A DNA stretch of 64,000 bases, taken from NCBI RefSeq assembly GCF_002733955.1, contig NZ_NVXQ01000003.1, positions 62,001 to 126,000 of the forward strand, read 5' to 3'. Of the stretch, positions 1-64,000 are shown one piece after another (position 1 is the stretch's first letter; each line of letters begins with the position of its first letter). The DNA comes from Hoeflea sp. (lineage in GTDB: Bacteria > Pseudomonadota > Alphaproteobacteria > Rhizobiales > Rhizobiaceae). The translations under genes and the position numbers were made by a program. Below the pieces are notes generated by a model, which was not told the DNA's origin, made no database searches, and saw only the letters and a list, made by a program, of their open reading frames with translations.

Positions 1-2
1 AA

Positions 3-377
3 ATCCAGGACCTGCCCGGACGCATGGACCATCGCAAGCCGGAGACGCCCGACCGCGATGAGGCGTTTGCGATCCGGCACACGATCAAGGTCAGGGAAGG
101 CAGCTGTCTCGCAGCCATCGTCGGCAACGGCGAGGTAAGCGTCAATTCACTGCACCGCCAGGCAATTTCAACGCTTGCGCCCCGCCTCGCCGTCGAAGCG
201 GTGGCGGAAGACGGGACCATCGAAGCCGTCAGCGTGATCGACGCGCCGGGCTTTGCCCTCGGGGTTCAATGGCATCCCGAATACTGGGTCGGCAACGATG
301 TGATCTCCGACAAGATCTTTGCCGCCTTTGGCGAAGCCGTTCGCGCCCGCCACGCCCAGCCGGCCGCCGCGGAATAG
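3..377 (+). CDS. Gamma-glutamyl-GABA hydrolase-like class I glutamine amidotransferase (PuuD/peptidase C26), C-terminal part
   Basis: Only the last ~124 residues are present; the gene enters from the left edge in an open frame. The family cleaves gamma-glutamyl amide bonds, for example in putrescine breakdown. The visible part contains NSLHRQAI and the C-terminal GVQWHPEY block, whose His and Glu complete the Cys-His-Glu triad of class I amidotransferases; the nucleophile Cys lies outside the window. A hairpin terminator follows at 405-437, so it is the last gene of its unit. Substrate cannot be decided from this fragment. Confidence 0.8.
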   Translation: MQDLPGRMDHRKPETPDRDEAFAIRHTIKVREGSCLAAIVGNGEVSVNSLHRQAISTLAPRLAVEAVAEDGTIEAVSVIDAPGFALGVQWHPEYWVGNDVISDKIFAAFGEAVRARHAQPAAAE

Positions 378-404
378 ACCCGCCATCGTCGTAACCGTTC
401 AAGC

Positions 405-437
405 AAGCCCGGCCACGCATCTGTGACCGGGCTTTTC
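405..437 (+). terminator. Rho-independent terminator
   Basis: AAGCCCGG at 405-412 pairs with CCGGGCTT at 427-434, with a further CAC/GTG inside the loop, followed by a short T-rich run. It lies 28 nt after the stop of the amidotransferase-like gene and before the convergent dehydrogenase gene. Confidence 0.7.
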
Positions 438-491
438 CTTGCCTGGGTTCAGGTCCGTGCCGGCCCCGGGATTTTGATCCTTGGGTCCCGC

Positions 492-1466
492 TCAGCTCGA
501 TCCGCGGTCAAAACCAGCGCACTCGGGAACCGGGGTGATCGCCGGCCGGCCCGCGAGCCACTCCTTCAGATTGTCGACCACCAGGTCGGCCATGCCGTTG
601 CGGGTCGACACCGAGGCCGATGCCACATGCGGCAAAAGGCAGGCATTGGGCAGATCCAGCAGCGCCTGCGGCACATTCGGCTCATGCGCAAAGACATCTA
701 GTCCTGCTGCGGCAATGGTGCGGTTAGCAAGCGCTGAGATCAGCGCCGGTTCGTCGATGGTCGTGCCGCGCCCGACACTGATCAGAACGCCTTGCGGTCC
801 CAGTGCCGCCAGAACATCTGCGTTCACGGCATTCTCCGTCGCAGCCCCGCCAGGCACAATCACGATCAGCGTGTCGACCGCCGTCGCCATGTCGATCAGC
901 TTTTCATGCCAAGTATAGTCAACGTCGGACCGCTTTGTCCTAGTGTGATAATGGATCGGCAAACCGAAAGCCTCCAGCCGGCGGGCAATCGCCAGCCCGA
1001 TCCGCCCGAGCCCGAAAATGCCGACGGTGCGACCTCTCAGGGTAAGCGAGGTCAGCGGATAAGCTCCCTCGGAGGCCCAGCGCCCGGCCCGCAGATAGGC
1101 CTCTGCTTTCGGCAACTCGCGCAAGGCATTGAGCAGCAACCCGACAGTGGTGTCGGCGACTTCATCGGAGAGCACATCCGGCGTATTGGTGACCATGACC
1201 TTGCGCGTCGCCGCATGGGCGGCATCGACCGCGTCATAGCCCACACCGAAATTGGCAATCACCTCGAGATTAGGCAGGGAATCGATGAAATCCGCCGAAA
1301 TCCTCGTCCCCGACGCCATCCCACGGACCCGGTTCCGGGTCTCGTCGCTCAGCAGGCCGGCATCGGCGGCTTCTATGGAAACGGCGTCGAATTCCGCTTC
1401 GACGCGCTCACGGACACGGGGGTGCACTTTCCCGGCGAGAAGCACCATCGCACGCTCAGCACTCAT
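492..1466 (-). CDS. D-isomer-specific 2-hydroxyacid dehydrogenase (glyoxylate/hydroxypyruvate reductase-like)
   Basis: This 324-residue cytoplasmic protein has the usual length and order of the D-2-hydroxyacid dehydrogenase family: substrate domain halves at both ends around an NAD(P) Rossmann domain with GLGRIG near residue 152. The catalytic Arg (VGRGT), Glu (HEP) and His (LLPHVAS) are all visible. The family reduces 2-oxo acids such as glyoxylate or hydroxypyruvate. Its ATG overlaps the stop of the upstream LacI-type regulator by 4 nt (ATGA), so the two are co-transcribed and translationally coupled, and the regulator probably controls this enzyme. The exact 2-oxo acid is not determined. 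Confidence 0.9.
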   Translation of the reverse strand: MSAERAMVLLAGKVHPRVRERVEAEFDAVSIEAADAGLLSDETRNRVRGMASGTRISADFIDSLPNLEVIANFGVGYDAVDAAHAATRKVMVTNTPDVLSDEVADTTVGLLLNALRELPKAEAYLRAGRWASEGAYPLTSLTLRGRTVGIFGLGRIGLAIARRLEAFGLPIHYHTRTKRSDVDYTWHEKLIDMATAVDTLIVIVPGGAATENAVNADVLAALGPQGVLISVGRGTTIDEPALISALANRTIAAAGLDVFAHEPNVPQALLDLPNACLLPHVASASVSTRNGMADLVVDNLKEWLAGRPAITPVPECAGFDRGSS

Positions 1467-2491
1467 CGGCCTGCTCCCGGATTGAGCGGCATGGTCGATT
1501 GTCTGATCCGCATTTCCGGCTTGATCAGGTGCAGCCCGTCGGCCTCGCTGGAGCCATTGAGTTTGTCGAGCAAGGCCCGCGCCGCGAAACGCCCGACTTC
1601 CGACTGTCCGTTCCAGACAGTGGTCAGGGCAGGAGTGGCAATCGCCGCTTCCTCGAGATCGTCATATCCAGTCACTGAAATATCCTTCCCAGGCACGAGG
1701 CCCGCACGTGCAATACCGTTCATCAAGCCAATGGCCACGAGATCATTCCAACACACCGCCGCAGTCGGCTTCAACGGATTGGCGAGAAAGTTCACCGCTG
1801 CTTCAAAACCGCTTTGCTTGGTTCTCGGTCCTGGAATTCTGAGCGCCGGATCCACCTCGATACCAGCCTTTTTCAGCGCATTTGCATAGCCCGCATAGCG
1901 GTCCCGGCCCGTCGAGGTATGATCGGTGCCGCCAATCATGGCGATGCGGGTGTGCCCAAGGCTGATCAGGTGATTGGTGGCAAGAGCGGTGCCATAGGCG
2001 TCATCGCCACGAAAGGTCGGCACATCGATTTCCGGGACCGATCGGGCAATCAGGATCGCCGGCATGCCATTGTCTTCGGCCAGCCGGATATCGGATGCGG
2101 GCGTGCCGATGGCCGGTGACATGATCACCCCGTCACCGCCGAGCTGCAGCAACGTCTCGATGAAATTGCGCTGCTTGTCGACCGAATCGTAATGATTGGA
2201 CAGGATGAAGGTCTGCCGGCTGCGATCGAGCTCGGTCTCGATGGCCCGGAGAATTTCAGCATAGAACGGGTTCATGATGTCGTGAACGACAACACCGACG
2301 ATTCCCGACCGCGAGGTTCTGAGCGAGGCTGCGCGGCGATTGTAGATATAGCCGAGCTCGATGGCTTTTTCCTTGATCCGGTCGCGCGTGACATCGGCCA
2401 CCAGGGGGCTGTCACGCAATGCAAGGGAAACGGTTGCTGTCGAAAGGCCCAACGCCTCGGCAATAGTCGAGAGTTTAATCTTCTGCGCCAA
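1463..2491 (-). CDS. LacI-family transcriptional regulator
   Basis: This 342-residue protein starts with a typical LacI helix-turn-helix (KLSTIAEALGLSTATVSLAL) and hinge, then a periplasmic-binding-protein-like effector domain (GVVVHDIMNPFY onward). It is likely a sugar- or sugar-acid-responsive repressor. It is the first gene of a two-gene unit with the hydroxyacid dehydrogenase. A perfect palindrome GGTTTAAACC lies 60 nt upstream of its start and may be its own operator. Effector unknown. Confidence 0.92.
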   Translation of the reverse strand: MAQKIKLSTIAEALGLSTATVSLALRDSPLVADVTRDRIKEKAIELGYIYNRRAASLRTSRSGIVGVVVHDIMNPFYAEILRAIETELDRSRQTFILSNHYDSVDKQRNFIETLLQLGGDGVIMSPAIGTPASDIRLAEDNGMPAILIARSVPEIDVPTFRGDDAYGTALATNHLISLGHTRIAMIGGTDHTSTGRDRYAGYANALKKAGIEVDPALRIPGPRTKQSGFEAAVNFLANPLKPTAAVCWNDLVAIGLMNGIARAGLVPGKDISVTGYDDLEEAAIATPALTTVWNGQSEVGRFAARALLDKLNGSSEADGLHLIKPEMRIRQSTMPLNPGAGR

Positions 2492-2550
2492 ATTCCGGTT
2501 CCCTCCGCCGGAGCGCTGCGCCCCGTTTCAACCAATTCAACAAACTAAAA

Positions 2551-2560
2551 GGTTTAAACC
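2551..2560. promoter_or_regulatory. Candidate LacI-type operator palindrome
   Basis: GGTTTAAACC is a perfect 10-bp palindrome in the 79-nt gap upstream of the LacI-type gene and just after the MarR gene stop. Self-regulation through such symmetrical sites is common for LacI regulators. The match to this particular regulator is inferred from position only. Confidence 0.4.
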
Positions 2561-2570
2561 GGACTGGCAA

Positions 2571-3143
2571 TCAGTCTGCGTTGATTGTGGAAACATCTTC
2601 GGGGGATGAAAGCTCATCAGGCTCCTGCCCGGTGCCTGCTGCGGCATTCCTGGCAGTTGCCGGAACAGCATCGGCGCTCAGGGACGCGCAGATATTTGCG
2701 TCCACCGTGGAAAGAAGCGCCAGAAGCTCGCCAATCTGCTTCTTTTTCAAACCGGCAAAAGCAGTTTTCTCGGCCTTGCGCTGGGATTTGCGGATCGACT
2801 TGATCTGATCCCGCCCCGCCTCGGTCAGGAACACCAGCATCATCCGCCCATCGTCGCGCGATCCTTCACGACGCAGGAACCCCTGGGCCGCGAGACGGCC
2901 GATGGTCTTGGTCACGGTCGGCGCCTTGACCCCGAGCGACGCGGCAATCGCGCCCGGCGTCTGCCCGTCCTCTTCATCGAGCGCCAGCATGACACCATCC
3001 TGCCCCGCATAAAGCCCGAGATCCAGGAGATGGCGCGACAGCGCCGTTCTCGCATTGCGAGCTGTCTGGGTGATCATCAGCAGCGTTTCTGCCTGTTCGG
3101 CCTTCTTGGTCTTTTTCGACTTGGTCTTCTTTTTGCCGGACAT
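2571..3143 (-). CDS. MarR-family winged-helix transcriptional regulator
   Basis: This 190-residue protein has a MarR winged helix: TPGAIAASLGVKAPTVTKTIGRL is the recognition helix region and REGSRDDGRM the wing. The start at 3143 is preceded by AAGGAG. An N-terminal lysine-rich stretch (about residues 3-16, KKKTKSKKTKKAEQ) and a C-terminal tail of about 40 residues lie outside the MarR fold. It is divergent from the creatininase-family gene across a 79-nt gap, which suggests, without proof, that it regulates that gene and itself. Confidence 0.9.
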   Translation of the reverse strand: MSGKKKTKSKKTKKAEQAETLLMITQTARNARTALSRHLLDLGLYAGQDGVMLALDEEDGQTPGAIAASLGVKAPTVTKTIGRLAAQGFLRREGSRDDGRMMLVFLTEAGRDQIKSIRKSQRKAEKTAFAGLKKKQIGELLALLSTVDANICASLSADAVPATARNAAAGTGQEPDELSSPEDVSTINAD

Positions 3144-3222
3144 GGACAGCTCCTTCTTGCGGGCTTCGGCCCATCACCCTACGGTTCAAACTCTACTCAG
3201 GCCCACGCGGAATAACCACCCT

Positions 3223-3966
3223 ATGACCAAACAACCGGTCTCCATTGCTGTCCTCCCCCTGGGAGCGCATGAGCAGCACGGCCCGCATCTGCCGTTCGAG
3301 ACCGATGCGCTGATTGCCGGGGAAGTTGCGCGACGGCTGTGCGCGGCCGCTCCCTCCGGGATCGCCGCCGAACTGCTGCCCGTCGAATCAACCGGTTATT
3401 CTATCGAGCACATGGATGTGTCAGGTACGCGAAGCCTTGGCTTCGAGGAAGCGGTCAATCGCTGGATCGGCATTGCATCGGACTGTGCCGATCGCGGCAT
3501 CCGCCGCCTGATGCTGCTCAACGCCCACGGCGGAAACTCGCCATTGCTGACAATCGTCGCCACAGAGGCCCGTGTGCGCTTCAACATGCTTGCAGTCGCC
3601 ACCAGCTGGACCCGGTTTGGCGTTCCGACCGATCTGGTCGCCCCAGACGACAAGGCCTTCGACATCCATGCCGGTGACATTGAAACCTCGGTGATGCTGG
3701 CCATTCGACCTGATCTGGTTCGCATGGACGCGCTTCAGGACTTCCCCTCGCGACAAGCAGAGTACGCCCGTCGCTTCACCCATTTGCGCGCCTACGGTCC
3801 GCACGCCTTTGGCTGGAAAATGTCGGACTTAAATCCGCAAGGGGCGGCCGGCAAGGCCAGCCAGGCATCTGCCGGCAAGGGCGAAGCCATACTGGCCCAT
3901 TCCCTGCGCGGACTGGGCGAATTGCTGGCCGACATGGCGGCTTTCGATGTCGATGAGCTGACCTGA
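3223..3966 (+). CDS. Creatininase-family amidohydrolase
   Basis: This 247-residue protein belongs to the creatininase / MftE-like metal-dependent amidohydrolases. Family motifs visible are PLGAHEQHGPHLPFETDAL near the N-terminus (metal-binding Glu, His and Asp), NAHGGNSP in the middle and DIHAGDIETS (metal ligands). The frame is open further upstream, but ATG 3223 is chosen because the family starts directly with the beta strand before PLGAHEQHG. The upstream extension would run into the promoter of the divergent MarR gene. Natural substrate unknown: creatinine, or another cyclic or formylated amide. Confidence 0.87.
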   Translation: MTKQPVSIAVLPLGAHEQHGPHLPFETDALIAGEVARRLCAAAPSGIAAELLPVESTGYSIEHMDVSGTRSLGFEEAVNRWIGIASDCADRGIRRLMLLNAHGGNSPLLTIVATEARVRFNMLAVATSWTRFGVPTDLVAPDDKAFDIHAGDIETSVMLAIRPDLVRMDALQDFPSRQAEYARRFTHLRAYGPHAFGWKMSDLNPQGAAGKASQASAGKGEAILAHSLRGLGELLADMAAFDVDELT

Positions 3967-4096
3967 GCGGAAGCCAGCAGCTGGGATCATCTGCACCGAG
4001 CCACCCCTGACTGCCGTCCAGGGTGCTTGAATTGCTCGACAACGCCCTAGTTGCTGAAGCGAGCCCTTCGCCAACGCAGACCGTCAGGACGTCAAC

Positions 4097-5062
4097 ATGA
4101 TTGAAACCGATATCCTCGTCATAGGGGCCGGCCTCGGCGGCCTGACGCTGGCGCGGGAACTCTCCAGCCATTCCGGCAAGGTCGTCGTGATCGAGAAATC
4201 GAGGTCTGCCGGCGGAAGGCTGTCCACGCGCCGCGCCGATGCGGGCAGTTTCGATCACGGCGCGCAGTACCTGACCAACCGGACCGCAGGTTTTTCCGGC
4301 CTCCTCGACGAACTTTCGCGCAATGCCGATCTGGCTGCCTGGGATCCCGTCGGCAAGGACAGCGCCCACACATGGTGGGTCGGCCAGCCCGGCATGTCTG
4401 CCATTGGCAAGAGCCTGGCCAAGGGCCTGGACATCACCTACCGGACACGGGCGAAAAGCATTTCCAGGCAGGATGAGAAATTTATCGTGCGCACTGAGGC
4501 TGCCGAGGGCGACGGGCCGGTTTACCGTGCATCTCGCGTGGTCGCAGCCATGCCTTCTCCCCAGGCGCTTGATCTGCTCGAGCCGCTTGATCCGGTCTTT
4601 GCCCAATTGCGCAATGTCAGCATGGCGCCGTGCTGGTCCGCCATGCTGGCATTTGACGGCCCTCCGGCACAGGTCCCGGATCTGATCCGGGGACAGGATG
4701 GCGACACGCTAGCGCTGATTGCACGCAATGGCTCGAAACCGAACCGGACCGGCGAAACCTTTGTGCTTCACGCAACACCGCAATGGAGCCGGAAACACCT
4801 CGAAGCCGGGCGCGATACGGTCAAGGCGGCGATGCTTGAGGCAATGCGGCGCCAAACTGGATTTGGTCAGGATCTGCCTGAACCGATCCATTGCGAGGTT
4901 CATCGCTGGCTTTACGCGCTGGTGGAAAAGCCGCTGGACCAACCCTTTCTCGGCAACGCGCAGAACACCCTGTTTGCCTGTGGCGACTGGTGCATCGGCG
5001 GCCGTGCCGAGGTGGCGCACCAGTCCGGTGAAGCTCTGGCCCATCACATCATCTCCTTGTGA
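4097..5062 (+). CDS. FAD-dependent amine-oxidase-like (renalase-type) oxidoreductase
   Basis: This 321-residue flavoprotein has an N-terminal dinucleotide-binding fold (VIGAGLGGLTLAREL) and the flavin-contact segment SAGGRLSTRR with the DHGAQY signature typical of renalase-like amine oxidases. The C-terminal flavin-binding strand is FACGDWCIGGRAEVAHQSGEA. AGGA precedes the ATG. It stands 130 nt downstream of the creatininase-family gene on the same strand and could share its transcript. Bacterial renalases oxidise aberrant dihydro-NAD(P) isomers; whether this one does is not known. Confidence 0.85.
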   Translation: MIETDILVIGAGLGGLTLARELSSHSGKVVVIEKSRSAGGRLSTRRADAGSFDHGAQYLTNRTAGFSGLLDELSRNADLAAWDPVGKDSAHTWWVGQPGMSAIGKSLAKGLDITYRTRAKSISRQDEKFIVRTEAAEGDGPVYRASRVVAAMPSPQALDLLEPLDPVFAQLRNVSMAPCWSAMLAFDGPPAQVPDLIRGQDGDTLALIARNGSKPNRTGETFVLHATPQWSRKHLEAGRDTVKAAMLEAMRRQTGFGQDLPEPIHCEVHRWLYALVEKPLDQPFLGNAQNTLFACGDWCIGGRAEVAHQSGEALAHHIISL

Positions 5063-5126
5063 GTGGCATAAGCTGCGCGAAACGCCTATATGGGGGTCAA
5101 ACACACCTTCCTGACAGAGAGATCCG

Positions 5127-6227
5127 ATGAGCGAAGCGCCCGTTACCACCCCTGTGGCTCCCATCCCCGTGACCGTCCTGACCGGCTATCTCGGTGCCGG
5201 CAAGACCACCCTGCTCAACCGCATACTCTCCGAGCAGCACGGCAAGCGCTATGCCGTCATCGTCAATGAATTTGGCGAGATCGGCATCGACAATGATCTG
5301 ATCGTCGAATCCGACGAGGAAATCTACGAGATGAACAATGGCTGCGTCTGCTGCACCGTGCGCGGCGACCTGATCCGCGTGGTCGAAGGCCTGATGCGCC
5401 GTCCCGGCCGCTTTGATGCCATCATCGTCGAGACCACCGGCCTGGCCGACCCCGTTCCCGTCGCCCAGACATTCTTCATGGATGACGACGTCCGCGCCAA
5501 GACCAGGCTCGACGCCGTCGTGGCTCTTGTAGACGCACGGCATCTGCCCGCACGCCTCAAGGACAGCCGCGAGGCCGAGGATCAGATCGCCTTTGCCGAT
5601 GTTGTGGTTTTGAACAAGACCGACTTGGTCACCCCCGAAGAGCTCGACGCTGTCGAACGTACCGTGCGCGCGATCAACCCGTCAGCCCGCATTCACCGCA
5701 CCGAGCGCGCCGCAGTCCCCCTTGATGCCGTGCTCGACCGCGGCGCCTTCGATCTCAGCCGTGCGCTCGACAACGATCCGCATTTCCTTGATCACGGCCA
5801 CCCGGACCACGCCTGCGGCCCCGATTGCGACCATGATCACGATCACGAGCATCACCACCTCGGGCACGATCATGATCACGACCACTATGGCCACGCGCAC
5901 CATGATCATGCTGCTCCAGCCGACATTCACGATCTCACCATCAAGTCGATCTCCCTGCGCGCAGGCCCGCTCAACCCGAAGCGCTTCTTCCCCTGGATCG
6001 AGAAGATCACCCAGCTGGAAGGTCCCAATATCCTCCGCCTCAAGGGCATCATCGCCTTCGAGGACGATGCCGATCGCTACGTGATCCAGGGCGTGCACAT
6101 GATTGTCGAAGGCGATCATCAGCGGGCATGGAAGCAAGACGAGAAGCGCGAAAGCCGCCTCGTCTTCATCGGCCGCGACCTCGACCGCGAGAAACTAGAG
6201 CGCACCTTCCTGGCCTGCCAGGCCTGA
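5127..6227 (+). CDS. CobW/COG0523-family GTP-binding metallochaperone
   Basis: This 366-residue protein is a G3E GTPase of the COG0523 group. Visible are Walker [14 protein letters not shown] (residues ~14-26), the metal-binding GCVCC motif near residue 73, the ETTGLADP switch, and NKTD for guanine recognition. A His/Asp-rich stretch (about residues 222-262, with repeated HDHDHEHHH-like units) separates it from the C-terminal CobW domain. Such proteins deliver zinc or cobalt to client metalloenzymes at GTP cost. It is followed after 13 nt by a WD40 gene, so the pair is an operon. No zinc-responsive (Zur) operator is evident upstream. Confidence 0.92.
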
Positions 6228-6240
6228 GGGAGCGACGATC

Positions 6241-7230
6241 ATGCCGACAGTTGCGCCGATTGATCTCGACGACCATTGCCTTGCAACCGCGTTCCTGGGT
6301 GACGTTCCGGTGTTCGCGCTGGCATCGGGCCAGGTGGTCCGCCTTGACCACGGAACCCACCGCCATGAACTTCACGACGGGCTGCTTGCCACCGCTCTGA
6401 CCTGGGACGGCCAGGGCCTGGTCACCGGTGGTGAGGACGGCAAGGTGATGCGGCTCAATGCGGATGGTAGCGAGACCACGCTCCGCGGCCCGGCCCGCAA
6501 ATGGGTAAGCGTCGTCGCAGCCGGTCCGCAGAACGCTGTGGCCTTTGCCGATGGCAAGACGGCAACGGTGCTGCTCGCCGACAAGACCGAGAAAACCTTC
6601 GAGGAAGCCCGCACAATAGAAGGCCTTGCCTTCGCCCCCAAGGGTCTGCGGCTGGCGATGGCGCGCTACAACGGCGTCTCCCTGGCCTTTGTCCACGGCA
6701 GCGCCCCGGCGCTCGATTTCGAATGGAAGGGCGCCCACAACCAGGTCACCTTCAGCCCCGACGGCCGTTTTCTCGTGACATCCATGCAGGAAAATGCGCT
6801 GCACGGCTGGAAACTCGACGGCAAGCCCGGGGCCGAACAGCGTCACATGCGGATGACCGGCTATCCGGCCAAGGTGAAGTCCCTGTCCTGGTCCAGCAAG
6901 GGCAAATGGCTCGCATCATCCGGAGCCCCGTCGGCCATCGTCTGGCCGTTCTCGGCCAAGGACGGCCCGATGGGCAAGGCCCCGCTGGAGTTGGGACAAC
7001 GCGCAGACACCATGGTCACCTGCGTGGCCTGTCACCCGACCGAGGATCTGGTCGCCATCGGCTTTGGCGACGGCATGGTGCTGGCCGTCCGGATCGCAGA
7101 CAGCAAGGAGGCCCTGCTGCGCCGCCCGGGGCAAGGGCCGATTACCGCCATGGCCTGGAACAAGCCAGGCCGCCTGCTCGCGTTCGGTTCGCAAGCAGGC
7201 GACTGTGGTGTTGTCGACATAGCCGGCTGA
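6241..7230 (+). CDS. WD40-repeat beta-propeller protein
   Basis: This 329-residue protein consists of degenerate WD40-type repeats, seen as recurring blades such as ALTWDGQGLVTGGEDGKVMRL, VTFSPDGRFLVTSMQENALHGW, SLSWSSKGKWLASSGAPSAIVW and ACHPTEDLVAIGFGDGMV. There is no signal peptide, so it is cytoplasmic. GAGGGAG precedes the ATG. Being in an operon with the COG0523 GTPase suggests a protein-interaction scaffold for metal delivery; that link is an inference from context. Confidence 0.85.
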   Translation: MPTVAPIDLDDHCLATAFLGDVPVFALASGQVVRLDHGTHRHELHDGLLATALTWDGQGLVTGGEDGKVMRLNADGSETTLRGPARKWVSVVAAGPQNAVAFADGKTATVLLADKTEKTFEEARTIEGLAFAPKGLRLAMARYNGVSLAFVHGSAPALDFEWKGAHNQVTFSPDGRFLVTSMQENALHGWKLDGKPGAEQRHMRMTGYPAKVKSLSWSSKGKWLASSGAPSAIVWPFSAKDGPMGKAPLELGQRADTMVTCVACHPTEDLVAIGFGDGMVLAVRIADSKEALLRRPGQGPITAMAWNKPGRLLAFGSQAGDCGVVDIAG

Positions 7231-7242
7231 CGACTGCCCCGG

Positions 7243-7689
7243 TCAAGACCAGGACAGTTCCAGTTGCGGGCGACCGTTTGAGGTCCGCGCATGGCTGACG
7301 CCATCCTTGCCGACAAGGCCATTCACCCTTTTGCGGAATGACGAAAAGCTGTCGAAGGTGACAACATCGACCGCTTCATCAAGGTCCAGCGACACCCGGA
7401 AGTTTCCCGGCGACGAAGTGATCGCCTGGATGCCGACCACCCGGGCCGTAAATGGTTGTCCGAGATAGGCTCCGGTCACGCGGGCACCCGGTGCAAGGCT
7501 TTCAAGTCCTGGCCGGTTGCCAAGTGCGGCATGCAGCGTGTTCCAGTCGTTGAACCCGTGTTGCGCGGCAATCAATTCCAGCGCTTTGGAATGTCCGACG
7601 GTTTCGCCGCCGGCTTGCAGCCGGGTTCTCAGGCGTTTGGCCTGGTCTTTCAGTGTGCTCAGATTTGGCAATGGCGTGGGGTCACGCAT
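7243..7689 (-). CDS. Glyoxalase-superfamily-annotated small protein of unknown function
   Basis: This 148-residue protein begins MRDPTPLPNLSTLKDQAKRLR and contains the block SKALELIAAQHGFNDWNTLHAAL, found in a set of proteobacterial proteins usually labelled glyoxalase-related or ankyrin-associated. I cannot assign a reaction. The frame is open to an ATG at 7755, but the start at 7689 is chosen because AGGAGA lies 7 nt upstream and the longer N-terminus looks non-coding. A sigma-70-type promoter lies at 7839-7867. It is convergent with the WD40 gene. Confidence 0.7.
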   Translation of the reverse strand: MRDPTPLPNLSTLKDQAKRLRTRLQAGGETVGHSKALELIAAQHGFNDWNTLHAALGNRPGLESLAPGARVTGAYLGQPFTARVVGIQAITSSPGNFRVSLDLDEAVDVVTFDSFSSFRKRVNGLVGKDGVSHARTSNGRPQLELSWS

Positions 7690-7838
7690 GGCAGTTCTCC
7701 TGTCATGACATGCTGTGTTCGAGGGGTGTCCGCATTCCACCGTCTGGCATGTCATCGAAAAGGTGACTGCTCGAAAGCTGGAGACTTCACCAGGGCGTAA
7801 CGCCTGCGGACGGCCGGGGCTCCAGACCCGAAGCCGCT

Positions 7839-7867
7839 CAGATAGGGACGTTGAAGCCCCTTGTCAA
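7839..7867 (-). promoter_or_regulatory. Predicted sigma-70 promoter
   Basis: Read on the minus strand, TTGACA and TATCTG are separated by exactly 17 nt. The predicted transcript start near 7832 leaves about 140 nt of leader before the gene starting at 7689. The rest of the 7690-7982 gap shows no other feature I can support. Confidence 0.5.
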
Positions 7868-7982
7868 TCTCGCAGGCTGCACGCGGCCCGCACGAGTGGG
7901 TGACGACACCCTCCAGCGTGGCATAACACTGTCGCCCCGACGCTTGAGCACACGCCCTGGCTCTGTCTGCATCGCAGCGGGA

Positions 7983-8567
7983 TCAGGCAACCCGGCTTAG
8001 CGGCGCATCCTTCTGGCGCAAGTCATCCGGGCGAAGGCTGCGCCGACCGGTTGCGACCAGCAGGCCTGAGAGTCCTGAGAGATAACCCTCACTCAATTCG
8101 AGCCCAAGCAGTCGGTTCCGCTCCACCGGACCGGGCATCATCAGACCGGCTGTGGCCTCGGTCGAAAACCCGAACCGCTGGTAAAAGGGCGCGTCGCCGA
8201 CAAGAATGATGCCGCCGTGCCCCATTTGGCCGGCCCGCGCAATGGCGTGGCGCATCAGCGCCGAGCCGATACCCTGCCCTGCTGTCGCCGCCTCTACTGC
8301 CAGCGGTCCGAGCAGCAGCAACAACTTTCCAGCCACTGCGACATCCCACAGCCGGACGCTGCCGAGCAACTCGCCTTCACGGCCTCTTGCGATGAACGAG
8401 AGACCGGGCGACGCCAGCTTGCCGCGGCGAAGCTTCTCCGAGCTCTTGCGCCGGCGTCCCGGCCCCATCACACGATCAAGCAGCGCCTCGCGCGCAAATG
8501 CGTCGGAGGCGGCTTCATCTTCGATGATGAAACAAGGGGCTGGGGTGTAAGTCAGTTCGGACGACAT
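7983..8567 (-). CDS. GNAT-family N-acetyltransferase
   Basis: This 194-residue protein has the GNAT acetyl-CoA fold: GSVRLWDVAVAGKLLLLLGPLAVEAATAGQGIGSALMRHAI contains the V-x-x-x-x-Q-G-I-G-S pyrophosphate loop, followed by ILVGDAPFYQRFGF. It looks like the YhbS-like group. The start at 8567 is preferred over the upstream in-frame ATG at 8615 because the family begins near here and GAGGAT lies upstream. It is 97 nt downstream of ornithine decarboxylase on the same strand, so it may acetylate a polyamine or related amine; this is inference from position. Confidence 0.85.
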   Translation of the reverse strand: MSSELTYTPAPCFIIEDEAASDAFAREALLDRVMGPGRRRKSSEKLRRGKLASPGLSFIARGREGELLGSVRLWDVAVAGKLLLLLGPLAVEAATAGQGIGSALMRHAIARAGQMGHGGIILVGDAPFYQRFGFSTEATAGLMMPGPVERNRLLGLELSEGYLSGLSGLLVATGRRSLRPDDLRQKDAPLSRVA

Positions 8568-8664
8568 CGGCGGATCCTCGACCACGGCATTGACGAAAAC
8601 GGTACGCGGCAACACCCCGCACGCAGGGTGAGGGGAAAACGTCTGATCTGAACGGAGGTTCCGT

Positions 8665-9798
8665 TCAGATCACGTAGGATCGGAGAGGTTCGATGCCGTT
8701 GAAGGCGACGGACGAATAGGTCGACGTATAGGCCCCCGTGCCTTCGATCAGAACCTCGTCTCCGATTGTCAGCGAAACCGGCATCGGATAGGGCGTCTTC
8801 TCATAGAGCACATCTGCGGAATCGCAGGTGGGACCGGCCAGCACGCAAGGCTCCACCGCATCCCCGTCACGCGCAGTGACGATCGAGTAGCGGATCGCCT
8901 CGTCCATGGTTTCGGCCAGACCGCCGAACTTGCCGATATCGAGGAACACCCAACGCACTTCGTCCTCATCCGACTTGCGCGAGACCAGAACCACTTCAGC
9001 CTTGATGGCGCCGGCATTGCCGACCATGCCGCGGCCCGGTTCGATGATGGTTTCGGGAAGCTGGTTGCCGAAATGCTTGCGCAGCGATGCATAGATCGCC
9101 TGGCCATAGACCTGGGCGGTCGGGATATCCTTGAGGTAACGGGTCGGGAAACCACCGCCCATATTGACCATCTTGAGATGGATGCCCTGCTGCGCCAGCT
9201 TGTCGAACACGCGTTTCGCGTCCCCCAGGGCCGAGTCCCAGGCCTCGGGGTTGGTCATCTGCGAACCGACATGAAACGACACCCCGTGCGACACCAGCCC
9301 CAGCTGGTGGGCATAGACGAGTACATCGACCGCCATCTGCGGCACGCAGCCGAACTTGCGCGACAGCGGCCACTCGGCGCCTTCGCCGTCGGTCAGAACG
9401 CGGCAGAACACCCGTGCGCCGGGAGCGGCGCGGGCGACCTTTTCCACTTCCTCATGGCTGTCGACAGCAAACAGCGAAACGCCGAGCGCATGGGCGCGGG
9501 CAATGTCGCGTTCTTTCTTGATGGTGTTGCCGTAGGACACGCGAGAAGCCGTCGCGCCCGCTTTGATCGCCATCTCGATTTCGGCGACGGACGCGCAATC
9601 GAAGTTGGAGCCGAGATTGGCCAGCAGCCGCAGGATTTCCGGTGCCGGATTTGCCTTCACCGCGTAGAAGACCGCGCTGTCAGGCAGCGCCTTGCGGAAC
9701 GACTGGAAATTGTCGCGCACCACGTCGAGATCGACCACCAGGCAAGGGCCATCGGGGCGTCGGGTGCGGATGAAATCGAGGATGCGCGCAGTCGTCAT
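8665..9798 (-). CDS. Ornithine (lysine/ornithine) decarboxylase, PLP alanine-racemase-fold type
   Basis: This 377-residue enzyme decarboxylates ornithine to putrescine (some homologues also accept lysine) using PLP. The PLP lysine lies in YAVKANPAPEIL near residue 48, HVGSQ and the MGGGFP glycine loop bind phosphate, EPGRG follows, and the substrate/dimer cysteine block is GPTCDSADVLYE near residue 325. Length and motifs fit the bacterial eukaryotic-type ODC group widespread in alphaproteobacteria. It is preceded by an unusually long leader (about 390 nt) with RNA-structure potential, suggesting post-initiation control. Confidence 0.93.
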   Translation of the reverse strand: MTTARILDFIRTRRPDGPCLVVDLDVVRDNFQSFRKALPDSAVFYAVKANPAPEILRLLANLGSNFDCASVAEIEMAIKAGATASRVSYGNTIKKERDIARAHALGVSLFAVDSHEEVEKVARAAPGARVFCRVLTDGEGAEWPLSRKFGCVPQMAVDVLVYAHQLGLVSHGVSFHVGSQMTNPEAWDSALGDAKRVFDKLAQQGIHLKMVNMGGGFPTRYLKDIPTAQVYGQAIYASLRKHFGNQLPETIIEPGRGMVGNAGAIKAEVVLVSRKSDEDEVRWVFLDIGKFGGLAETMDEAIRYSIVTARDGDAVEPCVLAGPTCDSADVLYEKTPYPMPVSLTIGDEVLIEGTGAYTSTYSSVAFNGIEPLRSYVI

Positions 9799-10192
9799 CG
9801 GGTGCTCCGTTCCAGGCCCGGTATCAGGGCCAAATTCAGACAGAGCATCGTACGGTCACCTCCCCGTTCCGGCCTTTGGAGGCGCCGGAAGGCTGTGTGA
9901 ACGCTTGATGCGTTTATGGACCACGCCGTGATCGGGCGATGATCCGCTCAGTCTGCCTTGGATTGGTTGGAGAACCCGACCGCACTTCCGGCAATGAAGG
10001 TGTGCCTCTTCAGTAACCCCGGCTGTTGGAAAGCCGGCAGACACCAGAAAGGCCCGCACCGTCGTTGCTTCAAGATGTCCTCGCTCAACCGGTTGGCCGG
10101 AGAAACGACTGGAGGGGTTAGTTCCAGGTACCTTACCGATTCCTCACCATTCGAGGGTCGGCGGACACCCACAGGCACGTGCGACTTTGGGC
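9799..10192 (-). ncRNA. Long structured 5' leader of ornithine decarboxylase, candidate speF-type RNA
   Basis: The 552-nt gap between the decarboxylase and the LysR gene (9799-10350) contains no convincing protein gene. On the minus strand it would form a leader of about 390 nt from the promoter at 10199-10227. Visible pairings include TAACCCC/GGGGTTA (10114-10120 with 10014-10020) enclosing a CCGGCT/AGCCGG hairpin, and a perfect 7-bp stem TTCCGGC/GCCGGAA (9867-9873 with 9884-9890). A conserved RNA called speF is known upstream of ornithine decarboxylase genes in alphaproteobacteria; I assign this leader to it by position, not by alignment. Confidence 0.5.
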
Positions 10193-10198
10193 AAACGC

Positions 10199-10227
10199 GA
10201 TTTAGGATTTTCGCCTGTCGCAATCAA
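10199..10227 (-). promoter_or_regulatory. Predicted sigma-70 promoter of the ornithine decarboxylase leader
   Basis: On the minus strand TTGATT and TAAATC are separated by 17 nt, with a predicted transcript start near 10192. It gives the long leader described for the decarboxylase gene. Confidence 0.45.
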
Positions 10228-10350
10228 GTGATTTCTTCATCTGGACTTGAAAAACACTAATCCTGAACGAATATCACGTAATCGTTCGAACAAAGATGAC
10301 AGTGCCGTGGTCCTCAGCAGACCGGCGCGAACCTGAAGGACCTGCCCCAG

Positions 10351-11244
10351 ATGGATACATTGACCCGGATTCGCGCCTTCATCGATGTGGTTGAGGCGGA
10401 GGGTTTTTCGGCGGCCGCGCGAAAGGTCGGCCGTTCCAAGGCGCTGCTGTCAAAATATGTCCGCGAGCTCGAAGACGATCTCGGTGCGTTGCTTCTCAAC
10501 CGCACCACGCGGCAGTTTTCGCTGACCGAAGCAGGACACATCTATTTCCGCACCGCCTCCGATATTCTCAAGGAGATCGACAATCTCGCGGATCTTGTCC
10601 GCGAGGGCGCGACCGATCTCAAGGGCCGGATCCGGGTTTCGGCGCCCCGCACATTCGCCGATGCCGCGATTGGCCGTTCACTGATCGATTTTGCGGCCTC
10701 ACACCCGGAAATCACGCTCGAGATCATTTCCGATGACCGCTTCGTCGACCTCGTCGAAGAAGGTTATGACGTGGCCATCCGCATCACCAAGCTCGAGGAC
10801 TCCGGCCTGATTGCCCGCAAGCTTTCGGCATTCGGGCTGATCGCCTGCGCCTCGCCGGAGTTTCTCGAAAAGAACGGTCCGATCACCCACCCCTCGCAGC
10901 TCGCCGACATCCCCTGCATCATCGACACCAATGGCCGCTTCCTCAACAACTGGCGCTTCGAGGCCAGGGACGGAACCGCGATCAGTGTCTCGGTACATGG
11001 CCGGCTTGAGGTCAACAGCCCGCTCACGGCCATGCGCGCAGCCGAGGCCGGTCTTGGCGTGGCCGTCCTTCCCGACTTCATTTTCAAGGAACGCCAGCCG
11101 AGCGGCACACTTGTGCCAATTCTCGAAGAGTTTTCATCGACGGATCGCGGAATCTACGCCATTTACCCGCATCGCCGCTATCTTCCGGCGAAAGTTCGCG
11201 CGTTTGTCGACTACCTGAACCAGTGGTTCAAGACGGCGCAGTGA
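10351..11244 (+). CDS. LysR-family transcriptional regulator
   Basis: This 297-residue protein has the LysR N-terminal helix-turn-helix (FIDVVEAEGFSAAARKVGRSKALLSKYVRELEDDLGALLLNRTTR) and a C-terminal substrate-binding domain beginning about residue 90 (GRIRVSAPRTFADA). AAGGA precedes the ATG. It belongs to the CrgA-like subgroup of LysR proteins. It is divergent from the ornithine decarboxylase leader, so it may regulate that gene, but no T-N11-A site stands out. The DUF1007 gene follows 93 nt downstream. Confidence 0.92.
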   Translation: MDTLTRIRAFIDVVEAEGFSAAARKVGRSKALLSKYVRELEDDLGALLLNRTTRQFSLTEAGHIYFRTASDILKEIDNLADLVREGATDLKGRIRVSAPRTFADAAIGRSLIDFAASHPEITLEIISDDRFVDLVEEGYDVAIRITKLEDSGLIARKLSAFGLIACASPEFLEKNGPITHPSQLADIPCIIDTNGRFLNNWRFEARDGTAISVSVHGRLEVNSPLTAMRAAEAGLGVAVLPDFIFKERQPSGTLVPILEEFSSTDRGIYAIYPHRRYLPAKVRAFVDYLNQWFKTAQ

Positions 11245-11337
11245 CATCAATGGAGGCACAATTTTCCCGGTGCCGAAATTTGGTCCATATTCAGTGCAAA
11301 GCAACCTCAGCGGACAAAGCAGGCGGAGCGGCAATTC

Positions 11338-11997
11338 ATGAATATTGACAGGATCGGGCGACTTCGAGTTCTGGCCTTGCTGGCAGGCTTCCTGCTACCC
11401 GCCGCCGCATCTGCTCACCCCCACGTCTTTGCCGAAGCCCGTCTCGAGATTGAAACCTCGGCCGACGGCCATGTCATTGAATTGCGGAATGTCTGGCGCT
11501 TCGATGAGGTCTTTTCCTCGAGCGTCATTCTGGATTTTGACGAGAATTCCGACCTGGTGCTGGACCCGGCCGAACTCGCCAATATCAGCGAAATGGTCAC
11601 CCAGTCGCTTGCAGAATTCGACTACTATGTCAGCATCACCGCCAACGGAAAAGACATCGGCATTTCGCTGCCCCAAAACATCAACGTCGACTACCAGGAT
11701 GGTCAGTTGCTGATGTTCTTTGCTGTCGTGCCCGACCAGCAACTTGTTCTCGATGGCAAGATCGCCGTCGGCGTGTTCGACCCGACCATGTATGCGGCGA
11801 TCGATTTCATCAATGACGAAGACATGATGGTAACCGGTGGCTCCGCAACGCGCTGCGCCAACACCGTGGTGCGCCCCGATCCCGACGAGATCATCGCTCA
11901 GAACCAGGCGTCTCTGACAGAAGCCTTTTTTGAAACCACCGGCAGCGGCGACCTGTCGAAACTGCTTGCCACCCGGCTGGAGCTCGAATGCTCTTGA
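11338..11997 (+). CDS. DUF1007-family exported protein
   Basis: This 219-residue protein has a Sec signal peptide (hydrophobic stretch ending ASAHPHVF) followed by the DUF1007 domain (HPHVFAEARLEIETSADG, FDEVFSSSVILDFDENSD). Its mature N-terminus begins HPH, a possible metal ligand. DUF1007 proteins are regularly encoded beside NicO/RcnA-type transporters and are thought to act as periplasmic accessories for divalent metal transport. Its stop overlaps the start of the NicO gene by 10 nt, indicating tight coupling. Confidence 0.88.
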   Translation: MNIDRIGRLRVLALLAGFLLPAAASAHPHVFAEARLEIETSADGHVIELRNVWRFDEVFSSSVILDFDENSDLVLDPAELANISEMVTQSLAEFDYYVSITANGKDIGISLPQNINVDYQDGQLLMFFAVVPDQQLVLDGKIAVGVFDPTMYAAIDFINDEDMMVTGGSATRCANTVVRPDPDEIIAQNQASLTEAFFETTGSGDLSKLLATRLELECS

Positions 11998-13046
11998 CCA
12001 GCTCTGCTCGCCGGCTTGTAGCAGCAGCCTTTGTCCTGAGCCTGGCTGCAAGTGCGGCTCATGCGCAATCGTCTCTGGGCATCGGTTCAGCCGAACCGGC
12101 GATCTCGCCGACCGGCTTCGGTGGATCTTTCCTCTACTGGATCAACCAGCAGCAGCAGGCATTCTACCGCGCATTGACCGGAGCGCTCAAAGCCATGCGC
12201 TCCGACCCCTGGCAGATGTGGGGACTGGTCAGCCTGTCATTCCTCTACGGCGTGTTTCATGCCGCGGGACCCGGCCATGGCAAGGCGGTGATATCGTCCT
12301 ACATGATCGCCAACGAAGTGGCGCTCAAGCGTGGCGTGGTCCTCGCCCTGTTCTCGTCAATGCTGCAGGCCCTTACGGCGATCACAGTGGTTGGTGTCGC
12401 CTATTACCTGCTGCGAGGCCTCTCGGTTTCCATGACCCAGGCCACCCATTTCATGGAAGTGGCAAGCTATGCCTTGATAGCCGCTTTCGGCCTCTGGCTT
12501 CTCAGCCGCAAGCTGCTCTCGCTGCGCCCCGCTCCGGCGTTGGGTGGCCCGGCGTTGGGTGGTATTCCATTGCAGACCGCCCACGCGCATGGTGACCATC
12601 ATCATCACGATCATCATGGCCATGACCACCACCATCATGATCACCACCGTCATGCGCACGCCGAGGGTGAGGTTTGCGCCACTTGCGGCCACGCCCATGT
12701 GCCGGATCCCAAGCTGATATCCGGTCAGGATTTCAGTGTCCGCGAAGCCTGGGCCGCGGTTGTTGCCGTCGGGTTGAGACCCTGCTCAGGCGCACTCATC
12801 GTGCTCACCTTCTCGATGCTGAACGGGCTCTGGATGGCAGGCATCGTTTCTGCTTTCGCCATGGCGCTTGGCACGGCCATCACGGTCTCCGCACTGGCGA
12901 CGCTTGCGGTCATGGCCAAGGGCGCAGCTGTCCGGCTGGCCGGGGCATCCATGGGCGGCACTGTCGGTACAGCTATCGAAATACTGGGTGCTGCGATGGT
13001 ATTTGCACTCGGAGCGCTGTTGCTCGCGGCTTCGCTGCAGGCCTGA
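11988..13046 (+). CDS. NicO/RcnA-family nickel/cobalt transporter
   Basis: This 352-residue inner-membrane protein has a signal-like N-terminus and about six membrane segments. The family signature histidines are in YGVFHAAGPGHGKAVISSY near residue 90, and the conserved VGLRPCSGALIVL follows the loop. A cytoplasmic His-rich loop (about residues 200-225, repeated HHHDHHGHDHHHH-like units) and a CATCGHAH element probably bind metal. The family exports or imports Ni, Co or related divalent ions. It is translationally coupled to the DUF1007 gene. Confidence 0.9.
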   Translation: MLLTSSARRLVAAAFVLSLAASAAHAQSSLGIGSAEPAISPTGFGGSFLYWINQQQQAFYRALTGALKAMRSDPWQMWGLVSLSFLYGVFHAAGPGHGKAVISSYMIANEVALKRGVVLALFSSMLQALTAITVVGVAYYLLRGLSVSMTQATHFMEVASYALIAAFGLWLLSRKLLSLRPAPALGGPALGGIPLQTAHAHGDHHHHDHHGHDHHHHDHHRHAHAEGEVCATCGHAHVPDPKLISGQDFSVREAWAAVVAVGLRPCSGALIVLTFSMLNGLWMAGIVSAFAMALGTAITVSALATLAVMAKGAAVRLAGASMGGTVGTAIEILGAAMVFALGALLLAASLQA

Positions 13047-13049
13047 AAC

Positions 13050-13274
13050 TTACTCGGGTTTGTCTCCAGGCTGACGCCGGCTCCTGCCGCGCAGCCAGAA
13101 CACCGCGAAGAACGCCAGCACGAAAAACGCCGCCAGGGCATAGGACAGCCACGGCGAGATCTCCGACAGCGACATCATCATGGCCGGCATGAAATAAAAC
13201 ACCAGCCCGGTCACCCCGAGAATGACCGCCGCGGCAATCGCGGAAGAGCGGTTTGATGAGGTCGGTTCGCTCAT
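13050..13274 (-). CDS. Small two-helix membrane protein, hypothetical
   Basis: This 74-residue protein has two hydrophobic segments (AAAVILGVTGLVFYFMPAMM and WLSYALAAFFVLAFFAVFWL) and a basic C-terminus (RGRSRRQ). The start at 13274 is chosen over an upstream open stretch because AAAGGA lies at the right distance. It is convergent with the NicO gene with a 3-nt gap. I do not recognise a function. Confidence 0.65.
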   Translation of the reverse strand: MSEPTSSNRSSAIAAAVILGVTGLVFYFMPAMMMSLSEISPWLSYALAAFFVLAFFAVFWLRGRSRRQPGDKPE

Positions 13275-13391
13275 GGGCGTTGTCCTTTGCAATCGGCGTT
13301 TACGCACCAGATAAGCTTTTTCACGGTCACTGCAACACCCCCGAACCTGTACAGCCCTCTGAGGGCCAACACATCCACTGTTCAAACAGCC

Positions 13392-13844
13392 TCAAATGGC
13401 CGGCCCATCCGCAGACATGTGAATGACCAGACGCCCGGGCTGCTTCTCTTCACGGTCGACCGAAAATCCCATTCTCCTGTACCAGGAAAGGGCAGGATTG
13501 AGACCGTTGGTGATCAATCCGAGGCGTGTCTTGCCGAGTTCACGTGCCCGCTCGAACGTGGCCTCGAGCAGCACGCGCCCCCGGCCCGACCCTGCAGCCT
13601 CGGGCGCTGTGGCGATCGATTCCAGAAACAGCTCCTGGTCGAGAACCCGCAGGATCAGAACCCCGGTGAGAACGCCGCCGCTTTCATCAAACCAGACCTC
13701 ACACTGTTCAAGAATCGCGGCATAGTCCCATTCCAGCGGAATTGCGCGTGCGCCGACCGTGGCTTCCGTGCGCGCATAGGCTGTCCGCTGGAAGTCTTCC
13801 AGTCGCGCGCGCTCAGCGGACGAGGCTCGCCGCAACCCCCTCAT
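13392..13844 (-). CDS. GNAT-family N-acetyltransferase
   Basis: This 150-residue protein has a GNAT core: LFLESIATAPEAAGSGRGRVLLEATFERARELG matches the acetyl-CoA loop (R/Q-x-x-G-x-G/A), followed by LITNGLNPALSWYRRMGF, the typical C-terminal GNAT strand-helix. Its ATG overlaps the stop of the upstream acetyltransferase gene by 4 nt, so the two are a translationally coupled pair. Substrate unknown. Confidence 0.85.
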   Translation of the reverse strand: MRGLRRASSAERARLEDFQRTAYARTEATVGARAIPLEWDYAAILEQCEVWFDESGGVLTGVLILRVLDQELFLESIATAPEAAGSGRGRVLLEATFERARELGKTRLGLITNGLNPALSWYRRMGFSVDREEKQPGRLVIHMSADGPAI

Positions 13845-14521
13845 CCCTGCGCGTCCCTGACCTCTTCCAGACGCCTTTTCTGGCGGCCGTCGAGCTCAAA
13901 ATTCGATGGATCGAGCCATGCCTCAAAAGCCTGTTTCAACGCAGGCCACTCGCCGTCGATCATCGAGAACCAGGCAGTATCCCGATTGCCACCCTTGGAG
14001 ACGATGTGCTGCCGGAAGACGCCTTCAAACTGAAACCCGAGGCGCGTGGCGGTGATCTTGGAGGCCCCGTTCTCGTTGTGGCATTTCCACTCGTAGCGGC
14101 GGTAATCTAGCGTATCGAAGACATGCCGCGCCATATGGTAATGCGCCTCTGTCGACATCGGCGAACGCTTCATCGCAGCACCATGAGCCACCGCGCCGAC
14201 CTCGACAACGCCATTCGCCGGATCCGGCCGCATCAGCGTTGCCATGCCGACGATATCACCGGTAACACGGCTGCGGAAGACGCAAGTCACGCTGCCCTGT
14301 GCTTCCTGGGCATGATCCAGCCAGTCGCAAAACTCCGATGAGCTCTCGTAGGGGCCATTTGGAAAATAGCGGATCAGGTCACTGACGCCTGCCCCGCCCA
14401 GCGCATTCCACAATGTCGTTTCATGGACCTCGCGCTGATATGGCTCGATCATCACATACCGCCCGGTTGCAGAGAAACCCTGCGGCGCAGATCGCCCTGT
14501 CCATTTGCTCAAATCACGCAT
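13841..14521 (-). CDS. GNAT-family N-acetyltransferase (RimJ/RimL-like)
   Basis: This ~226-residue protein belongs to the RimJ/RimL-like GNAT group: GRYVMIEPYQREVHETTLWNAL at the start, IVGMATLMRPDPANGVVEVGAVAHG in the acetyl-CoA core, and WKCHNENGASKITATRLGFQFEGVFRQHIVSKGGNRDTAWFSMID at the end. Three starts are open (TTG 14575, ATG 14560, ATG 14521). I use 14521 because the family begins near MRDLSKW and GGTGA precedes it. It overlaps the next acetyltransferase gene by 4 nt and is divergent from an aminotransferase. Confidence 0.83.
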   Translation of the reverse strand: MRDLSKWTGRSAPQGFSATGRYVMIEPYQREVHETTLWNALGGAGVSDLIRYFPNGPYESSSEFCDWLDHAQEAQGSVTCVFRSRVTGDIVGMATLMRPDPANGVVEVGAVAHGAAMKRSPMSTEAHYHMARHVFDTLDYRRYEWKCHNENGASKITATRLGFQFEGVFRQHIVSKGGNRDTAWFSMIDGEWPALKQAFEAWLDPSNFELDGRQKRRLEEVRDAQG

Positions 14522-14601
14522 TTCATCACCAGAATTGAATTTCGCGCCGGGATAGGACATGAGTTGACCGGACAAGACAACACCGCCGCGAGGAAATTCC
14601 G

Positions 14602-15774
14602 ATGATCCACCCAGTTGCAGCCTTCGATCGCATCGGCGAGGAAAATGCCTTCGCGGTACTCGCGCGCGCCACCGAGCTCGCCAACCAGGGCCGCGACATC
14701 ATCAACCTCGGCATCGGCCAGCCGGATTTCAAAACCCCGGAGCACATTGTCGAGGCCGCGGTGAAGGCCCTTCGCGAGGGTCATCACGGCTACACCCCTG
14801 CCAACGGCCTGTTGCAGACCCGCGAAGCCGTCTGCCGCAGAACCCTTTCCATGACAGGCATGGAGGTATCTCCCGACAGCGTTATGATCATGCCCGGCGG
14901 CAAGCCCACCATGTATGCCGCGATCCGGATGCTCGGCGAACCCGGTGTCGACATCCTCTATCCCGACCCTGGCTTTCCGATCTACCGCTCGATGATCGAG
15001 CATGTCGGCGCCAACCCGATTCCCGTACCGATGCGCGAGGAAAACGGTTTTGCCTTTTCAGCCGAAGAAACCCTCGCGCTGATCACCCCGCAGACCCGGC
15101 TGCTGATCCTCAACTCGCCGGCCAACCCGACTGGCGGGGTCACCCCCAAGGCCGAAATCGACAAGCTCGTCGCCGGGCTGGCCGATCATCCGCAGGTCGT
15201 TATCATGTCCGACGAGATCTACGACGTGATGACCTATGACGGAGAAAAACACACATCACTGCTGACCTATCCAGAGATCCGCGACCGGCTGATCGTGCTC
15301 AATGGCTGGTCCAAGACCTGGGCCATGACCGGCTGGCGCATGGGCTGGTCGATCTGGCCCAACAGCCTGATCGGCTATGTCCGCAAGCTCGCGGTCAATT
15401 GCTGGTCCTGCGTCAACGCCCCGTCGCAATTCGCCGGCATCGCCGCGATTGACGGCCCACAGGATGCGGTTGACGAGATGCTCACCGCCTTCGACCGCCG
15501 TCGCCGGCTGGTCACCGATCTTCTCAATGAACTGCCCGGCGTGTCCTGCATTCTGCCCAAGGGCGCGTTCTACGCCTTCCCCAACATCTCGCAGACCAAC
15601 TGGAAAGCCAAGAAACTCGCCAGTGCATTGCTTGAAGAGGCAGGTGTGGCGCTGATCGGCGGTCCGGATTTCGGTGTGCTTGGCGAAGGCTATATCCGCG
15701 TATCCTGCGCCAACTCCGACGAGAACATCACCAACGCCATCGCGCGGGTCGGAGATTTTCTGGCGGAGAGCTGA
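14602..15774 (+). CDS. Class I/II PLP-dependent aminotransferase (aspartate aminotransferase family)
   Basis: This 390-residue enzyme of fold type I transfers amino groups between an amino acid and a 2-oxo acid. The N-terminal INLGIGQPDFKTP, the substrate-pocket NSPANPTGG and DEIYDVMTYDG, the PLP lysine in GWSKTWAMTGWRMGW (near residue 237) and the carboxylate-binding Arg in YIRVSCANSDENI are all visible. GAGGAAA precedes the ATG. A strong hairpin follows the stop. Substrate is not fixed by sequence. Confidence 0.9.
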   Translation: MIHPVAAFDRIGEENAFAVLARATELANQGRDIINLGIGQPDFKTPEHIVEAAVKALREGHHGYTPANGLLQTREAVCRRTLSMTGMEVSPDSVMIMPGGKPTMYAAIRMLGEPGVDILYPDPGFPIYRSMIEHVGANPIPVPMREENGFAFSAEETLALITPQTRLLILNSPANPTGGVTPKAEIDKLVAGLADHPQVVIMSDEIYDVMTYDGEKHTSLLTYPEIRDRLIVLNGWSKTWAMTGWRMGWSIWPNSLIGYVRKLAVNCWSCVNAPSQFAGIAAIDGPQDAVDEMLTAFDRRRRLVTDLLNELPGVSCILPKGAFYAFPNISQTNWKAKKLASALLEEAGVALIGGPDFGVLGEGYIRVSCANSDENITNAIARVGDFLAES

Positions 15775-15779
15775 ACAGA

Positions 15780-15803
15780 AAAAGGGCGGCTTGCGCCGCC
15801 CTC
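15780..15803 (-). terminator. Hairpin terminator between aminotransferase and LysE genes
   Basis: AGGGCGGC pairs with GCCGCCCT around a TTGC loop, 10 nt after the aminotransferase stop. The A-tract lies on the 5' side of the plus strand, so read on the minus strand the hairpin is followed by a T-run, which suits termination of the LysE transcript; it may also serve the aminotransferase gene. Confidence 0.7.
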
Positions 15804-15967
15804 ATCCGTCATGCCGTTCTTGGGAGGAGTGAAGTGGCATGTCTTATGATCAGGGTGCGCCCCAAAAGTTAACGAGATCTGAAGACGAACTGGCGTGATT
15901 TGACCCGTTGCCGCACAAAACGGCAGGAAAATGCCTATTCAACCTGCCGGCCGAAAGATCGGGAAGC

Positions 15968-16591
15968 TCAGAGCCTCCTGGCCAGCAACCCAACGCCGGC
16001 AATTCCGAATGCCAAAGCGAACGCACCCTCGAACCATCGCTTGAGGCGCAGATAGACCTCAACGATGCGTCCATTGGAAAACAGCAGCGCATAGGCCGTG
16101 AAGATGCATATGCTCTGCAGACCAACCGCAACCACCACCGAGGCGATCTGCAGTGGAGACGCGGAAACCGGTACCCCGACCGAGAACAGGGCGCCGAAAA
16201 ACAGGATCGCCTTGGGGTTGGTCAGATGCATTGCAAGCCCCTTTCCATAGGCCGCCCGATAGCTTCTGGCTGACACCGATCGCAGTTGCGCGGTCCCCGG
16301 CGTCAGGGCGCTGCGAGCACTTTTCCAGGCCAGGAAAAGCAAGTACCCGGCGCCAAGATATCTCAGCAATTCAAAGGTCCAGGCATTGGCTTGCATCACG
16401 GCGCCAAGCCCGAGCGCCGCTGCAATTGACCAGCTCCAGGACCCGCAAACGATACCAGACACCAGCGCCAGGGCCTGTGCCCGTCCCTGCGCCATCGCTG
16501 TCCCCGCGATGGCCAGTGTCGAAGGCCCGGCGCTTGCCGTGGCTATGAAGGCCGCCGCCAGGATGAGTGGGAAATTGATATCGTGCATCAT
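15968..16591 (-). CDS. LysE/RhtB-family amino-acid exporter
   Basis: This 207-residue inner-membrane protein has about six hydrophobic segments and LysE-family features: the N-terminal PSTLAIAGTAMAQGRAQALALVSGIVCG block and GKGLAMHLTNPKAILFFGALFS in the middle. The family exports amino acids or small metabolites. A hairpin with a T-run on this strand follows downstream near 15780. Substrate unknown. Confidence 0.88.
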   Translation of the reverse strand: MMHDINFPLILAAAFIATASAGPSTLAIAGTAMAQGRAQALALVSGIVCGSWSWSIAAALGLGAVMQANAWTFELLRYLGAGYLLFLAWKSARSALTPGTAQLRSVSARSYRAAYGKGLAMHLTNPKAILFFGALFSVGVPVSASPLQIASVVVAVGLQSICIFTAYALLFSNGRIVEVYLRLKRWFEGAFALAFGIAGVGLLARRL

Positions 16592-16715
16592 TCAGACAGC
16601 ATGGCACCGGCTCCAAGGCTGCACAACGGCCGGTTCCATGACTTTTTTGACGCCATCCATCAGTTGGCGTGATCAACCACCTGTCCTCGAATCGAGCGGC
16701 GATCAGCACCCGGGC

Positions 16716-16740
16716 AAAAAAAGGGGCGCTTGCGCGCCCC
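16716..16740 (-). terminator. Rho-independent terminator of the dctPQM TRAP operon
   Basis: GGGGCGC (16723-16729) pairs with GCGCCCC (16734-16740) around a four-base loop, followed on the minus strand by seven Ts (16716-16722). It lies 45 nt after the dctM stop. Confidence 0.9.
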
Positions 16741-16784
16741 GGTAAATTTGAGTTTGGGTGTTTTTGTTTGAGGCCCCCAAATAC

Positions 16785-18401
16785 CTATCTGGTCACGATC
16801 TCCGGGCCCATCAGGCTGTAGGGCAGCCAGGTCGACAGCCCCGGCACATAGGTCACGAGGATGAGGAACAGGAACAGCACCGCCACGAACGGCAGTGCCG
16901 CGCGCACCACCTGTACCAGGCTCATCCCGGTAATCCCGGAAGTCACGAACAGGTTGAGCCCGATCGGCGGCGTGATCATGCCGATCTCCATATTGACCAC
17001 CATGATGATGCCCAGGTGCACCGGGTCGACGCCAAGCTCCATGGCGATCGGAAACACCACCGGAGCCACGATCAGCAGCAGGCCGGATGGCTCCATGAAC
17101 TGTCCGCCGATCAGCAGCAGGATGTTGACCGCAATCAGGAAGGTGAACCAGGTGAAGCCGTAGCCGAGCATCAGGTCGGTGATGGCATCGGGAATCCGTT
17201 CCGACGTCAGCACATGCGCAAACAGCAGCGCATTGACGATGATGAACATCAGCATGATGGTGGTCTTCGATGCGTCCACCATCACCTTGCGGGTGTCTTC
17301 GTTGAAGAACGCCTTGCCGAAATTGCGGCCCATCAGCGACAGGTTGCGGCCCCACACCGGAAGCCCGGCAATCACCGCGCCGGGAACCCCGGCAAGGCCC
17401 TTGTCGCCGCGCCAAGCCGTGTAGGCAACCAGAATGACAGCCGCGATCGCAAGCCCGAGATTGGACCGGCCGGCAAAAGTGATTGTCTCGGAGTCATTGG
17501 TGGCGAAGAATGACAGGATCATCCAGACGAAATAGAACGCCACCGCATAGACCACGCCGGAGAACCCCGCACGGGCGCTGCGTGAATCGGTTTCGCTGAC
17601 CCAGGCAACCCCCGCCATCGGTCCCATGTCGCGGTAGATGAAGATCGCGATGAAGAACGAGTAGACCGCGGCCACCGCAGCGGCTTCCGTGGGCGTAAAG
17701 ACGCCGCCGTAAATCCCGCCGATGATGATGATGATCAGGAACAGGCCCCAGCCGGCTTCCTTGCCGCCGGCAACGATCTCGCCAAATCCGCGCCACGGTT
17801 CCGAAGGAAGCCCCTTGATCCGCGCCACGATGTAAATCGCGATCATCAGCATCAGGCCTGCAACCACGCCGGGGATCACGCCGGCCAGGAACATCCGGCC
17901 GACAGACACATCAGTCGCCGCCGCATAGACCACCATGACGATGGAAGGCGGAATGAGAATGCCGAGCGTTCCGGCATTGGCGATGATGCCGGCCGCAAAT
18001 TCCTTCGAGTAACCGACCTGGCGCATGCCGGCGATGGCAATGGTGCCGATGGCGACCACGGTGGCCGGCGACGACCCGGACAACGCCGCAAACAACATGC
18101 AGGCAAGCACGCTGGCCATGGCCAGGCCGCCGCGGAAGTGCCCGACCGTCGCAATCGCAAACCGGATGATGCGCTTGGCCACGCCACCGGTCGACATGAA
18201 GGCCGAGGCCAGCACGAAGAACGGAATCGCCAGCAGGGTGTAGTTCTGCGAGGCCGTGAACAGCTGGATCGCGACCGACGACATCGAGTCATTGGAGAAG
18301 AACGCGATCAGGATGATCGACGACAGCCCTAACGAGACCGCCACCGGCACGCCGACAAACAACAGCCCGAGAACGAGCACGAAGAGGATTGCGGTTTCCA
18401 T
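16785..18401 (-). CDS. dctM: TRAP transporter large permease subunit (DctM)
   Basis: This 538-residue integral membrane protein is the transport subunit of a tripartite Na+-driven uptake system. Family motifs include LSGSSPATVVAIGTIAIAGMRQVGYSKEFAAGIIANAGTLGILIPPSI and, at the end, LGVDPVHLGIIMVVNMEIGMITPPIGLNLFV. It is about 100 residues longer than typical DctM (around 430). The excess is an internal insertion at about residues 245-355 with two extra hydrophobic segments (AGFSGVVYAVAFYFVWMILS and LGLAIAAVILVAYTAW). It starts 6 nt after dctQ; a strong terminator follows. Confidence 0.93.
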   Translation of the reverse strand: METAILFVLVLGLLFVGVPVAVSLGLSSIILIAFFSNDSMSSVAIQLFTASQNYTLLAIPFFVLASAFMSTGGVAKRIIRFAIATVGHFRGGLAMASVLACMLFAALSGSSPATVVAIGTIAIAGMRQVGYSKEFAAGIIANAGTLGILIPPSIVMVVYAAATDVSVGRMFLAGVIPGVVAGLMLMIAIYIVARIKGLPSEPWRGFGEIVAGGKEAGWGLFLIIIIIGGIYGGVFTPTEAAAVAAVYSFFIAIFIYRDMGPMAGVAWVSETDSRSARAGFSGVVYAVAFYFVWMILSFFATNDSETITFAGRSNLGLAIAAVILVAYTAWRGDKGLAGVPGAVIAGLPVWGRNLSLMGRNFGKAFFNEDTRKVMVDASKTTIMLMFIIVNALLFAHVLTSERIPDAITDLMLGYGFTWFTFLIAVNILLLIGGQFMEPSGLLLIVAPVVFPIAMELGVDPVHLGIIMVVNMEIGMITPPIGLNLFVTSGITGMSLVQVVRAALPFVAVLFLFLILVTYVPGLSTWLPYSLMGPEIVTR

Positions 18402-18407
18402 GGCGGA

Positions 18408-19088
18408 TCAGTCCTTCAACACGTTGCGGTTTTCGGCAACGAGGTCTTCCGCCTCATGCCCGGCAATCACCAGTTCACGCTCGCCGCGCCAGATCGCCAC
18501 GACCGCCTGCAGCGCGCGAAAACCGAAAAGGCCCAGTCCGATGGGGAGAATGAGATAGGCGATCCAGCGCTGCACCCGCTCTTTCAGGCCAAACGTGTCC
18601 TGCATCCATTCCGGATAGCGCAAATCATCAAGCCCGATACCGATCTGGTAGAATTTGGCCCAGTAGACCATCGCGCCGCCGCTTGTATCTGCGCCGAATA
18701 TTCCGAGCCATGCAGACTCGATCAGGATCGCCGCATAGAGAAAGGCGCAGACAGCGCCAAAAATTGCAAAGAACCGGAACACCGGCTTGGGAAACAGCCG
18801 CAGCAGCGCATCGACGCCCAGATGCATGCCCTGCTTGAGACCGTAGCTCATGCCGAACAGGATCATCCAGGCAAACAGGATCCGGGTCAGTTCGAGCGCG
18901 CCGGTCCAGCCGCTGTTGAACCCGTAGCGCGCGATCACCTGAGTGAACGACACGAAGGTGATCAGCGCCAGCAACACGGCGAGCACGTTTTCCTCGAACC
19001 GTGTCACGGCCTCCGGATTGCGGCGTTCCGCCACCCAGAACAGCACGATCACCGTGCCCATGATGAGATAAGGCAAGTAGATATTCAT
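18408..19088 (-). CDS. dctQ: TRAP transporter small permease subunit (DctQ)
   Basis: This 226-residue membrane protein has about four to five hydrophobic segments and the DctQ features VIARYGFNSGWTGALELTRILFAWMILFGMSYGLKQGMHLGVDALLRL. It pairs with DctM in the membrane. It lies between dctP (88 nt upstream) and dctM (6 nt downstream) and is part of the same operon. Confidence 0.92.
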   Translation of the reverse strand: MNIYLPYLIMGTVIVLFWVAERRNPEAVTRFEENVLAVLLALITFVSFTQVIARYGFNSGWTGALELTRILFAWMILFGMSYGLKQGMHLGVDALLRLFPKPVFRFFAIFGAVCAFLYAAILIESAWLGIFGADTSGGAMVYWAKFYQIGIGLDDLRYPEWMQDTFGLKERVQRWIAYLILPIGLGLFGFRALQAVVAIWRGERELVIAGHEAEDLVAENRNVLKD

Positions 19089-19176
19089 CGCGGCCCCCAG
19101 CTGCCGGATCCCGCCGGCATCATAAAGTGCGGACCCGGGAGAGCTCCCCCGGATCCGCTGTGCAACAAGGTTCAGC

Positions 19177-20172
19177 CTAGTTCGAGGCGACTGCGGCGTC
19201 GATCAGGTCTGTGCCGATATCGCCTTCGAACTTGGTCCAGACCGGCTTCATGGTATCGACCCAGGCCTTGCGCTGCTCGGCATCGAGTTCGCGGATCGTG
19301 CCGCCCGCGTCGAGAATGTTCTGGCGGTTCGCAGCTTCCTTGGCGGCAACCGAAGCGTTGGCTTCGATCGTCACTTCGTTGGTGATCTTGACGAACTGCT
19401 CGCGGAAATCATCATCGAGGCTGTTGAGCCATTCGGTCGAGGTCACAAGCAGGTAGGCCAGCAGCTGGTGGTTGGTTTCCGTCACGCCGTCCTGCACTTC
19501 GAAGAACTTCTGCGTGTAGATGTTCGACCAGGAATTCTCCTGACCGTCGACAACGCCGGTCTGCAGCGCGCCATAGACTTCCTTGAACGCCAGCTTCTGC
19601 GCCGAACCGCCCATGGCTTCGATCATCGCCACGGCAACGTCGGAGGTCTGAACGCGGAACTTGAGGCCGTCGGCATCGGAAGGTGTCAGCAGCGGCTTGT
19701 TGGCCGAAAACTGCTTCAGGCCCGAGGACCAGTAGCCCAGACCGGTGTAGCCCACATCTTCCATCACGGTCAGCAGGCCCTTGCCGGCTTCTGACTGGGT
19801 GAAGGTGTCAACGGCCTTGAGGCTCGAGAACAGGAACGGCAGGTCAAACAGACGGTACTTGAGCGTGTAGGCTTCGAACTTCGAAAGCGAAGGCGCTGCC
19901 AGCTGGACGTCGCCGAGCAGCAGGGCTTCGAGAACCTTGTCGTCATCAAACAGCGTCGAGTTGGCGAACACTTCCATGCAGGCCTTGCCGTTCATTTCCT
20001 CATTGACCCGTACGGCCAGCAGGGTGGCGGCATCGCCCTTGGGGTGACCGGTCGCAGCCACGACGTGGCTGAACTTGATAACCATTTCGCCATCGTCGCA
20101 ATTGGCCGAAGCGGCATTTGCGGTGAAAAGCAGGGCGGCGGCTGAAACGGCGCCGAGAAGAAGCTTTTTCAT
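19177..20172 (-). CDS. dctP: TRAP transporter substrate-binding protein (DctP), probable C4-dicarboxylate binder
   Basis: This 331-residue periplasmic protein has a Sec signal (MKKLLLGAVSAAALLFTANAASA) and the DctP fold (IKFSHVVAATGHPKGDAA). The universally conserved TRAP arginine that salt-bridges the substrate carboxylate lies in DGLKFRVQTSDV. The upstream open frame is ignored because GGAGG directly precedes ATG 20172. It heads the dctPQM operon, behind a sigma-54 promoter and next to dctBD, which argues for succinate/malate/fumarate as substrate. Confidence 0.93.
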   Translation of the reverse strand: MKKLLLGAVSAAALLFTANAASANCDDGEMVIKFSHVVAATGHPKGDAATLLAVRVNEEMNGKACMEVFANSTLFDDDKVLEALLLGDVQLAAPSLSKFEAYTLKYRLFDLPFLFSSLKAVDTFTQSEAGKGLLTVMEDVGYTGLGYWSSGLKQFSANKPLLTPSDADGLKFRVQTSDVAVAMIEAMGGSAQKLAFKEVYGALQTGVVDGQENSWSNIYTQKFFEVQDGVTETNHQLLAYLLVTSTEWLNSLDDDFREQFVKITNEVTIEANASVAAKEAANRQNILDAGGTIRELDAEQRKAWVDTMKPVWTKFEGDIGTDLIDAAVASN

Positions 20173-20306
20173 GAGATATCCTCCACTGGGGCAACATGCC
20201 CGAAAATTGTCAAGCGAAGCGCAGACCGGAGGACAAGGGAAAGGCCGGACATTCACCCGGGTCCTCCCAGCGACGTCCTCCCGTCCATCGCGTTCAACCC
20301 AACAGG

Positions 20307-20322
20307 AGCAATCCCTGTGCCA
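20307..20322 (-). promoter_or_regulatory. Sigma-54 (RpoN) -24/-12 promoter of dctP
   Basis: On the minus strand TGGCACAGGGATTGCT has GG and GC separated by exactly 10 nt and matches the -24/-12 consensus almost completely. The predicted transcript start near 20296 gives a leader of about 124 nt before dctP. The adjacent dctD encodes the matching enhancer-binding activator. Confidence 0.85.
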
Positions 20323-20446
20323 CGTGGTCAGAATTGCTCAAGGCTGCCAGAATAGCTGAAAAACGGCCTGAATGACACCGAAGCTCGCCTAGACGGCGGG
20401 CTGTCAGGCACTCAGATGGGCGCCGCGCGACCCGCCCGGGCTCACT

Positions 20447-20468
20447 GATGGGTCGCCTACGACCCATC
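20447..20468 (-). promoter_or_regulatory. Inverted repeat at the dctD 3' end: hairpin or DctD enhancer site
   Basis: GATGGGTCG (20447-20455) and CGACCCATC (20460-20468) form a perfect 9-bp inverted repeat with a 4-nt loop across the dctD stop codon. There is no T-run, so it is a weak terminator. It lies about 150-170 nt upstream of the predicted dctP start, a normal distance for an enhancer-binding site. Which role applies cannot be told from sequence. Confidence 0.4.
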
Positions 20469-21827
20469 CCCTTCTGTGTCGGAAGACACGCCCAGGCGGC
20501 GCATTTTCTCATACAAGCCCTTGCGGGAGATGCCGAGGCTCTCATAGGTCGGCTTCAGAGCCCCGCCATTGCGCTTGATCTCCGCCGTGATTACCGCCCG
20601 TTCAAACGCGTCCATCCGCTCGGACAGATTGCCGGTGCCGGTTTCCAGACCCGCACCCTGGTCGGAGCCGAACCCCGACCACATTCCCAGCACGAAACGG
20701 TCGGCCACGTTCCGCAATTCGCGCACATTGCCCGGCCAGTCATGCGCCAGCAGCCCCGCCTCGATCTGCGGCGTGACATCGGGAATCTCCCGGCGATAGC
20801 GGGCACGGGCTTCGCGCGCCAGGTGAAAGAACAGCAGCGGAATGTCATCGCGGCGCTCGCGCAACACCGGGATTTCGAGTGTGATCACGTTGAGCCGGTA
20901 ATAGAGATCTGTCCGGAAGGAAGGATTGTTGATCAGGTCCGTCTTGGTCGCCGCCACGAAGCGCACATCAAGCGCCACCTGCCGGTTCGATCCCAGCCGT
21001 TCGATCGACCGCCCCTCGATCGCCCGCAGCAGCTTGGCTTGCATGTCGATCGGCATCGATTCAATTTCATCAAGGAAAACCGTGCCGCCATTGGCATGCT
21101 CGAGCTTGCCGATCCTGAGTTTCTGCGCTCCGGTGAAGGCGCCAGCCTCATGACCGAACAGCTCGGACTCAAAAATATCGGCCGGCAGCGCCGCGCAGTT
21201 GATGGCCACGAAATTGCCCTTTGAACGCGACCCGAAATCGTGAAGCGCCCTTGCCACAACTTCCTTGCCCGTCCCGGTTTCGCCGGTGATCAGAACATCC
21301 GCATCGGTATCGGCGACGGCAGAGATCTGCGCCCTGAGCCGCTGGATTGCCGGGTTGCGGCCAACCAGTCTGGAGGAGAGATCATTGCTGCCTTCAAGCG
21401 CATTGCGCAGCGAGCGGTTTTCCAAGACCAGCCGTCGCTTCTCCAGCGCGCGCTCGACGACCGAGAACAAGCGGTTTGCGGCAAACGGCTTCTCGATGAA
21501 ATCATAGGCCCCGGCGCGCATCGCCTCCACCGCCATCTGCACGTCGCCATGCCCGGTGATCAGCACCACCGGCAGGGTCGGGTCGATGCCGAGGATCCGG
21601 CGCATCAGCGTCAATCCATCCATGCCCGGCATGCGGATATCGGACACGATGACACCGTAAAGGCTGCGCAAGGGCAGATCCGCGATGTCTTCCGCACCGG
21701 TGTGGCAGGTTACACTCAGCCCCTCCAGCTCCAGCGACTGCTTGAGCGCATGGCGAAGATCTTCATCATCATCGACCAGGTGGACCACCCGGTCCTGCGG
21801 CCTCAGCGCTGAAGAAGTGTCGTCCAA
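20457..21827 (-). CDS. dctD: Sigma-54-dependent response regulator (DctD)
   Basis: This 456-residue activator has a receiver domain (VDDDEDLRHAL, phospho-Asp in VIVSDIRMPGMDG near residue 58), a central AAA+ domain (Walker A GETGTGKE, the sigma-54 contact loop GAFTGA, and arginine-finger region) and a C-terminal Fis-type helix-turn-helix (KRNGGALKPTYESLGISRKGLYEKM). The start is a TTG with AAGGAA 8 nt upstream. It lies downstream of dctB and upstream of the sigma-54 promoter of dctP, giving a complete sensor-activator-target circuit. Confidence 0.94.
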   Translation of the reverse strand: MDDTSSALRPQDRVVHLVDDDEDLRHALKQSLELEGLSVTCHTGAEDIADLPLRSLYGVIVSDIRMPGMDGLTLMRRILGIDPTLPVVLITGHGDVQMAVEAMRAGAYDFIEKPFAANRLFSVVERALEKRRLVLENRSLRNALEGSNDLSSRLVGRNPAIQRLRAQISAVADTDADVLITGETGTGKEVVARALHDFGSRSKGNFVAINCAALPADIFESELFGHEAGAFTGAQKLRIGKLEHANGGTVFLDEIESMPIDMQAKLLRAIEGRSIERLGSNRQVALDVRFVAATKTDLINNPSFRTDLYYRLNVITLEIPVLRERRDDIPLLFFHLAREARARYRREIPDVTPQIEAGLLAHDWPGNVRELRNVADRFVLGMWSGFGSDQGAGLETGTGNLSERMDAFERAVITAEIKRNGGALKPTYESLGISRKGLYEKMRRLGVSSDTEGDGS

Positions 21828-21893
21828 GAACCGGTTCCTTCCCTCGGTGTCACTGCAGAGCCTGAAATCATGAAGCTGACGCCTTGTCCAGCA

Positions 21894-23690
21894 TCATACA
21901 GTGGCCCCTTCCGATCTCAGGGCGGATTCTCCTGCGCCGTCTGCATGTCCAGGTTCAGCAGCCTGCAGAATGATGGTGAAGCAGGCGCCACCTTCCGCCT
22001 GGTTTGTGACCATGATCGTGCCGCCAAAATCCCGGATGATATTGTCGACGATGGAAAGGCCTATGCCGATGCCGTCGCCGACCCCCTTGGTGGTGAAAAA
22101 CGGCTCGAACACTTTCGGCAACAGCTCGGGCTTGATCCCGGGACCATTGTCGACCACGGTGACGACAACCCGGTCACCTTGCCGTCGCGCGTCGATCCCG
22201 ATCCGCGCATCGGTCTGTCCCGACAAGGCATCGATGGCGTTGTTGACCAGATTGACAAACACCTGCCCGAGCCTGATCCGCCCACCAATCACATGAAGAC
22301 CGGAAACAGCCTCGCCAACGGTGATCGAGGCAATGCCTGCAGCGCGGGCGCGGGGGCGTGCCAGCAGCAACGCCTCGTCGACAATCGTGCCCAGCGGAAC
22401 AGGGCCGATGGTCGCGCCGGGCTTGCGGGAGAACGACAGCAGGGTCCGCGACAGTTCCGCCATCCGGTCGACCAGGCCATTGATCCGCACGAGATTGCCT
22501 GACACTTCCGATGTCGCCCCGCGTTCGAGAAAACGGATGGCGTTGTCTGCATAGGACCGGATCGCAGCCAGCGGCTGATTGTACTCGTGGCTCAGGGCTG
22601 TCGACATCTGCCCCAGCGCCGCAAGCTTGGCAGTCTGGACCAGCTCGTCCTGCGTCTTGCGCAAGCGGTCTTCCGCCTCGCGGCGAACCTCGACTTCCTG
22701 GCTCAGCGACTGATTGGTGACCGAAAGTGCCCGCGTCCGGTCTCTGACCACGCGCTCAAGACGCAGAGCCGTCGCCCGGTCGGAGCGGGCCCTAATAAGC
22801 GCATCTTCATTGCGACGGAGTACGACAAGGGCAATCACGCCGAGCAGCAAGGCAGCCAGCGAGGCAATCGCCGCCGCATTGAGCCGTGCCGCTCCGACAG
22901 GGGCAGGATCAGCCAGGACGTGCAAATCCCACTCGAGCACCGGCAAACGGCGCACCAGGTCGATCCGCTCCTGATAGCGGCCATCGATGAGATAGTGGTC
23001 GGGACTGCCAGCCTGGCGCAGACCGGAAATCCGGTTGAGCCGCCAGTCAGCATCATTGGCCAGAAAAACCGTATCAGACGGGTCGGTGACGAAAATGCGC
23101 CGCGCCGATAACGCCCAGGCGGCTTCGACCCGGTAGAAATCGACATAGACGATGACGACACCAACGAATTTGCCTTCCCGCCGGACACCCGAGGAGAAGG
23201 CATAGGTTCGCTCGCCATCGCTATTCGACAGCGCCGCCCGTCCGAGACGCCCCTGCAATGCAACTGCGATGAGTCGCGGCAAGCCCTCCTCGCGTTCGGC
23301 AAAAGGGCCGCGCGCATTCGCCAGCAGCTCCCCGTCCGGAAAGAAAAACGCCACATCTCTGGCAGCAGACATACCCGCAATCGCCTCAGCCGTCCGGCGG
23401 GCGTCGACCGCTTGCGCGTTGCCCTCGGCATCCCGAACGAACAGCGCGCGGATCGATGATTGCTGCGACAGCAATGGTGGCAGCAAGCGGTATTTGTCGA
23501 GCACGCCCGACAGGATTTCGGTCTGCACCGACAGGGTTTCGCCGGCCTTCTGCATCACGTCCGACAGCGCCCGCTGCTTGGCGGCGCTGACCGACCACGC
23601 CACCACGATGGTCGAAAGGACAGCCCAGACGACAAACAGAGCGATTCTGGTCAGACGGAAGTGTTTCTCGATGGCAACGCGTGACTGCAT
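21894..23690 (-). CDS. dctB: Sensor histidine kinase (DctB), C4-dicarboxylate sensing
   Basis: This 598-residue kinase has an N-terminal membrane helix (TRIALFVVWAVLSTIVVAWSV), a periplasmic PAS-like sensor region of about 250 residues, a second membrane helix (ASLAALLLGVIALVVLRR), a coiled-coil linker, the phospho-accepting His in ALSHEYNQPLAAIRSYADNA and a HATPase domain (NLVNNAIDAL, VDNGPGI, GIGLSIVDNIIRDFGG). The architecture is that of rhizobial DctB. It lies 66 nt upstream of dctD on the same strand. Confidence 0.93.
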   Translation of the reverse strand: MQSRVAIEKHFRLTRIALFVVWAVLSTIVVAWSVSAAKQRALSDVMQKAGETLSVQTEILSGVLDKYRLLPPLLSQQSSIRALFVRDAEGNAQAVDARRTAEAIAGMSAARDVAFFFPDGELLANARGPFAEREEGLPRLIAVALQGRLGRAALSNSDGERTYAFSSGVRREGKFVGVVIVYVDFYRVEAAWALSARRIFVTDPSDTVFLANDADWRLNRISGLRQAGSPDHYLIDGRYQERIDLVRRLPVLEWDLHVLADPAPVGAARLNAAAIASLAALLLGVIALVVLRRNEDALIRARSDRATALRLERVVRDRTRALSVTNQSLSQEVEVRREAEDRLRKTQDELVQTAKLAALGQMSTALSHEYNQPLAAIRSYADNAIRFLERGATSEVSGNLVRINGLVDRMAELSRTLLSFSRKPGATIGPVPLGTIVDEALLLARPRARAAGIASITVGEAVSGLHVIGGRIRLGQVFVNLVNNAIDALSGQTDARIGIDARRQGDRVVVTVVDNGPGIKPELLPKVFEPFFTTKGVGDGIGIGLSIVDNIIRDFGGTIMVTNQAEGGACFTIILQAAEPGHADGAGESALRSEGATV

Positions 23691-23752
23691 CGCCGGACTT
23701 TAGTGCCGTTCATCTCAAAATGGAAAGGGTTTGAAGATGAACGGCGCTGGCC

Positions 23753-24451
23753 TCAGACCTTGGCCGCAGCCACCGTTGCTTCAATGTGATCCACCAGCGG
23801 ATCCGCAAGTCCCAGCCGGCCTGCGAGCAGATCAAGGAAGCCGCGTTCTGCACGGCTGTCCGGCTCGATCGCAAGCCGTGCGGCGGTGAACATTTCCACC
23901 TTCTGCGCCTCACTCGAAGCAGCACCAATGATCGCATCCATGTCGACGGGTTTTGACAGCTCGTCATCCAGGAACGCCACCGCGTCTGCGCCTAGTCCCG
24001 ACAGGGCCAGCTTGTCATGGATGCGCGCCCGCTCGGCATCATCCACATGACCATCGGCGCGCGCCGCGGCAATCATCACCCGGATCAGGGCAAGCGCGAA
24101 ATCTCCGTTCACGGCTTCAGGCTCAGCGGAAAACTCGGAATCGGACGGCGGTGCAAGCAGGTCCGCATCCTGTGCGCCACCCGCATCATTCGGCGCCTTG
24201 CCGGCCTGGTAGTTCTTCCAGGCCTGATAGCCGAGCCCGGCGATCGCGGCCATGCCGCCAAGCTTCAGTGCCGATCCGCCAATGGCGCGCCCGGTGCCCG
24301 TCCCCAGCAGCACGGCGACAATCGCGCTCGCTGCAAGCGGGTTGTCCTTGGCCATCTGCGTGGCCTGGCCAGCCTTGTCGCGGATGCTGCCTTCGGTGCC
24401 TGGAATGTTGGAGCCGAGAAACTGGTCAAGCAGGGCTTTGGGATCAAACAT
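23753..24451 (-). CDS. DUF533 / TerB-like inner-membrane-associated protein
   Basis: This 232-residue protein begins MFDPKALLDQFLG and has a hydrophobic Gly/Ala-rich segment (ASAIVAVLLGTGTGRAIGGSALKLGGMAAIAGLGYQAW) followed by a C-terminal TerB-like helical domain (ALIRVMIAAARADGHVDDAERARIHDKL), which carries the acidic ADGHVDDAE motif. DUF533 proteins such as YebE have no settled function. The start 24451 is chosen because AAGGA precedes it. It stands alone between eda and dctB. Confidence 0.82.
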   Translation of the reverse strand: MFDPKALLDQFLGSNIPGTEGSIRDKAGQATQMAKDNPLAASAIVAVLLGTGTGRAIGGSALKLGGMAAIAGLGYQAWKNYQAGKAPNDAGGAQDADLLAPPSDSEFSAEPEAVNGDFALALIRVMIAAARADGHVDDAERARIHDKLALSGLGADAVAFLDDELSKPVDMDAIIGAASSEAQKVEMFTAARLAIEPDSRAERGFLDLLAGRLGLADPLVDHIEATVAAAKV

Positions 24452-24628
24452 GGCGACGGGGTCCTTGTCTTCCTGGGTGCGGCCACACAATCAGGCCACT
24501 TCCAGCTCAAGATAGGAAGCCCGGACCCCGCTTTCAAATGCGGTGCGGGTCATCCGGCACCGGCTGGTGACCGGCCAATACCCGTCACCAGTCCATGCTC
24601 AGCGGCGATAGCGCTTTTGGCGACGGCC

Positions 24629-25267
24629 TCAGGCCGACAGGCGAGAGGCTTCGGTTGCAAGCCGGGTAATGCCATCCCAGTCGCCGGCTTCCACCAGCGC
24701 GTTTGGCGCCACCCACGAACCGCCGACGCAAACCACATTGGGCAGCGACAGGTAGTCCCGCGCATTGTCAGGCGTGATCCCGCCGGTCGGGCAGAACTGC
24801 ATCCCAGCCAGCGGCGAGGACAGAGACTTGAGATAGGCAGCACCACCCGCCTGTTCGGCCGGGAAGAACTTGAGAACCTTGTAGCCCTCTTCCTTCAGCG
24901 CCATCACTTCGCTCGGCGTTGCTGCACCCGGAAGCAGCGGAACCGACGATTTGCGCGCGACATCAAGCAATTCGAGCGTCGTGCCCGGGGACACGATGAA
25001 CTGCGATCCGGCCTCGACGGCCTGGTGATACTGGCCCGCATTGAGCACGGTTCCCGCACCCGGGACTGCGCCTTCAACCTCGTCGGCCACCGCACGGATG
25101 GCCTGCAGCGCAACCGGCGTCCTCATCGTGATCTCGATTGCCTTGAGGCCGCCCGCCACCAGCGCCCGCGCCAGCGGCACGGCATGGGCCAGATCCTTGA
25201 TGACAAGCACCGGCACCACCGGCTGGAGTTTGAGAATGGAAATGAGGGCCTCGGTTTTGTCGCCCAT
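24629..25267 (-). CDS. eda: KDPG aldolase (2-dehydro-3-deoxy-6-phosphogluconate aldolase)
   Basis: This 212-residue TIM-barrel aldolase cleaves KDPG to pyruvate and glyceraldehyde 3-phosphate in the Entner-Doudoroff pathway. The catalytic Glu is in LKAIEITMRTP, the pocket Arg nearby, the Schiff-base Lys in YKVLKFFPAEQAGG, and phosphate binding in CPTGGITPDNA and CVGGSW. AAAGGA precedes the ATG. It is divergent from trhO. Sister 2-dehydro-3-deoxy-6-phosphogalactonate aldolases are possible but length and motifs fit Eda. Confidence 0.9.
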   Translation of the reverse strand: MGDKTEALISILKLQPVVPVLVIKDLAHAVPLARALVAGGLKAIEITMRTPVALQAIRAVADEVEGAVPGAGTVLNAGQYHQAVEAGSQFIVSPGTTLELLDVARKSSVPLLPGAATPSEVMALKEEGYKVLKFFPAEQAGGAAYLKSLSSPLAGMQFCPTGGITPDNARDYLSLPNVVCVGGSWVAPNALVEAGDWDGITRLATEASRLSA

Positions 25268-25331
25268 GGCGCTTGTCCTTTCGCGGCATCAACTGGAGCG
25301 CTCCGAATAGCCTTTCGCTCAGGAATTGTCC

Positions 25332-26336
25332 ATGCTGCAGGGCCGCCCGCCCCTTACAGACCGATTGCCTGAGCTGCGCGAACGCGCTATTGCCGAACGC
25401 ATGAAGACACCTGCAAAAACACCCGTTTCGAACCAGCCCGTGGTTGTCGCCGCGCTTTACCATTTTGCACGGCTCACCGGGCACGAGGAACTGCAGCCGC
25501 CGCTGGCTCGATTGTGCGAAGATCAGGGCGTCAAGGGCACCTTGCTGCTCGCCCGTGAAGGCATCAACGGAACCATCGCCGGCACGCGCGCAGCGATTGA
25601 CGCGGTGCTGGACCATATCCGCGCAATTCCCGGCCTTGAGTCGTTGGAGCACAAGGAAAGCAGCGCCCACAAGATGCCGTTCCGGCGCATGAAGGTGCGC
25701 CTGAAGAAAGAAATCGTCACCATGGGCGTTCCCGACATCGACCCACTCGAGGGCGTCGGCGCCTATGTCGATCCTGAGGACTGGAATGCGCTGATCTCCG
25801 ATCCCGAGACGGTGGTGATCGACACCCGCAATGATTACGAGGTCGGGATCGGCACCTTCAAGGGAGCCGTCAATCCCGAGACTCACACCTTCCGGGAGTT
25901 CCCCAGCTGGGTCGACGAAGCCGGCCTTGAGGACAAGTCCAGGCCCATCGCCATGTTCTGCACCGGTGGAATCCGCTGCGAAAAGGCAACCGCCTTCATG
26001 CGCGCAAAAGGCTATGAAAATGTCTACCATCTCAAAGGCGGCATTCTCAAATATCTCGAGAACGTGCCGGAAGTGGAAAGCCTCTGGCAGGGCTCCTGTT
26101 TTGTCTTTGACGAGCGTGTCGCCGTCACCCATGGCCTGCGTGAAAGCGATGAAATCCTCTGCCGCGCCTGCCGCAATCCGGTGACACCGGAAGAACAGGC
26201 CTCCGAACTTTACGAAGACGGCGTCTCCTGTCCACATTGCTACGAGACCCGCAGCAAGGAAGACCGGGCGCGTTTCCGCATGCGTCAGCAACAGATGCTG
26301 GCCGCACGCGCTGCCGCAAGTTCCGAGGACGCATGA
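25332..26336 (+). CDS. trhO: tRNA uridine(34) hydroxylase (TrhO), rhodanese-like
   Basis: This 334-residue protein has the TrhO/YceA architecture: an N-terminal acylphosphatase-like domain ([34 protein letters not shown]) and a rhodanese domain ([19 protein letters not shown]) with the active-site Cys in [15 protein letters not shown], then a Cys-rich C-terminal tail ([14 protein letters not shown]). The enzyme hydroxylates uridine 34 of tRNA. Start 25332 has AGGA upstream; ATG 25401 is closer to the family start and equally possible. Its stop overlaps the next gene by 4 nt. Confidence 0.9.
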
Positions 26337-27577
26337 GCGCGAACAGCGTCATCATTGTTGGTGGTGGCGTTGTCGGCATCGCCACCGCGGCACTGCTGAG
26401 TGAAGCAGGCCACTCGGTCACTATAATCGACCGCTCCGGCCTGGCGCAGGAAACCAGCAAGGGCAACGCCGCAGCACTGGCGTTTTCTGACATCATGCCG
26501 CTGGCCTCACCGAAGATCCTGCTCCGGGCCCCGAAGTGGCTGCTTGATCCGCTCGGCCCGCTGTCAATCCGCCCCTCCTATCTGCCGAAGCTCGCTCCCT
26601 GGCTATGGCAGTTCGCAAAGGCCAGCCTGCCGGCCCGCCAGCAGGCCTCGATCAGCATGCAGACTGCACTGATGCGGCTCGCCGAGCACGAAATGATGAC
26701 GCTGGTCGACCGGGCCGGCATTGCCGGCATGGTGCGCCATGACGGCTCGCTGGAACTCTATGAGAGCGAAGCCCAGCTCAAGGCCACGGAACAGGGCTGG
26801 CACCAGCGCGAGCAGGCCGGCATTGCCTTCGAGCATGTCCGCGGCAGCCGCCTCGCGGAGCTGCAACCCGGCCTGTCTCCCCGCTTTGTCGCGGGCACCT
26901 TCGTTCCCGGCTGGAAAACCGTCTCCGAGCCGCAGATGTTTGCACAGGCACTTTGGGTCCATGCAGAACGCTGCGGAGCCCGATTCGAGAAAGCCGAAAT
27001 CGTCGGACTTGAACGCAGCGAAAGCGGCCCCTCCGCCCGGCTCGCGGATGGCACCACACGCCAGGCAGAAAGAATTGTCGTCTGCGCCGGGTCCTGGTCA
27101 ACCCGGCTGATCAATCCCGTCACCCCGCTCCGGATCCCGCTCGACACCGAGCGTGGTTACAACACCACCCTGCCCGCTGGCGCCTTCGATCTCAAACGCC
27201 AGCTGATCTTCGGCAATCACGGCTTCGTCATGACGCCGCTAGAAACCGGCGTGCGTGTTGGCGGCGCGGTCGAACTCGGCGGCCTCGATCTGCCGCCCAA
27301 TTTTGCCCGCTCGAAAGCCATGCTCGACAAGGCCGCAAGCTTCCTGCCTGGATTGAAAACCACCGGCGGCGTCGAATGGATGGGCTTCCGGCCCTCGCTG
27401 CCCGACACCTTGCCCGTGGTGGGCGCCCTGCCCGAAGATCCGTCCATCCTGCTGGCTTTCGGCAATGGCCATCTCGGGCTCACCCAATCGGCTGCAATGG
27501 GTCGCCTGATCACGGATCTGGTGGGTGGCCACACTCCGAGTATTGACATCAAGGCCTGCCGGCCCGACCGTTTCTGA
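26333..27577 (+). CDS. FAD-dependent D-amino-acid dehydrogenase, probable D-hydroxyproline oxidase
   Basis: This 414-residue protein of the DadA/DAO family has an N-terminal FAD motif ([21 protein letters not shown]), the conserved [11 protein letters not shown] region and the C-terminal [16 protein letters not shown] ... [14 protein letters not shown] signature. It starts with ATGA overlapping trhO and is followed after 21 nt by a hydroxyproline epimerase gene. That neighbour suggests it oxidises cis-4-hydroxy-D-proline in hydroxyproline breakdown, with electrons passing to the respiratory chain; a general D-amino-acid role is the alternative. Confidence 0.85.
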
Positions 27578-27598
27578 ACCCCTACCGGCGAGTAATCC

Positions 27599-28603
27599 AT
27601 GGCGCGCAATCGTTTCTTCTGCATCGACGGCCACACCTGCGGCAACCCGGTGCGTGTTGTCACCGGCGGCAGGCCGCAGCTCGAAGGCGCAACCATGCTC
27701 GAGCGCCGCGCGCATTTCCTCTCTGAATATGACTGGATCCGCACCGGCCTGATGTTCGAGCCGCGCGGCCACGACATGATGTCCGGCACCATCCTCTATC
27801 CGCCGACGCGCGACGATTGCGACATCGCCTTCCTGTTTATCGAGACATCAGGCTGCCTGCCGATGTGCGGCCACGGCACCATCGGCACGGTGACGATGGC
27901 GATCGAGAATGGGCTGGTCAGCCCCCGTGAACCCGGCACTCTCGCCATCGACACGCCCGCCGGACGCATCGTCGCCCGCTACCAGATGAAGGGCCGCAAG
28001 ATCACGGAAGTGCGGCTGACGAATGTTCCGGCCTTCCTGCATTCCACCGGCATCCAGACACACTGCGATGGCTTGGGCGTGATCACCGTCGACGTCGCCT
28101 ATGGTGGCAATTTCTACGCCATCGTCGACGCTCAGAAAAACTTCGCCGACATGGCGGATTTCTCCGCCGCTGATCTGGTGCGCATGAGCCCCGCTCTTCG
28201 CGACCGCCTCAACAGCGAGCATGAGTTCGTGCATCCGGAGAAGCCCGACATCCGCGGCCTGAGCCACATCCTCTGGACCGGCGCCCCGACCAAACCGGAA
28301 GCCCATGCCCGCAATGCCGTCTTCTACGGCGACAAGGCGATAGACCGGTCACCCTGCGGCACCGGTACCTCGGCGCGCATGGCGCAATGGGCCGCCAGGG
28401 GCAGGCTCAAACCGGGCGATGCCTTCGTCCATGAAAGCATTATCGGCTCGCTGTTTCATGGCCGCGTCGAGGAAGCGACGGAAGTGGCAGACAAACCCGC
28501 AATCATCCCTTCCATTGCCGGCTGGGCGGTGGAAACCGGGCTCAACACCATCACCATCGATGACGAGGAAGATCCCTTCGCCCACGGTTTCGTGGTCCGC
28601 TGA
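27599..28603 (+). CDS. 4-hydroxyproline 2-epimerase (proline racemase family)
   Basis: This 334-residue protein has both catalytic cysteines of the proline racemase family, in LPMCGHGTIG (near residue 90) and SPCGTGTSARMA (near residue 252), so it is a racemase/epimerase rather than a hydroxyproline dehydratase. The start FFCIDGHTCGNPVRVV is typical of 4-hydroxyproline epimerases, which convert trans-4-hydroxy-L-proline to cis-4-hydroxy-D-proline. The preceding FAD enzyme would take the next step; the later dehydratase/deaminase and dehydrogenase genes are not in this window. Confidence 0.9.
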   Translation: MARNRFFCIDGHTCGNPVRVVTGGRPQLEGATMLERRAHFLSEYDWIRTGLMFEPRGHDMMSGTILYPPTRDDCDIAFLFIETSGCLPMCGHGTIGTVTMAIENGLVSPREPGTLAIDTPAGRIVARYQMKGRKITEVRLTNVPAFLHSTGIQTHCDGLGVITVDVAYGGNFYAIVDAQKNFADMADFSAADLVRMSPALRDRLNSEHEFVHPEKPDIRGLSHILWTGAPTKPEAHARNAVFYGDKAIDRSPCGTGTSARMAQWAARGRLKPGDAFVHESIIGSLFHGRVEEATEVADKPAIIPSIAGWAVETGLNTITIDDEEDPFAHGFVVR

Positions 28604-28632
28604 AGCGGTACAAGCTTGCTGAAGACTGGCAC

Positions 28633-29346
28633 CTAGACTCTGACAGAAGGCGCCACGAGCGCCGGCGTCCAGACATCATGCCCGCAATGATGGCATTCGG
28701 TCTCGTCCCCTGCCCTCAGCGTTCCGCATTCGAAACAGCAAAGCCCCTCGATGCGCGCCGCACCCGAGGTATGGACGTCGATCTGCGGCAACGGGCGGAT
28801 TTCCTGGGGCGGGACGATCGGCATCCCGGGCCTCGGCGGATCGGCGAGAAACACACTGAGGTCGCCATTGGCTTCGAGAAAGGCATTTTCAACCTCCCCA
28901 AGGTTGCGCACGCCCTCCAGCCTGAGCAAGGCCATGACCTCGGATTTGCCCATTCCCCGGTCCGACGACTGTTCGATGTTGAGCCGCCCGTTCTCGACCA
29001 GCCAGTTCGGTTTGCCGTCGATCGCCGTCTGTGCGCTGTCGGATCTGAGGATCAGGAAATCGAGCCCCTTGTTGATCAGTACGATGACGGTGATGACCAG
29101 CATCGCATGCAGCAGCGGCACATCCGGGTAGAACAGGGAGTCGCCGACAGCCGAACCCAGCGCGATCACAAGCAGGAACTCGACCAGCGACAGCTGGGAG
29201 ATGCTGCGGCCGCCGATCCAGCGGATCAGTCCGAACGTGTAGATGTAAATGACGACCGTGCGGAAAAGAATTTCCCACAGGAACGAGGGCGGCGCCTCAC
29301 CCAGAAGCATACGCGCCCAGTCGAAAGATATGACGGTTTGATCCAT
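28633..29346 (-). CDS. DUF421 (YetF-like) membrane protein with C-terminal zinc ribbon
   Basis: This 237-residue protein has about three N-terminal membrane helices (ILFRTVVIYIYTFGLIRW, LSLVEFLLVIALGSAVGDSLF, MLVITVIVLINKGLDFLIL), then the cytoplasmic DUF421 domain (LVENGRLNIEQ, EVMALLRLEGVRNLGEVENAFLEANGDLSVF). The last ~30 residues form a zinc-ribbon-like module with CCFECG and CHHCG pairs, which ordinary YetF proteins lack as far as I know. Function unknown. It is 79 nt downstream of the GH1 gene on the same strand. Confidence 0.85.
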   Translation of the reverse strand: MDQTVISFDWARMLLGEAPPSFLWEILFRTVVIYIYTFGLIRWIGGRSISQLSLVEFLLVIALGSAVGDSLFYPDVPLLHAMLVITVIVLINKGLDFLILRSDSAQTAIDGKPNWLVENGRLNIEQSSDRGMGKSEVMALLRLEGVRNLGEVENAFLEANGDLSVFLADPPRPGMPIVPPQEIRPLPQIDVHTSGAARIEGLCCFECGTLRAGDETECHHCGHDVWTPALVAPSVRV

Positions 29347-29425
29347 GACGGCGGCTCCGACTGAAGAACAACCATCAACGTGCCGTTGCGGTCTTGGTTC
29401 CCGCTAAACCAGCCGAATAACCGTC

Positions 29426-30787
29426 TCAGCCGGCTTTATGTCCCGCGATCAGCGACGCGTACCAGTGCCCGGACTGCTTGATGGTTCGTTCTTGCGTCTC
29501 ATAGTTCACATGCACGATGCCGAACCGCTGCGAATAGCCTTCGGCCCATTCGAAATTGTCCATCAGGCTCCAGGCAAAATAGCCCTTCAGCGGATAGTTC
29601 TCCGAAATCAGGTCAGCGGCAACGGAGAGATGGGTGGAAAGATACTCGAGCCGCATCGTGTCGCTGACCGCACCGTTTTCCACCTCAGTATTGTCGGCTG
29701 CGCCATTCTCGGTGATGTAGAACGGAGGCAGCGTGTAGCGGCCATAGAGATCCTTGACCACATGGGAGAGCCCCTCAGGCTCGATTTCCCAGCCGATATC
29801 GGTTGTCTCCGGCCTGACCGCGGGTGCCCCCGCAACATGCGGAAACGGCACTGACGCATCGTCGCGCACCCGCATAGGCGTGTAGTAGTTCAGTCCCCAG
29901 AAATCGAGCGGCTGGTGGATCGTCTCGAGATCGCCGTCCTTGATGTGACCGGCCAGGTCCGGACATCCTTCGAGTACGGCGTGCGGATAGGCGCCGGCAA
30001 ACAGCGGCCCGAAAAACACTCCATTGTGGAAATCATTGGCGCGCTGTGCCGCCTTGCGTTCCGCATCGCTGTCGCTTGCCGCCATCACGCTCATCGCGTT
30101 GAGAACGATGCCTGTCGGGATCCCGGGCCGCTCGTCCCTGATTGCCTGAACGCTGAGACCATGCGCCAGGTTGGTGACGTGAAGCGCCGCCATCGCCGCC
30201 TCCATCGACCGCTCGCCAGGCGCATGCACACCCATCAGGTGGCCGAGATAGACCGAGCACCAGGGCTCGTTGAAGGTCACGATCGTGTCGAGCCGGTCGC
30301 CGAGACGTCGGGTTGCGATCCCCGCGTACCGGGCGAAGGCCTCCGCCGTATCCCGGTCGGTCCACCCACCCCGGCCGGTCAGCGCCAGCGGCAGGTCCCA
30401 ATGATACAGCGTCGCAAACGCCTTGATGCCGCGCGCTTTCAGCCCATCCAGCAGGCGGTCGTAAAAATCAAAACCTTTCTCGTTGATCGCGCCGGTTCCA
30501 TCGGGAAGGATCCGGGGCCAGGCAATGGAAAACCGATAGGCCTCTGCACCCAGTTCCGCCATCAGGTCGAGATCTGCATCCAGCCTGTTGTAGTGATCGC
30601 AGGCAACATCGCCGGTATCCCCGCCCTTGACCCGTCCGGGCATGTGCGAAAATGCGTCCCAGATCGACGGCTTCCGGCCATCAGCCTGCGCGGCGCCCTC
30701 GATCTGGTAGGAGGCGGTCGCCACCCCGAAGAGAAAATCGTCGGGGAAGCGGCGGGCCAGTGTGTGAGGCGAGCTGTCTTGGGTCAT
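29426..30787 (-). CDS. GH1 beta-glucosidase
   Basis: This 453-residue glycosidase has family 1 signatures: FLFGVATASYQIEGAAQADGR at the N-terminus, the acid/base Glu in TFNEPW (near residue 170), and the nucleophile Glu in FYITENGA (near residue 360), ending with YFAWSLMDNFEWAEGYSQRFGIVHV. No signal peptide, so it acts on imported disaccharides or glycosides in the cytoplasm. It starts 40 nt after the lactonase-like gene. Beta-galactosidase or fucosidase side activity is common in this family. Confidence 0.92.
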   Translation of the reverse strand: MTQDSSPHTLARRFPDDFLFGVATASYQIEGAAQADGRKPSIWDAFSHMPGRVKGGDTGDVACDHYNRLDADLDLMAELGAEAYRFSIAWPRILPDGTGAINEKGFDFYDRLLDGLKARGIKAFATLYHWDLPLALTGRGGWTDRDTAEAFARYAGIATRRLGDRLDTIVTFNEPWCSVYLGHLMGVHAPGERSMEAAMAALHVTNLAHGLSVQAIRDERPGIPTGIVLNAMSVMAASDSDAERKAAQRANDFHNGVFFGPLFAGAYPHAVLEGCPDLAGHIKDGDLETIHQPLDFWGLNYYTPMRVRDDASVPFPHVAGAPAVRPETTDIGWEIEPEGLSHVVKDLYGRYTLPPFYITENGAADNTEVENGAVSDTMRLEYLSTHLSVAADLISENYPLKGYFAWSLMDNFEWAEGYSQRFGIVHVNYETQERTIKQSGHWYASLIAGHKAG

Positions 30788-30827
30788 GTGAGTCCCCTGG
30801 GGTGGATGGTGCCGGGATGCCCCGACG

Positions 30828-31625
30828 TCAATTTGTCGAAAGCCGCTCGATAAATGCCTTTATGGTCTCGCTGAGCTCGATCGGCTTCTCGATGCACGGC
30901 AGATGTGCCGCTCCCGGGATCTCCTGATACATCGCGCCAGGGATCAGTCGCGCCAGTTCGCCCACCAGTGAAGGCGGAGTCGAGCCGTCTTCAGTCCCCA
31001 CCACGCAGATCGTCGGCACCACCAGTTCGGAACTGGACTGGGTGAAATCACTGTCGCGGATTGCGGCACAGGTTCCGACATAGCCTTCGACCGGCGTGCG
31101 TTCGAGCATCAGCCGGTAGCCGGTGAATTCGGCATTGTCGGCGCTGCGATACTCCTTGGTGAACCAGCGCTCCAGAATGGCGTCGGAGAGCCCGGCAATG
31201 CCCATCTCGTTAATTGCCGATATCCGGGCATCCCACATGTCGGCCGTGCCGATCTTGTGGCCGGTGTCGCACAGGATCAGCGCCCGCACCAGCTCGGGCC
31301 GCCTGGCCGCCAGCCCTTGCGCGATCATGCCGCCGACTGACAGCCCGCAGAGGATCACGTTCTTGGCTTCGTAATGCTCGATCAGCGCGATCAGGTCATT
31401 GATGTGATCATCCATGGTGATCTCTGCGTCACCCGATTCCGACAGGCCGTGGCCGCGCTTGTCATAGGCGATGATGGAATAGTCTCCGACCATCCGCACG
31501 ATCACGTCGCGCCAGATGCGGTAGTCCGTGCCCAGCGAATTGGCGAACACGACCGTGGGCTTTTCAGGCGCAGCACCGATCACCTGATGATGAATGACGA
31601 CACCGTTCAGGCGGGCAAATTGCAT
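30828..31625 (-). CDS. pcaD: Alpha/beta hydrolase, 3-oxoadipate enol-lactonase-like
   Basis: This 265-residue alpha/beta hydrolase has the nucleophile elbow GLSVGGM near residue 104, the acid Asp in VVGTEDGSTPP and the His in PGAAHLPCIEKP, and resembles PcaD (FANSLGTDYRIWRDV, YDKRGHGLSE), which opens 3-oxoadipate enol-lactone in protocatechuate degradation. The start 31625 is fixed by GGAAGGAAG. No other pca genes are nearby, so a different ester or lactone is possible. It follows the xylose operon terminator. Confidence 0.8.
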   Translation of the reverse strand: MQFARLNGVVIHHQVIGAAPEKPTVVFANSLGTDYRIWRDVIVRMVGDYSIIAYDKRGHGLSESGDAEITMDDHINDLIALIEHYEAKNVILCGLSVGGMIAQGLAARRPELVRALILCDTGHKIGTADMWDARISAINEMGIAGLSDAILERWFTKEYRSADNAEFTGYRLMLERTPVEGYVGTCAAIRDSDFTQSSSELVVPTICVVGTEDGSTPPSLVGELARLIPGAMYQEIPGAAHLPCIEKPIELSETIKAFIERLSTN

Positions 31626-31708
31626 GGCGAACTTCCTTCCGGGATGATCTTTCAGATTGGAAGCCTGATTTACGCGACAGAACACCGCCACGCAAACAAA
31701 AGACCGCC

Positions 31709-31742
31709 AAAAAGAACGGCGGCTCATCGCAATGAACCGCCG
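31709..31742 (-). terminator. Rho-independent terminator after xylA
   Basis: An 11-bp stem (31717-31727 with 31732-31742, one G-T pair) with a four-base loop is followed on the minus strand by a T-rich run (31709-31716). It ends the xylose operon before the lactonase-like gene. Confidence 0.88.
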
Positions 31743-31771
31743 CCCCTAGATCAAAATGTTTCGATCATGCG

Positions 31772-33085
31772 TCAGACATAGCGGTTGACGATGTTCTCCA
31801 GATATTCCTGCCGCCCGGATTTCGGCTGCGGGTTGATGTCGGCCCTGGTGACATAGTCGGCGATGTCGGAGAGCGAATAGGTGCCGTCGAGCATCTTTTT
31901 CGCTTCAGCACCGCCCCAGCCCTTGTAGCGACCCTCGACGAAGCTAGTCAGGACGCCGTCCTCGACCATCTTGTGCGCCGCCTTCAGCGCCCGCGCGCAG
32001 GTGTCCATGCCGCCGATATGGGCATAAAGCAGGTCTTCCGCGTCGAGCGACTGACGCCGCAGCTTGGCGTCGAAATTGGTACCGCCAGTCGCGAACCCGC
32101 CGCCCTTCAGGATGGCGTAATAGGCCAGCGCCATTTCCGGCACATTGTTGGGGAACTGGTCGGTGTCCCAGCCCGACTGATAGTCGTTGCGGTTCATGTC
32201 GATGGAACCGAAAATGCCCAACGCCTGGGCCAGCTCGATCTCGTGCTCGAAGGAATGGCCGGCAAGGATAGCGTGGCCCTGCTCGATATTGACCTTGACC
32301 TCGTTTTCGAGACCGTGCCGCTTCAGGAACCCGTAGACTGTCGCCACGTCGTAATCATACTGGTGCTTGGTCGGCTCCTGCGGCTTCGGCTCGATCAGGA
32401 TCGTGCCCTCAAAGCCGATCTTGTGCTTGTATTCGACCACCAGGTTGAGGAAGCGCCCAAGCTGTGCGTCTTCACGCTTCAGATCGGTGTTGAGCAGGGT
32501 CTCGTAGCCTTCGCGCCCGCCCCAGAGAACATAGTTGGCGCCGCCGAGCTTTTGAGTGGCATCCATGCAGGACTTCACGGTTGCCGCGGAGAAGGCAAAC
32601 ACGTCCGGATCAGGGTTGGTTGCAGCGCCCGACATGAAACGGCGGTTGGAAAACAGATTGGCCGTGCCCCACAGCAGCTTGACGCCGGTCTCTTCCTGCT
32701 TGCCGGCGAAATAGTCGACGATCTCTTCAAGGTTGCGGGTGTTCTCCGCAAAGTTGGAGCCTTCCGGACGAACATCGGCATCGTGGAAGCAGTAGAACGG
32801 CGCGCCAAGCGCCGAGAACATTTCGAACGCCACGTCGGCCTTCAGCTTTGCCAGGTCCATCGAGTTCTGGGGATACCAGGGCCGCTCGAAAGTCTGGCCG
32901 CCAAACGGGTCGCCGCCTTCCCAGGCAAAGGAATGCCAGTAGGCGACAGCAAACCGCAGATGGTCTTCCATGCGCTTGCCGCCGACGATTTCGTCCGCAT
33001 TGTAGTGACGAAAGGCCATCGGATTGGTGCTGTCCGGGCCTTCATACTTGATCTTGGTGACGTCTCCGAAAAATCCGGTGCTCAT
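31772..33085 (-). CDS. xylA: Xylose isomerase
   Basis: This 437-residue enzyme converts D-xylose to D-xylulose. It is the long (class II) type. Visible are the catalytic His in [13 protein letters not shown] near residue 100, the metal ligands in [37 protein letters not shown] and [17 protein letters not shown]. Its ATG overlaps the stop of xylB by 4 nt, so the two are coupled in one operon, with a terminator just downstream. Confidence 0.97.
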
Positions 33086-34536
33086 GACATGGCTCCTTTG
33101 AGTGCTGGATAAAGCGCGCGATAGGTCTGGTATGCCTCGTCAAAGGCACCCGTGAGATCGCGATTGGGGTGAATGGTTCGTTCCGTGGCCGGCTGCGTGC
33201 ACACGGAGAAGGGGTCAGCGTTTTCGGCCGCGATCAGCCCGAGCCGGGCGGCGCCGAACGCCGCGCCGAAATCGCCGCCCTCGGGAATATCGACCGGCAG
33301 GTCCAGCACGGTGGCAAGAGCTTCGATCCAGTAGTTCGACTTCGAACCGCCTCCGATGGCGGTCACCCGGGTCAGCGACGTGCCAGCCTGGGCCAGAGCG
33401 GCCAGGCTGTCACGGAAGGCAAAGCACACACCTTCCAGCACGGCTCGGGTCAGTTCCGAACGATCGGATTCGTGGCCGAGACCCGCAAAACCGCCACGGA
33501 TGGCCGCGTCATTATGCGGCGTCCGTTCGCCCGAGAGATAGGGCAGGAACATTTCCGGTCCCGGCGCCAGCAATGCGTCGCCAAGCTCGGTAGTCAGCGT
33601 TGACGGCTCAGCCGAGGTTATTCTCGAAAGCCAGTTGAGCGAATCCGTCGCCGACAGGATCACGCCCATCTGATGCCAGGTCCCGGGCAGCGCATGGCAG
33701 AATGCATGCACCGCGCTGTCGGGATTGGGCAAATAGCGGTTGTTGGCGGCAAACAGCACGCCGGATGTGCCGAGCGACGCAAACGCATGCCCGTCGCCGA
33801 CGGTGCCCATACCGCAAGCCGACGCCGCATTGTCCCCTGCACCGCCTGCAATCGGTATACCCGCAGGCAGCCCGAGTTCAGAGGCCACCTCTGCCCGCAA
33901 CGCGCCGGCCCGCTCGGTGCCTTCAACCAGCGTAGGCATCTGGCTCCGGCCGAGCCCGGTGGTAGACAGCAGACCATCGTCCCAGGCGCGCTTGCCGACA
34001 TCGAGCCAGGACGTTCCGGCAGAATCCGACATTTCCGAAATCGCCTCGCCAGTCAGCCAGAGCCTGAGATAATCCTTCGGCAAGAGCACCTTGGCCACGC
34101 GCGAAAATGCTTCCGGCTCGTTGGCCGCCATCCATTTCAGCTTCGGCGCGGTAAAGCCCGGGAACACGATGTTGCCGGTCAGACGACGGAATTGCGGATC
34201 GGCATCAAGCTCTGCTGCTTCCTCGAAACTTCTTGTATCGTTCCACAGGATGCAGGGGCGGATGACCTTGCCGTCCTTGTCGATTGTGGTGGCACCATGC
34301 ATGTGGCCCGACAGCCCGATGCCGCGCACTTTCGCAAGCTCCGAAGCGTGGGTTTTCGCCAGTTCTGCCAAAGCCTTGACTGTTGCCGTGATCCAGCTGT
34401 CGGGATCCTGCTCCGACCAGCCGTGATGCGGCCTTTCGACAGTCAGCGGGGCACTTGCGGAACCGAGAATGCGTTGCGTGTCATCAATCAGCAGCGCTTT
34501 CAGCGATGATGTACCAAGATCAAGTCCGAGATACAT
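33082..34536 (-). CDS. xylB: Xylulokinase
   Basis: This 484-residue FGGY-family kinase phosphorylates xylulose to xylulose 5-phosphate. The N-terminal phosphate loop is [17 protein letters not shown], the catalytic block [13 protein letters not shown], and the C-terminal ATP-binding part [20 protein letters not shown]. The start 34536 is chosen over an upstream open stretch because AAAGGAT precedes it and the family begins here. It lies 52 nt after the LacI-type regulator and overlaps xylA. Confidence 0.96.
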
Positions 34537-34588
34537 GGCGGCAGATCCTTTCAAGAGTGGATTGGACGATTGCATTCAGACCAGCCGG

Positions 34589-35611
34589 TCATGGCAAATT
34601 GTCCTTGAGAAAAATGTCGATGCGGATACGCTCCTGGGCGCTGAGCGGCACCAGCCCGTCGGCACGAGCCTTCAGCACCCGGATCGCGCTGCGCACCTCG
34701 TGGCCGCAATCCTGATTGATCACCGCGTCGAACAGGCCCTCGGCTAGCCCCTTGCGCGACACGTCGGTAACCTCGTGCACGACCACCGCGAGCCTGCCCC
34801 TGTCCGCCTGCGGCAAGGCTTCAAGCAGTCCGCGGTTGCCAGCGCCGAGATTGTAGATTGCAATGATGTCCGGATTGGCCGCCATCGCCGTCCTGACGGC
34901 CTCGCGCACCCTGTCCGCGTCATCATTGGTCTCCACAGGACCGACGATTTCAAGGCCCGGAAACTCGGAATTCAAGATCGCGGCAAAGCCCGCCGCCCGG
35001 TCCATGTGGTCCGAAAGCGCCATCGACCCGGCGACCACCAGAACCTTACCGGACCGCCCCGCGCAAAACCGCCCGATCAGACCTGCCGCCGTGCGCCCAG
35101 CAGCCAAATTGTCGATTCCGCAAAAATGCGTTCGCCGCGAACCGGGAAGGTCCGACACCAGCGTTGTGACGTGAATCCCCTTGTCAATCAGCCGGTCGAC
35201 GGCAGCAGAAACCTCGGGCGTATCCGCGGCAACCAGCGCCACGCCAGTCACCGCCGCGGGATCGACCTGATCAAGCACGGCGACAATGGCAGCGGGATCG
35301 AACGGCGGTACGGTTTCGATCGTGATCGAAGTGCGCTCCGCAGAGGACCGCTGCATGGCGGACCGGATTTCGGCTTCAAGCCCACGCATGAAACTGTTGG
35401 GGCCCTCAGGCACCACGAACAGAAGCGGATAGACGCGGCCTCTGGCAAGATTGGCAGCTGACACATCGCGCACATAGCCAAGCCGTTCAACTGCGGCTTC
35501 AACCTTTTCGACTGTCTTCTGGCGCACGCCCGGGCGGCCATTGAGCACCCGGTCAACAGTCGCAAGACTGACCCCGGCCTCAGCCGCAATGTCATGTACG
35601 GTTGGTCGCAT
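34589..35611 (-). CDS. LacI-family regulator of the xylose operon
   Basis: This 340-residue protein has the LacI helix-turn-helix (TVHDIAAEAGVSLATVDRVLNG) and a sugar-binding effector domain of the type-1 periplasmic-binding fold (YPLLFVVPEGPNSFMRGLEAEI). The variant SLATVDRVLN is typical of the LacI subgroup near xylose and inositol genes in rhizobia. It is the first gene upstream of xylB and probably a xylose-responsive repressor of its own operon. The 274-nt gap upstream (35612-35885) is divergent with gltX and shows no clear operator dyad. Confidence 0.9.
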   Translation of the reverse strand: MRPTVHDIAAEAGVSLATVDRVLNGRPGVRQKTVEKVEAAVERLGYVRDVSAANLARGRVYPLLFVVPEGPNSFMRGLEAEIRSAMQRSSAERTSITIETVPPFDPAAIVAVLDQVDPAAVTGVALVAADTPEVSAAVDRLIDKGIHVTTLVSDLPGSRRTHFCGIDNLAAGRTAAGLIGRFCAGRSGKVLVVAGSMALSDHMDRAAGFAAILNSEFPGLEIVGPVETNDDADRVREAVRTAMAANPDIIAIYNLGAGNRGLLEALPQADRGRLAVVVHEVTDVSRKGLAEGLFDAVINQDCGHEVRSAIRVLKARADGLVPLSAQERIRIDIFLKDNLP

Positions 35612-35885
35612 TCACTCCTCCTGCCGCGTCTTCTAGCCCAAATTTTGAGGTACGTAAATCAGAAATGAGACCGCGACCGACATCAGTCCTCGTCGCGCTG
35701 CTCAACCGGCGACAGCCCTCCCGCAAACCCTTATACTTGACGCAACCGGCACAATATGGCCTAAGGCAGCGCCTGCCGGTCTCCGCCGCGCCTTGCCTGG
35801 CTGCAGCGAAACCGGACAGCGATCGCAGCCGGCACAAGCCGCCGCGCGCACCAATCAACCGGACCTGAAAGCGGGCGAATACAAA

Positions 35886-37358
35886 ATGGCCAACACTGCA
35901 ACGCGGGTGCGCATCGCACCGTCTCCGACTGGCGAACCGCATGTCGGAACTGCCTACATCGCGCTGTTCAACTATCTCTTCGCGAAGAAGAACGGCGGCG
36001 AGTTCATCCTGCGCATCGAGGACACCGATGCTGCGCGCTCGACGCCGGAGTTTGAACAGAAGGTTCTCGACGCACTCAAATGGTGTGGCCTGTCCTGGTC
36101 GGAAGGCCCCGACATCGGCGGCCCCTACGGCCCCTATCGCCAGAGCGAGCGCAAGGACCTCTACGCGCCCTATGTCGAAAAGATCGTCGAGAACGGCCAC
36201 GGCTTCCGCTGCTTCTGCACGCCTGCGCGGCTGGACGAAATGCGCGCAGCCCAGCGCGCCGCCGGCAAGCCACCGAAATATGACGGCCACTGCCTTAACC
36301 TCAAGGCCGAGGAAGTCACCGCACGCATGGCGGCCGGCGAGCCGTCCGTGGTGCGCATGAAGATCCCGACCGAAGGCACCTGCAAATTCGTCGACGGTGT
36401 CTATGGCGAGGTCGAGATCCCCTGGGAAGCCGTCGACATGCAGGTCCTGCTCAAGGCCGACGGCATGCCGACCTACCACATGGCAAATGTGGTCGACGAT
36501 CACCTGATGAAGATCACCCACGTGGCCCGCGGCGAGGAATGGCTGTCCTCGGTGCCAAAGCACATTCTGATCTACCAGTATCTCGGTCTCGAGCCGCCGG
36601 TGTTCATGCACCTGTCGCTGATGCGCAATGCCGACAAGTCGAAGCTGTCGAAGCGCAAGAACCCGACCTCGATTTCCTATTACGCGGCGCTCGGCTTCCT
36701 GCCCGAGGCGCTGATGAACTTCCTTGGCTTGTTCTTCATCCAGATTGCCGAGGGCGAGGAACTGCAGAGCATCGACCAGCTGGTTGCCAATTTCGATCCG
36801 GAAAACCTCAACAAGGCCGGCGCGATCTTCGACCTGCAGAAGCTTGACTGGCTCAATGGCCGCTGGCTGCGCGAAAGCATTTCCGAGGAAGAGTTCGTCT
36901 CCCGTGTTCTGGCATGGGCACAGGAAAACGGACGCTTCGGCGAAGGCATGAAGCTGGCTCAGTCGCGCATTACCAAGCTCTCGGACCTGCCCGATCTGAC
37001 CGGCTTCTTGCTCAAAGGCGATCTGGGACTGACGGCAGACGATTTTTCCAGGATCAAGAAAGTCTCGCTCGAGGACGTTCTGAAAATCCTGCAGACGGTT
37101 CAGCCGGATCTCGAGAAGATCTTCGAGTGGAACGCCGAAAGCATCGAGGCCGAACTGCGCGCCATTGCCGAGCGCAACGACATCAAGCTCAGGAACCTTC
37201 TCGCGCCGATGTTCATCGCCGTGTCAGGTTCATCGCGGTCATTGCCGCTGTTTGATTCCATGTCCATTCTTGGCCGTTCAGTGGTGCGCCAGCGCCTCAA
37301 GCAGGCCGAACTCGCAGTCAAGGCCGGCGTCGAAGCAGCCAAAGCAAACAACGGGTAA
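35886..37358 (+). CDS. gltX: Glutamyl-tRNA synthetase
   Basis: This 490-residue class I synthetase charges tRNA-Glu. The HIGH-type motif is IAPSPTGEPHVGTAYIALFNYLF and the KMSKS-type motif SKLSKRKNPTSI. A Cys-containing segment CFCTPARLDEM lies in the acceptor-binding region. The overall sequence closely follows the rhizobial GltX type I recall. The longer upstream frame is ignored, as the family starts at MANTATRVRIAPSP. The lysS gene starts 4 nt after its stop. Confidence 0.96.
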   Translation: MANTATRVRIAPSPTGEPHVGTAYIALFNYLFAKKNGGEFILRIEDTDAARSTPEFEQKVLDALKWCGLSWSEGPDIGGPYGPYRQSERKDLYAPYVEKIVENGHGFRCFCTPARLDEMRAAQRAAGKPPKYDGHCLNLKAEEVTARMAAGEPSVVRMKIPTEGTCKFVDGVYGEVEIPWEAVDMQVLLKADGMPTYHMANVVDDHLMKITHVARGEEWLSSVPKHILIYQYLGLEPPVFMHLSLMRNADKSKLSKRKNPTSISYYAALGFLPEALMNFLGLFFIQIAEGEELQSIDQLVANFDPENLNKAGAIFDLQKLDWLNGRWLRESISEEEFVSRVLAWAQENGRFGEGMKLAQSRITKLSDLPDLTGFLLKGDLGLTADDFSRIKKVSLEDVLKILQTVQPDLEKIFEWNAESIEAELRAIAERNDIKLRNLLAPMFIAVSGSSRSLPLFDSMSILGRSVVRQRLKQAELAVKAGVEAAKANNG

Positions 37359-37362
37359 GACA

Positions 37363-38859
37363 ATGAACGACACAACAAATGAGCCCGGCCTTTCGTCCGA
37401 CGTCACCGAAGTGCGCGCCCAGAAGCTTGCCAAGCTGCGCGAGACGGTGGCCGAGGTCTATCCGGCGCATTTCCACCGCACCATGACCAATCAGGAACTG
37501 GCGGAGAAATATGCCGATATTGAACCTGATACCCTGACCGGCGACATCATCACCGTAGCCGGGCGGGTGTATTCCTCGCGCAATTCCGGCATGTTCATGG
37601 ATATCCATGATGCCTCCGGCAAGGTGCAGATTTTCAGTCACAAGGACACGACGCCGCAGGACGCGCGTGATCTCCTGCCGCTGATCGACATGGGCGACAT
37701 CATCGGTGTTACCGGCGAAGTCCGCCGCACCAAGCGTGGCGAACTGACCGTCAACGCCCAAGAAATCATCATGCTGACCAAGTCGTTGCTGCCAATGCCG
37801 GAAAAGTGGCACGGCCTGTCCGACATCGAGCAGCGCTACCGCAAGCGCCATCTTGATATCCTGACCAATGAGGATTCCAAGCTCCGCTTTCAGCAGCGCT
37901 CGAAGATCATCTCTGGAATTCGCCGTTTCATGGAAGATGACGGCTTCATGGAAATCGAAACCCCGATGCTGCATTCAATCTATGGCGGCGCCACCGCCGA
38001 GCCGTTCAAGACCCACCACAACACGCTCAAGCTTGACATGTACCTGCGCATCGCGCCGGAACTCTATCTCAAGCGGGCGCTGGTTTCGGGACTGACCGAC
38101 AAGGTCTTCGAGGTCAACCGCAACTTCCGCAACGAAGGCGTCTCCACCCGGCACAATCCCGAGTTCACCATGCTCGAGTGCTACTGGGCCTATGCTGACT
38201 ACGAAGACATCATGGGCCTGGTCGAGCGCTTGTTTGAAAGCCTTGCGATGTCGATCCACGGCAGCACCGAGATCACCTATGGCGACAAGGAACTGTCCTT
38301 CAAGGGTCCGTTCAAGCGGGTCGCCATGCCCGATGCGGTCAAGGATGCAACTGGCATCGACTTCCGCGCCATTGCCACCGACGAGGAAGCCCGTGCCGCA
38401 GCCAAGGCTGCCGGATTCGAGATCGAGGACGACTGGACCTGGGGCGAATGCCTGGCCTTCATCTTCGAGGAGAAGGTCGAATCCACGCTGATCCAGCCAT
38501 CGCATGTCACCCACTTCCCGAAAGACATCTCGCCTTTCGCCAAGGAAGTTCCCGGCGAGCCGCGCCTTGTCGAGCGCTTCGAGACCTATTGCAACGCCTG
38601 GGAACTGGGCAACGCGTTCTCCGAGCTCAACGATCCGGAAGAGCAGCGCAAACGCATGGTCGAACAGCTCGAACAGGCCCACGCCCGTGGCGAAATGGAA
38701 AAGCAGCTCGATGACGAGTTTCTCGATGCCATCGATCAGGGTATGCCGCCGGCAGGTGGACTTGGCATCGGCGTTGACCGCCTGATCATGCTCCTGACCA
38801 ACGCGCCGTCAATCCGCGACGTGATCCTGTTCCCGGCCCGCAAAACCCGCAGCGAATAA
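37363..38859 (+). CDS. lysS: Lysyl-tRNA synthetase, class II
   Basis: This 498-residue class II synthetase has an N-terminal OB-fold tRNA-binding domain ([27 protein letters not shown]) and the class II core: motif 1 [21 protein letters not shown], motif 2 [24 protein letters not shown] and motif 3 [13 protein letters not shown]. It forms lysyl-tRNA. It is co-transcribed with gltX; I recall the same pair in other rhizobia. The ATG at 37363 is chosen because the upstream open stretch overlaps gltX in another frame. Confidence 0.96.
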
Positions 38860-38880
38860 CACGAATAGGTTCAGGCTGGA

Positions 38881-39522
38881 TCAGTGGCCGGCGGCTTTCG
38901 CCGGCTCCGCGTCCCCGCTGGCGGCAACGATTTCGGCTTCCTCGTCGACCAGATCGCCATCGCAGCCGGCAACGAGCTCGATCTCCTGCGCGACAGCTTC
39001 GATTTCCGATTGCGGCATGTTGACCCGGTCGCCGAAGTAATAGCCGGTGCTGGAAGGCAGTGTGTTGACGTAACGCACCTCCCACGGCTGTGACACGGCC
39101 AATGTTCTGGTCGGCACCGGAGCGTAGACGATTTCGGCGCCGATTGCGTAACCGCGAAGCTCGGCCCGCTCCGTCGGGCCGCGGTGATCGGCCACCTGGA
39201 CAATGACGAGATCCGGATTTACCGTTTCCGACAGATGGCGCGCGAGCCGCAGGCCGGTCTTCACGCGCTCTCTCGGCTCGAGGTCGTCGCCGGAGATAAC
39301 CGCGATCAGCCGCTTTTCCTTGCCGCGCCGGAATTCCGACTGGTAGACGGTCTTGCAGTGACCGTTTGTTTCTTCCTCATAGCCGGGAATAATGTTGGCC
39401 GGGGCAAACACCAGGGCAGCAGTTCCGGAAGCCCCCAGCACAAATAGAAATCCACCTGACAGCAAGGCAAGCTTGCGCGAGACCCGGAACATGTGGAACA
39501 ATTTACGCTTGGCTTCGGCCAT
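38881..39522 (-). CDS. Hypothetical single-helix membrane-anchored protein
   Basis: This 213-residue protein has a basic N-terminus, one membrane helix (LALLSGGFLFVLGASGTAALVF) and a mostly polar remainder with CKTVYQSEFRRGKEKRLIAVISGDDLEPRERVKTGLRLARHL. The C-terminal 30 residues are acidic and alanine-rich. The start 39522 has AAGGG upstream. I do not recognise a family or function. It is convergent with lysS with a 21-nt gap. Confidence 0.65.
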   Translation of the reverse strand: MAEAKRKLFHMFRVSRKLALLSGGFLFVLGASGTAALVFAPANIIPGYEEETNGHCKTVYQSEFRRGKEKRLIAVISGDDLEPRERVKTGLRLARHLSETVNPDLVIVQVADHRGPTERAELRGYAIGAEIVYAPVPTRTLAVSQPWEVRYVNTLPSSTGYYFGDRVNMPQSEIEAVAQEIELVAGCDGDLVDEEAEIVAASGDAEPAKAAGH

Positions 39523-39607
39523 AACTGGATACCCTTGACGCAGAACAACTCCGCGCAGTGTAGTCCAGTGCACTTACGTAAGTATTAACCCTGTTCTTTA
39601 ACCGGTG

Positions 39608-39643
39608 ATCCAGATCGGCTCAGCCAATCCAGATCGGCTCAGC
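39608..39643. repeat. Short tandem duplication at the codA 3' end
   Basis: A 17-nt unit, ATCCAGATCGGCTCAGC, is present at 39608-39624 and again at 39627-39643 (period 19). The second copy contains the codA stop codon, so the first looks like a recent tandem duplication of the gene end. Confidence 0.8.
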
Positions 39644-40928
39644 GCGGTTCCGGTATGTTGAAGCGCCGGTCGATGTCAGCTTCCCGGCCCGGAATTTCGA
39701 GCCGCATCGGCGACCGTTCCCGCCGGGCAATCACCTTGCCGCGCGCCATGACCATCAGCCGCGTCGCCCGCAAGCGAATGGCTTCGATCGGGTTTCCGGC
39801 ATCCAGCACGACGAGATCAGCCCGCTTGCCGACTTCGAGTCCATAGTCCTTGAGGCCCATGATGGCCGCGCTCTGGGTGGTCACCATCTCGTAGCAGCGG
39901 CGCATGTCATCCGGGCTGGTCATCTGCGCCACGTGCAGCCCCATGAAGGCAACATCGAGCATGTCCGCCGTGCCCAGCGAGTACCAGGGATCGAGCACGC
40001 AATCCTGGCCGAACCCGACCCGGATGCCGTGCTTGAGCATTTCAGGCACCCGCGTCATGCCCCGCCGTTTCGGATACGTATCGTGGCGGCCCTGCAGCGT
40101 GATGTTGATCAGCGGGTTGGGAATGGCAGCAACTTCCGCCTCGGCAATCAGCGGCAGCAGCTTGGAGACATAGTAATTGTCCATCGAGTGCATCGAGGTC
40201 AGATGCGAACCTGCCACCCGGCCCTGCAACCCGAGCCGCTGGGTCTCGTAAGCCAGTTGCTCAATGTGGCGCGACAGCGGGTCGTCGGTCTCGTCGCAAT
40301 GCATGTCGACCATCAGCCCGCGCTCGGAAGCAATCTCGCAGAGCTCGGTCACTGACGCCCGGCCATCGGCCATGGTGCGCTCGAAATGCGGAATGCCGCC
40401 GACCACGTCTACGCCCATATCCAGCGCCCGGATCGTGTTCTCGCGCGCGGTCGGCGAGCGATAGAGCCCGTCCTGCGGAAACGCCACCAGTTGCAGATCG
40501 ATATAGTGCGCGATCTCCTGCTTCACCTCGAGAAGCGCTTCTACCGCCAGCAGCCGGTCGTCGCAGACATCGACATGGGTGCGGATGGCAAGCAGCCCCA
40601 TCGACGCCGCCCAGTCGCAATAGGCAAGCGCCCTTTCCTTGACCGCTTCATGCGTCAGCAGCGGCTTGAGTTCGCCCCACAGGCCGATCCCTTCAAGCAA
40701 CGTACCCGAAGCATTGATCCGCGGCTGGCCATAGGACAGCGTCGCATCCATGTGAAAATGTGGATCGACGAAGGGCGGCGACACCAGATTGCCGGACACG
40801 TCAATGACTTCGCCGGCCTCGGCATCGATACCGGGCGAAATGGCGGCAATCCGCCCGTCCTGAATGGCGATGTCTGCAGTTGTCCCATCGGGCAGCACGC
40901 CGCCCTTGAGCAAGGTATCAAAACTCAT
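39639..40928 (-). CDS. codA: Cytosine deaminase (amidohydrolase family)
   Basis: This 429-residue metal-dependent deaminase resembles E. coli CodA along its length. Visible are DPHFHMDATLSY (metal His pair), AIRTHVDVCDDRLLAVEALLEVKQEI, VGGIPHFE, DMHCDETDDPLSRH (catalytic Glu/metal His), HLTSMHSMDN, LQGRHDTYPKRRGMTRV and GFGQDCVLDPWYSLGTA. It would convert cytosine to uracil or deaminate a related base. The start 40928 overlaps the upstream ABC permease by 4 nt, placing it last in the transporter operon and pointing to pyrimidine or related base salvage. Confidence 0.9.
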   Translation of the reverse strand: MSFDTLLKGGVLPDGTTADIAIQDGRIAAISPGIDAEAGEVIDVSGNLVSPPFVDPHFHMDATLSYGQPRINASGTLLEGIGLWGELKPLLTHEAVKERALAYCDWAASMGLLAIRTHVDVCDDRLLAVEALLEVKQEIAHYIDLQLVAFPQDGLYRSPTARENTIRALDMGVDVVGGIPHFERTMADGRASVTELCEIASERGLMVDMHCDETDDPLSRHIEQLAYETQRLGLQGRVAGSHLTSMHSMDNYYVSKLLPLIAEAEVAAIPNPLINITLQGRHDTYPKRRGMTRVPEMLKHGIRVGFGQDCVLDPWYSLGTADMLDVAFMGLHVAQMTSPDDMRRCYEMVTTQSAAIMGLKDYGLEVGKRADLVVLDAGNPIEAIRLRATRLMVMARGKVIARRERSPMRLEIPGREADIDRRFNIPEPR

Positions 40929-41875
40929 CTCTCGCCTTTCTGGTAGGGAACCATCAGCGCCTTTGGATAGGTCGCGCGGCGGGCCACCACGACCAGCGCC
41001 ACGATCGACAGCACGAACGGCATCATCAGGAAGATCTGGTAGGGAATCACCCCGCCGGTGATCTGTTGCAGCCGCACCTGGTAGGCATCGAAGGCTGCAA
41101 ACAGGATGGCGCCGATCAGCGCCTTGCCCGGCCGCCAGGAACCGAACACCACCAGCGCGATGGCGATCCATCCGCGCCCGTTGATCATCTCGAAGAAGAA
41201 CGAGTTGAACGCCGACATGGTCAGAAACGCGCCGCCGACAGCCATCAGCGCCGACCCTGCCATCACTGCACCGATCCGCACCGCCGTCACCGAAATACCC
41301 TGTGCTTCAACCGCCGCCGGATTTTCACCCACCGCCCGCACGGCCACGCCCACCGGCGTCCGGTAGAAGATGAAGGCCACCGCGGCGACGGTAAAATAGG
41401 CGAGGTATGTCAGCGGCGTCTGGTTGAACAGCGCCGGCCCGATCACCGGAATATCCGACAGCAGCGGCACCGCAAAAGGCTGGAATGGCTCGATCTTCGG
41501 TGGCGACGACACCTCAGGCAGCAGGATCCGGTAGGTAAAATAGGTCAGGCTTGCGGCAAGCAGCGTGATCCCGATGCCGGTCACATGTTGCGACAGCCCC
41601 AGCGGCACCGTGAGGAACCCGTGCAGCAGCCCGAACATCGCCCCTGTCAGCGCCGCGACAAACACGCCGGTCCACAGATCCCCGCCCATATAGACGGTGA
41701 ACCAGCCGGAAAACGCGCCGGCCACCATGATGCCCTCGATCCCGAGATTGAGCACGCCGGCCCGCTCGCAGATCAGTTCGCCCATGGTGGCAAAGATCAG
41801 CGGCGAGGCAATGCGGATGGCAGCAACCCAGAAACTGGCGGTGAAGAGGATTTCAAATGCTTCGCTCACATTCAT
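40925..41875 (-). CDS. Nucleoside-type ABC transporter permease
   Basis: This 316-residue permease of the branched-chain/BMP-associated type has about eight hydrophobic segments and the family block GERAGVLNLGIEGIMVAGAFSGWF near the N-terminus (seen here as CERAGVLNLGIEG) plus VRAVGENPAAVEAQGISV. It corresponds to the YufQ/NupQ-type subunit. It overlaps both neighbours by 4 nt (second permease before, codA after). Confidence 0.9.
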   Translation of the reverse strand: MNVSEAFEILFTASFWVAAIRIASPLIFATMGELICERAGVLNLGIEGIMVAGAFSGWFTVYMGGDLWTGVFVAALTGAMFGLLHGFLTVPLGLSQHVTGIGITLLAASLTYFTYRILLPEVSSPPKIEPFQPFAVPLLSDIPVIGPALFNQTPLTYLAYFTVAAVAFIFYRTPVGVAVRAVGENPAAVEAQGISVTAVRIGAVMAGSALMAVGGAFLTMSAFNSFFFEMINGRGWIAIALVVFGSWRPGKALIGAILFAAFDAYQVRLQQITGGVIPYQIFLMMPFVLSIVALVVVARRATYPKALMVPYQKGER

Positions 41876-42921
41876 CTCCAGCGCACGCGGTAGCGCATCA
41901 GCATGATGGCGGCGACCATGGTCAGAAGCGACGTTGCCACCATCACCTCGGCGATGTAGCTCGGCACATTGGCGCTTCGGCTCATCGCATCCGCGCCGAC
42001 GAAAATCCCGGCCACGAAGATCGCAGCCGCAATCACCCCGAGTGGATTCAGCATTGCCAGCATTGCGACGACAATGCCGGTGTAGCCGTAGCCCGGCGAC
42101 AGATCGAGCGTCAGGTTGCCCTTCAGACCCGCCACTTCAGAGAAGCCCGCAAGTGCCGCAAGCCCGCCCGACAGCAGCGCCGTCTTGGCAATCACCCGGT
42201 TGACCGGAATGCCGGCAAACCGTGCTGCTTCCGCATTATGCCCGACCGCGCGCATCTCGTAGCCGAGCGTGGTCTTCTTCATGATCACCCAGACCACGAT
42301 GGCCGAAGCAATGGCGAGGATAAATCCGAAATGCAGCCGCTTGCCCTTGATCAGCCGCGGCAGCTGCGCATCCGCGATCACCCGTTTCGATTGCGGCCAG
42401 CCCATGCCCATCGGATCCTTCAGCGGCCCCTCGAGCAGCATCGAGACAAACAGCAAAACGATGAAATTCAACAGCAGCGTCGTCACCACCTCGTCGACGC
42501 CGAATTTGGTCTTGAGGATGGCCGGGCCAAGCAGTGTCAGCGCGCCGGTCAGCATCGCCGCGATCATGATCAGCGGGATCAGACCGGCCGAGGGCAGCGT
42601 CACCGCGCCTGTGCCGATCACAACCGTCATCACCGCACCCAGATAAAGCTGGGCTTCAGCGCCGATGTTCCAGAGCTTGGCCCTGAACGCCACGGCCACG
42701 GCCAGCCCGGTAAAGATCAGCGGCGTCGCCCGGGTCAGCGTCTCCAGAAGCGCGAACTGCGACCCCGCAGCCCCCTTGATCACCAGCCAGAACACCGTGA
42801 ACGGCGAGGCCCCGGCGATCATCACCAGCACCGATGAAAACACCACCGTTGCCAAGATCGCCCCCGCCGGCCACAGGATTTTCGCCGCCCCGGAAGATGA
42901 CGGTCTCGGCTCAAGCCGCAT
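41872..42921 (-). CDS. Nucleoside-type ABC transporter permease
   Basis: This 349-residue permease has about eight to ten hydrophobic segments and conserved blocks of the YufP/NupP-type subunit: LWNIGAEAQLYLGAVMTV, VDEVVTTLLLNFIVLLF and YEMRAVGHNAEAARFAGIPV. It pairs with the 316-residue permease. Its start overlaps the ATPase gene by 11 nt, and its stop overlaps the next permease start by 4 nt. Confidence 0.9.
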   Translation of the reverse strand: MRLEPRPSSSGAAKILWPAGAILATVVFSSVLVMIAGASPFTVFWLVIKGAAGSQFALLETLTRATPLIFTGLAVAVAFRAKLWNIGAEAQLYLGAVMTVVIGTGAVTLPSAGLIPLIMIAAMLTGALTLLGPAILKTKFGVDEVVTTLLLNFIVLLFVSMLLEGPLKDPMGMGWPQSKRVIADAQLPRLIKGKRLHFGFILAIASAIVVWVIMKKTTLGYEMRAVGHNAEAARFAGIPVNRVIAKTALLSGGLAALAGFSEVAGLKGNLTLDLSPGYGYTGIVVAMLAMLNPLGVIAAAIFVAGIFVGADAMSRSANVPSYIAEVMVATSLLTMVAAIMLMRYRVRWR

Positions 42922-44461
42922 GATCAGCCCCTTCTTCGACGCCGTGCCCGGCCATCAGTTCACCCAGCTCCATGACGCTGCGCTCGCCCCGCAGCGATGG
43001 TTTCGACAATCGGCCCCGGTGTATCACCAGGATCCGGTCGGAGAGCGTCTGGATTTCATCCAGATCCTCGGAAATCAAGAGCACCGCAGCCCCCCGGTCC
43101 CGCGCCTCGATCAGCCGCGCATGCACATAGGCGACCGCGCCGACATCGAGCCCGCGCGTCGGCTGGCTGGCCAGGATGATGTCCGGGTCGCCATCCAGCG
43201 CCCGGCCGAGGATGAGCTTCTGCATGTTTCCGCCCGACAGCAGCCGCACCCGCGCGTCCGCCGAGGGACATTTCACGTCATAGGCCTTGATGATGTCATC
43301 GGCAAAAGCTGCAGCGGCTTTCCAGTCGAGAAACCCGAACCGCGAAAACCGCGGGCTGCGATAGGCTTCCGAAATCACGTTCTCGGCCACGCTCATGTCA
43401 CCGATCATGCCGGTGGCATGGCGGTCTTCCGGAATACGGCCCAGCCCCCGATCGAGTGCCGCACGCGGCGACCAGCGTCCGGCTGGCGCGCCATGAACAA
43501 CGATCTCACCCTCGCGGGCTTCCAGCGTGCCCGCGATCAAGGCAGCCAGAGCCGCCTGGCCATTGCCGGAGATCCCGGCGAGCCCGGTGATCTCGCCGCC
43601 ACGCAGCTGCATCGAGATCTGCCTGAGTGCTGCCCCGCCCATGCTCGGCGTCGACACGGACCGGAGCTCGAACAGCACATCGCGCGGTGTCGAGGGGCCG
43701 ATCTCGTTGACCGGCAATTGCCCACCCACCATCAGCTCCGCAAGCTCCCGCCGTGTCGCCTCTGAGGTCATGCGTTCGCCGGCGAGCTTGCCGCCACGCA
43801 GCACCACGACACGATCGGAGACCGACTGAACCTCGCCCAGCTTGTGCGAGATGAAGATCACCGACAGTCCCGCCGCCACCAGCTTTTGAAGCGTGGCAAA
43901 CAAGGCCTCGGTTTCCATCGGCGTCAGCACCGCCGTCGGTTCGTCCAGAATGAGAATGCGCGCCTCGCGGTACAGCGCCTTGAGAATCTCGACCCGCTGC
44001 CGTTCTCCTACGGAAAGCTCCGTGATCATCCGGTCCGGGTCGACCTCGAGACCATAGTCAGTGGCGAGCTGGCGGATTTTTGCTCGGGCGCGGGACTTGC
44101 CCAGATTGAGTGACCACAGCGATTGCGTGCCAAGCACGATATTCTCGAGCACCGTCATCTGGTCGGCCAGCGTGAAGTGCTGATGCACCATGCCGATGCC
44201 GGCGCCAAGTGCTGCATTCGGATCGCCCGCCGGCAGCGGCTTGCCGAACACTTCGATCTCTCCCTCATCGGCGGTGTAGTGACCGAACAGGATGTTCATC
44301 AGCGTCGTCTTGCCGGCGCCGTTTTCGCCAAGCAGCGCCACCACTTCGCCGCGCTTCAGCGACAGCGAAATGGCATCATTGGCGACCAGCGTGCCAAATC
44401 TCTTGGTAATGCCCGAGAGGCGGAGAACGGTCTCCGCCTCCGAGCCTTGTGCAGCGTTCAT
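42911..44461 (-). CDS. Nucleoside-type ABC transporter ATP-binding protein (two ABC domains)
   Basis: This 516-residue ATPase has two ABC domains, as usual for sugar/nucleoside importers. Domain 1 has Walker A GENGAGKTTLMN, signature LSVGERQR and Walker B ILILDEPTAVL. Domain 2 has a degenerate Walker A (GISGNGQAALAAL), signature LSGGNMQK and IILASQPTRGLDVGA. ATG 44461 shares one base with the stop of the binding-protein gene (TGATG). The longer upstream open frame lies inside that gene and is ignored. Confidence 0.93.
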   Translation of the reverse strand: MNAAQGSEAETVLRLSGITKRFGTLVANDAISLSLKRGEVVALLGENGAGKTTLMNILFGHYTADEGEIEVFGKPLPAGDPNAALGAGIGMVHQHFTLADQMTVLENIVLGTQSLWSLNLGKSRARAKIRQLATDYGLEVDPDRMITELSVGERQRVEILKALYREARILILDEPTAVLTPMETEALFATLQKLVAAGLSVIFISHKLGEVQSVSDRVVVLRGGKLAGERMTSEATRRELAELMVGGQLPVNEIGPSTPRDVLFELRSVSTPSMGGAALRQISMQLRGGEITGLAGISGNGQAALAALIAGTLEAREGEIVVHGAPAGRWSPRAALDRGLGRIPEDRHATGMIGDMSVAENVISEAYRSPRFSRFGFLDWKAAAAFADDIIKAYDVKCPSADARVRLLSGGNMQKLILGRALDGDPDIILASQPTRGLDVGAVAYVHARLIEARDRGAAVLLISEDLDEIQTLSDRILVIHRGRLSKPSLRGERSVMELGELMAGHGVEEGADHAA

Positions 44462-45498
44462 CAGCTGGACTTGGGCTCTTCGTCGTTGATCTCGACCACG
44501 AAGGAGCCGTCCTTGATCGCGGCTTCCCGCTCCTTGACCAGCTTCATCGCCTCTTCCGGAACCTTGCCTTCGAATGTGCCCAGCGGCGCCAGCGAGCAGC
44601 CGCCTTCCTTCATGAAGGAATAGACGCCGTAATTGTCGGCTTTGAAGGTGCCGGCCTTGACCATCTCGATGGCGTGATCGAGCGTCGGCTCGAAATGCCA
44701 CAGCGCCGATGCCACCACGGTTTCAGGATAGTCCGACTGGGTGTCGATCACGTTGCCGATCGCCAGCACGCCCTTTTCCTTGGCCGCATCGGACACGCCG
44801 AAGCGTTCCGCATAGAGAATGTCGGCTCCGCCATCGATCTGGGCGAAGGCGGTTTCCTTGGCTTTCGGCGGATCGAACCACGAGCCGATGAAGGCAACCT
44901 GGAACTTGGTCTCGGGCGCTGTTTCCTTTACGCCGGCCATGAAGGCATGCATCAGCCGGTTGACCTCGGGGATCGGAAATCCGCCGACCATGCCCATATT
45001 GTTCGACTTGGTCATGGCGCCTGCGATGATGCCGGACAGATAGGACGCGTCCTGGATGTAGTTGTCGAACACCGCAAAGTTCGGTGCGTCATCCTTGGGC
45101 AGAAAGCTCGATCCCATCAGATACGCGGTTTCCGGATAATCGGCGGCCACCTGGCGCGCCGCATCCTCGACCGCAAACACTTCCCCGATGATCAGGTCAT
45201 GCCCGGCTTCGGAATATTCGCGCATGACGCGCTCGTAATCATTGTTCGAGGTGTTTTCCGAAAACACATATTCGATGTCGCCTCGGGCGACTGCGGCATT
45301 GGCGGCCTTGTGAATGCGGCTGACCCATTGCTGCTCGACCGGCACGGTGTAGATCGCGGCCACCTTGAGCGGTCCTTCGGCGCGGGCCTTGCCGAGAAAT
45401 CCGGGCATGGCAAGCGCTGCAGCGCCGGCTGCGGACCCCGCAAGAATCTGGCGGCGTTTGAGAAGATGGGTATGGCTAGACGTCGGTGATTTGGTCAT
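44461..45498 (-). CDS. BMP-family ABC substrate-binding protein
   Basis: This 345-residue exported protein has a Tat-like signal (KRRQILAGSAAGAAALAMPGFLGKARA) and the BMP/PnrA domain (KVAAIYTVPVEQQWVSRIHKAANAA, YLMGSSFLPKDDAPNFAVFDNYIQDASYLSGIIAGAMTKSN). BMP proteins bind nucleosides or similar bases. AGGAG fixes the start at 45498. It heads the operon with one ATPase, two permeases and codA, so a pyrimidine nucleoside or base is the likely ligand. Confidence 0.92.
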   Translation of the reverse strand: MTKSPTSSHTHLLKRRQILAGSAAGAAALAMPGFLGKARAEGPLKVAAIYTVPVEQQWVSRIHKAANAAVARGDIEYVFSENTSNNDYERVMREYSEAGHDLIIGEVFAVEDAARQVAADYPETAYLMGSSFLPKDDAPNFAVFDNYIQDASYLSGIIAGAMTKSNNMGMVGGFPIPEVNRLMHAFMAGVKETAPETKFQVAFIGSWFDPPKAKETAFAQIDGGADILYAERFGVSDAAKEKGVLAIGNVIDTQSDYPETVVASALWHFEPTLDHAIEMVKAGTFKADNYGVYSFMKEGGCSLAPLGTFEGKVPEEAMKLVKEREAAIKDGSFVVEINDEEPKSS

Positions 45499-45554
45499 GG
45501 CTGACGCTCCTGTTTGACACTGTTTTGGCTGCACCCGTCATTGTTTTTGACCAA

Positions 45555-45583
45555 AAGATAAAACGCGCGCTTCCCCTTGGCAA
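45555..45583 (-). promoter_or_regulatory. Predicted sigma-70 promoter of the BMP-ABC-codA operon
   Basis: On the minus strand TTGCCA and TATCTT are separated by exactly 17 nt. The predicted start near 45548 gives a 50-nt leader to the binding-protein gene. The remaining gap up to 45778 would carry the ackA promoter, where I see nothing clear. Confidence 0.5.
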
Positions 45584-45778
45584 CCGACTTATGCTTGCTT
45601 GTGCACAATTCAGAGGCTGCTTCCGAATCCGCACAAAAATCAGACCAAATTCGTCGCGCGGACCAGACCAGCCACGGTTTTGGGTTGCGCATCCCGCGCA
45701 ATCCGGCACAACGGGAGACCCTGAGCCAAAAGGCACAAGGCGAACCGCCGGGACCCGAGAAGGAAAGGACGCAAACCG

Positions 45779-46939
45779 ATGAGTGAAGCTCCGCAAGCAA
45801 GCCTGCTGGCACTCAATTGCGGCTCGTCCTCGATCAAGTTCGCGCTGTTCACACCTGACTTCGAGCGCAGTTTCTCCGGCCTGGTCGAAGCGATAGGCCA
45901 CGGCCAAACCCCGAGACTGAAAACCTCGGCCGGTGAAACCGGGCAGTTTGGCGGCTCCGATCAGACCCATGCCGATGTCCTGCCGCGTTTGATCTCCGAC
46001 ATCATCCTGCCGCGCGCAGGCGCGATCTCCGGCGTCGGCCACCGCATTGTCCATGGCGGTGAACGGTTCAACGCTCCGATCAGGATCGATCCGGACATTC
46101 GCGCCGGCATCGCCGAGCTCACACCCCTGGCGCCGGGGCACCAGCCGCACAATCTGGCTGGCATCGATGCCGCCACCCGGGCCCTGCCCGGCGTTCCCCA
46201 GATTGCCTGCTTCGACACCGCCTTTCACGCCACTGTTCCCACAGTCCGGCGCGAAATGCCGCTGCCACGCCATTACGCCCGGGACGGGCTGATCCGCTAC
46301 GGTTTTCACGGCCTGTCCTATGAGCATGTCGCCGCCAACCTGGCCAGTCTCGGATTATCGGGAAAACGGGTGATCGCCTGCCACCTCGGCAATGGCTGCT
46401 CGATCTGCGGCATGATGGACGGCGCAAGCGTCTGGACATCGATGGGCTTTACCCCGCTTGATGGTCTGATGATGGGCCAACGACCCGGACGGCTGGATCC
46501 CGGCGCGGTGCTCTGGCTCATCGAGCAACATGGCGGTGACATCGCAGCCGTCAGCAAGCTGTTTTATCACCAGAGCGGCCTGTCGGGCGTCTCCGGCCTG
46601 TCAGGCGACATGCGCACCCTGCTGGCCAGCGACCAGCCCGATGCCGCTTTCGCCGTCGAAATGTTTGTCGACCGCCTGGTCCAGGAAATCGGCGCGGCGG
46701 CAGCTGGTCTTGGTGGCGTCGATGCCATCGTCTTTTCCGGCGGCATCGGCGAGAACGCCGCACCGGTCCGTGCCATGACGTTGCAGAAACTGGAATGGCT
46801 GGGTTTCAACCTCGATCCCGAAGCCAACACAACGCGCACCAAACGCCTGACCATGGCAGAGAGCGAACGTCAGGCTTTTGTCGTCGCGGCCGATGAAGAG
46901 CGCATCATCGCACAGGCGACAGCCCACTTGTTGGGCTGA
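45779..46939 (+). CDS. ackA: Acetate kinase
   Basis: This 386-residue ASKHA-fold kinase interconverts acetate + ATP and acetyl phosphate + ADP. It shows LALNCGSSSIKFALF (phosphate 1), VGHRIVHGGERF, CFDTAFHATVP, RYGFHGLSYEHV, HLGNGCSICGMMDGASVWTSMGFTPLDGLMMGQRPGRLDPG and FSGGIGENA (adenosine motif). The region is not linked to a pta gene; in rhizobia ackA may work with phosphoketolase, which would fit pentose use by xylAB, but no such gene is seen here. Propionate kinase is a close alternative. Confidence 0.92.
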   Translation: MSEAPQASLLALNCGSSSIKFALFTPDFERSFSGLVEAIGHGQTPRLKTSAGETGQFGGSDQTHADVLPRLISDIILPRAGAISGVGHRIVHGGERFNAPIRIDPDIRAGIAELTPLAPGHQPHNLAGIDAATRALPGVPQIACFDTAFHATVPTVRREMPLPRHYARDGLIRYGFHGLSYEHVAANLASLGLSGKRVIACHLGNGCSICGMMDGASVWTSMGFTPLDGLMMGQRPGRLDPGAVLWLIEQHGGDIAAVSKLFYHQSGLSGVSGLSGDMRTLLASDQPDAAFAVEMFVDRLVQEIGAAAAGLGGVDAIVFSGGIGENAAPVRAMTLQKLEWLGFNLDPEANTTRTKRLTMAESERQAFVVAADEERIIAQATAHLLG

Positions 46940-46946
46940 GCAAGTG

Positions 46947-47345
46947 CTATTGCCAGTTGCCTGACAGCGCGCGCAACAAATCCGAGCGGCTGATCTGGCC
47001 GACCAGACGGCCTTCCGACATCACCGGAAAGCGCCGGAAGGAACTGGCCAGAAAGGCTTCCGCCGCTTCGACCAAATCGAGATCCGCATCCAGGGCTTCC
47101 GGCCGGTCAGACATGTAATCGGCCACCGTATCGCCCCACTCCCGGTAATAGCTCGCGTGCAAGGCTGCCTTCAGGCAATCCTTCTGCGACAGCATGCCGA
47201 CCAGGTTCGCGTTCGCATCGAGCACCGGCGCGCCGGAAATCTTATTGTCGATCAGCAGGTTCATCGCCCGGTTGATTTCCATTTCCGGCGTCAGCGTGAT
47301 CAGCTCGCGGGTCATATAGGTCTTGATGCGGGGCCGCCCACTCAT
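46947..47345 (-). CDS. Two-CBS-domain protein coupled to the nqr operon
   Basis: This 132-residue protein is a CBS domain pair: YMTRELITLTPEMEINRAMNLLIDNKISGAPVLDANANLVGMLSQKDCLKAAL and YMSDRPEALDADLDLVEAAEAFLASSFRRFPVMSEGRLVGQISRSDLLRAL. CBS pairs sense adenine nucleotides or NAD(H)-like ligands, or act as regulatory subunits. Its ATG shares one base with the nqrM stop (TGATG), so it is translated with the nqr/apbE/nqrM genes. A role in regulating the complex is inference. Convergent with ackA with a 7-nt gap. Confidence 0.85.
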   Translation of the reverse strand: MSGRPRIKTYMTRELITLTPEMEINRAMNLLIDNKISGAPVLDANANLVGMLSQKDCLKAALHASYYREWGDTVADYMSDRPEALDADLDLVEAAEAFLASSFRRFPVMSEGRLVGQISRSDLLRALSGNWQ

Positions 47346-47503
47346 CAGCCCCGCCCCTTGCGGCAACCGCTGCAGGACAGCCCGGTGGCGCAGGCCAGCC
47401 CGCCGCAGGATCCCTTGAGCGGCGCCCGTCCGAAGATGACACCCAGGGCCAGCCCGATCACGGACAAAAGAACCAGTCCAAATGCGAGCAGAAAAGTCTC
47501 CAT
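47345..47503 (-). CDS. nqrM: NqrM-like Na+-NQR maturation protein (DUF539)
   Basis: This 52-residue protein has one membrane helix (FLLAFGLVLLSVIGLALGVIF) followed by a Cys-rich tail with CGGLAC and CSGC, the pattern of NqrM, which is needed to build the Fe centre shared by NqrD and NqrE. AGGAGG precedes ATG 47503. It sits right after apbE, the place nqrM has in other nqr operons. It is too short for usual ORF cut-offs and is easily missed. Its stop overlaps the CBS gene start. Confidence 0.9.
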   Translation of the reverse strand: METFLLAFGLVLLSVIGLALGVIFGRAPLKGSCGGLACATGLSCSGCRKGRG

Positions 47504-47515
47504 CGTCTGTTCCTC

Positions 47516-48481
47516 CTATGCGCTCATGTAAGCGTCAAAACCACCGGTGATGATTTCGTGGCTGCCGTCGCTCTCGAGCCGGGCAAACAGGGCCGGAATG
47601 GCATGCGCCTCTGCAAAGGCGGCCCCGTGCTCCATGCCCATCACCATCAGTGCTGTCGCCAAACCGTCCGCACGCATAGCGGTGTCAGCCAGAACCGACA
47701 CCGAAGCCGGCACCGCATCAACCGGACGCGCAGTGTACGGGTTAATCAGGTGGCTGACTCCGCTCTTGCCGAGGTTGATATTCTGCCGTCCCGTTCCCGA
47801 TGTCGCCAAGGCCATTTTGCCCGGCGCCACGATGTGCGCCATCTCGTCCTGCGCGGCATCAGGGCGTTCGATGCCCACCTGCCAAGGCCTGCCGTCAGGG
47901 TGATGACCGAGCGTGCGAACCTCGCCGCCGAGCTCGATCAATGCAGCCTCGACGCCGACAGACGGCAAGCCATCCATGATCCGATCGAGCGCATAGCCCT
48001 TGGCGATCCCGCACAGATCCAGCGTCAGGCCCGGTGCCTGCTTGCGCAATCCGTAGGAACAAACGGAAAGATCCTCAGGCCTTGCCTGCGCTCCATGAAT
48101 TGGCCCGAAACCGAACCGGTTGACCACAGGACCAACGGTCGGATCAAAAGCGCCTCCGGTCAACCGGGACATCTCGAGTGCGTGCTCTGCGACCAGAGCA
48201 AGCGGCTCGGAGCATCGCTGCCAATCGAGGGTCTCGGTGCGATTGAAAACGGAGAGTTCCGACTGCGCCAGATAGGGCGACATCGCCTGATTGATCTCGG
48301 TGACGATGGAGGCAACCAGCTTGCGCACCGCTTCTGATCTGCTTGCTTCCGGCAAGGCCGCACGCCAGCTGCTGCCGAACGCCGGGCCGCCGACAGCTTT
48401 GGTCCCGGCAGATGCCGGACGCAGGCTCAATGCCATCGCACCGGCACCGGCCAAAAGGAAATTGCGTCGCGTCATCGCCAT
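47516..48481 (-). CDS. apbE: FAD:protein FMN transferase (ApbE)
   Basis: This 321-residue periplasmic enzyme attaches FMN to threonines of NqrC/NqrB-type proteins. It starts with a twin-arginine signal (MTRRNFLLAGAGAMALS) and has the ApbE core LDLCGIAKGYALDRIMD and ATSGTGRQNINLGKSGVSHLINPYTARPVD. It is slightly short but complete. It lies 3 nt after nqrF and 12 nt before nqrM, inside the nqr operon. Confidence 0.92.
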   Translation of the reverse strand: MAMTRRNFLLAGAGAMALSLRPASAGTKAVGGPAFGSSWRAALPEASRSEAVRKLVASIVTEINQAMSPYLAQSELSVFNRTETLDWQRCSEPLALVAEHALEMSRLTGGAFDPTVGPVVNRFGFGPIHGAQARPEDLSVCSYGLRKQAPGLTLDLCGIAKGYALDRIMDGLPSVGVEAALIELGGEVRTLGHHPDGRPWQVGIERPDAAQDEMAHIVAPGKMALATSGTGRQNINLGKSGVSHLINPYTARPVDAVPASVSVLADTAMRADGLATALMVMGMEHGAAFAEAHAIPALFARLESDGSHEIITGGFDAYMSA

Positions 48482-48484
48482 GGC

Positions 48485-49705
48485 TCAGACTCCAAAATCA
48501 TCTGTGAAGATATGGGATTTGTCGACACCGGCATCATCCAGCATCGCCAGCACGGCGCGGATCATCAAGGGCGGGCCGCACAGGTAGTATTCGCAGGCCT
48601 CCGGAGCCGGATGATCCTTCAGGTGATTTGCCCAGGCCACCATATGCACGAACCCGGTGCTGCCCTGCCAGTTGTCTTCCGCGCGCGGATCCGACAGCGC
48701 CACGGTCCAGTCGAAATTCGGGTGCCTTTCAGCCAGCGCATCAAACTCGTCCTGATACGGCAGATCACCCTTGTTGCGGGCGCCATACCAATAAGTCAGC
48801 CGACGCTTGCTGCCGGCCCGTTCCAGCTGGTCGAAGATGATGGCGCGCAAAGGCGCCATGCCGACGCCCCCGCCAATGAACACCATCTCCGCTTGCCCAG
48901 GCTGGGCCCGGAAACTGCCGAAGGGCCCTGACGTGTCGACCTGATCACCCGGACGAAGTGAAAACAGCCACGACGATACCACGCCCGGCATCGCACCGGG
49001 AACCGATGGCGGTGGCAGAGCCAGCCGGATATTGAGCACGATCCGCCCCGCTTCGGTGTCTTGCGGACGGTTGGAAACCGAATAGGCCCGGGTCACCGGT
49101 TCCGAGCTTGAAACCTTGAGCGCGCGCAGATTTTGCCAGACGTCCTGGTGTTCGACGGGCACATCGATATCCGCATAATCCCGCTTGAATGCCGGAGCCG
49201 TCACCTGCACAAACGAACCAGCTTCGATATCGGCTCTCATGCCGTCGGGCTGACGCAGGACAATCTCGCGGATAAGTGGTGTGAGTGCGGTCACGCTTTC
49301 AACAGTGCAGACGAATTGCTCCGCTGACATCAGATCATTGTCGACCTCGACATCCATATCGCCGCGCATCACCACCTGGCAGGCAAGATGAACATTGTCG
49401 CGAAGATCGACCTTGGTCAGCCGCGCAGCTTCCGTCGGCAGGGGCGCCGCGCCGCCCTTCAGGATCTTCACCCGGCACAGCCCGCAGGTGCCGGCGCCGG
49501 CACAGGCCGACGGGATCAGGATGCCGTTGTCCTGTAACGCATTCAGGAGTTTTCCACCGGTGCGCGTGTCGAATTGGCTCGCCCCGTTGACGGTCAACAC
49601 AGCAGGGCGAGAGGGAGACAAGAGCGATCGCGCCATCATTACCGTCAAGGCAAGCAGCACAATGATGGCCGTCAGCAGCGAAATACCAAGAACAATCTCT
49701 GTCAT
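48485..49705 (-). CDS. nqrF: Na+-NQR subunit F, NADH dehydrogenase flavoprotein
   Basis: This 406-residue subunit takes electrons from NADH. It has an N-terminal membrane helix, a ferredoxin [2Fe-2S] domain with [18 protein letters not shown] and HLACQV cysteines, a FAD domain (RAYSVSN) and an NADH domain ([24 protein letters not shown]). All expected cofactor motifs of NqrF are present. Its start overlaps nqrE by 4 nt. Confidence 0.95.
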
Positions 49706-50301
49706 GGTGTCACCAGAGCAAAGGCCGAGAAGCCAAGCGACATCAACCCGGTGACGATGAAGGCGCTGGCGAGCCCCTCCACCCCTTTGGGCATGTCGCT
49801 GTATTTGAGCCGTTCGCGGATGGCTGCAAAGGTGATAATTGCCAGCGCCCAGCCGATCCCGCTGCCGATCCCGTAGACGACCGACTCCTCGAAATCATAA
49901 TGCCGCTCGACCATGAACAGGCTGCCGCCGAGAATGGCGCAGTTGACGGTGATCAGCGGCAGGAAGATGCCGAGCGCCCGGTAGAGCCGCGGCACGAACC
50001 GGTCAAGCGTCATTTCCAGGATCTGCACCATCGCTGCAATCACACCGATGAAGCTGACCAGCTTGAGGAAGGTCAGGTCGACCTCCGGCAATCCGGCCCA
50101 GGCCCATGCGCCTTCCAGCAACAGCATGTTGAAGATCAGGTAGTTGACCGGCACGGTAATAGCCTGGACGACGATCACCGCGAGCCCCAGACCGAAGGCG
50201 GTATCGACCCGCTTGGACACGGCCAAGAAGGTGCACATGCCGAGAAAGAAGGCCAGCGCCAGGTTTTCCTGGAAGATGGATTTGATCAGCAGCTCGCTCA
50301 T
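49702..50301 (-). CDS. nqrE: Na+-NQR subunit E
   Basis: This 199-residue membrane subunit has six hydrophobic segments. The two cysteines that bind the intramembrane Fe centre together with NqrD are present in [11 protein letters not shown] and [11 protein letters not shown]. The start at 50301 ([16 protein letters not shown]) is the family start; the frame is open upstream inside nqrD but is ignored. Overlaps of 4 nt with nqrD and nqrF. Confidence 0.94.
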
Positions 50302-50951
50302 GGCCGGCGATCCTCCGACGTGCGCAGCCGGAATTCCGGTTGCTCCACCTGCTCGGGACGCATGGCCCGAACGAGCCAGACCAGAAGCCCGAGAATGAAA
50401 AACGCGCTTGGCGCCAGCTGCATCAGGCCCAGCGGCTGGAACCAGCCGCCATCGGCCGCGGTGGTCACCAGCGGCACACCCATCAGAGCGCCGGTTCCGA
50501 GAAACTCGCGCAACGCCCCGACAATCAGCAGCACCAGACTGTAACCGAGACCATTGCCAAGCCCGTCCACGACGCTCGGCAGCACCGGGTTGCGCATGGC
50601 GAAGGCCTCCGCCCGTCCAAGCACCAGGCAGTTGGTGACAATCAGCCCTACAAAGATCGACAGCCTCTTGCTCATCTCGAACATGAAAGCCTGCATGAAC
50701 TGATCGATCACGATGACGATGGAAGCCACGATAGTGATCTGGATGATCAGCCGGATCGAGGGCGGAATGTGATGCCGCATCAGGCTGATCACGCCGTTCG
50801 ACAGGCACAGCACCACGGTCAGCGCCACCGACATGGTGATCGCGGTCGACAAGGTGGTCGTCACCGCCAGCGCCGAGCAAATGCCCAGGATCTGCAGCGT
50901 GACCGGGTTGTTGCCGATCAAGGGGGCGGTGAGATGGTGGTGAAGCGACAT
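50298..50951 (-). CDS. nqrD: Na+-NQR subunit D
   Basis: This 217-residue membrane subunit has six hydrophobic segments and the two metal-binding cysteines of the family, in [12 protein letters not shown] near residue 25 and [16 protein letters not shown] near residue 107. With NqrE it carries electrons across the membrane. It starts 1 nt after the nqrC stop. Confidence 0.94.
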
Positions 50952-50952
50952 G

Positions 50953-51753
50953 CTAGAGCCCTTCCTGCCGAAGCCGGGTCAAAAACGGGCCGAACCCCTT
51001 GTCCCCGAGCCAGAACCGCAAAAGATTGGTCATCCCGGTGCTGGTGCGCGTGGCGCCGGAAATGCCGTCGACCTCGTAAGGTGTCGATGCCCCGCCGCGC
51101 ACCAGTTCGATGCGAACGGTCCCGGTCTCATCGGCGAATTTCTTGCCGGGCCATTGCGCCAGCCAGTCCGGTTCCTCGATCCGGGCACCGAAACCGGGCG
51201 TGTCCCCCTGCTCGACAATCGCCAGCGCCGCAATCGTGACCAGATCCGCCTCGATCGCCAGCGCCGCCTGGAGGGTGGACTGATAGCCCGCACCATAAAC
51301 CGGCAGCACGATCAGCATCAGCTCACCGTCCTTCTGCAGCAGATAGACCGGCGATTGATTGGCACGCCGCTTGATGCCGGCGATATCTGCGTCAGGCTCC
51401 AGCGCGATGCTCGCCTCCGCATCCTGAAGCGCGGCATCGAGATCAAACGCCGCTGAGTCCTCGCTGCTGGCGAAACTGCCGTCATCAAGATTGACCAGCC
51501 GGGTTTCCAGCGTGTCGACCCCGGTTTCCATCATCAGGTCGCGCATGCCCGGCAGAGTATCGAGCATCTTGTCCATGCGGGCCTGCTGCTCTGCGGCCCG
51601 ATTGGCCTCCTGATAGGGCTTCAGCATGACCGCCGTGACCGAGACGGCCGCGGAAGAAACCAGCGCCACCAGCACGGCCATGCCGATGATCTTGACCAGG
51701 TCGTCGTTGGACCGCGCGAAGAATTTGCGAATTGGCGAAAACACCTCAGCCAT
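50953..51753 (-). CDS. nqrC: Na+-NQR subunit C, covalent FMN subunit
   Basis: This 266-residue subunit has an N-terminal membrane helix (VKIIGMAVLVALVSSAAVSVTAVML) and a periplasmic FMN-binding domain. The C-terminal motif DGISGATRTSTGMTNLLRFW matches the ApbE flavinylation site, with the acceptor Thr at about residue 235, and the ending KGFGPFLTRLRQEGL is typical. So this FMN site is intact. The start overlaps nqrB by 8 nt. Confidence 0.94.
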   Translation of the reverse strand: MAEVFSPIRKFFARSNDDLVKIIGMAVLVALVSSAAVSVTAVMLKPYQEANRAAEQQARMDKMLDTLPGMRDLMMETGVDTLETRLVNLDDGSFASSEDSAAFDLDAALQDAEASIALEPDADIAGIKRRANQSPVYLLQKDGELMLIVLPVYGAGYQSTLQAALAIEADLVTIAALAIVEQGDTPGFGARIEEPDWLAQWPGKKFADETGTVRIELVRGGASTPYEVDGISGATRTSTGMTNLLRFWLGDKGFGPFLTRLRQEGL

Positions 51754-52564
51754 GCCGCGCCCTCCGTCGCCTGACGATCAGGGCCACCGCCATGTGATCG
51801 ATCAGCGGTGCAAAGAGGCTGGCAAGAAGCGAGGCAAACACCACCGCAGCCGGAGCCACAACGGGGCCGGCGGCGGTATCAAACAGCACGATCAGCACCC
51901 CGGCCAACAGACCGAACACCACGCGGCCCGGATTCGTCGTCGCTCCCGCGACCGGATCGCTGATCAGGAAAACCATGCCGAACACTGCCGTGATGGCAAC
52001 GCTCGGTAAACTGCTCGCACCATCCTGAATCAAACCGGCGATGATCAGAACCACAGTGACGGAAACAAGTATTCGCCAGGAAACAAGTCCGCCGGCAAGA
52101 AGCAGAACCAGCCCCGGCAGCGTCGCCAGCGCCATGATCTCGCTGCTGCTGGCAAGCTCGGTTCCGGTAAAGAAAAACACAAGGAATCCGGCAGCCGCCG
52201 CGGCACCCGAAACAATGCCGTAGCCCCGGCCGCCAAACACCAGTTCGCCAAATACGACGCCAAGGCTGACAGCCACAACGATCTGCCAGACGGGAATTGA
52301 TGCGGGCACCAGCACCGCAAAAATCAGCGCCACGGTTGCAGTATGTAAACTCAGTGGCCGGCCACGGATCAGACCGAACGCCAGTTCCCAGATCAGGCAG
52401 GTGACAACAGCGGTCAGCAACACCGCAATTTGCGGCGTCCCCCGCTCCACCAGGCTCACGGCCACGGGTGCCGCCAAAGCGATGAGTTGCGCAACCGTCA
52501 CCCGCGCCGGTGTCCACCCGGAACGTTGCCGCATGCGGAACGGATCGAGGGTCCAGCCGGTCAT
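51746..52564 (-). CDS. nqrB: Na+-NQR subunit B-like membrane protein, short form without the FMN loop
   Basis: This 272-residue NqrB/RnfD-family protein aligns with the C-terminal two thirds of NqrB (usually about 410): ALIFAVLVPASIPVWQIVVAVSLGVVFGELVFGG, LLAGGLVSWRILV and FGMVFLISDPVAGATTNPGRVVFG are conserved blocks. The first ~100 residues of typical NqrB are absent. So is the periplasmic loop with the flavinylated SGAT motif: ASSSEIMALATLP directly follows the GFLVFFFTGTEL helix. The FMN-accepting Thr is therefore missing. No frameshift is visible and the gene overlaps both neighbours, so it looks functional. Confidence 0.88.
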   Translation of the reverse strand: MTGWTLDPFRMRQRSGWTPARVTVAQLIALAAPVAVSLVERGTPQIAVLLTAVVTCLIWELAFGLIRGRPLSLHTATVALIFAVLVPASIPVWQIVVAVSLGVVFGELVFGGRGYGIVSGAAAAAGFLVFFFTGTELASSSEIMALATLPGLVLLLAGGLVSWRILVSVTVVLIIAGLIQDGASSLPSVAITAVFGMVFLISDPVAGATTNPGRVVFGLLAGVLIVLFDTAAGPVVAPAAVVFASLLASLFAPLIDHMAVALIVRRRRARHG

Positions 52565-53829
52565 GCGTCCTCCGCCAGTTCATCAAGCACGTGACGCAGC
52601 ATCCGGCCATAATCGGCCCCGCTGCTGCAAGCCATCGAGACGGCGGCGACATCTTCCTCGACCATCTCAAGGCACCCCAGACGGCTGGCGGTTTCCGCAT
52701 CACCGACACTCAGCGCCCGCAGGAACGGAACGACCGGAACACCAAAAGCCAGCGCCCACTCCAGGGCGGCAGTCGGGATCAACGGTGCAGGTTGCGATGA
52801 AGTCCGACGAAACAGCCCCATCAGGCCGCCCTTTGAAATCCTGCTCTGAGGCGCGACATCGTCGAGCAGTGTGATCTGCTGGTGATAGCGCCCCAGCCAG
52901 GAAGCCTGGCGCCCATTTGTCAGCGAGCCGGAAACGACACAGAGCGGCGAGCCATGATTGCCCGGCAAAGTTTCCTCGCGGATCAGTTCCTGCAAATTGG
53001 CGCCGGCGATGGTCCTGATCAGCCTTGGCTGCCTGGCGCGCGGCCCTGCCAGAGCGGCGATCCGGCTGAAGTCATGAATTCCGGTCTCGATCAGCTTGCC
53101 GATCGCGGCCACATCCTGATAGCCGATGCTCCAGACCGACCGGTTCTGATCGACCGGATGCAGCCGGTGAATATGGGTTCCGCTCAGACCGGAAGCCTGG
53201 CTTTCTGGAAAGAACGATCCACGGATACGGTCACCGCATCCCGCGGCGAGATCCGTGCCCGGGGTCTGGCAGACATGGACCGTTCCGCTGGTCAGATGCG
53301 CGATGGCTTTCAGTCCCGCCGGAAAAGCATCGCCTTGATCCCGAAGCACCACTCTCGGATCAGGTGCATGCGGGTTGTCGGGGGTCACGTTTACAAAAAT
53401 GGCCTCCGGAACCGCATCGGGTGCGGGAATGCGGCCATAGGGGCGGGTCAGAAAGGCCGGCCAGAATCCCTTGGCGAGAAGCGTTTCGCGTATCTCGTCC
53501 GGGCTTGTTGCCACGCTGGTCGGATCCGGCTCGTGTTGATCGGGCTCTAGTCGGATGACCAGTGCCGACAAGCTGCGCCGCGGGCCGAGCGTGATCGTGT
53601 CGACAACCCCGGACACCGGGGAAACAAAGACCACCTCCGGATTGGCGCGGTCATGAAACAAAGCCAGCCCTCGCCCGACCCGGTCACCCTGTGCGCATAG
53701 CAGTTTTGGCCGAAGCCCCGGCAGATCCGCTCCCAGCAACGCAACCTGCGTCACTGCAGCACCCTCTTCGACCCTTTGTTCGGGACGCCGCGCATGGTCA
53801 ATTATCAAGCCGGGCAACACTGTCGACAT
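52561..53829 (-). CDS. nqrA: Na+-NQR subunit A, divergent
   Basis: This 422-residue peripheral subunit shows the NqrA N-terminus (VALLGADLPGLRPKLLCAQGDRVGRGLALFHDRANPEVVFVSPVSGVV) with its lipoyl-like fold and the family blocks AIFVNVTPDNPHAPDP, SGTVHVCQTPG and LGCLEMVEEDVAAVSMAC. The segment after that Cys reads SSGADYGRMLRHVL, not the CPGK-type sequence I recall for Vibrio NqrA. ATG 53829 is used; a GTG lies one codon earlier. First gene of the operon; its stop overlaps nqrB by 4 nt. Confidence 0.9.
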   Translation of the reverse strand: MSTVLPGLIIDHARRPEQRVEEGAAVTQVALLGADLPGLRPKLLCAQGDRVGRGLALFHDRANPEVVFVSPVSGVVDTITLGPRRSLSALVIRLEPDQHEPDPTSVATSPDEIRETLLAKGFWPAFLTRPYGRIPAPDAVPEAIFVNVTPDNPHAPDPRVVLRDQGDAFPAGLKAIAHLTSGTVHVCQTPGTDLAAGCGDRIRGSFFPESQASGLSGTHIHRLHPVDQNRSVWSIGYQDVAAIGKLIETGIHDFSRIAALAGPRARQPRLIRTIAGANLQELIREETLPGNHGSPLCVVSGSLTNGRQASWLGRYHQQITLLDDVAPQSRISKGGLMGLFRRTSSQPAPLIPTAALEWALAFGVPVVPFLRALSVGDAETASRLGCLEMVEEDVAAVSMACSSGADYGRMLRHVLDELAEDA

Positions 53830-53922
53830 CACCTTGTTCGTTCCGGCCTGAGAATTCCTGCATCAAGCCAAGTCCTGAATTGGTTGGTGCTTGAACCCTA
53901 GCAGCACAAAACACCCCCGCCA

Positions 53923-53936
53923 TTGAGCCAGATCAA
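53923..53936. promoter_or_regulatory. FNR/FixK-type anaerobox between nqrA and the pentaheme cytochrome gene
   Basis: TTGA-N6-TCAA is a perfect dyad (TTGAGCCAGATCAA), the consensus for FNR/FixK/Anr regulators. It is centred near 53929.5, about 41 nt before the predicted cytochrome start, which is class II spacing. A similar distance towards nqrA is possible, so both units may be induced by low oxygen. Confidence 0.75.
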
Positions 53937-53957
53937 TGCAGTGTTTCGCCCGGGCCT

Positions 53958-53963
53958 CATAAT
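53958..53963 (+). promoter_or_regulatory. -10 element of the pentaheme cytochrome promoter
   Basis: CATAAT differs from TATAAT at one position and lies 21 nt after the anaerobox, placing the transcript start near 53970 and leaving about 62 nt before the GTG start. No -35 box is apparent, as expected for an FNR class II promoter. Confidence 0.6.
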
Positions 53964-54032
53964 CAGAAGAAAAAACAAGCATCCAGAATTGCCGGTTGAA
54001 CCCAATCTGACTGAACTGCTGGAGGACCCGAC

Positions 54033-55118
54033 GTGTTTTACTTTCGCCTAGCCTTGCCCATCATGTCTCTGATTTTCATCGCCATTCCGGCGGCTCAGGC
54101 GCAGGATCAATCCCCTGTCACCTCTATCGTCGAAAGCTGGATCGCTTCTCCGCATGGTGATCGGACATCCGAAGCCTTCGTACATTGGAACGAGGACGGC
54201 GCCGTGCCGCAAGATTGCGCCACCTGCCATTCCGGTCCCGGCCTGATGGATTTTCTCGGCGCTGACGGATCCCTGGCCGGCAAGGTCGATGCCCCCGCAC
54301 CAACCGGTTCGCCGATCGACTGCGTTGCCTGCCACAACAAGTCTGCGGCAGAGCTCGAACAGATTACCTTCCCCTCAGGCGTTGTCATGACCGAGGCCAG
54401 CCCTTCGGCCATCTGCATGGTCTGCCACCAGGGCCGCGCCTCGAGCGACAGCGTCAACGCGGCCATCGCCGGCGCTGATGACGACTCCATCAACGGCGAG
54501 CTCGGCTTTATCAATGTCCACTACGCCGCTTCCGCAGCCACCATGTTCGGCGGCGCCGTGCGCGGCGGCTACCAGTATGACGGCAAGACCTATGCCGAGC
54601 GGTTCGCCCATGTGCCGGATTTCAACACCTGCACCACATGCCATGATCCGCACACCACCAAGGTGGTCGCGATCGACCAGTGCAGCACCTGCCACCAGGG
54701 CGCGGAAACGGTTCGCGATATCCGCATCACCCCGGCCGACATCGATGGCGATGGCGACACCAAGGAAGGCATTCGCGCCGAGATCGAAAGCCTGCACGAG
54801 AAACTCGGCGAGGCCGTCATGGTCTATGCCAAGGAGGTCTCCGGCAAGGCAATCGTCTATGATGCCCATGCCTACCCCTATTTCTTCAATGATCTGAATG
54901 AGAACGGTGCGGCCGACCCCGACGAGGCCAAGTTCCCGAACCGATACCAGAGCTGGACGCCGCGCCTCCTGCGCGCTGCCTACAACTACCAGTTCCTGGC
55001 CAAGGAACACGGTGCCTATGCGCACAATCCGCGCTACGCCATCCAGCTCGCCTATGACAGCCTCGAGGATCTGTCTTCCAAGGCCGCGGTTGATATGGCG
55101 GGCATGACCAGGCCTTGA
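54033..55118 (+). CDS. Periplasmic pentaheme cytochrome c
   Basis: This 361-residue protein has a Sec signal (hydrophobic stretch ending PAAQAQ) and five CxxCH heme sites: CATCH, CVACH, CMVCH, CTTCH and CSTCH, spread over about residues 65-225. Further histidines (SPHGD, NVHYAAS, FAHVPD, DPHTTK, EHGAYAH) could be distal ligands. A calcium-loop-like DIDGDGDTKEG and DLNENGAADPDE follow. The start is GTG with GGAGGA 7 nt upstream. It is divergent from nqrA across an FNR-type site, so it may serve as periplasmic electron acceptor or relay. Electron partner unknown. Confidence 0.9.
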   Translation: MFYFRLALPIMSLIFIAIPAAQAQDQSPVTSIVESWIASPHGDRTSEAFVHWNEDGAVPQDCATCHSGPGLMDFLGADGSLAGKVDAPAPTGSPIDCVACHNKSAAELEQITFPSGVVMTEASPSAICMVCHQGRASSDSVNAAIAGADDDSINGELGFINVHYAASAATMFGGAVRGGYQYDGKTYAERFAHVPDFNTCTTCHDPHTTKVVAIDQCSTCHQGAETVRDIRITPADIDGDGDTKEGIRAEIESLHEKLGEAVMVYAKEVSGKAIVYDAHAYPYFFNDLNENGAADPDEAKFPNRYQSWTPRLLRAAYNYQFLAKEHGAYAHNPRYAIQLAYDSLEDLSSKAAVDMAGMTRP

Positions 55119-55141
55119 GCAACTGACACGACGTAAAACAG

Positions 55142-55166
55142 CGGCCCGGGAAGCCTTTCCGGGCCG
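55142..55166 (+). terminator. Hairpin terminator after the cytochrome gene
   Basis: CGGCCCGG (55142-55149) pairs with CCGGGCCG (55159-55166), extended by a G-T and two A-T pairs inside, 24 nt after the cytochrome stop. Only a short TCTT follows, so termination may be partial and allow reading into the antiporter gene. Confidence 0.6.
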
Positions 55167-55215
55167 TCTTGCTGAGCGAGCACGTCAACCACGGTTTTGA
55201 ATTGGGTCTGCACCG

Positions 55216-56391
55216 ATGGAAAATGCTGAAGTTCTGGTCGCCATCGGCATTCTCTTTCTCGCCGGGCTGCTGCTCGACAAGATCGGCCGGATTGTCCATG
55301 TCCCCCGCGTCACTTTGCTGATCCTGCTGGGCGCACTGCTTGGCCCGCCAGTGCTTGACCTGCTGCCGCACAGCTTCAACGAATCCAACGAGTTCTATGC
55401 ACCCACGGCCTTGACCATGGTGGCCTTTCTGCTTGGCGGCACCCTCAACCCCTCAACCCTGAAAGCCCAAGGCCGCGAAATCATGATCATCTCGCTGACC
55501 CTGGTCGCAGTATCCGTGGCGGTGGTGTCGGCAGGGCTGTGGCTGATCGGCCTGCCGGTCGCCATCGCGGTGCTGCTCGGCGGACTGTCTGCGGCGACCG
55601 ATCCCGCCGCCACCCATGATGTGATCACCCAGACCGGCGCCAGGGGACGGTTTGCAGGCAACCTCCTCGGCATCGTCGCCATCGATGATGCCTGGGGCCT
55701 GCTGGCCTTCTCCGGAGCCCTCACCATTGCCGGCATGCTGATGGACCAGGACGCGATGGTGGCCATGCTGCATGGCGCGCGTGAGGTAGGCGGCGCAATT
55801 GCGCTCGGGCTCGCGATCGGCTTGCCGGCTGCTTTTCTGACCGGACGAATCAAACCCGGGGAACCGACCCTGATCGAAGCCTTGGGGCTAGTCTTCCTGT
55901 GTTCCGGTCTTGCCTTGTATTTCGGTTTTTCGTTTCTGCTCACAGGCATGGTCTGTGGCGCCACGATCGTCAATCTCGCCCGCCATCACGAACGGCCCTT
56001 CAACGAGATCGAACGGATCGAGTGGCCCTTCATGCTGCTGTTTTTCGTCATGGCCGGCGCATCGCTGGAAACAGCCAACCTGGCCGGAATCGCTTACATG
56101 TGCGCGGCTTATTGTGTCTTGCGGGCGCTGGCCCGGCTGCTCGGCGGCTGGATTGGCGGACGTCTGGCCGGGCTGCCGCCAACCGAAAGCCGCCTCACCG
56201 GTCTGGGCCTGATGCCCCAGGCGGGCGTGGCCATCGGCATGGCGCTGGTCGCCAGCGAACGCTTCCCCACGATGGCAGAAGATCTGCTCGCTGTCGCAGT
56301 CGCTAGCACCATCGCCTTTGAAATCATCGGCCCGTTTCTGACCCAGATCGCCCTACACAGGGCTGCCAATGCAGAAGCAATATCAGACTAA
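55216..56391 (+). CDS. CPA2-type cation/proton antiporter (Kef/NapA-like)
   Basis: This 391-residue membrane protein has about 12 hydrophobic segments and the CPA2 transport core LSAATDPAATHDVI followed by VAIDDAWGLLAFSG, whose adjacent Asp-Asp pair is the ion-binding site of electrogenic Na+/H+ antiporters. It has no TrkA-type nucleotide-binding tail, unlike full KefB/C. It is downstream of the cytochrome gene and near the Na+-NQR operon, so it probably exchanges Na+ (or K+) for protons. Confidence 0.88.
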   Translation: MENAEVLVAIGILFLAGLLLDKIGRIVHVPRVTLLILLGALLGPPVLDLLPHSFNESNEFYAPTALTMVAFLLGGTLNPSTLKAQGREIMIISLTLVAVSVAVVSAGLWLIGLPVAIAVLLGGLSAATDPAATHDVITQTGARGRFAGNLLGIVAIDDAWGLLAFSGALTIAGMLMDQDAMVAMLHGAREVGGAIALGLAIGLPAAFLTGRIKPGEPTLIEALGLVFLCSGLALYFGFSFLLTGMVCGATIVNLARHHERPFNEIERIEWPFMLLFFVMAGASLETANLAGIAYMCAAYCVLRALARLLGGWIGGRLAGLPPTESRLTGLGLMPQAGVAIGMALVASERFPTMAEDLLAVAVASTIAFEIIGPFLTQIALHRAANAEAISD

Positions 56392-56492
56392 TGGCTAAGG
56401 TCCGATACTCTCGTTTTCCCCGACGCATTCCGCACGGCACTTGTTTTCGAAGAATTCAAATGACACTATGAAACGTCTGTCGCGTCGAAAGA

Positions 56493-56523
56493 GTTGAAGT
56501 CAACAATTCCGGATCAACCGGAA
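56493..56523. promoter_or_regulatory. Two adjacent inverted repeats upstream of the second TRAP operon
   Basis: GTTGA-AG-TCAAC (56493-56504) and TTCCGG-ATCAA-CCGGAA (56507-56523) lie 57-88 nt before the binding-protein gene. They are placed like operators for a regulator, but no regulator gene is adjacent, and the first has the wrong spacer for an FNR site. The rest of the 56392-56580 gap shows no clear promoter. Confidence 0.4.
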
Positions 56524-56580
56524 GCATCACGGAGCCGGCGAAAAAGGACAGGGAACCGCATACATTCCTTGGGAGGAAAC

Positions 56581-57675
56581 ATGTCTAATACTCTTAATCG
56601 CAGAAGATTCCTGCGTGGCTCCGCTGTTGCTGGCGCCGCAGCTCTGGCTACTCCGGCAATTGCTCAGAACGCACCCACCACAATCAAGATGCAGGCTGCC
56701 TGGGGCGGCGGCATCTTTCTCGAGAACGCTCAGTCATTTGCCAGCCGCGTCAACGAAATGTCGGGCGGATCGCTGATGATCGAAGTCCTGTCGGTCGACG
56801 CGGTCGTCAAGACCAGTCAGATGCAGGACGCAGTCCACCGCGGCGTGCTCGATGCAGCCCATTACGTGTCGGCCTACTGGTACGGCAAGTCGAAGGCAGC
56901 CTCGCTGTTTGGCACCGGCCCCTGCTTCGGCTGGTCGAGCCAGGAAATGCTGGGCTGGATCTATGCCGGCGGCGGCCAGGAGCTGTTCGACGAACTGATG
57001 GACAACCTGCGCCTCAACGTCGTGTCCTTCTTCAACTCGCCGATGCCGGCGCAGCCGCTGGGCTGGTTCCAGGAAGAAATCTCCGACGCGAGCCAGATGA
57101 ACGGCTTGAAATACCGGACCGTCGGCCTCGCCGCTGACGTTCTGCTCGAAATGGGCATGTCCGTTGTGCAGCTGCCGGGCGGCGAAATCCAGCCGGCGAT
57201 GAAATCCGGCCTGATCGACGCGGCGGAGTTCAACAACCCGACATCCGACCGCGACTTCGGCATGCAGGATGTGTCCAAGTTCTATCACCTGGCTTCCTAT
57301 CACCAGAGCCAGGAGTGCTTCGAGGTCACCATCAACAAGGACAAGTTCAACGCGCTGTCGCCCGAGCATCAGGCGATCATCCGCAACGCCTCCATGGCCG
57401 AGAACTCCGGCTTCTACTGGGGCAACACCAAGCGCTATGCCGACGATCTCGTCAAGCTGCAGGAACAGGACGGCGTCAGCGTCTTCCGCACACCAGACAG
57501 CGTCATGGCAGCACAGCTTGAAGCGTGGGATGTGGTCACCAAGCGGATCGCCGACGAAGACCCGTTCTTCGCCAAGGTGATGGAATCGCAGATGGCCTAC
57601 GCAAAGAACGTCATGGGCTATCTGAACCTGAACCAGCCCAACTATCAGCAGGCCTACAAGCACTACTTCGGCTGA
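56581..57675 (+). CDS. TRAP transporter substrate-binding protein (Tat-exported, 2-oxoacid/monocarboxylate-type)
   Basis: This 364-residue periplasmic protein has a twin-arginine signal (NRRRFLRGSAVAGAAALATPAIAQ) and the DctP fold, with the conserved carboxylate-binding Arg in LKYRTVGLAADVLLEMG and the block LIDAAEFNNPTSDRDFG, which resembles TakP-type 2-oxoacid binders. GGGAGGA fixes the start. It is followed by dctQ- and dctM-type genes. A GC-rich hairpin at 57701-57723 separates it from them. Confidence 0.9.
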   Translation: MSNTLNRRRFLRGSAVAGAAALATPAIAQNAPTTIKMQAAWGGGIFLENAQSFASRVNEMSGGSLMIEVLSVDAVVKTSQMQDAVHRGVLDAAHYVSAYWYGKSKAASLFGTGPCFGWSSQEMLGWIYAGGGQELFDELMDNLRLNVVSFFNSPMPAQPLGWFQEEISDASQMNGLKYRTVGLAADVLLEMGMSVVQLPGGEIQPAMKSGLIDAAEFNNPTSDRDFGMQDVSKFYHLASYHQSQECFEVTINKDKFNALSPEHQAIIRNASMAENSGFYWGNTKRYADDLVKLQEQDGVSVFRTPDSVMAAQLEAWDVVTKRIADEDPFFAKVMESQMAYAKNVMGYLNLNQPNYQQAYKHYFG

Positions 57676-57700
57676 CCGAGGAGTGCAGCAAGCGAATGTT

Positions 57701-57723
57701 CCGGGGACCCCTGCGGCCCCCGG
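57701..57723 (+). terminator. GC-rich intercistronic hairpin after the TRAP binding-protein gene
   Basis: CCGGGG (57701-57706) pairs with CCCCGG (57718-57723) in the 106-nt gap before the small permease gene. There is no T-run. Such hairpins commonly stabilise the binding-protein mRNA or reduce read-through to the permease genes. Confidence 0.5.
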
Positions 57724-57781
57724 ACGTCGGACGCTCAGGGATGGGCGAAAAACATCCCGGCTATCCTGGAGGGGGTAATTT

Positions 57782-58369
57782 ATGAAATTTGTTTACGCCG
57801 TAGAGGGCCTGAGCCTCTGGGTCGGACGGGCATTCGGCTGGTGTATCCTGATCCTCACACTGTCGGTCTCCTACGAGGTATTCGTCCGCTACGTGCTCAA
57901 TGCGCCGACTGTCTGGGCGTTTGACATGATGATCCAGATGTATGGCGCTCTGTTGCTGATGTGCGGCGCCTATGCGCTGGCTCAGGACACCCATGTCAGG
58001 GCCGATGTCGTCTACCGCCTGTTTCCGGTCAGGGTACAGGCCACCTTGGATTTCGTGCTGTACTTCCTCTTCTTTTTCCCCGGCATCCTCGCATTGGTGT
58101 GGTTCGGGTATGAAATCGCCGCCGATAGCTGGCGCTACAAGGAAGTAAGCTTCAACAGCCCCGCGAGCATCCAGATCTATTTCTTCAAGTCTCTGATACC
58201 GGTCTCGGGCGGGTTGCTCATGCTTCAGGGCTCCGCCGAACTTGTCCGTTGCGTGATCGCGATGCGGACCGGCGTCTGGCCGGAAAGGCTGGAGGATGTG
58301 AAGGAAACCGAAGACCTGCTCACCGAGGCGGACATGGACACGATCCGCTCCGTCATTCCGGGCAAATAG
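57782..58369 (+). CDS. TRAP transporter small permease subunit (DctQ-type)
   Basis: This 195-residue membrane protein has four hydrophobic segments and DctQ features (LSVSYEVFVRYVLNAPTVWAFDMMIQMYGALLLMCGAYALAQDTHVRADVVYRLF). GGAGGGGG lies upstream of the ATG. It works with the downstream large permease and the upstream binding protein. Confidence 0.92.
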   Translation: MKFVYAVEGLSLWVGRAFGWCILILTLSVSYEVFVRYVLNAPTVWAFDMMIQMYGALLLMCGAYALAQDTHVRADVVYRLFPVRVQATLDFVLYFLFFFPGILALVWFGYEIAADSWRYKEVSFNSPASIQIYFFKSLIPVSGGLLMLQGSAELVRCVIAMRTGVWPERLEDVKETEDLLTEADMDTIRSVIPGK

Positions 58370-58403
58370 CAATTTCGCATGGCGCTGTGAGAAAGAGTAA
58401 GAG

Positions 58404-59771
58404 ATGACAAATCCCGAAGTCGCCCTGCTGATGCTTGGCTTGTTTATCGTGCTGGTCCTGCTGGGTTTCCCGATCGCCTTCACCCTGCTGGCCATGGGTG
58501 TCGCCTTTGGCTACTACGCCTATCACCAGGGTCACCCGATCGAGACCTTTACCGACATCTTCAACAACAACATCTTCTATCTGCTCAACCAGAACACCTA
58601 TTCGGTGATGGAGAATCCGACGCTGGTGGCGATCCCGCTGTTCCTGTTCATGGGATATGTTGTGGAACGCGCCAATATCGTCGACAAGCTGTTCTTCTCG
58701 CTCTACATGGCCGCGCGCAACCTGCCGGGCAGCCTGGCGATTGCGGCCCTTCTGACCTGCGCGGTTTTCTCGACCGCGTCCGGCATCGTCGGCGCCGTTG
58801 TCACCCTGATGGGCCTGCTGGCCTTCCCGGCCATGGCCAACGCCAACTACAACAAGAGCTTCGCTTCGGGCGTGATTTGCGCCGGCGGTACGCTCGGCAT
58901 CCTGATCCCACCCTCGATCATGCTGATCGTCTACTCGGCGATCGCCGATCTATCGCCGCTGCGGCTTTATGCAGCTGCGGTGTTTCCGGGCCTGCTGCTT
59001 GCGGGCCTCTACATCGTCTACGTCATGGTCCGGGTCTGGATCACGCCCAGCCTTGCGCCCAAGCCGCAGATGGAAGATGTCCCGCCGCCGCGCGAGATCT
59101 ACTGGAACCTGCTCGTCAGTTTTGTCCCGCTGACGGTCCTGATCGCGCTAGTGCTGGGCTCCATTCTCGGCGGGCTCGCGACACCAGCGGAAGCTGCCGC
59201 CATGGGCGCCCTCGGCGGCATCATTTTGGCCTTGCTCTACCGCTCGATGTCATGGAAGAAACTCAAGGAGAGCGTGTTCCTGACCGCCAAGGCAACGGCC
59301 ATGGTGTGCTGGCTCTTTGTCGGTTCCTGGACCTTTGCCTCGGTGTTTTCCTATCTCGGCGGTCACGACATCATCGCCCACTGGGTCGGCGGCATGGACC
59401 TTGAGCCCTGGCAGTTCCTGATCCTGGCTCAGATCATCATCTTCCTGCTCGGCTGGCCGCTTGAATGGTCGGAGATCCTGATCATCTTCGTGCCGATCTT
59501 CCTGCCGCTGCTCGAGGTTTTCGGGGTCAATCCCTACTTCTTCGCCATGCTGGTGGCGCTCAATCTGCAGACCTCGTTCCTGACTCCGCCCATGGCCATG
59601 TCGGCCTACTATCTCAAGGGCGTGCTCAAGAAGCAGATCGAACTCATGGAGATCTTCCGTGGCATCATGCCCTATCTCGGCATCGTGATCCTGACCATGG
59701 CGATCATGTACCAGTTCCCCGGTATTGCGCTCTGGTTCCCAGACTATCTCTTCGGAACCTACGTCCCGTGA
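58404..59771 (+). CDS. TRAP transporter large permease subunit (DctM-type)
   Basis: This 455-residue integral membrane protein is of usual DctM length with about 12-13 hydrophobic segments. Family blocks are FSTASGIVGAVVTLMGLLAFPAMANANYNKSFASGVICAGGTLGILIPPSIMLIVYSAIADLS and NPYFFAMLVALNLQTSFLTPPMAMSAYYLKG. The latter form (SFLTPPMAM) is typical of the 2-oxoacid/TAXI-like group. Its stop overlaps the GTG of the amidase gene. Confidence 0.93.
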   Translation: MTNPEVALLMLGLFIVLVLLGFPIAFTLLAMGVAFGYYAYHQGHPIETFTDIFNNNIFYLLNQNTYSVMENPTLVAIPLFLFMGYVVERANIVDKLFFSLYMAARNLPGSLAIAALLTCAVFSTASGIVGAVVTLMGLLAFPAMANANYNKSFASGVICAGGTLGILIPPSIMLIVYSAIADLSPLRLYAAAVFPGLLLAGLYIVYVMVRVWITPSLAPKPQMEDVPPPREIYWNLLVSFVPLTVLIALVLGSILGGLATPAEAAAMGALGGIILALLYRSMSWKKLKESVFLTAKATAMVCWLFVGSWTFASVFSYLGGHDIIAHWVGGMDLEPWQFLILAQIIIFLLGWPLEWSEILIIFVPIFLPLLEVFGVNPYFFAMLVALNLQTSFLTPPMAMSAYYLKGVLKKQIELMEIFRGIMPYLGIVILTMAIMYQFPGIALWFPDYLFGTYVP

Positions 59772-61108
59772 AGCAGGATCCGGCTTCACTGACAGCCCAG
59801 CAGGCCGCCAGCCAGATCCGGCAGGGACTGCTCAGCTCGGTCGATCTGGTCAAGGCATGTCTTGCCCGGATCGAACAGACCGACGCATCGATCGGGGCCT
59901 GGTCTCATCTCGACCCGGAGCAGGCCCTCGATCAGGCTGCCGAACTGGACCGGATCCGGCGCTCGGGTTTCGCCATCGGCGCCCTGCACGGTGTGCCTGT
60001 CGGCCTGAAGGACATCGTCGACACCGCCGACATGCCGACCGAACGGGGCACCCCGATCTTTGCCGGCAGACAGCCCGATGCCGATGCCGCCATCGTTGAA
60101 CGGCTGCGCGAAGCCGGCGCGGTGATCATGGGAAAGACGGTGACGACGGAACTGGCTTTTCTCAATCCCAGCCAAACCCGCAATCCGCACAATCCCGATC
60201 GCACGCCCGGCGGCTCGTCCAGCGGTTCCGCCGCGGCCGTTGCAGCCCATCACGTGCCCCTGACCATCGGCACCCAGACCAACGGCTCGGTAATCCGTCC
60301 CGCCTCCTTCTGCGGTGTATACGGCTTCAAGCCGACCAGGGGCGTCATCTCGCGCCGCGGCATCCTGCAAACCTCGGTCTCGCTCGACCAGGTCGGCGTC
60401 TTCGCCCGTTCGCTTGGAGATGCCGCCCTGCTTACCGACGTGATCAGCGGCTACGACCAGACCGACCCGGCGAGCTTCTCGAGACCCCGGCCCGGCATGG
60501 CCCAAGGTGCGGCGGAGACGGCCCCTGTGGAGCCCGATTTTGCCGTCTTTGACATGCCGTTTCATGACCGCCTCGCCAATGATGCCCGCGAGGGCCTTGA
60601 AGCGGTGATCGAAACGCTCGGCGAGCGGGTTTCGAGGCTGCAGCCAGCCGACACCATGGCCGGGCTTGTCTCGGTACAGGCCACCATCCACGAATACGAA
60701 ATCTGCATGCATCTCGCCGAGAGTTTCGACGCCCACTGGGACCAGGTAAGTCCGCTGCTGCAAACCGTGGTCGAGCGCGGCCGCCAGATCAGCAAGGCCC
60801 AGTACGAGGACGCGCTGGCGGTCAAGGCGTCAGCGGAAAAGTTCTTCGCTGATTTCTTCGTCGAATTCGACGCCATCATCGCGCCAAGCGCTGCCGGCGA
60901 AGCTCCGCTTTTGGATCAGGGCACCGGAGACCCGATCTTCTGTACATTGTGGACGCTCGCGGGCCTGCCAACGATCACCTTGCCGCTTCTGGTCGGTGAC
61001 AACGACCTGCCCATCGGCGTGCAACTGATCGGACCCGCAGAAAAGGATGACCGGCTTCTCAGAACAGCCGGTTGGCTCCAGACCAGACTGGCCGAGGAAG
61101 CCGCTTGA
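59768..61108 (+). CDS. Amidase (amidase signature family)
   Basis: This 446-residue cytoplasmic amidase has the Ser-cisSer-Lys triad region: Lys in GVPVGLKDIVDTAD, cis-Ser in TPGGSSSGSAAAVAA, and nucleophile Ser in GTQTNGSVIRPASFCGVYGFKPT. It hydrolyses a carboxamide. Start GTG at 59768 overlaps the dctM stop (GTGA); the longer open frame upstream is inside dctM and ignored. Coupling to the TRAP genes suggests that the imported substrate carries or yields an amide. It is not the GatA subunit, as no gatC/gatB lie near. Confidence 0.88.
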   Translation: MKQDPASLTAQQAASQIRQGLLSSVDLVKACLARIEQTDASIGAWSHLDPEQALDQAAELDRIRRSGFAIGALHGVPVGLKDIVDTADMPTERGTPIFAGRQPDADAAIVERLREAGAVIMGKTVTTELAFLNPSQTRNPHNPDRTPGGSSSGSAAAVAAHHVPLTIGTQTNGSVIRPASFCGVYGFKPTRGVISRRGILQTSVSLDQVGVFARSLGDAALLTDVISGYDQTDPASFSRPRPGMAQGAAETAPVEPDFAVFDMPFHDRLANDAREGLEAVIETLGERVSRLQPADTMAGLVSVQATIHEYEICMHLAESFDAHWDQVSPLLQTVVERGRQISKAQYEDALAVKASAEKFFADFFVEFDAIIAPSAAGEAPLLDQGTGDPIFCTLWTLAGLPTITLPLLVGDNDLPIGVQLIGPAEKDDRLLRTAGWLQTRLAEEAA

Positions 61109-61129
61109 ACGCCGCCAAAGGAGAAAACC

Positions 61130-61330
61130 ATGTCCTACACAGTTAAACTGATAGCCGGCTTCATCGGAACCGCGCTGCTGGTCATCTTCGTGGTCGGCCT
61201 GTCGCACAGCATTTCCACCGGATTTGCCGGTTTCTGGGGCGGGTTTCCGTTCATGATGATCATCATCGTCGTGCTGGCGATGGCTATCTACGACTTCTGG
61301 GATGAATGCGTGCGCAGGCGCAAACAATGA
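61130..61330 (+). CDS. Small two-helix membrane protein
   Basis: This 66-residue protein has two hydrophobic segments (LIAGFIGTALLVIFVVGLSHSIS and FPFMMIIIVVLAMAIYDFW) and a basic C-terminus (RRRKQ). AAAGGAGA precedes the ATG. It lies between the amidase and the dehydrogenase and its stop overlaps the dehydrogenase start by 4 nt, so it belongs to the TRAP-amidase operon. I do not recognise it; it may be an accessory of the transporter. Confidence 0.8.
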   Translation: MSYTVKLIAGFIGTALLVIFVVGLSHSISTGFAGFWGGFPFMMIIIVVLAMAIYDFWDECVRRRKQ

Positions 61331-62286
61331 CCAGGCCGAAGCTGTGGATTACCCGCAAGCTGTCCGATGCGACGCTTGAGCGGGCGAAACGGGACTACGA
61401 CACCATCATCAATCTCGACGACGGTCTGAGCACAGACAACGAGATCGTGGCCATGAGTGCCCAGGTCGACGCGATCATCCCCTGCCATTCCGAGCGCTTC
61501 AGCGCGGATATCGCAGCAAGGCTCGACCCGCGACTGAAGATCATCGCCAATCATTCCGTCGGCGTTGACCATTGCGATCTGCCTGCCTTGAAAGCCCGCG
61601 GCATAGCCGTGACCAACACTCCCGACGTACTGTCCGACGCCACGGCCGAAATCGCCATGCTGCTGATGCTCGGTGCAGCGCGGCATGCCGTCGAGGGGGA
61701 TCATCTGGTCCGCTCCGGCAAATGGGATTTTTGGAGCCCGTCCTTCATGGTCGGCAAACAGGTGACGGGCGCGCGCCTTGGCATCGTCGGCATGGGGCGC
61801 GTCGGCCAGGCCTTCGCCCGCAAGGCCCGCGGCTTCGACATGGAGATCCATTACTACAACCGGACGCGCCTGCCCGCCGATCAGGAATTCGGCGCGACCT
61901 ATCACAGCTCGATCGACAGCCTTTTGCCGGTGTCCGATTTCCTGTCCCTGCATTGCCCAGCAACGCCCGAGACAACCGGCCTGATGAACGCCGAACGGTT
62001 TGCGCAGCTGCCCGAAGGCGCGGTCATCGTCAACACCGCACGCGGCGCGCTGGTCGACGAAGCAGCCCTTCTCGATGCACTCGGCAGTGGCCGCCTTGCC
62101 GCTGCGGGACTCGATTGCTTTGTCGCCGAGCCCGGCGGAAACCCCGCCTTCGCACCGCACCGGAACATCTTCATGCTGCCCCATATCGGCAGCGCCACGC
62201 GGCGCACCCGCGACGCAATGGGCTTCCGGGCGCTCGACAATCTTGACGCTTTCTTCCGCGGCGACCGGCCCGGGGATCTGCTGTAG
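61327..62286 (+). CDS. D-2-hydroxyacid dehydrogenase (glycerate/glyoxylate reductase-like)
   Basis: This 319-residue NAD(P)-dependent enzyme has the Rossmann motif GIVGMGRVGQAFA, catalytic Arg in VNTARGALVDE, Glu in FVAEPGGNP and His in LPHIGSATRRTR. It reduces glyoxylate/hydroxypyruvate or similar. Start 61327 overlaps the small membrane protein gene (ATGA). Its place in the TRAP-amidase unit suggests it reduces or oxidises the product of the imported 2-oxo/hydroxy compound. Confidence 0.9.
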   Translation: MTRPKLWITRKLSDATLERAKRDYDTIINLDDGLSTDNEIVAMSAQVDAIIPCHSERFSADIAARLDPRLKIIANHSVGVDHCDLPALKARGIAVTNTPDVLSDATAEIAMLLMLGAARHAVEGDHLVRSGKWDFWSPSFMVGKQVTGARLGIVGMGRVGQAFARKARGFDMEIHYYNRTRLPADQEFGATYHSSIDSLLPVSDFLSLHCPATPETTGLMNAERFAQLPEGAVIVNTARGALVDEAALLDALGSGRLAAAGLDCFVAEPGGNPAFAPHRNIFMLPHIGSATRRTRDAMGFRALDNLDAFFRGDRPGDLL

Positions 62287-62390
62287 GCTCTTGCTCGGGG
62301 ATGGAACCTTCAGCTGGATCCGGTGTTTGAAAGCCAGCCCCGATTGCAACCCGGCTTGCACCTGCAGCTTTTTCAAGGTCAAATCCGCTC

Positions 62391-63563
62391 ATGAGCTACC
62401 GCCAACCCAGCTTTACCCTCGGCGTCGAAGAAGAATACCTGCTTGTTGACAGCGAGAGCCTCGACCTCGCCGCAGCACCGGAATCGCTGATGCGGGATTG
62501 CGCAGCCGAGCTCGGAGACAAGGTCAGCCCTGAATTCCTGCAATGCCAGATCGAGATCGGCACCGGTATCTGCAGAACCGTCGCCGAGGCCGGCGCTGAC
62601 CTGGCGCGTTTGCGCACAGTGATCTCAGAAGTCGCCGGCCGGCATGGCCTGGCGCCGCTTGCAGTGTCCTGCCATCCATTCGCCGACTGGCACAAACAGC
62701 ACTTCACCGACAAGCCGCGATACCGTGCGCTGGAGCGTGATCTTGGCGGGGTTGCCCGCCGCATGCTGATCTGCGGAATGCATGTGCATGTCGGTATCGA
62801 TGACGACGAGACCCGCATCGATCTTATGGCGCAGTTTCCCTATTTCCTGCCGCATCTTCTCGCCCTGTCGACCTCGTCGCCCTACTGGAAAGGCGACGAC
62901 ACCGGGCTCAACGCCTACAGGCTGACCGTCTTCGACAACATGCCGAGAACAGGCTTGCCGCCGCGGTTCTCGTCCTGGTCCGAGTATGAACGCTCGGTCC
63001 AGGTCATCATCGACAGCGGCCTGATCGAGGACAGTTCCAAGATCTGGTGGGATCTGCGTCCGTCTTCCCGCTTCCCGACCCTGGAGTCGCGCATTTGCGA
63101 TGTCTCGCCGAGGCTGGACGATGCGCTTGCCATTGTAGCGCTGACCCAGTCCATCATGCACATGCTCTGGCGGCTGCGACTGAGCAACCAGCGCTGGCGC
63201 ATCTATGACCGGTTCCTGGTCGGCGAGAACCGCTGGCGCGCCCAGCGTTACGGTGTCTCGAAAGGAATGATCGATTTCGCGCGCGGCGAGGTGGTGGTCT
63301 TTGCCGATCTTCTCGAGGAGATCATCGGGATGGTGCGCGAGGACGCTGAGGCGCTTGGCTGCTGGGACGAGGTTCAGGCCACCCGGCGGATCGTAGAGCA
63401 TGGCACAAGCGCCGACCGGCAACGCACGGTCCACGAAACCGCTATTGCCGGCGGCGCCAGCACCCTGGAAGCCCACAAGGAAGTGGTCCGCTCCCTGATT
63501 GCGGAATTCACAGAGGGGCTCGAAAAACACGCCGTCCCTGCGGAGAGCCAGCCACCGGCCTGA
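62391..63563 (+). CDS. Carboxylate-amine ligase, YbdK (glutamate-cysteine ligase GCS2) family
   Basis: This 390-residue ATP-dependent ligase has the family start [13 protein letters not shown], the metal/ATP residues in [16 protein letters not shown] and [18 protein letters not shown], and usual family length. Members have weak gamma-glutamyl-cysteine ligase activity and unknown true substrates. It is downstream of the dehydrogenase by 104 nt and could be separate. AAGG lies upstream of the start. Confidence 0.88.
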
Positions 63564-63652
63564 CTCTCACGTCATCAGCACACGGATGAAGTCTTGCATG
63601 TGTACGCCGCATCTCCGGTCGGAAGCGCGGCGCCGCAGGACTTGGACACGCA

Positions 63653-64000
63653 TCAGTGCGCCGCGCTTGCGCCGTCCGGCACGGGCTCGCTGGCATTGGG
63701 ATCGGGGTCGTCTTCGCGCTTGACCCGGAACACCGCCAGATAAAGAGCCGGCGCGAAGAACAGCGTGATGACCGTGCCCGCAATGATCCCGCCCATCATG
63801 GCGTAGGCCATCGGGCCCCAGAAGATCTGCCGCGAAATCGGGATCAGGGCCAAGCTGGCGGCGGCTGCCGTCAGCAGGATCGGACGCGCCCGCGCATCGG
63901 ATGCGTTGAACACGGCATCCCATGCCGACTGCCCCTTGCCGCGAAGCACCTCGATCTCGTCGATCAGGATGATCGAGTTGCGGATCAGGATCCCGATCAG
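63653..64000 (-). CDS. RND-family efflux transporter, C-terminal part
   Basis: Only the C-terminal ~115 residues are in the window; the gene continues past the right edge. The sequence shows the last AcrB-type transmembrane segments: LIRNSIILIDEIEVLRGKGQSAWDAVFNASDARARPILLTAAAASLALIPI and MGGIIAGTVITLFFAPALYLAVFRVKRED. These inner-membrane pumps use the proton gradient. Substrate is unknown. It is convergent with the YbdK-type gene, with a gap of about 90 nt. Confidence 0.88.
   Translation of the reverse strand: MIGILIRNSIILIDEIEVLRGKGQSAWDAVFNASDARARPILLTAAAASLALIPISRQIFWGPMAYAMMGGIIAGTVITLFFAPALYLAVFRVKREDDPDPNASEPVPDGASAAH

Follow-up and report, generated by a model that had tools for sequence, protein, structure and literature searches.

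Where do the electrons of NADH go in a Na+-NQR-type complex whose NqrB is missing its FMN site and whose genes lie opposite a multiheme cytochrome? In the Hoeflea window (the whole 64-kb stretch of DNA analysed), a minus-strand nqrABCDEF-apbE-nqrM-CBS cluster faces the plus-strand gene of a pentaheme cytochrome c. The initial annotation, which had described this arrangement and proposed that electrons leave the cell interior through it, is right about the gene set: every named gene was found, the frames are open, and the order is as it had been given (Table 1).

Table 1. Features of the nqr/cytochrome locus, numbered from the first letter of the window.
Feature	Position	Strand	Remarks
CBS-domain pair protein	46947..47345	-	Operon end
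nqrM-like small membrane protein, 52 aa	47345..47503	-	Presumably NqrM, named by cysteine pattern and place; no NCBIfam match
apbE, FAD:protein FMN transferase	47516..48481	-	Pfam ApbE
nqrF	48485..49705	-	[2Fe-2S] motif, FAD domain and NAD domain
nqrE	49702..50301	-	Two conserved cysteines retained
nqrD	50298..50951	-	Two conserved cysteines retained
nqrC	50953..51753	-	Covalent FMN motif DGISGAT
Short nqrB, 272 aa	51746..52564	-	Without FMN-Thr loop and N-terminal quinone-site helices
nqrA, 422 aa	52561..53829	-	Slightly under NCBIfam nqrA cut-off
FNR-type site TTGAGCCAGATCAA	53923..53936	.	nqrA/cytochrome intergenic
Pentaheme c-type cytochrome, possibly NrfA-related	54033..55118	+	Five CXXCH; GTG start; alternative in-frame ATG possible at 54063
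Na+/H+ exchanger family protein	55216..56391	+	Adjoins cytochrome

All six Na+-NQR subunits, NqrA to NqrF, are encoded together. NqrC, NqrD, NqrE, and NqrF score above the NCBIfam TIGR cut-offs for nqrC, nqrD, nqrE, and nqrF, while NqrA (293.9 bits, NCBIfam nqrA cut-off 321.05) and NqrB (93.4 bits, NCBIfam nqrB cut-off 349.9) fall below theirs; both are above the Pfam cut-off, NqrB matching PF03116 only, with no fused PF00175 NAD-binding domain. The FMN motif that NqrC had been said to keep is DGISGAT in the window and takes the form [ST]GA[ST] in 13/13 NqrCs. Also retained in 13/13 are the two conserved cysteines each of NqrD and NqrE, which are the [2Fe-2S] cysteines, and the cluster motif of NqrF. 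NqrA is present at all 39 named Nqr loci and missing only in genome G411; it would have no clear role in an export of electrons, and its retention counts against export.

The short NqrB of the window lacks both the periplasmic loop with the FMN-binding threonine and the N-terminal quinone-site helices. We compared 78 NqrBs, dropping 7 same-genome duplicates so that the short ones went from 54 to 47; the loop was readable at 38 of the 39 named Nqr loci, the NqrB of L091 being cut by a contig end. The claimed loss of the FMN site holds throughout: the loop is missing, the Thr236 column is gapped in 47/47 distinct short NqrBs, and the FMN threonine is found in 0/47 short and 24/24 long NqrBs. Phe160, which together with the N-terminal helices belongs to the quinone site as described in PMC12174285 and PMC10643135, is retained in 0/47 short and 22/24 long NqrBs. 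A shortening by sequencing error or decay was rejected: the frame is open, the loop is missing in 54/54 short sequences (47 distinct), and the NqrCs that partner short NqrBs group as one clade in a tree computed from rows cut to the last 265 residues. The fold is retained (TM-score 0.71–0.78 to NqrB/RnfD), and so, largely, are the riboflavin-site residues (D346 in 46/47, G198 in 47/47, T162 in 38/47, A205 in 40/47, and F342, also a gate residue considered for redox-driven Na+ pumping, in 44/47; the other gate residue, F338, is kept in 36/47), with the exception of the ligand N200, kept in 8/47 and replaced by glycine in 36/47. The short NqrB may thus still hold a flavin, and this counts against export.

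We nevertheless consider it likely, judging both the flow and its direction from sequence, that NADH electrons exit via NqrF, NqrD/E, and the FMN of NqrC to the pentaheme cytochrome. The complex would be an Nqr with its outward half whole and its return half cut away: NqrF would oxidise NADH with its FAD and then its [2Fe-2S], and the [2Fe-2S] of NqrD/E would carry the electron across the membrane to the periplasmic FMN that ApbE would attach to NqrC. In an ordinary Nqr, the next carriers are the FMN and the riboflavin of NqrB, from which the electron reaches ubiquinone. Since the short NqrB is without the FMN site and the known quinone site, NqrC-FMN would here pass the electron to the cytochrome, which would reduce a small periplasmic substrate or hand electrons on.

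The same subunits could still make up an NADH:quinone reductase, in which the electron would go from NqrC-FMN to the riboflavin of NqrB and on to a quinone at a remodelled site, with the cytochrome as a co-regulated anaerobic neighbour. The kept riboflavin site, NqrB fold, and NqrA suit this arrangement, and a passage of PMC11334425 proposes that an extracytosolic FMN contacts a non-covalent flavin site directly in Nqr/Rnf-like complexes without the NqrB flavinylation site. It is, however, improbable: the quinone-site helices and Phe160 are lost, Asn200 is mostly glycine, and the cytochrome accompanies the short NqrB across genomes and is elsewhere paired with a NOX/FRE-type partner (see below). 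The same genome also carries a NuoD gene of complex I, which leaves no obvious need for another NADH:quinone reductase.

The co-occurrence of short NqrB and cytochrome was checked in 297 genomes of the order, the window's included. The cytochrome occurs in 12/13 short-NqrB genomes (11/12 without the window's own) and in 2/284 others, for which Fisher's test, ignoring the relatedness of the genomes, gives p = 1.5e-18. Those others divide into 2/263 genomes without an NqrB-family match and 0/21 with other NqrB-family matches, the latter having been classed by direct reading of the loop in L016–L023 and L025–L032 and by match pattern and frame length in the rest, and including G214, which is truncated where its contig stops, and G014, split over two contigs. 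The class sample adds one more linked case of short NqrB and cytochrome (G546), and 2/10 of its “other” genomes (G298, G562) are, by look, RnfD-like, not NqrB. An absence of conserved linkage in related genomes had been named as the outcome that would speak against the proposal, and the opposite was found. Exceptions that count against export are G244, which has a short Nqr and no cytochrome, and G102 and G161, in which the cytochrome has no Nqr beside it. G411 counts in favour of export: it has no pentaheme protein, but a tetraheme cytochrome lies two genes off. The linkage might be explained by mere shared ancestry, but this is weakened by the gene layouts: the 39 named Nqr-type loci are divergent in 32 cases, co-directional upstream in 4, and downstream in 3, so the linkage survives rearrangement.

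The shared FNR-type control site proposed for the two transcription units is also there: the stretch that separates nqrA from the cytochrome gene holds the box TTGAGCCAGATCAA. Exact TTGA-N6-TCAA, which we take to be an FNR-type motif, is present in 36 of the 43 divergent nqrA–cytochrome regions (33/39 distinct), as against 0.9% of 3,320 control windows. From these motifs, the module is probably under an FNR/DNR-type regulator.

Further evidence comes from what replaces the Nqr. The cytochrome family has at least 534 matching stretches, and at 26 of the 80 named loci, which are the best 80 and not a random sample, a ferric-reductase/NOX-type NAD(P)H oxidoreductase, assigned by a Pfam run on one of the 26, takes the place of Nqr as neighbour; at a few cytochrome loci, the neighbour is a PepSY, NapC, or cytochrome b protein. 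No ferric-reductase-like neighbour was seen in the DNA around the 39 named Nqr loci. Such a swap between Nqr and a NOX/FRE-type transmembrane oxidoreductase beside one cytochrome family lends independent support to NAD(P)H export, although the cytochromes of the ferric-reductase-type loci form a single clade and the exchange may therefore have happened once. Clustering of genes within 6 kb of the 43 non-Nqr cytochrome loci gave no further widely shared neighbour; several large clusters there resemble antisense shadow ORFs.

The exchange also bears on direction. Ferric-reductase/NOX-type and PepSY-flavodoxin reductases are families taken as outward-directed, and both this and the FNR-type control, which suits respiration, argue against an inward chain, in which a periplasmic donor would feed the cytochrome and the complex for an ion-gradient-driven reduction of NAD+. 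We regard such a chain as very improbable, even with the Na+/H+ exchanger, whose homologues lie near 16/39 named Nqr-type loci and 0/41 other named loci, and with the ability of the related Rnf to run in reverse, as PMC12174285 and PMC4014512 have it.

The cytochrome, whose signal peptide was judged by eye, has c3/c7-type Pfam matches above cut-off, while PF02335 (NrfA) is below it (16.6 against 24.1 bits); no NrfA (PF02335) was found in the genome at E 1e-20. A sequence profile search of the PDB placed NrfA (E 1.7e-4) and a nine-heme cytochrome (E 2.5e-4) nearly equal, and the best fold match was the cell-surface reductase OcwA (E 0.004). The profile alignment with NrfA covers 246 columns (Prob 94.7), keeps hemes 1–5 in order, and pairs H193 with H275 and H331 with H393, two presumed distal histidines. 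The controls, a single E. coli NrfA (65.9, 211 columns), a NapC-like protein (90.9, 120 columns), NrfB (76.6, 13 columns), and a tetraheme protein (53.3), leave the NrfA profile score just modestly above other multiheme proteins. Heme 1 is CXXCH, not CXXCK, invariantly in 36/36. The alignment span and the OcwA fold suggest, and in view of the controls no more than suggest, that the cytochrome and NrfA are related, though divergent; a plain c3/c7 protein was set aside on the same suggestive grounds. With such a kinship, it could itself be the terminal reductase and not a carrier. A tentative extension, possible but doubtful, is an energy-conserving NADH:multiheme-cytochrome c oxidoreductase, in which a half-Nqr would pump ions with its outward half and feed a periplasmic pentaheme, possibly NrfA-like, reductase, bypassing the quinone pool.

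Export could instead end in extracellular electron transfer, with the cytochrome only relaying electrons to an acceptor in the outer membrane or outside the cell. The OcwA match would fit, as would the five invariant non-CXXCH histidines of the family, with which all five hemes could be bis-His. We find this rather unlikely: the genome has no MtrB/PioB match, for which reason an outer-membrane conduit was rejected, and no second PF14537 cytochrome, and the 43 non-Nqr loci showed no further gene widely shared within 6 kb. Of the initial proposal, export is supported by linkage and partner swap, while the acceptor outside the cell is unsupported in this genome.

If real, the proposed export to the cytochrome would be a quinone-independent link from NADH to periplasmic reduction in alphaproteobacteria (many of the carriers are, judging by name, of marine or soil genera). 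The locus also draws attention to a cytochrome family, still uncharacterised, whose electron donors in the inner membrane are exchangeable. Whether Nqr and Rnf pump ions at NqrB or at NqrD/E is still debated, according to a passage of PMC12174285; a natural Nqr without the FMN and quinone site of NqrB sets the two halves apart, so that the question can be put to a direct test.

Literature searches found no prior description of the short-Nqr/pentaheme arrangement. With the Na+-NQR of V. cholerae type, it shares the six subunits, ApbE, and the cofactor motifs of NqrF, NqrD, NqrE, and NqrC, and differs in the NqrB without FMN-Thr loop or quinone-site helices, in usually having a gene for a multiheme cytochrome close by, and in the complex I gene also present. 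The two-subunit NQR/RNF-like systems, for which passages of PMC8238504 and PMC11334425 propose one-way NAD(P)H export, likewise have an NqrB/RnfD-like domain without the flavinylation threonine; they are described there as fusions of NqrB with an NAD domain plus an FMN-bind protein, whereas here NqrA, D, E, and F are kept and electrons would enter via NqrF and NqrD/E. NrfA aligns with the cytochrome over five collinear hemes and two distal histidines, and OcwA is itself NrfA-related (PMC6703420), but the cytochrome has CXXCH at heme 1, has lost the aligned catalytic residues, is ~120 aa shorter, and stays under the Pfam cut-off. Of the known systems, MmcA-Rnf of Methanosarcina comes closest; the pairing of Rnf with a multiheme cytochrome is already known there (M. 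acetivorans; PMC11024163 and PMC12174285). Both combine a relative of the ion pumps with a multiheme cytochrome able to carry electrons outward; MmcA, however, is an OTR-related heptaheme protein that partners Rnf in an archaeon, whereas the locus described here encodes five hemes and an NADH-driven Nqr, with Nqr-type NqrA and NqrF, that has lost the FMN of NqrB.

On the minus strand of the window the genes run in the order nqrA-nqrB-nqrC-nqrD-nqrE-nqrF-apbE-nqrM-CBS, and on the plus strand lies a cytochrome gene with five CXXCH motifs, the two sharing an upstream region, just as the initial annotation described. The source genome (4.86 Mb, 40 contigs, completeness 100) has NQR2/RnfD/RnfE family matches at this nqrB only, and the closest named relatives of the cytochrome, among the matches listed, are from Hoeflea alexandrii (80–81% identity), which makes a Hoeflea-like source for the window probable. 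In the 297-genome sample of the order, an NqrB-like match was found in 34 genomes, 13 of which, including the window, carry the short NqrB (the type lacking the FMN-threonine loop), and the cytochrome was found in 14. It is present in 12 of the 13 short-NqrB genomes (11/12 without the window), in none of the 21 with another NqrB-family match and in 2 of the 263 with no match. The co-occurrence that had been proposed as a check is thus seen in other genomes (12/13 vs. 2/284; Fisher p = 1.5e-18, not corrected for relatedness), and the loci are mostly linked: outside the window, each of the 12 short-NqrB loci found in the order has nqrA–F, apbE and CBS, 10 have nqrM, and 11 have the cytochrome nearby (10 divergent, one downstream). 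At the remaining locus, in genome G244, the cytochrome is missing; a Nitroreductase-family protein encoded there is a possible alternative acceptor. Two further short NqrBs occur among 385 genomes of the class. One (G546) is linked to the cytochrome; the operon of the other (G411) lacks both the pentaheme cytochrome and a recognisable nqrA, and a tetraheme cytochrome gene lies two genes away, past an alanine dehydrogenase gene (named by appearance). The cytochrome is absent from the other 10 class-sample genomes with an NqrB-family match.

Aligned to solved structures, the window NqrB covers residues 131–217 and about 262–413 of V. cholerae NqrB, and neither the intervening FMN-binding loop nor most of the N-terminus has a counterpart. 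The loop is missing in all 13 short NqrBs aligned with 9 long ones; 4–7 residues occupy its position in 54 short NqrBs vs. 41–50 in 24 long, with none intermediate. The FMN threonine is absent from 47/47 distinct short NqrBs and present in 24/24 long, which upholds the claim that the FMN site has been lost, and the quinone-site Phe160 is kept in 0/47 vs. 22/24. A review (PMC12174285) gives the electron route as NqrC-FMN to NqrB-FMN to riboflavin to quinone, with two N-terminal helices of NqrB involved in the quinone site. Because the FMN loop, these helices and Phe160 are gone, the return path as known is, judged by sequence, cut in short NqrB. A flavin could still be bound: of the riboflavin ligands named in PMC10643135, the 47 distinct short NqrBs keep Gly198 in 47, Asp346 in 46, Phe342 in 44, Ala205 in 40, Thr162 in 38 and Asn200 in 8. 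The predicted fold of the window NqrB (pLDDT 89.7) is otherwise that of NqrB/RnfD (TM-score 0.71–0.78). The NqrB of locus L016 (genome G228; about 376 aa) has the FMN motif YAGAT and a shortened N-terminus, and its NqrC branches beside the short-type clade; it is possibly intermediate between the two types.

The outward half is conserved. NqrC keeps its FMN site, as claimed, with [ST]GA[ST] in 13/13 short-NqrB operons, and the two cysteine columns in each of NqrD and NqrE and the cluster motif of NqrF are likewise kept in 13/13; the window NqrC, D, E and F all score above the NCBIfam TIGR cut-offs. In an NqrC tree, for which NqrB was not used, 53/53 short-type rows form one clade (support 100/99).

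A cytochrome profile scan of genome contigs gave at least 534 matching stretches, of which the best 80 were analysed. At 39 of these the cytochrome adjoins an nqr operon that includes NqrB; the layout is divergent in 32, co-directional upstream in 4 and downstream in 3. NqrA is present in 39/39, and the NqrB loop is seen to be missing in 38; in L091 the NqrB runs off the contig end. At 26 other loci the adjacent gene, on the strand opposite the cytochrome, encodes a roughly 490-aa relative of the L101 protein, which itself matches Ferric_reduct, FAD_binding_8 and NAD_binding_1; at L062 a more distantly related protein is encoded at a distance of 3.4 kb. No ferric-reductase-type gene above 200 bits was found within the DNA examined around the 39 Nqr-type loci. 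Elsewhere the cytochrome adjoins ApbE (L099 and L100, followed in L099 by a PepSY-flavodoxin-NAD fusion) or neighbours a NapC/NirT protein (L128) or a cytochrome b561-type protein (L118); at the other 10 loci no partner was seen or the contig ends nearby. L116 (Hoeflea sp. MAG-81) has the ferric-reductase-type partner; L051–L053, L109 and L112, named Hoeflea, have the Nqr partner. Ferric-reductase/NOX-type proteins are taken to carry electrons from NAD(P)H outward, which by analogy argues for the same predicted direction in the short-Nqr module. The ferric-reductase-type rows form one clade in the cytochrome tree (SH-aLRT 97), so the exchange of partners may have happened once.

Features with coordinates at the loci discussed
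Locus	Position	Feature	Remark
Window	45779-46939	Acetate kinase gene (PF00871)	Adjoins operon; such a gene also ≤10 kb from cytochrome in L051–L053, L070, L109
Window	46947-47345	CBS-pair gene	Operon end
L038 (G244)	3877-5134	Nitroreductase-family protein	Tat-like N-terminus; adjoins CBS gene of short-Nqr operon
L049	9168-10523	Pentaheme cytochrome copy	No NqrB match in genome; no evident membrane partner nearby
L050	8653-9813	Pentaheme cytochrome copy	As for L049
L120 (Anaerolineae MAG)	136-2301	721-aa protein, ten CXXCH	Resembles two fused pentaheme cytochrome copies
L151 (G411)	6429-14412	Short-NqrB operon	No recognisable nqrA, no pentaheme cytochrome; tetraheme Paired_CXXCH cytochrome nearby

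The exact pattern TTGA-N6-TCAA occurs in 36/43 Nqr-type divergent regions (33/39 distinct) and 15/26 ferric-reductase-type regions, compared with 0.9% in 3,320 control windows and 0.2% in 3,450 shuffles. The shared FNR-type site of the initial annotation is recovered as a putative one, FNR and DNR/NNR being indistinguishable from the pattern. The source genome encodes complex I NuoD; MtrB/PioB, further PF14537 cytochromes and PF02335 were not found in it. Additionally, a Na+/H+ exchanger gene is present at 16/39 Nqr-type loci vs. 0/41 others (p = 1.4e-6), or 12/27 vs. 0/27 among loci of at least 19 kb, a correlative pattern that suits an ion-pumping complex.

Five CXXCH motifs and exactly five further histidines (H41, H163, H193, H207, H331) are invariant in 36 cytochrome sequences. 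The predicted structure (pLDDT 88.3) has OcwA as its top Foldseek match (E 0.004, TM 0.42), NrfA-type proteins matching weakly and none at E 0.001; a profile search of PDB sequences gave NrfA and a nine-heme cytochrome with similarly weak E-values. Against a profile of five NrfA sequences, all five hemes align in order (Prob 94.7, 246 columns): CATCH of heme 1 pairs with CWSCK, with similar flanks, H193 with H275 and H331 with H393. Other multiheme proteins also score (NapC-like protein 90.9 over 120 columns, NrfB 76.6 over 13, tetraheme protein 53.3; E. coli NrfA alone 65.9 over 211), so it is alignment span, not score, that distinguishes NrfA, to which the cytochrome may well be related. The heme 1 lysine of NrfA is histidine in the cytochrome, and the aligned positions that we take to be catalytic in NrfA are not kept. 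PMC6703420 describes OcwA itself as an NrfA relative in which two hemes are penta-coordinated and which reduces nitrite slowly. The cytochrome could be either a reductase or a carrier.

The predicted wiring, from NADH through Nqr to the cytochrome, is well supported because of the conserved linkage and the partner exchange, in line with the initial annotation. Its view that the arrangement is undescribed also stands within the open-licence full-text papers searched, where we found neither a six-subunit Nqr operon whose NqrB lacks FMN nor the pairing of such an Nqr with a pentaheme cytochrome; other papers could contain either. The nearest systems found there are MmcA-Rnf (PMC11024163) and, among NQR/RNF-like systems, those with two subunits (PMC8238504, PMC11334425).
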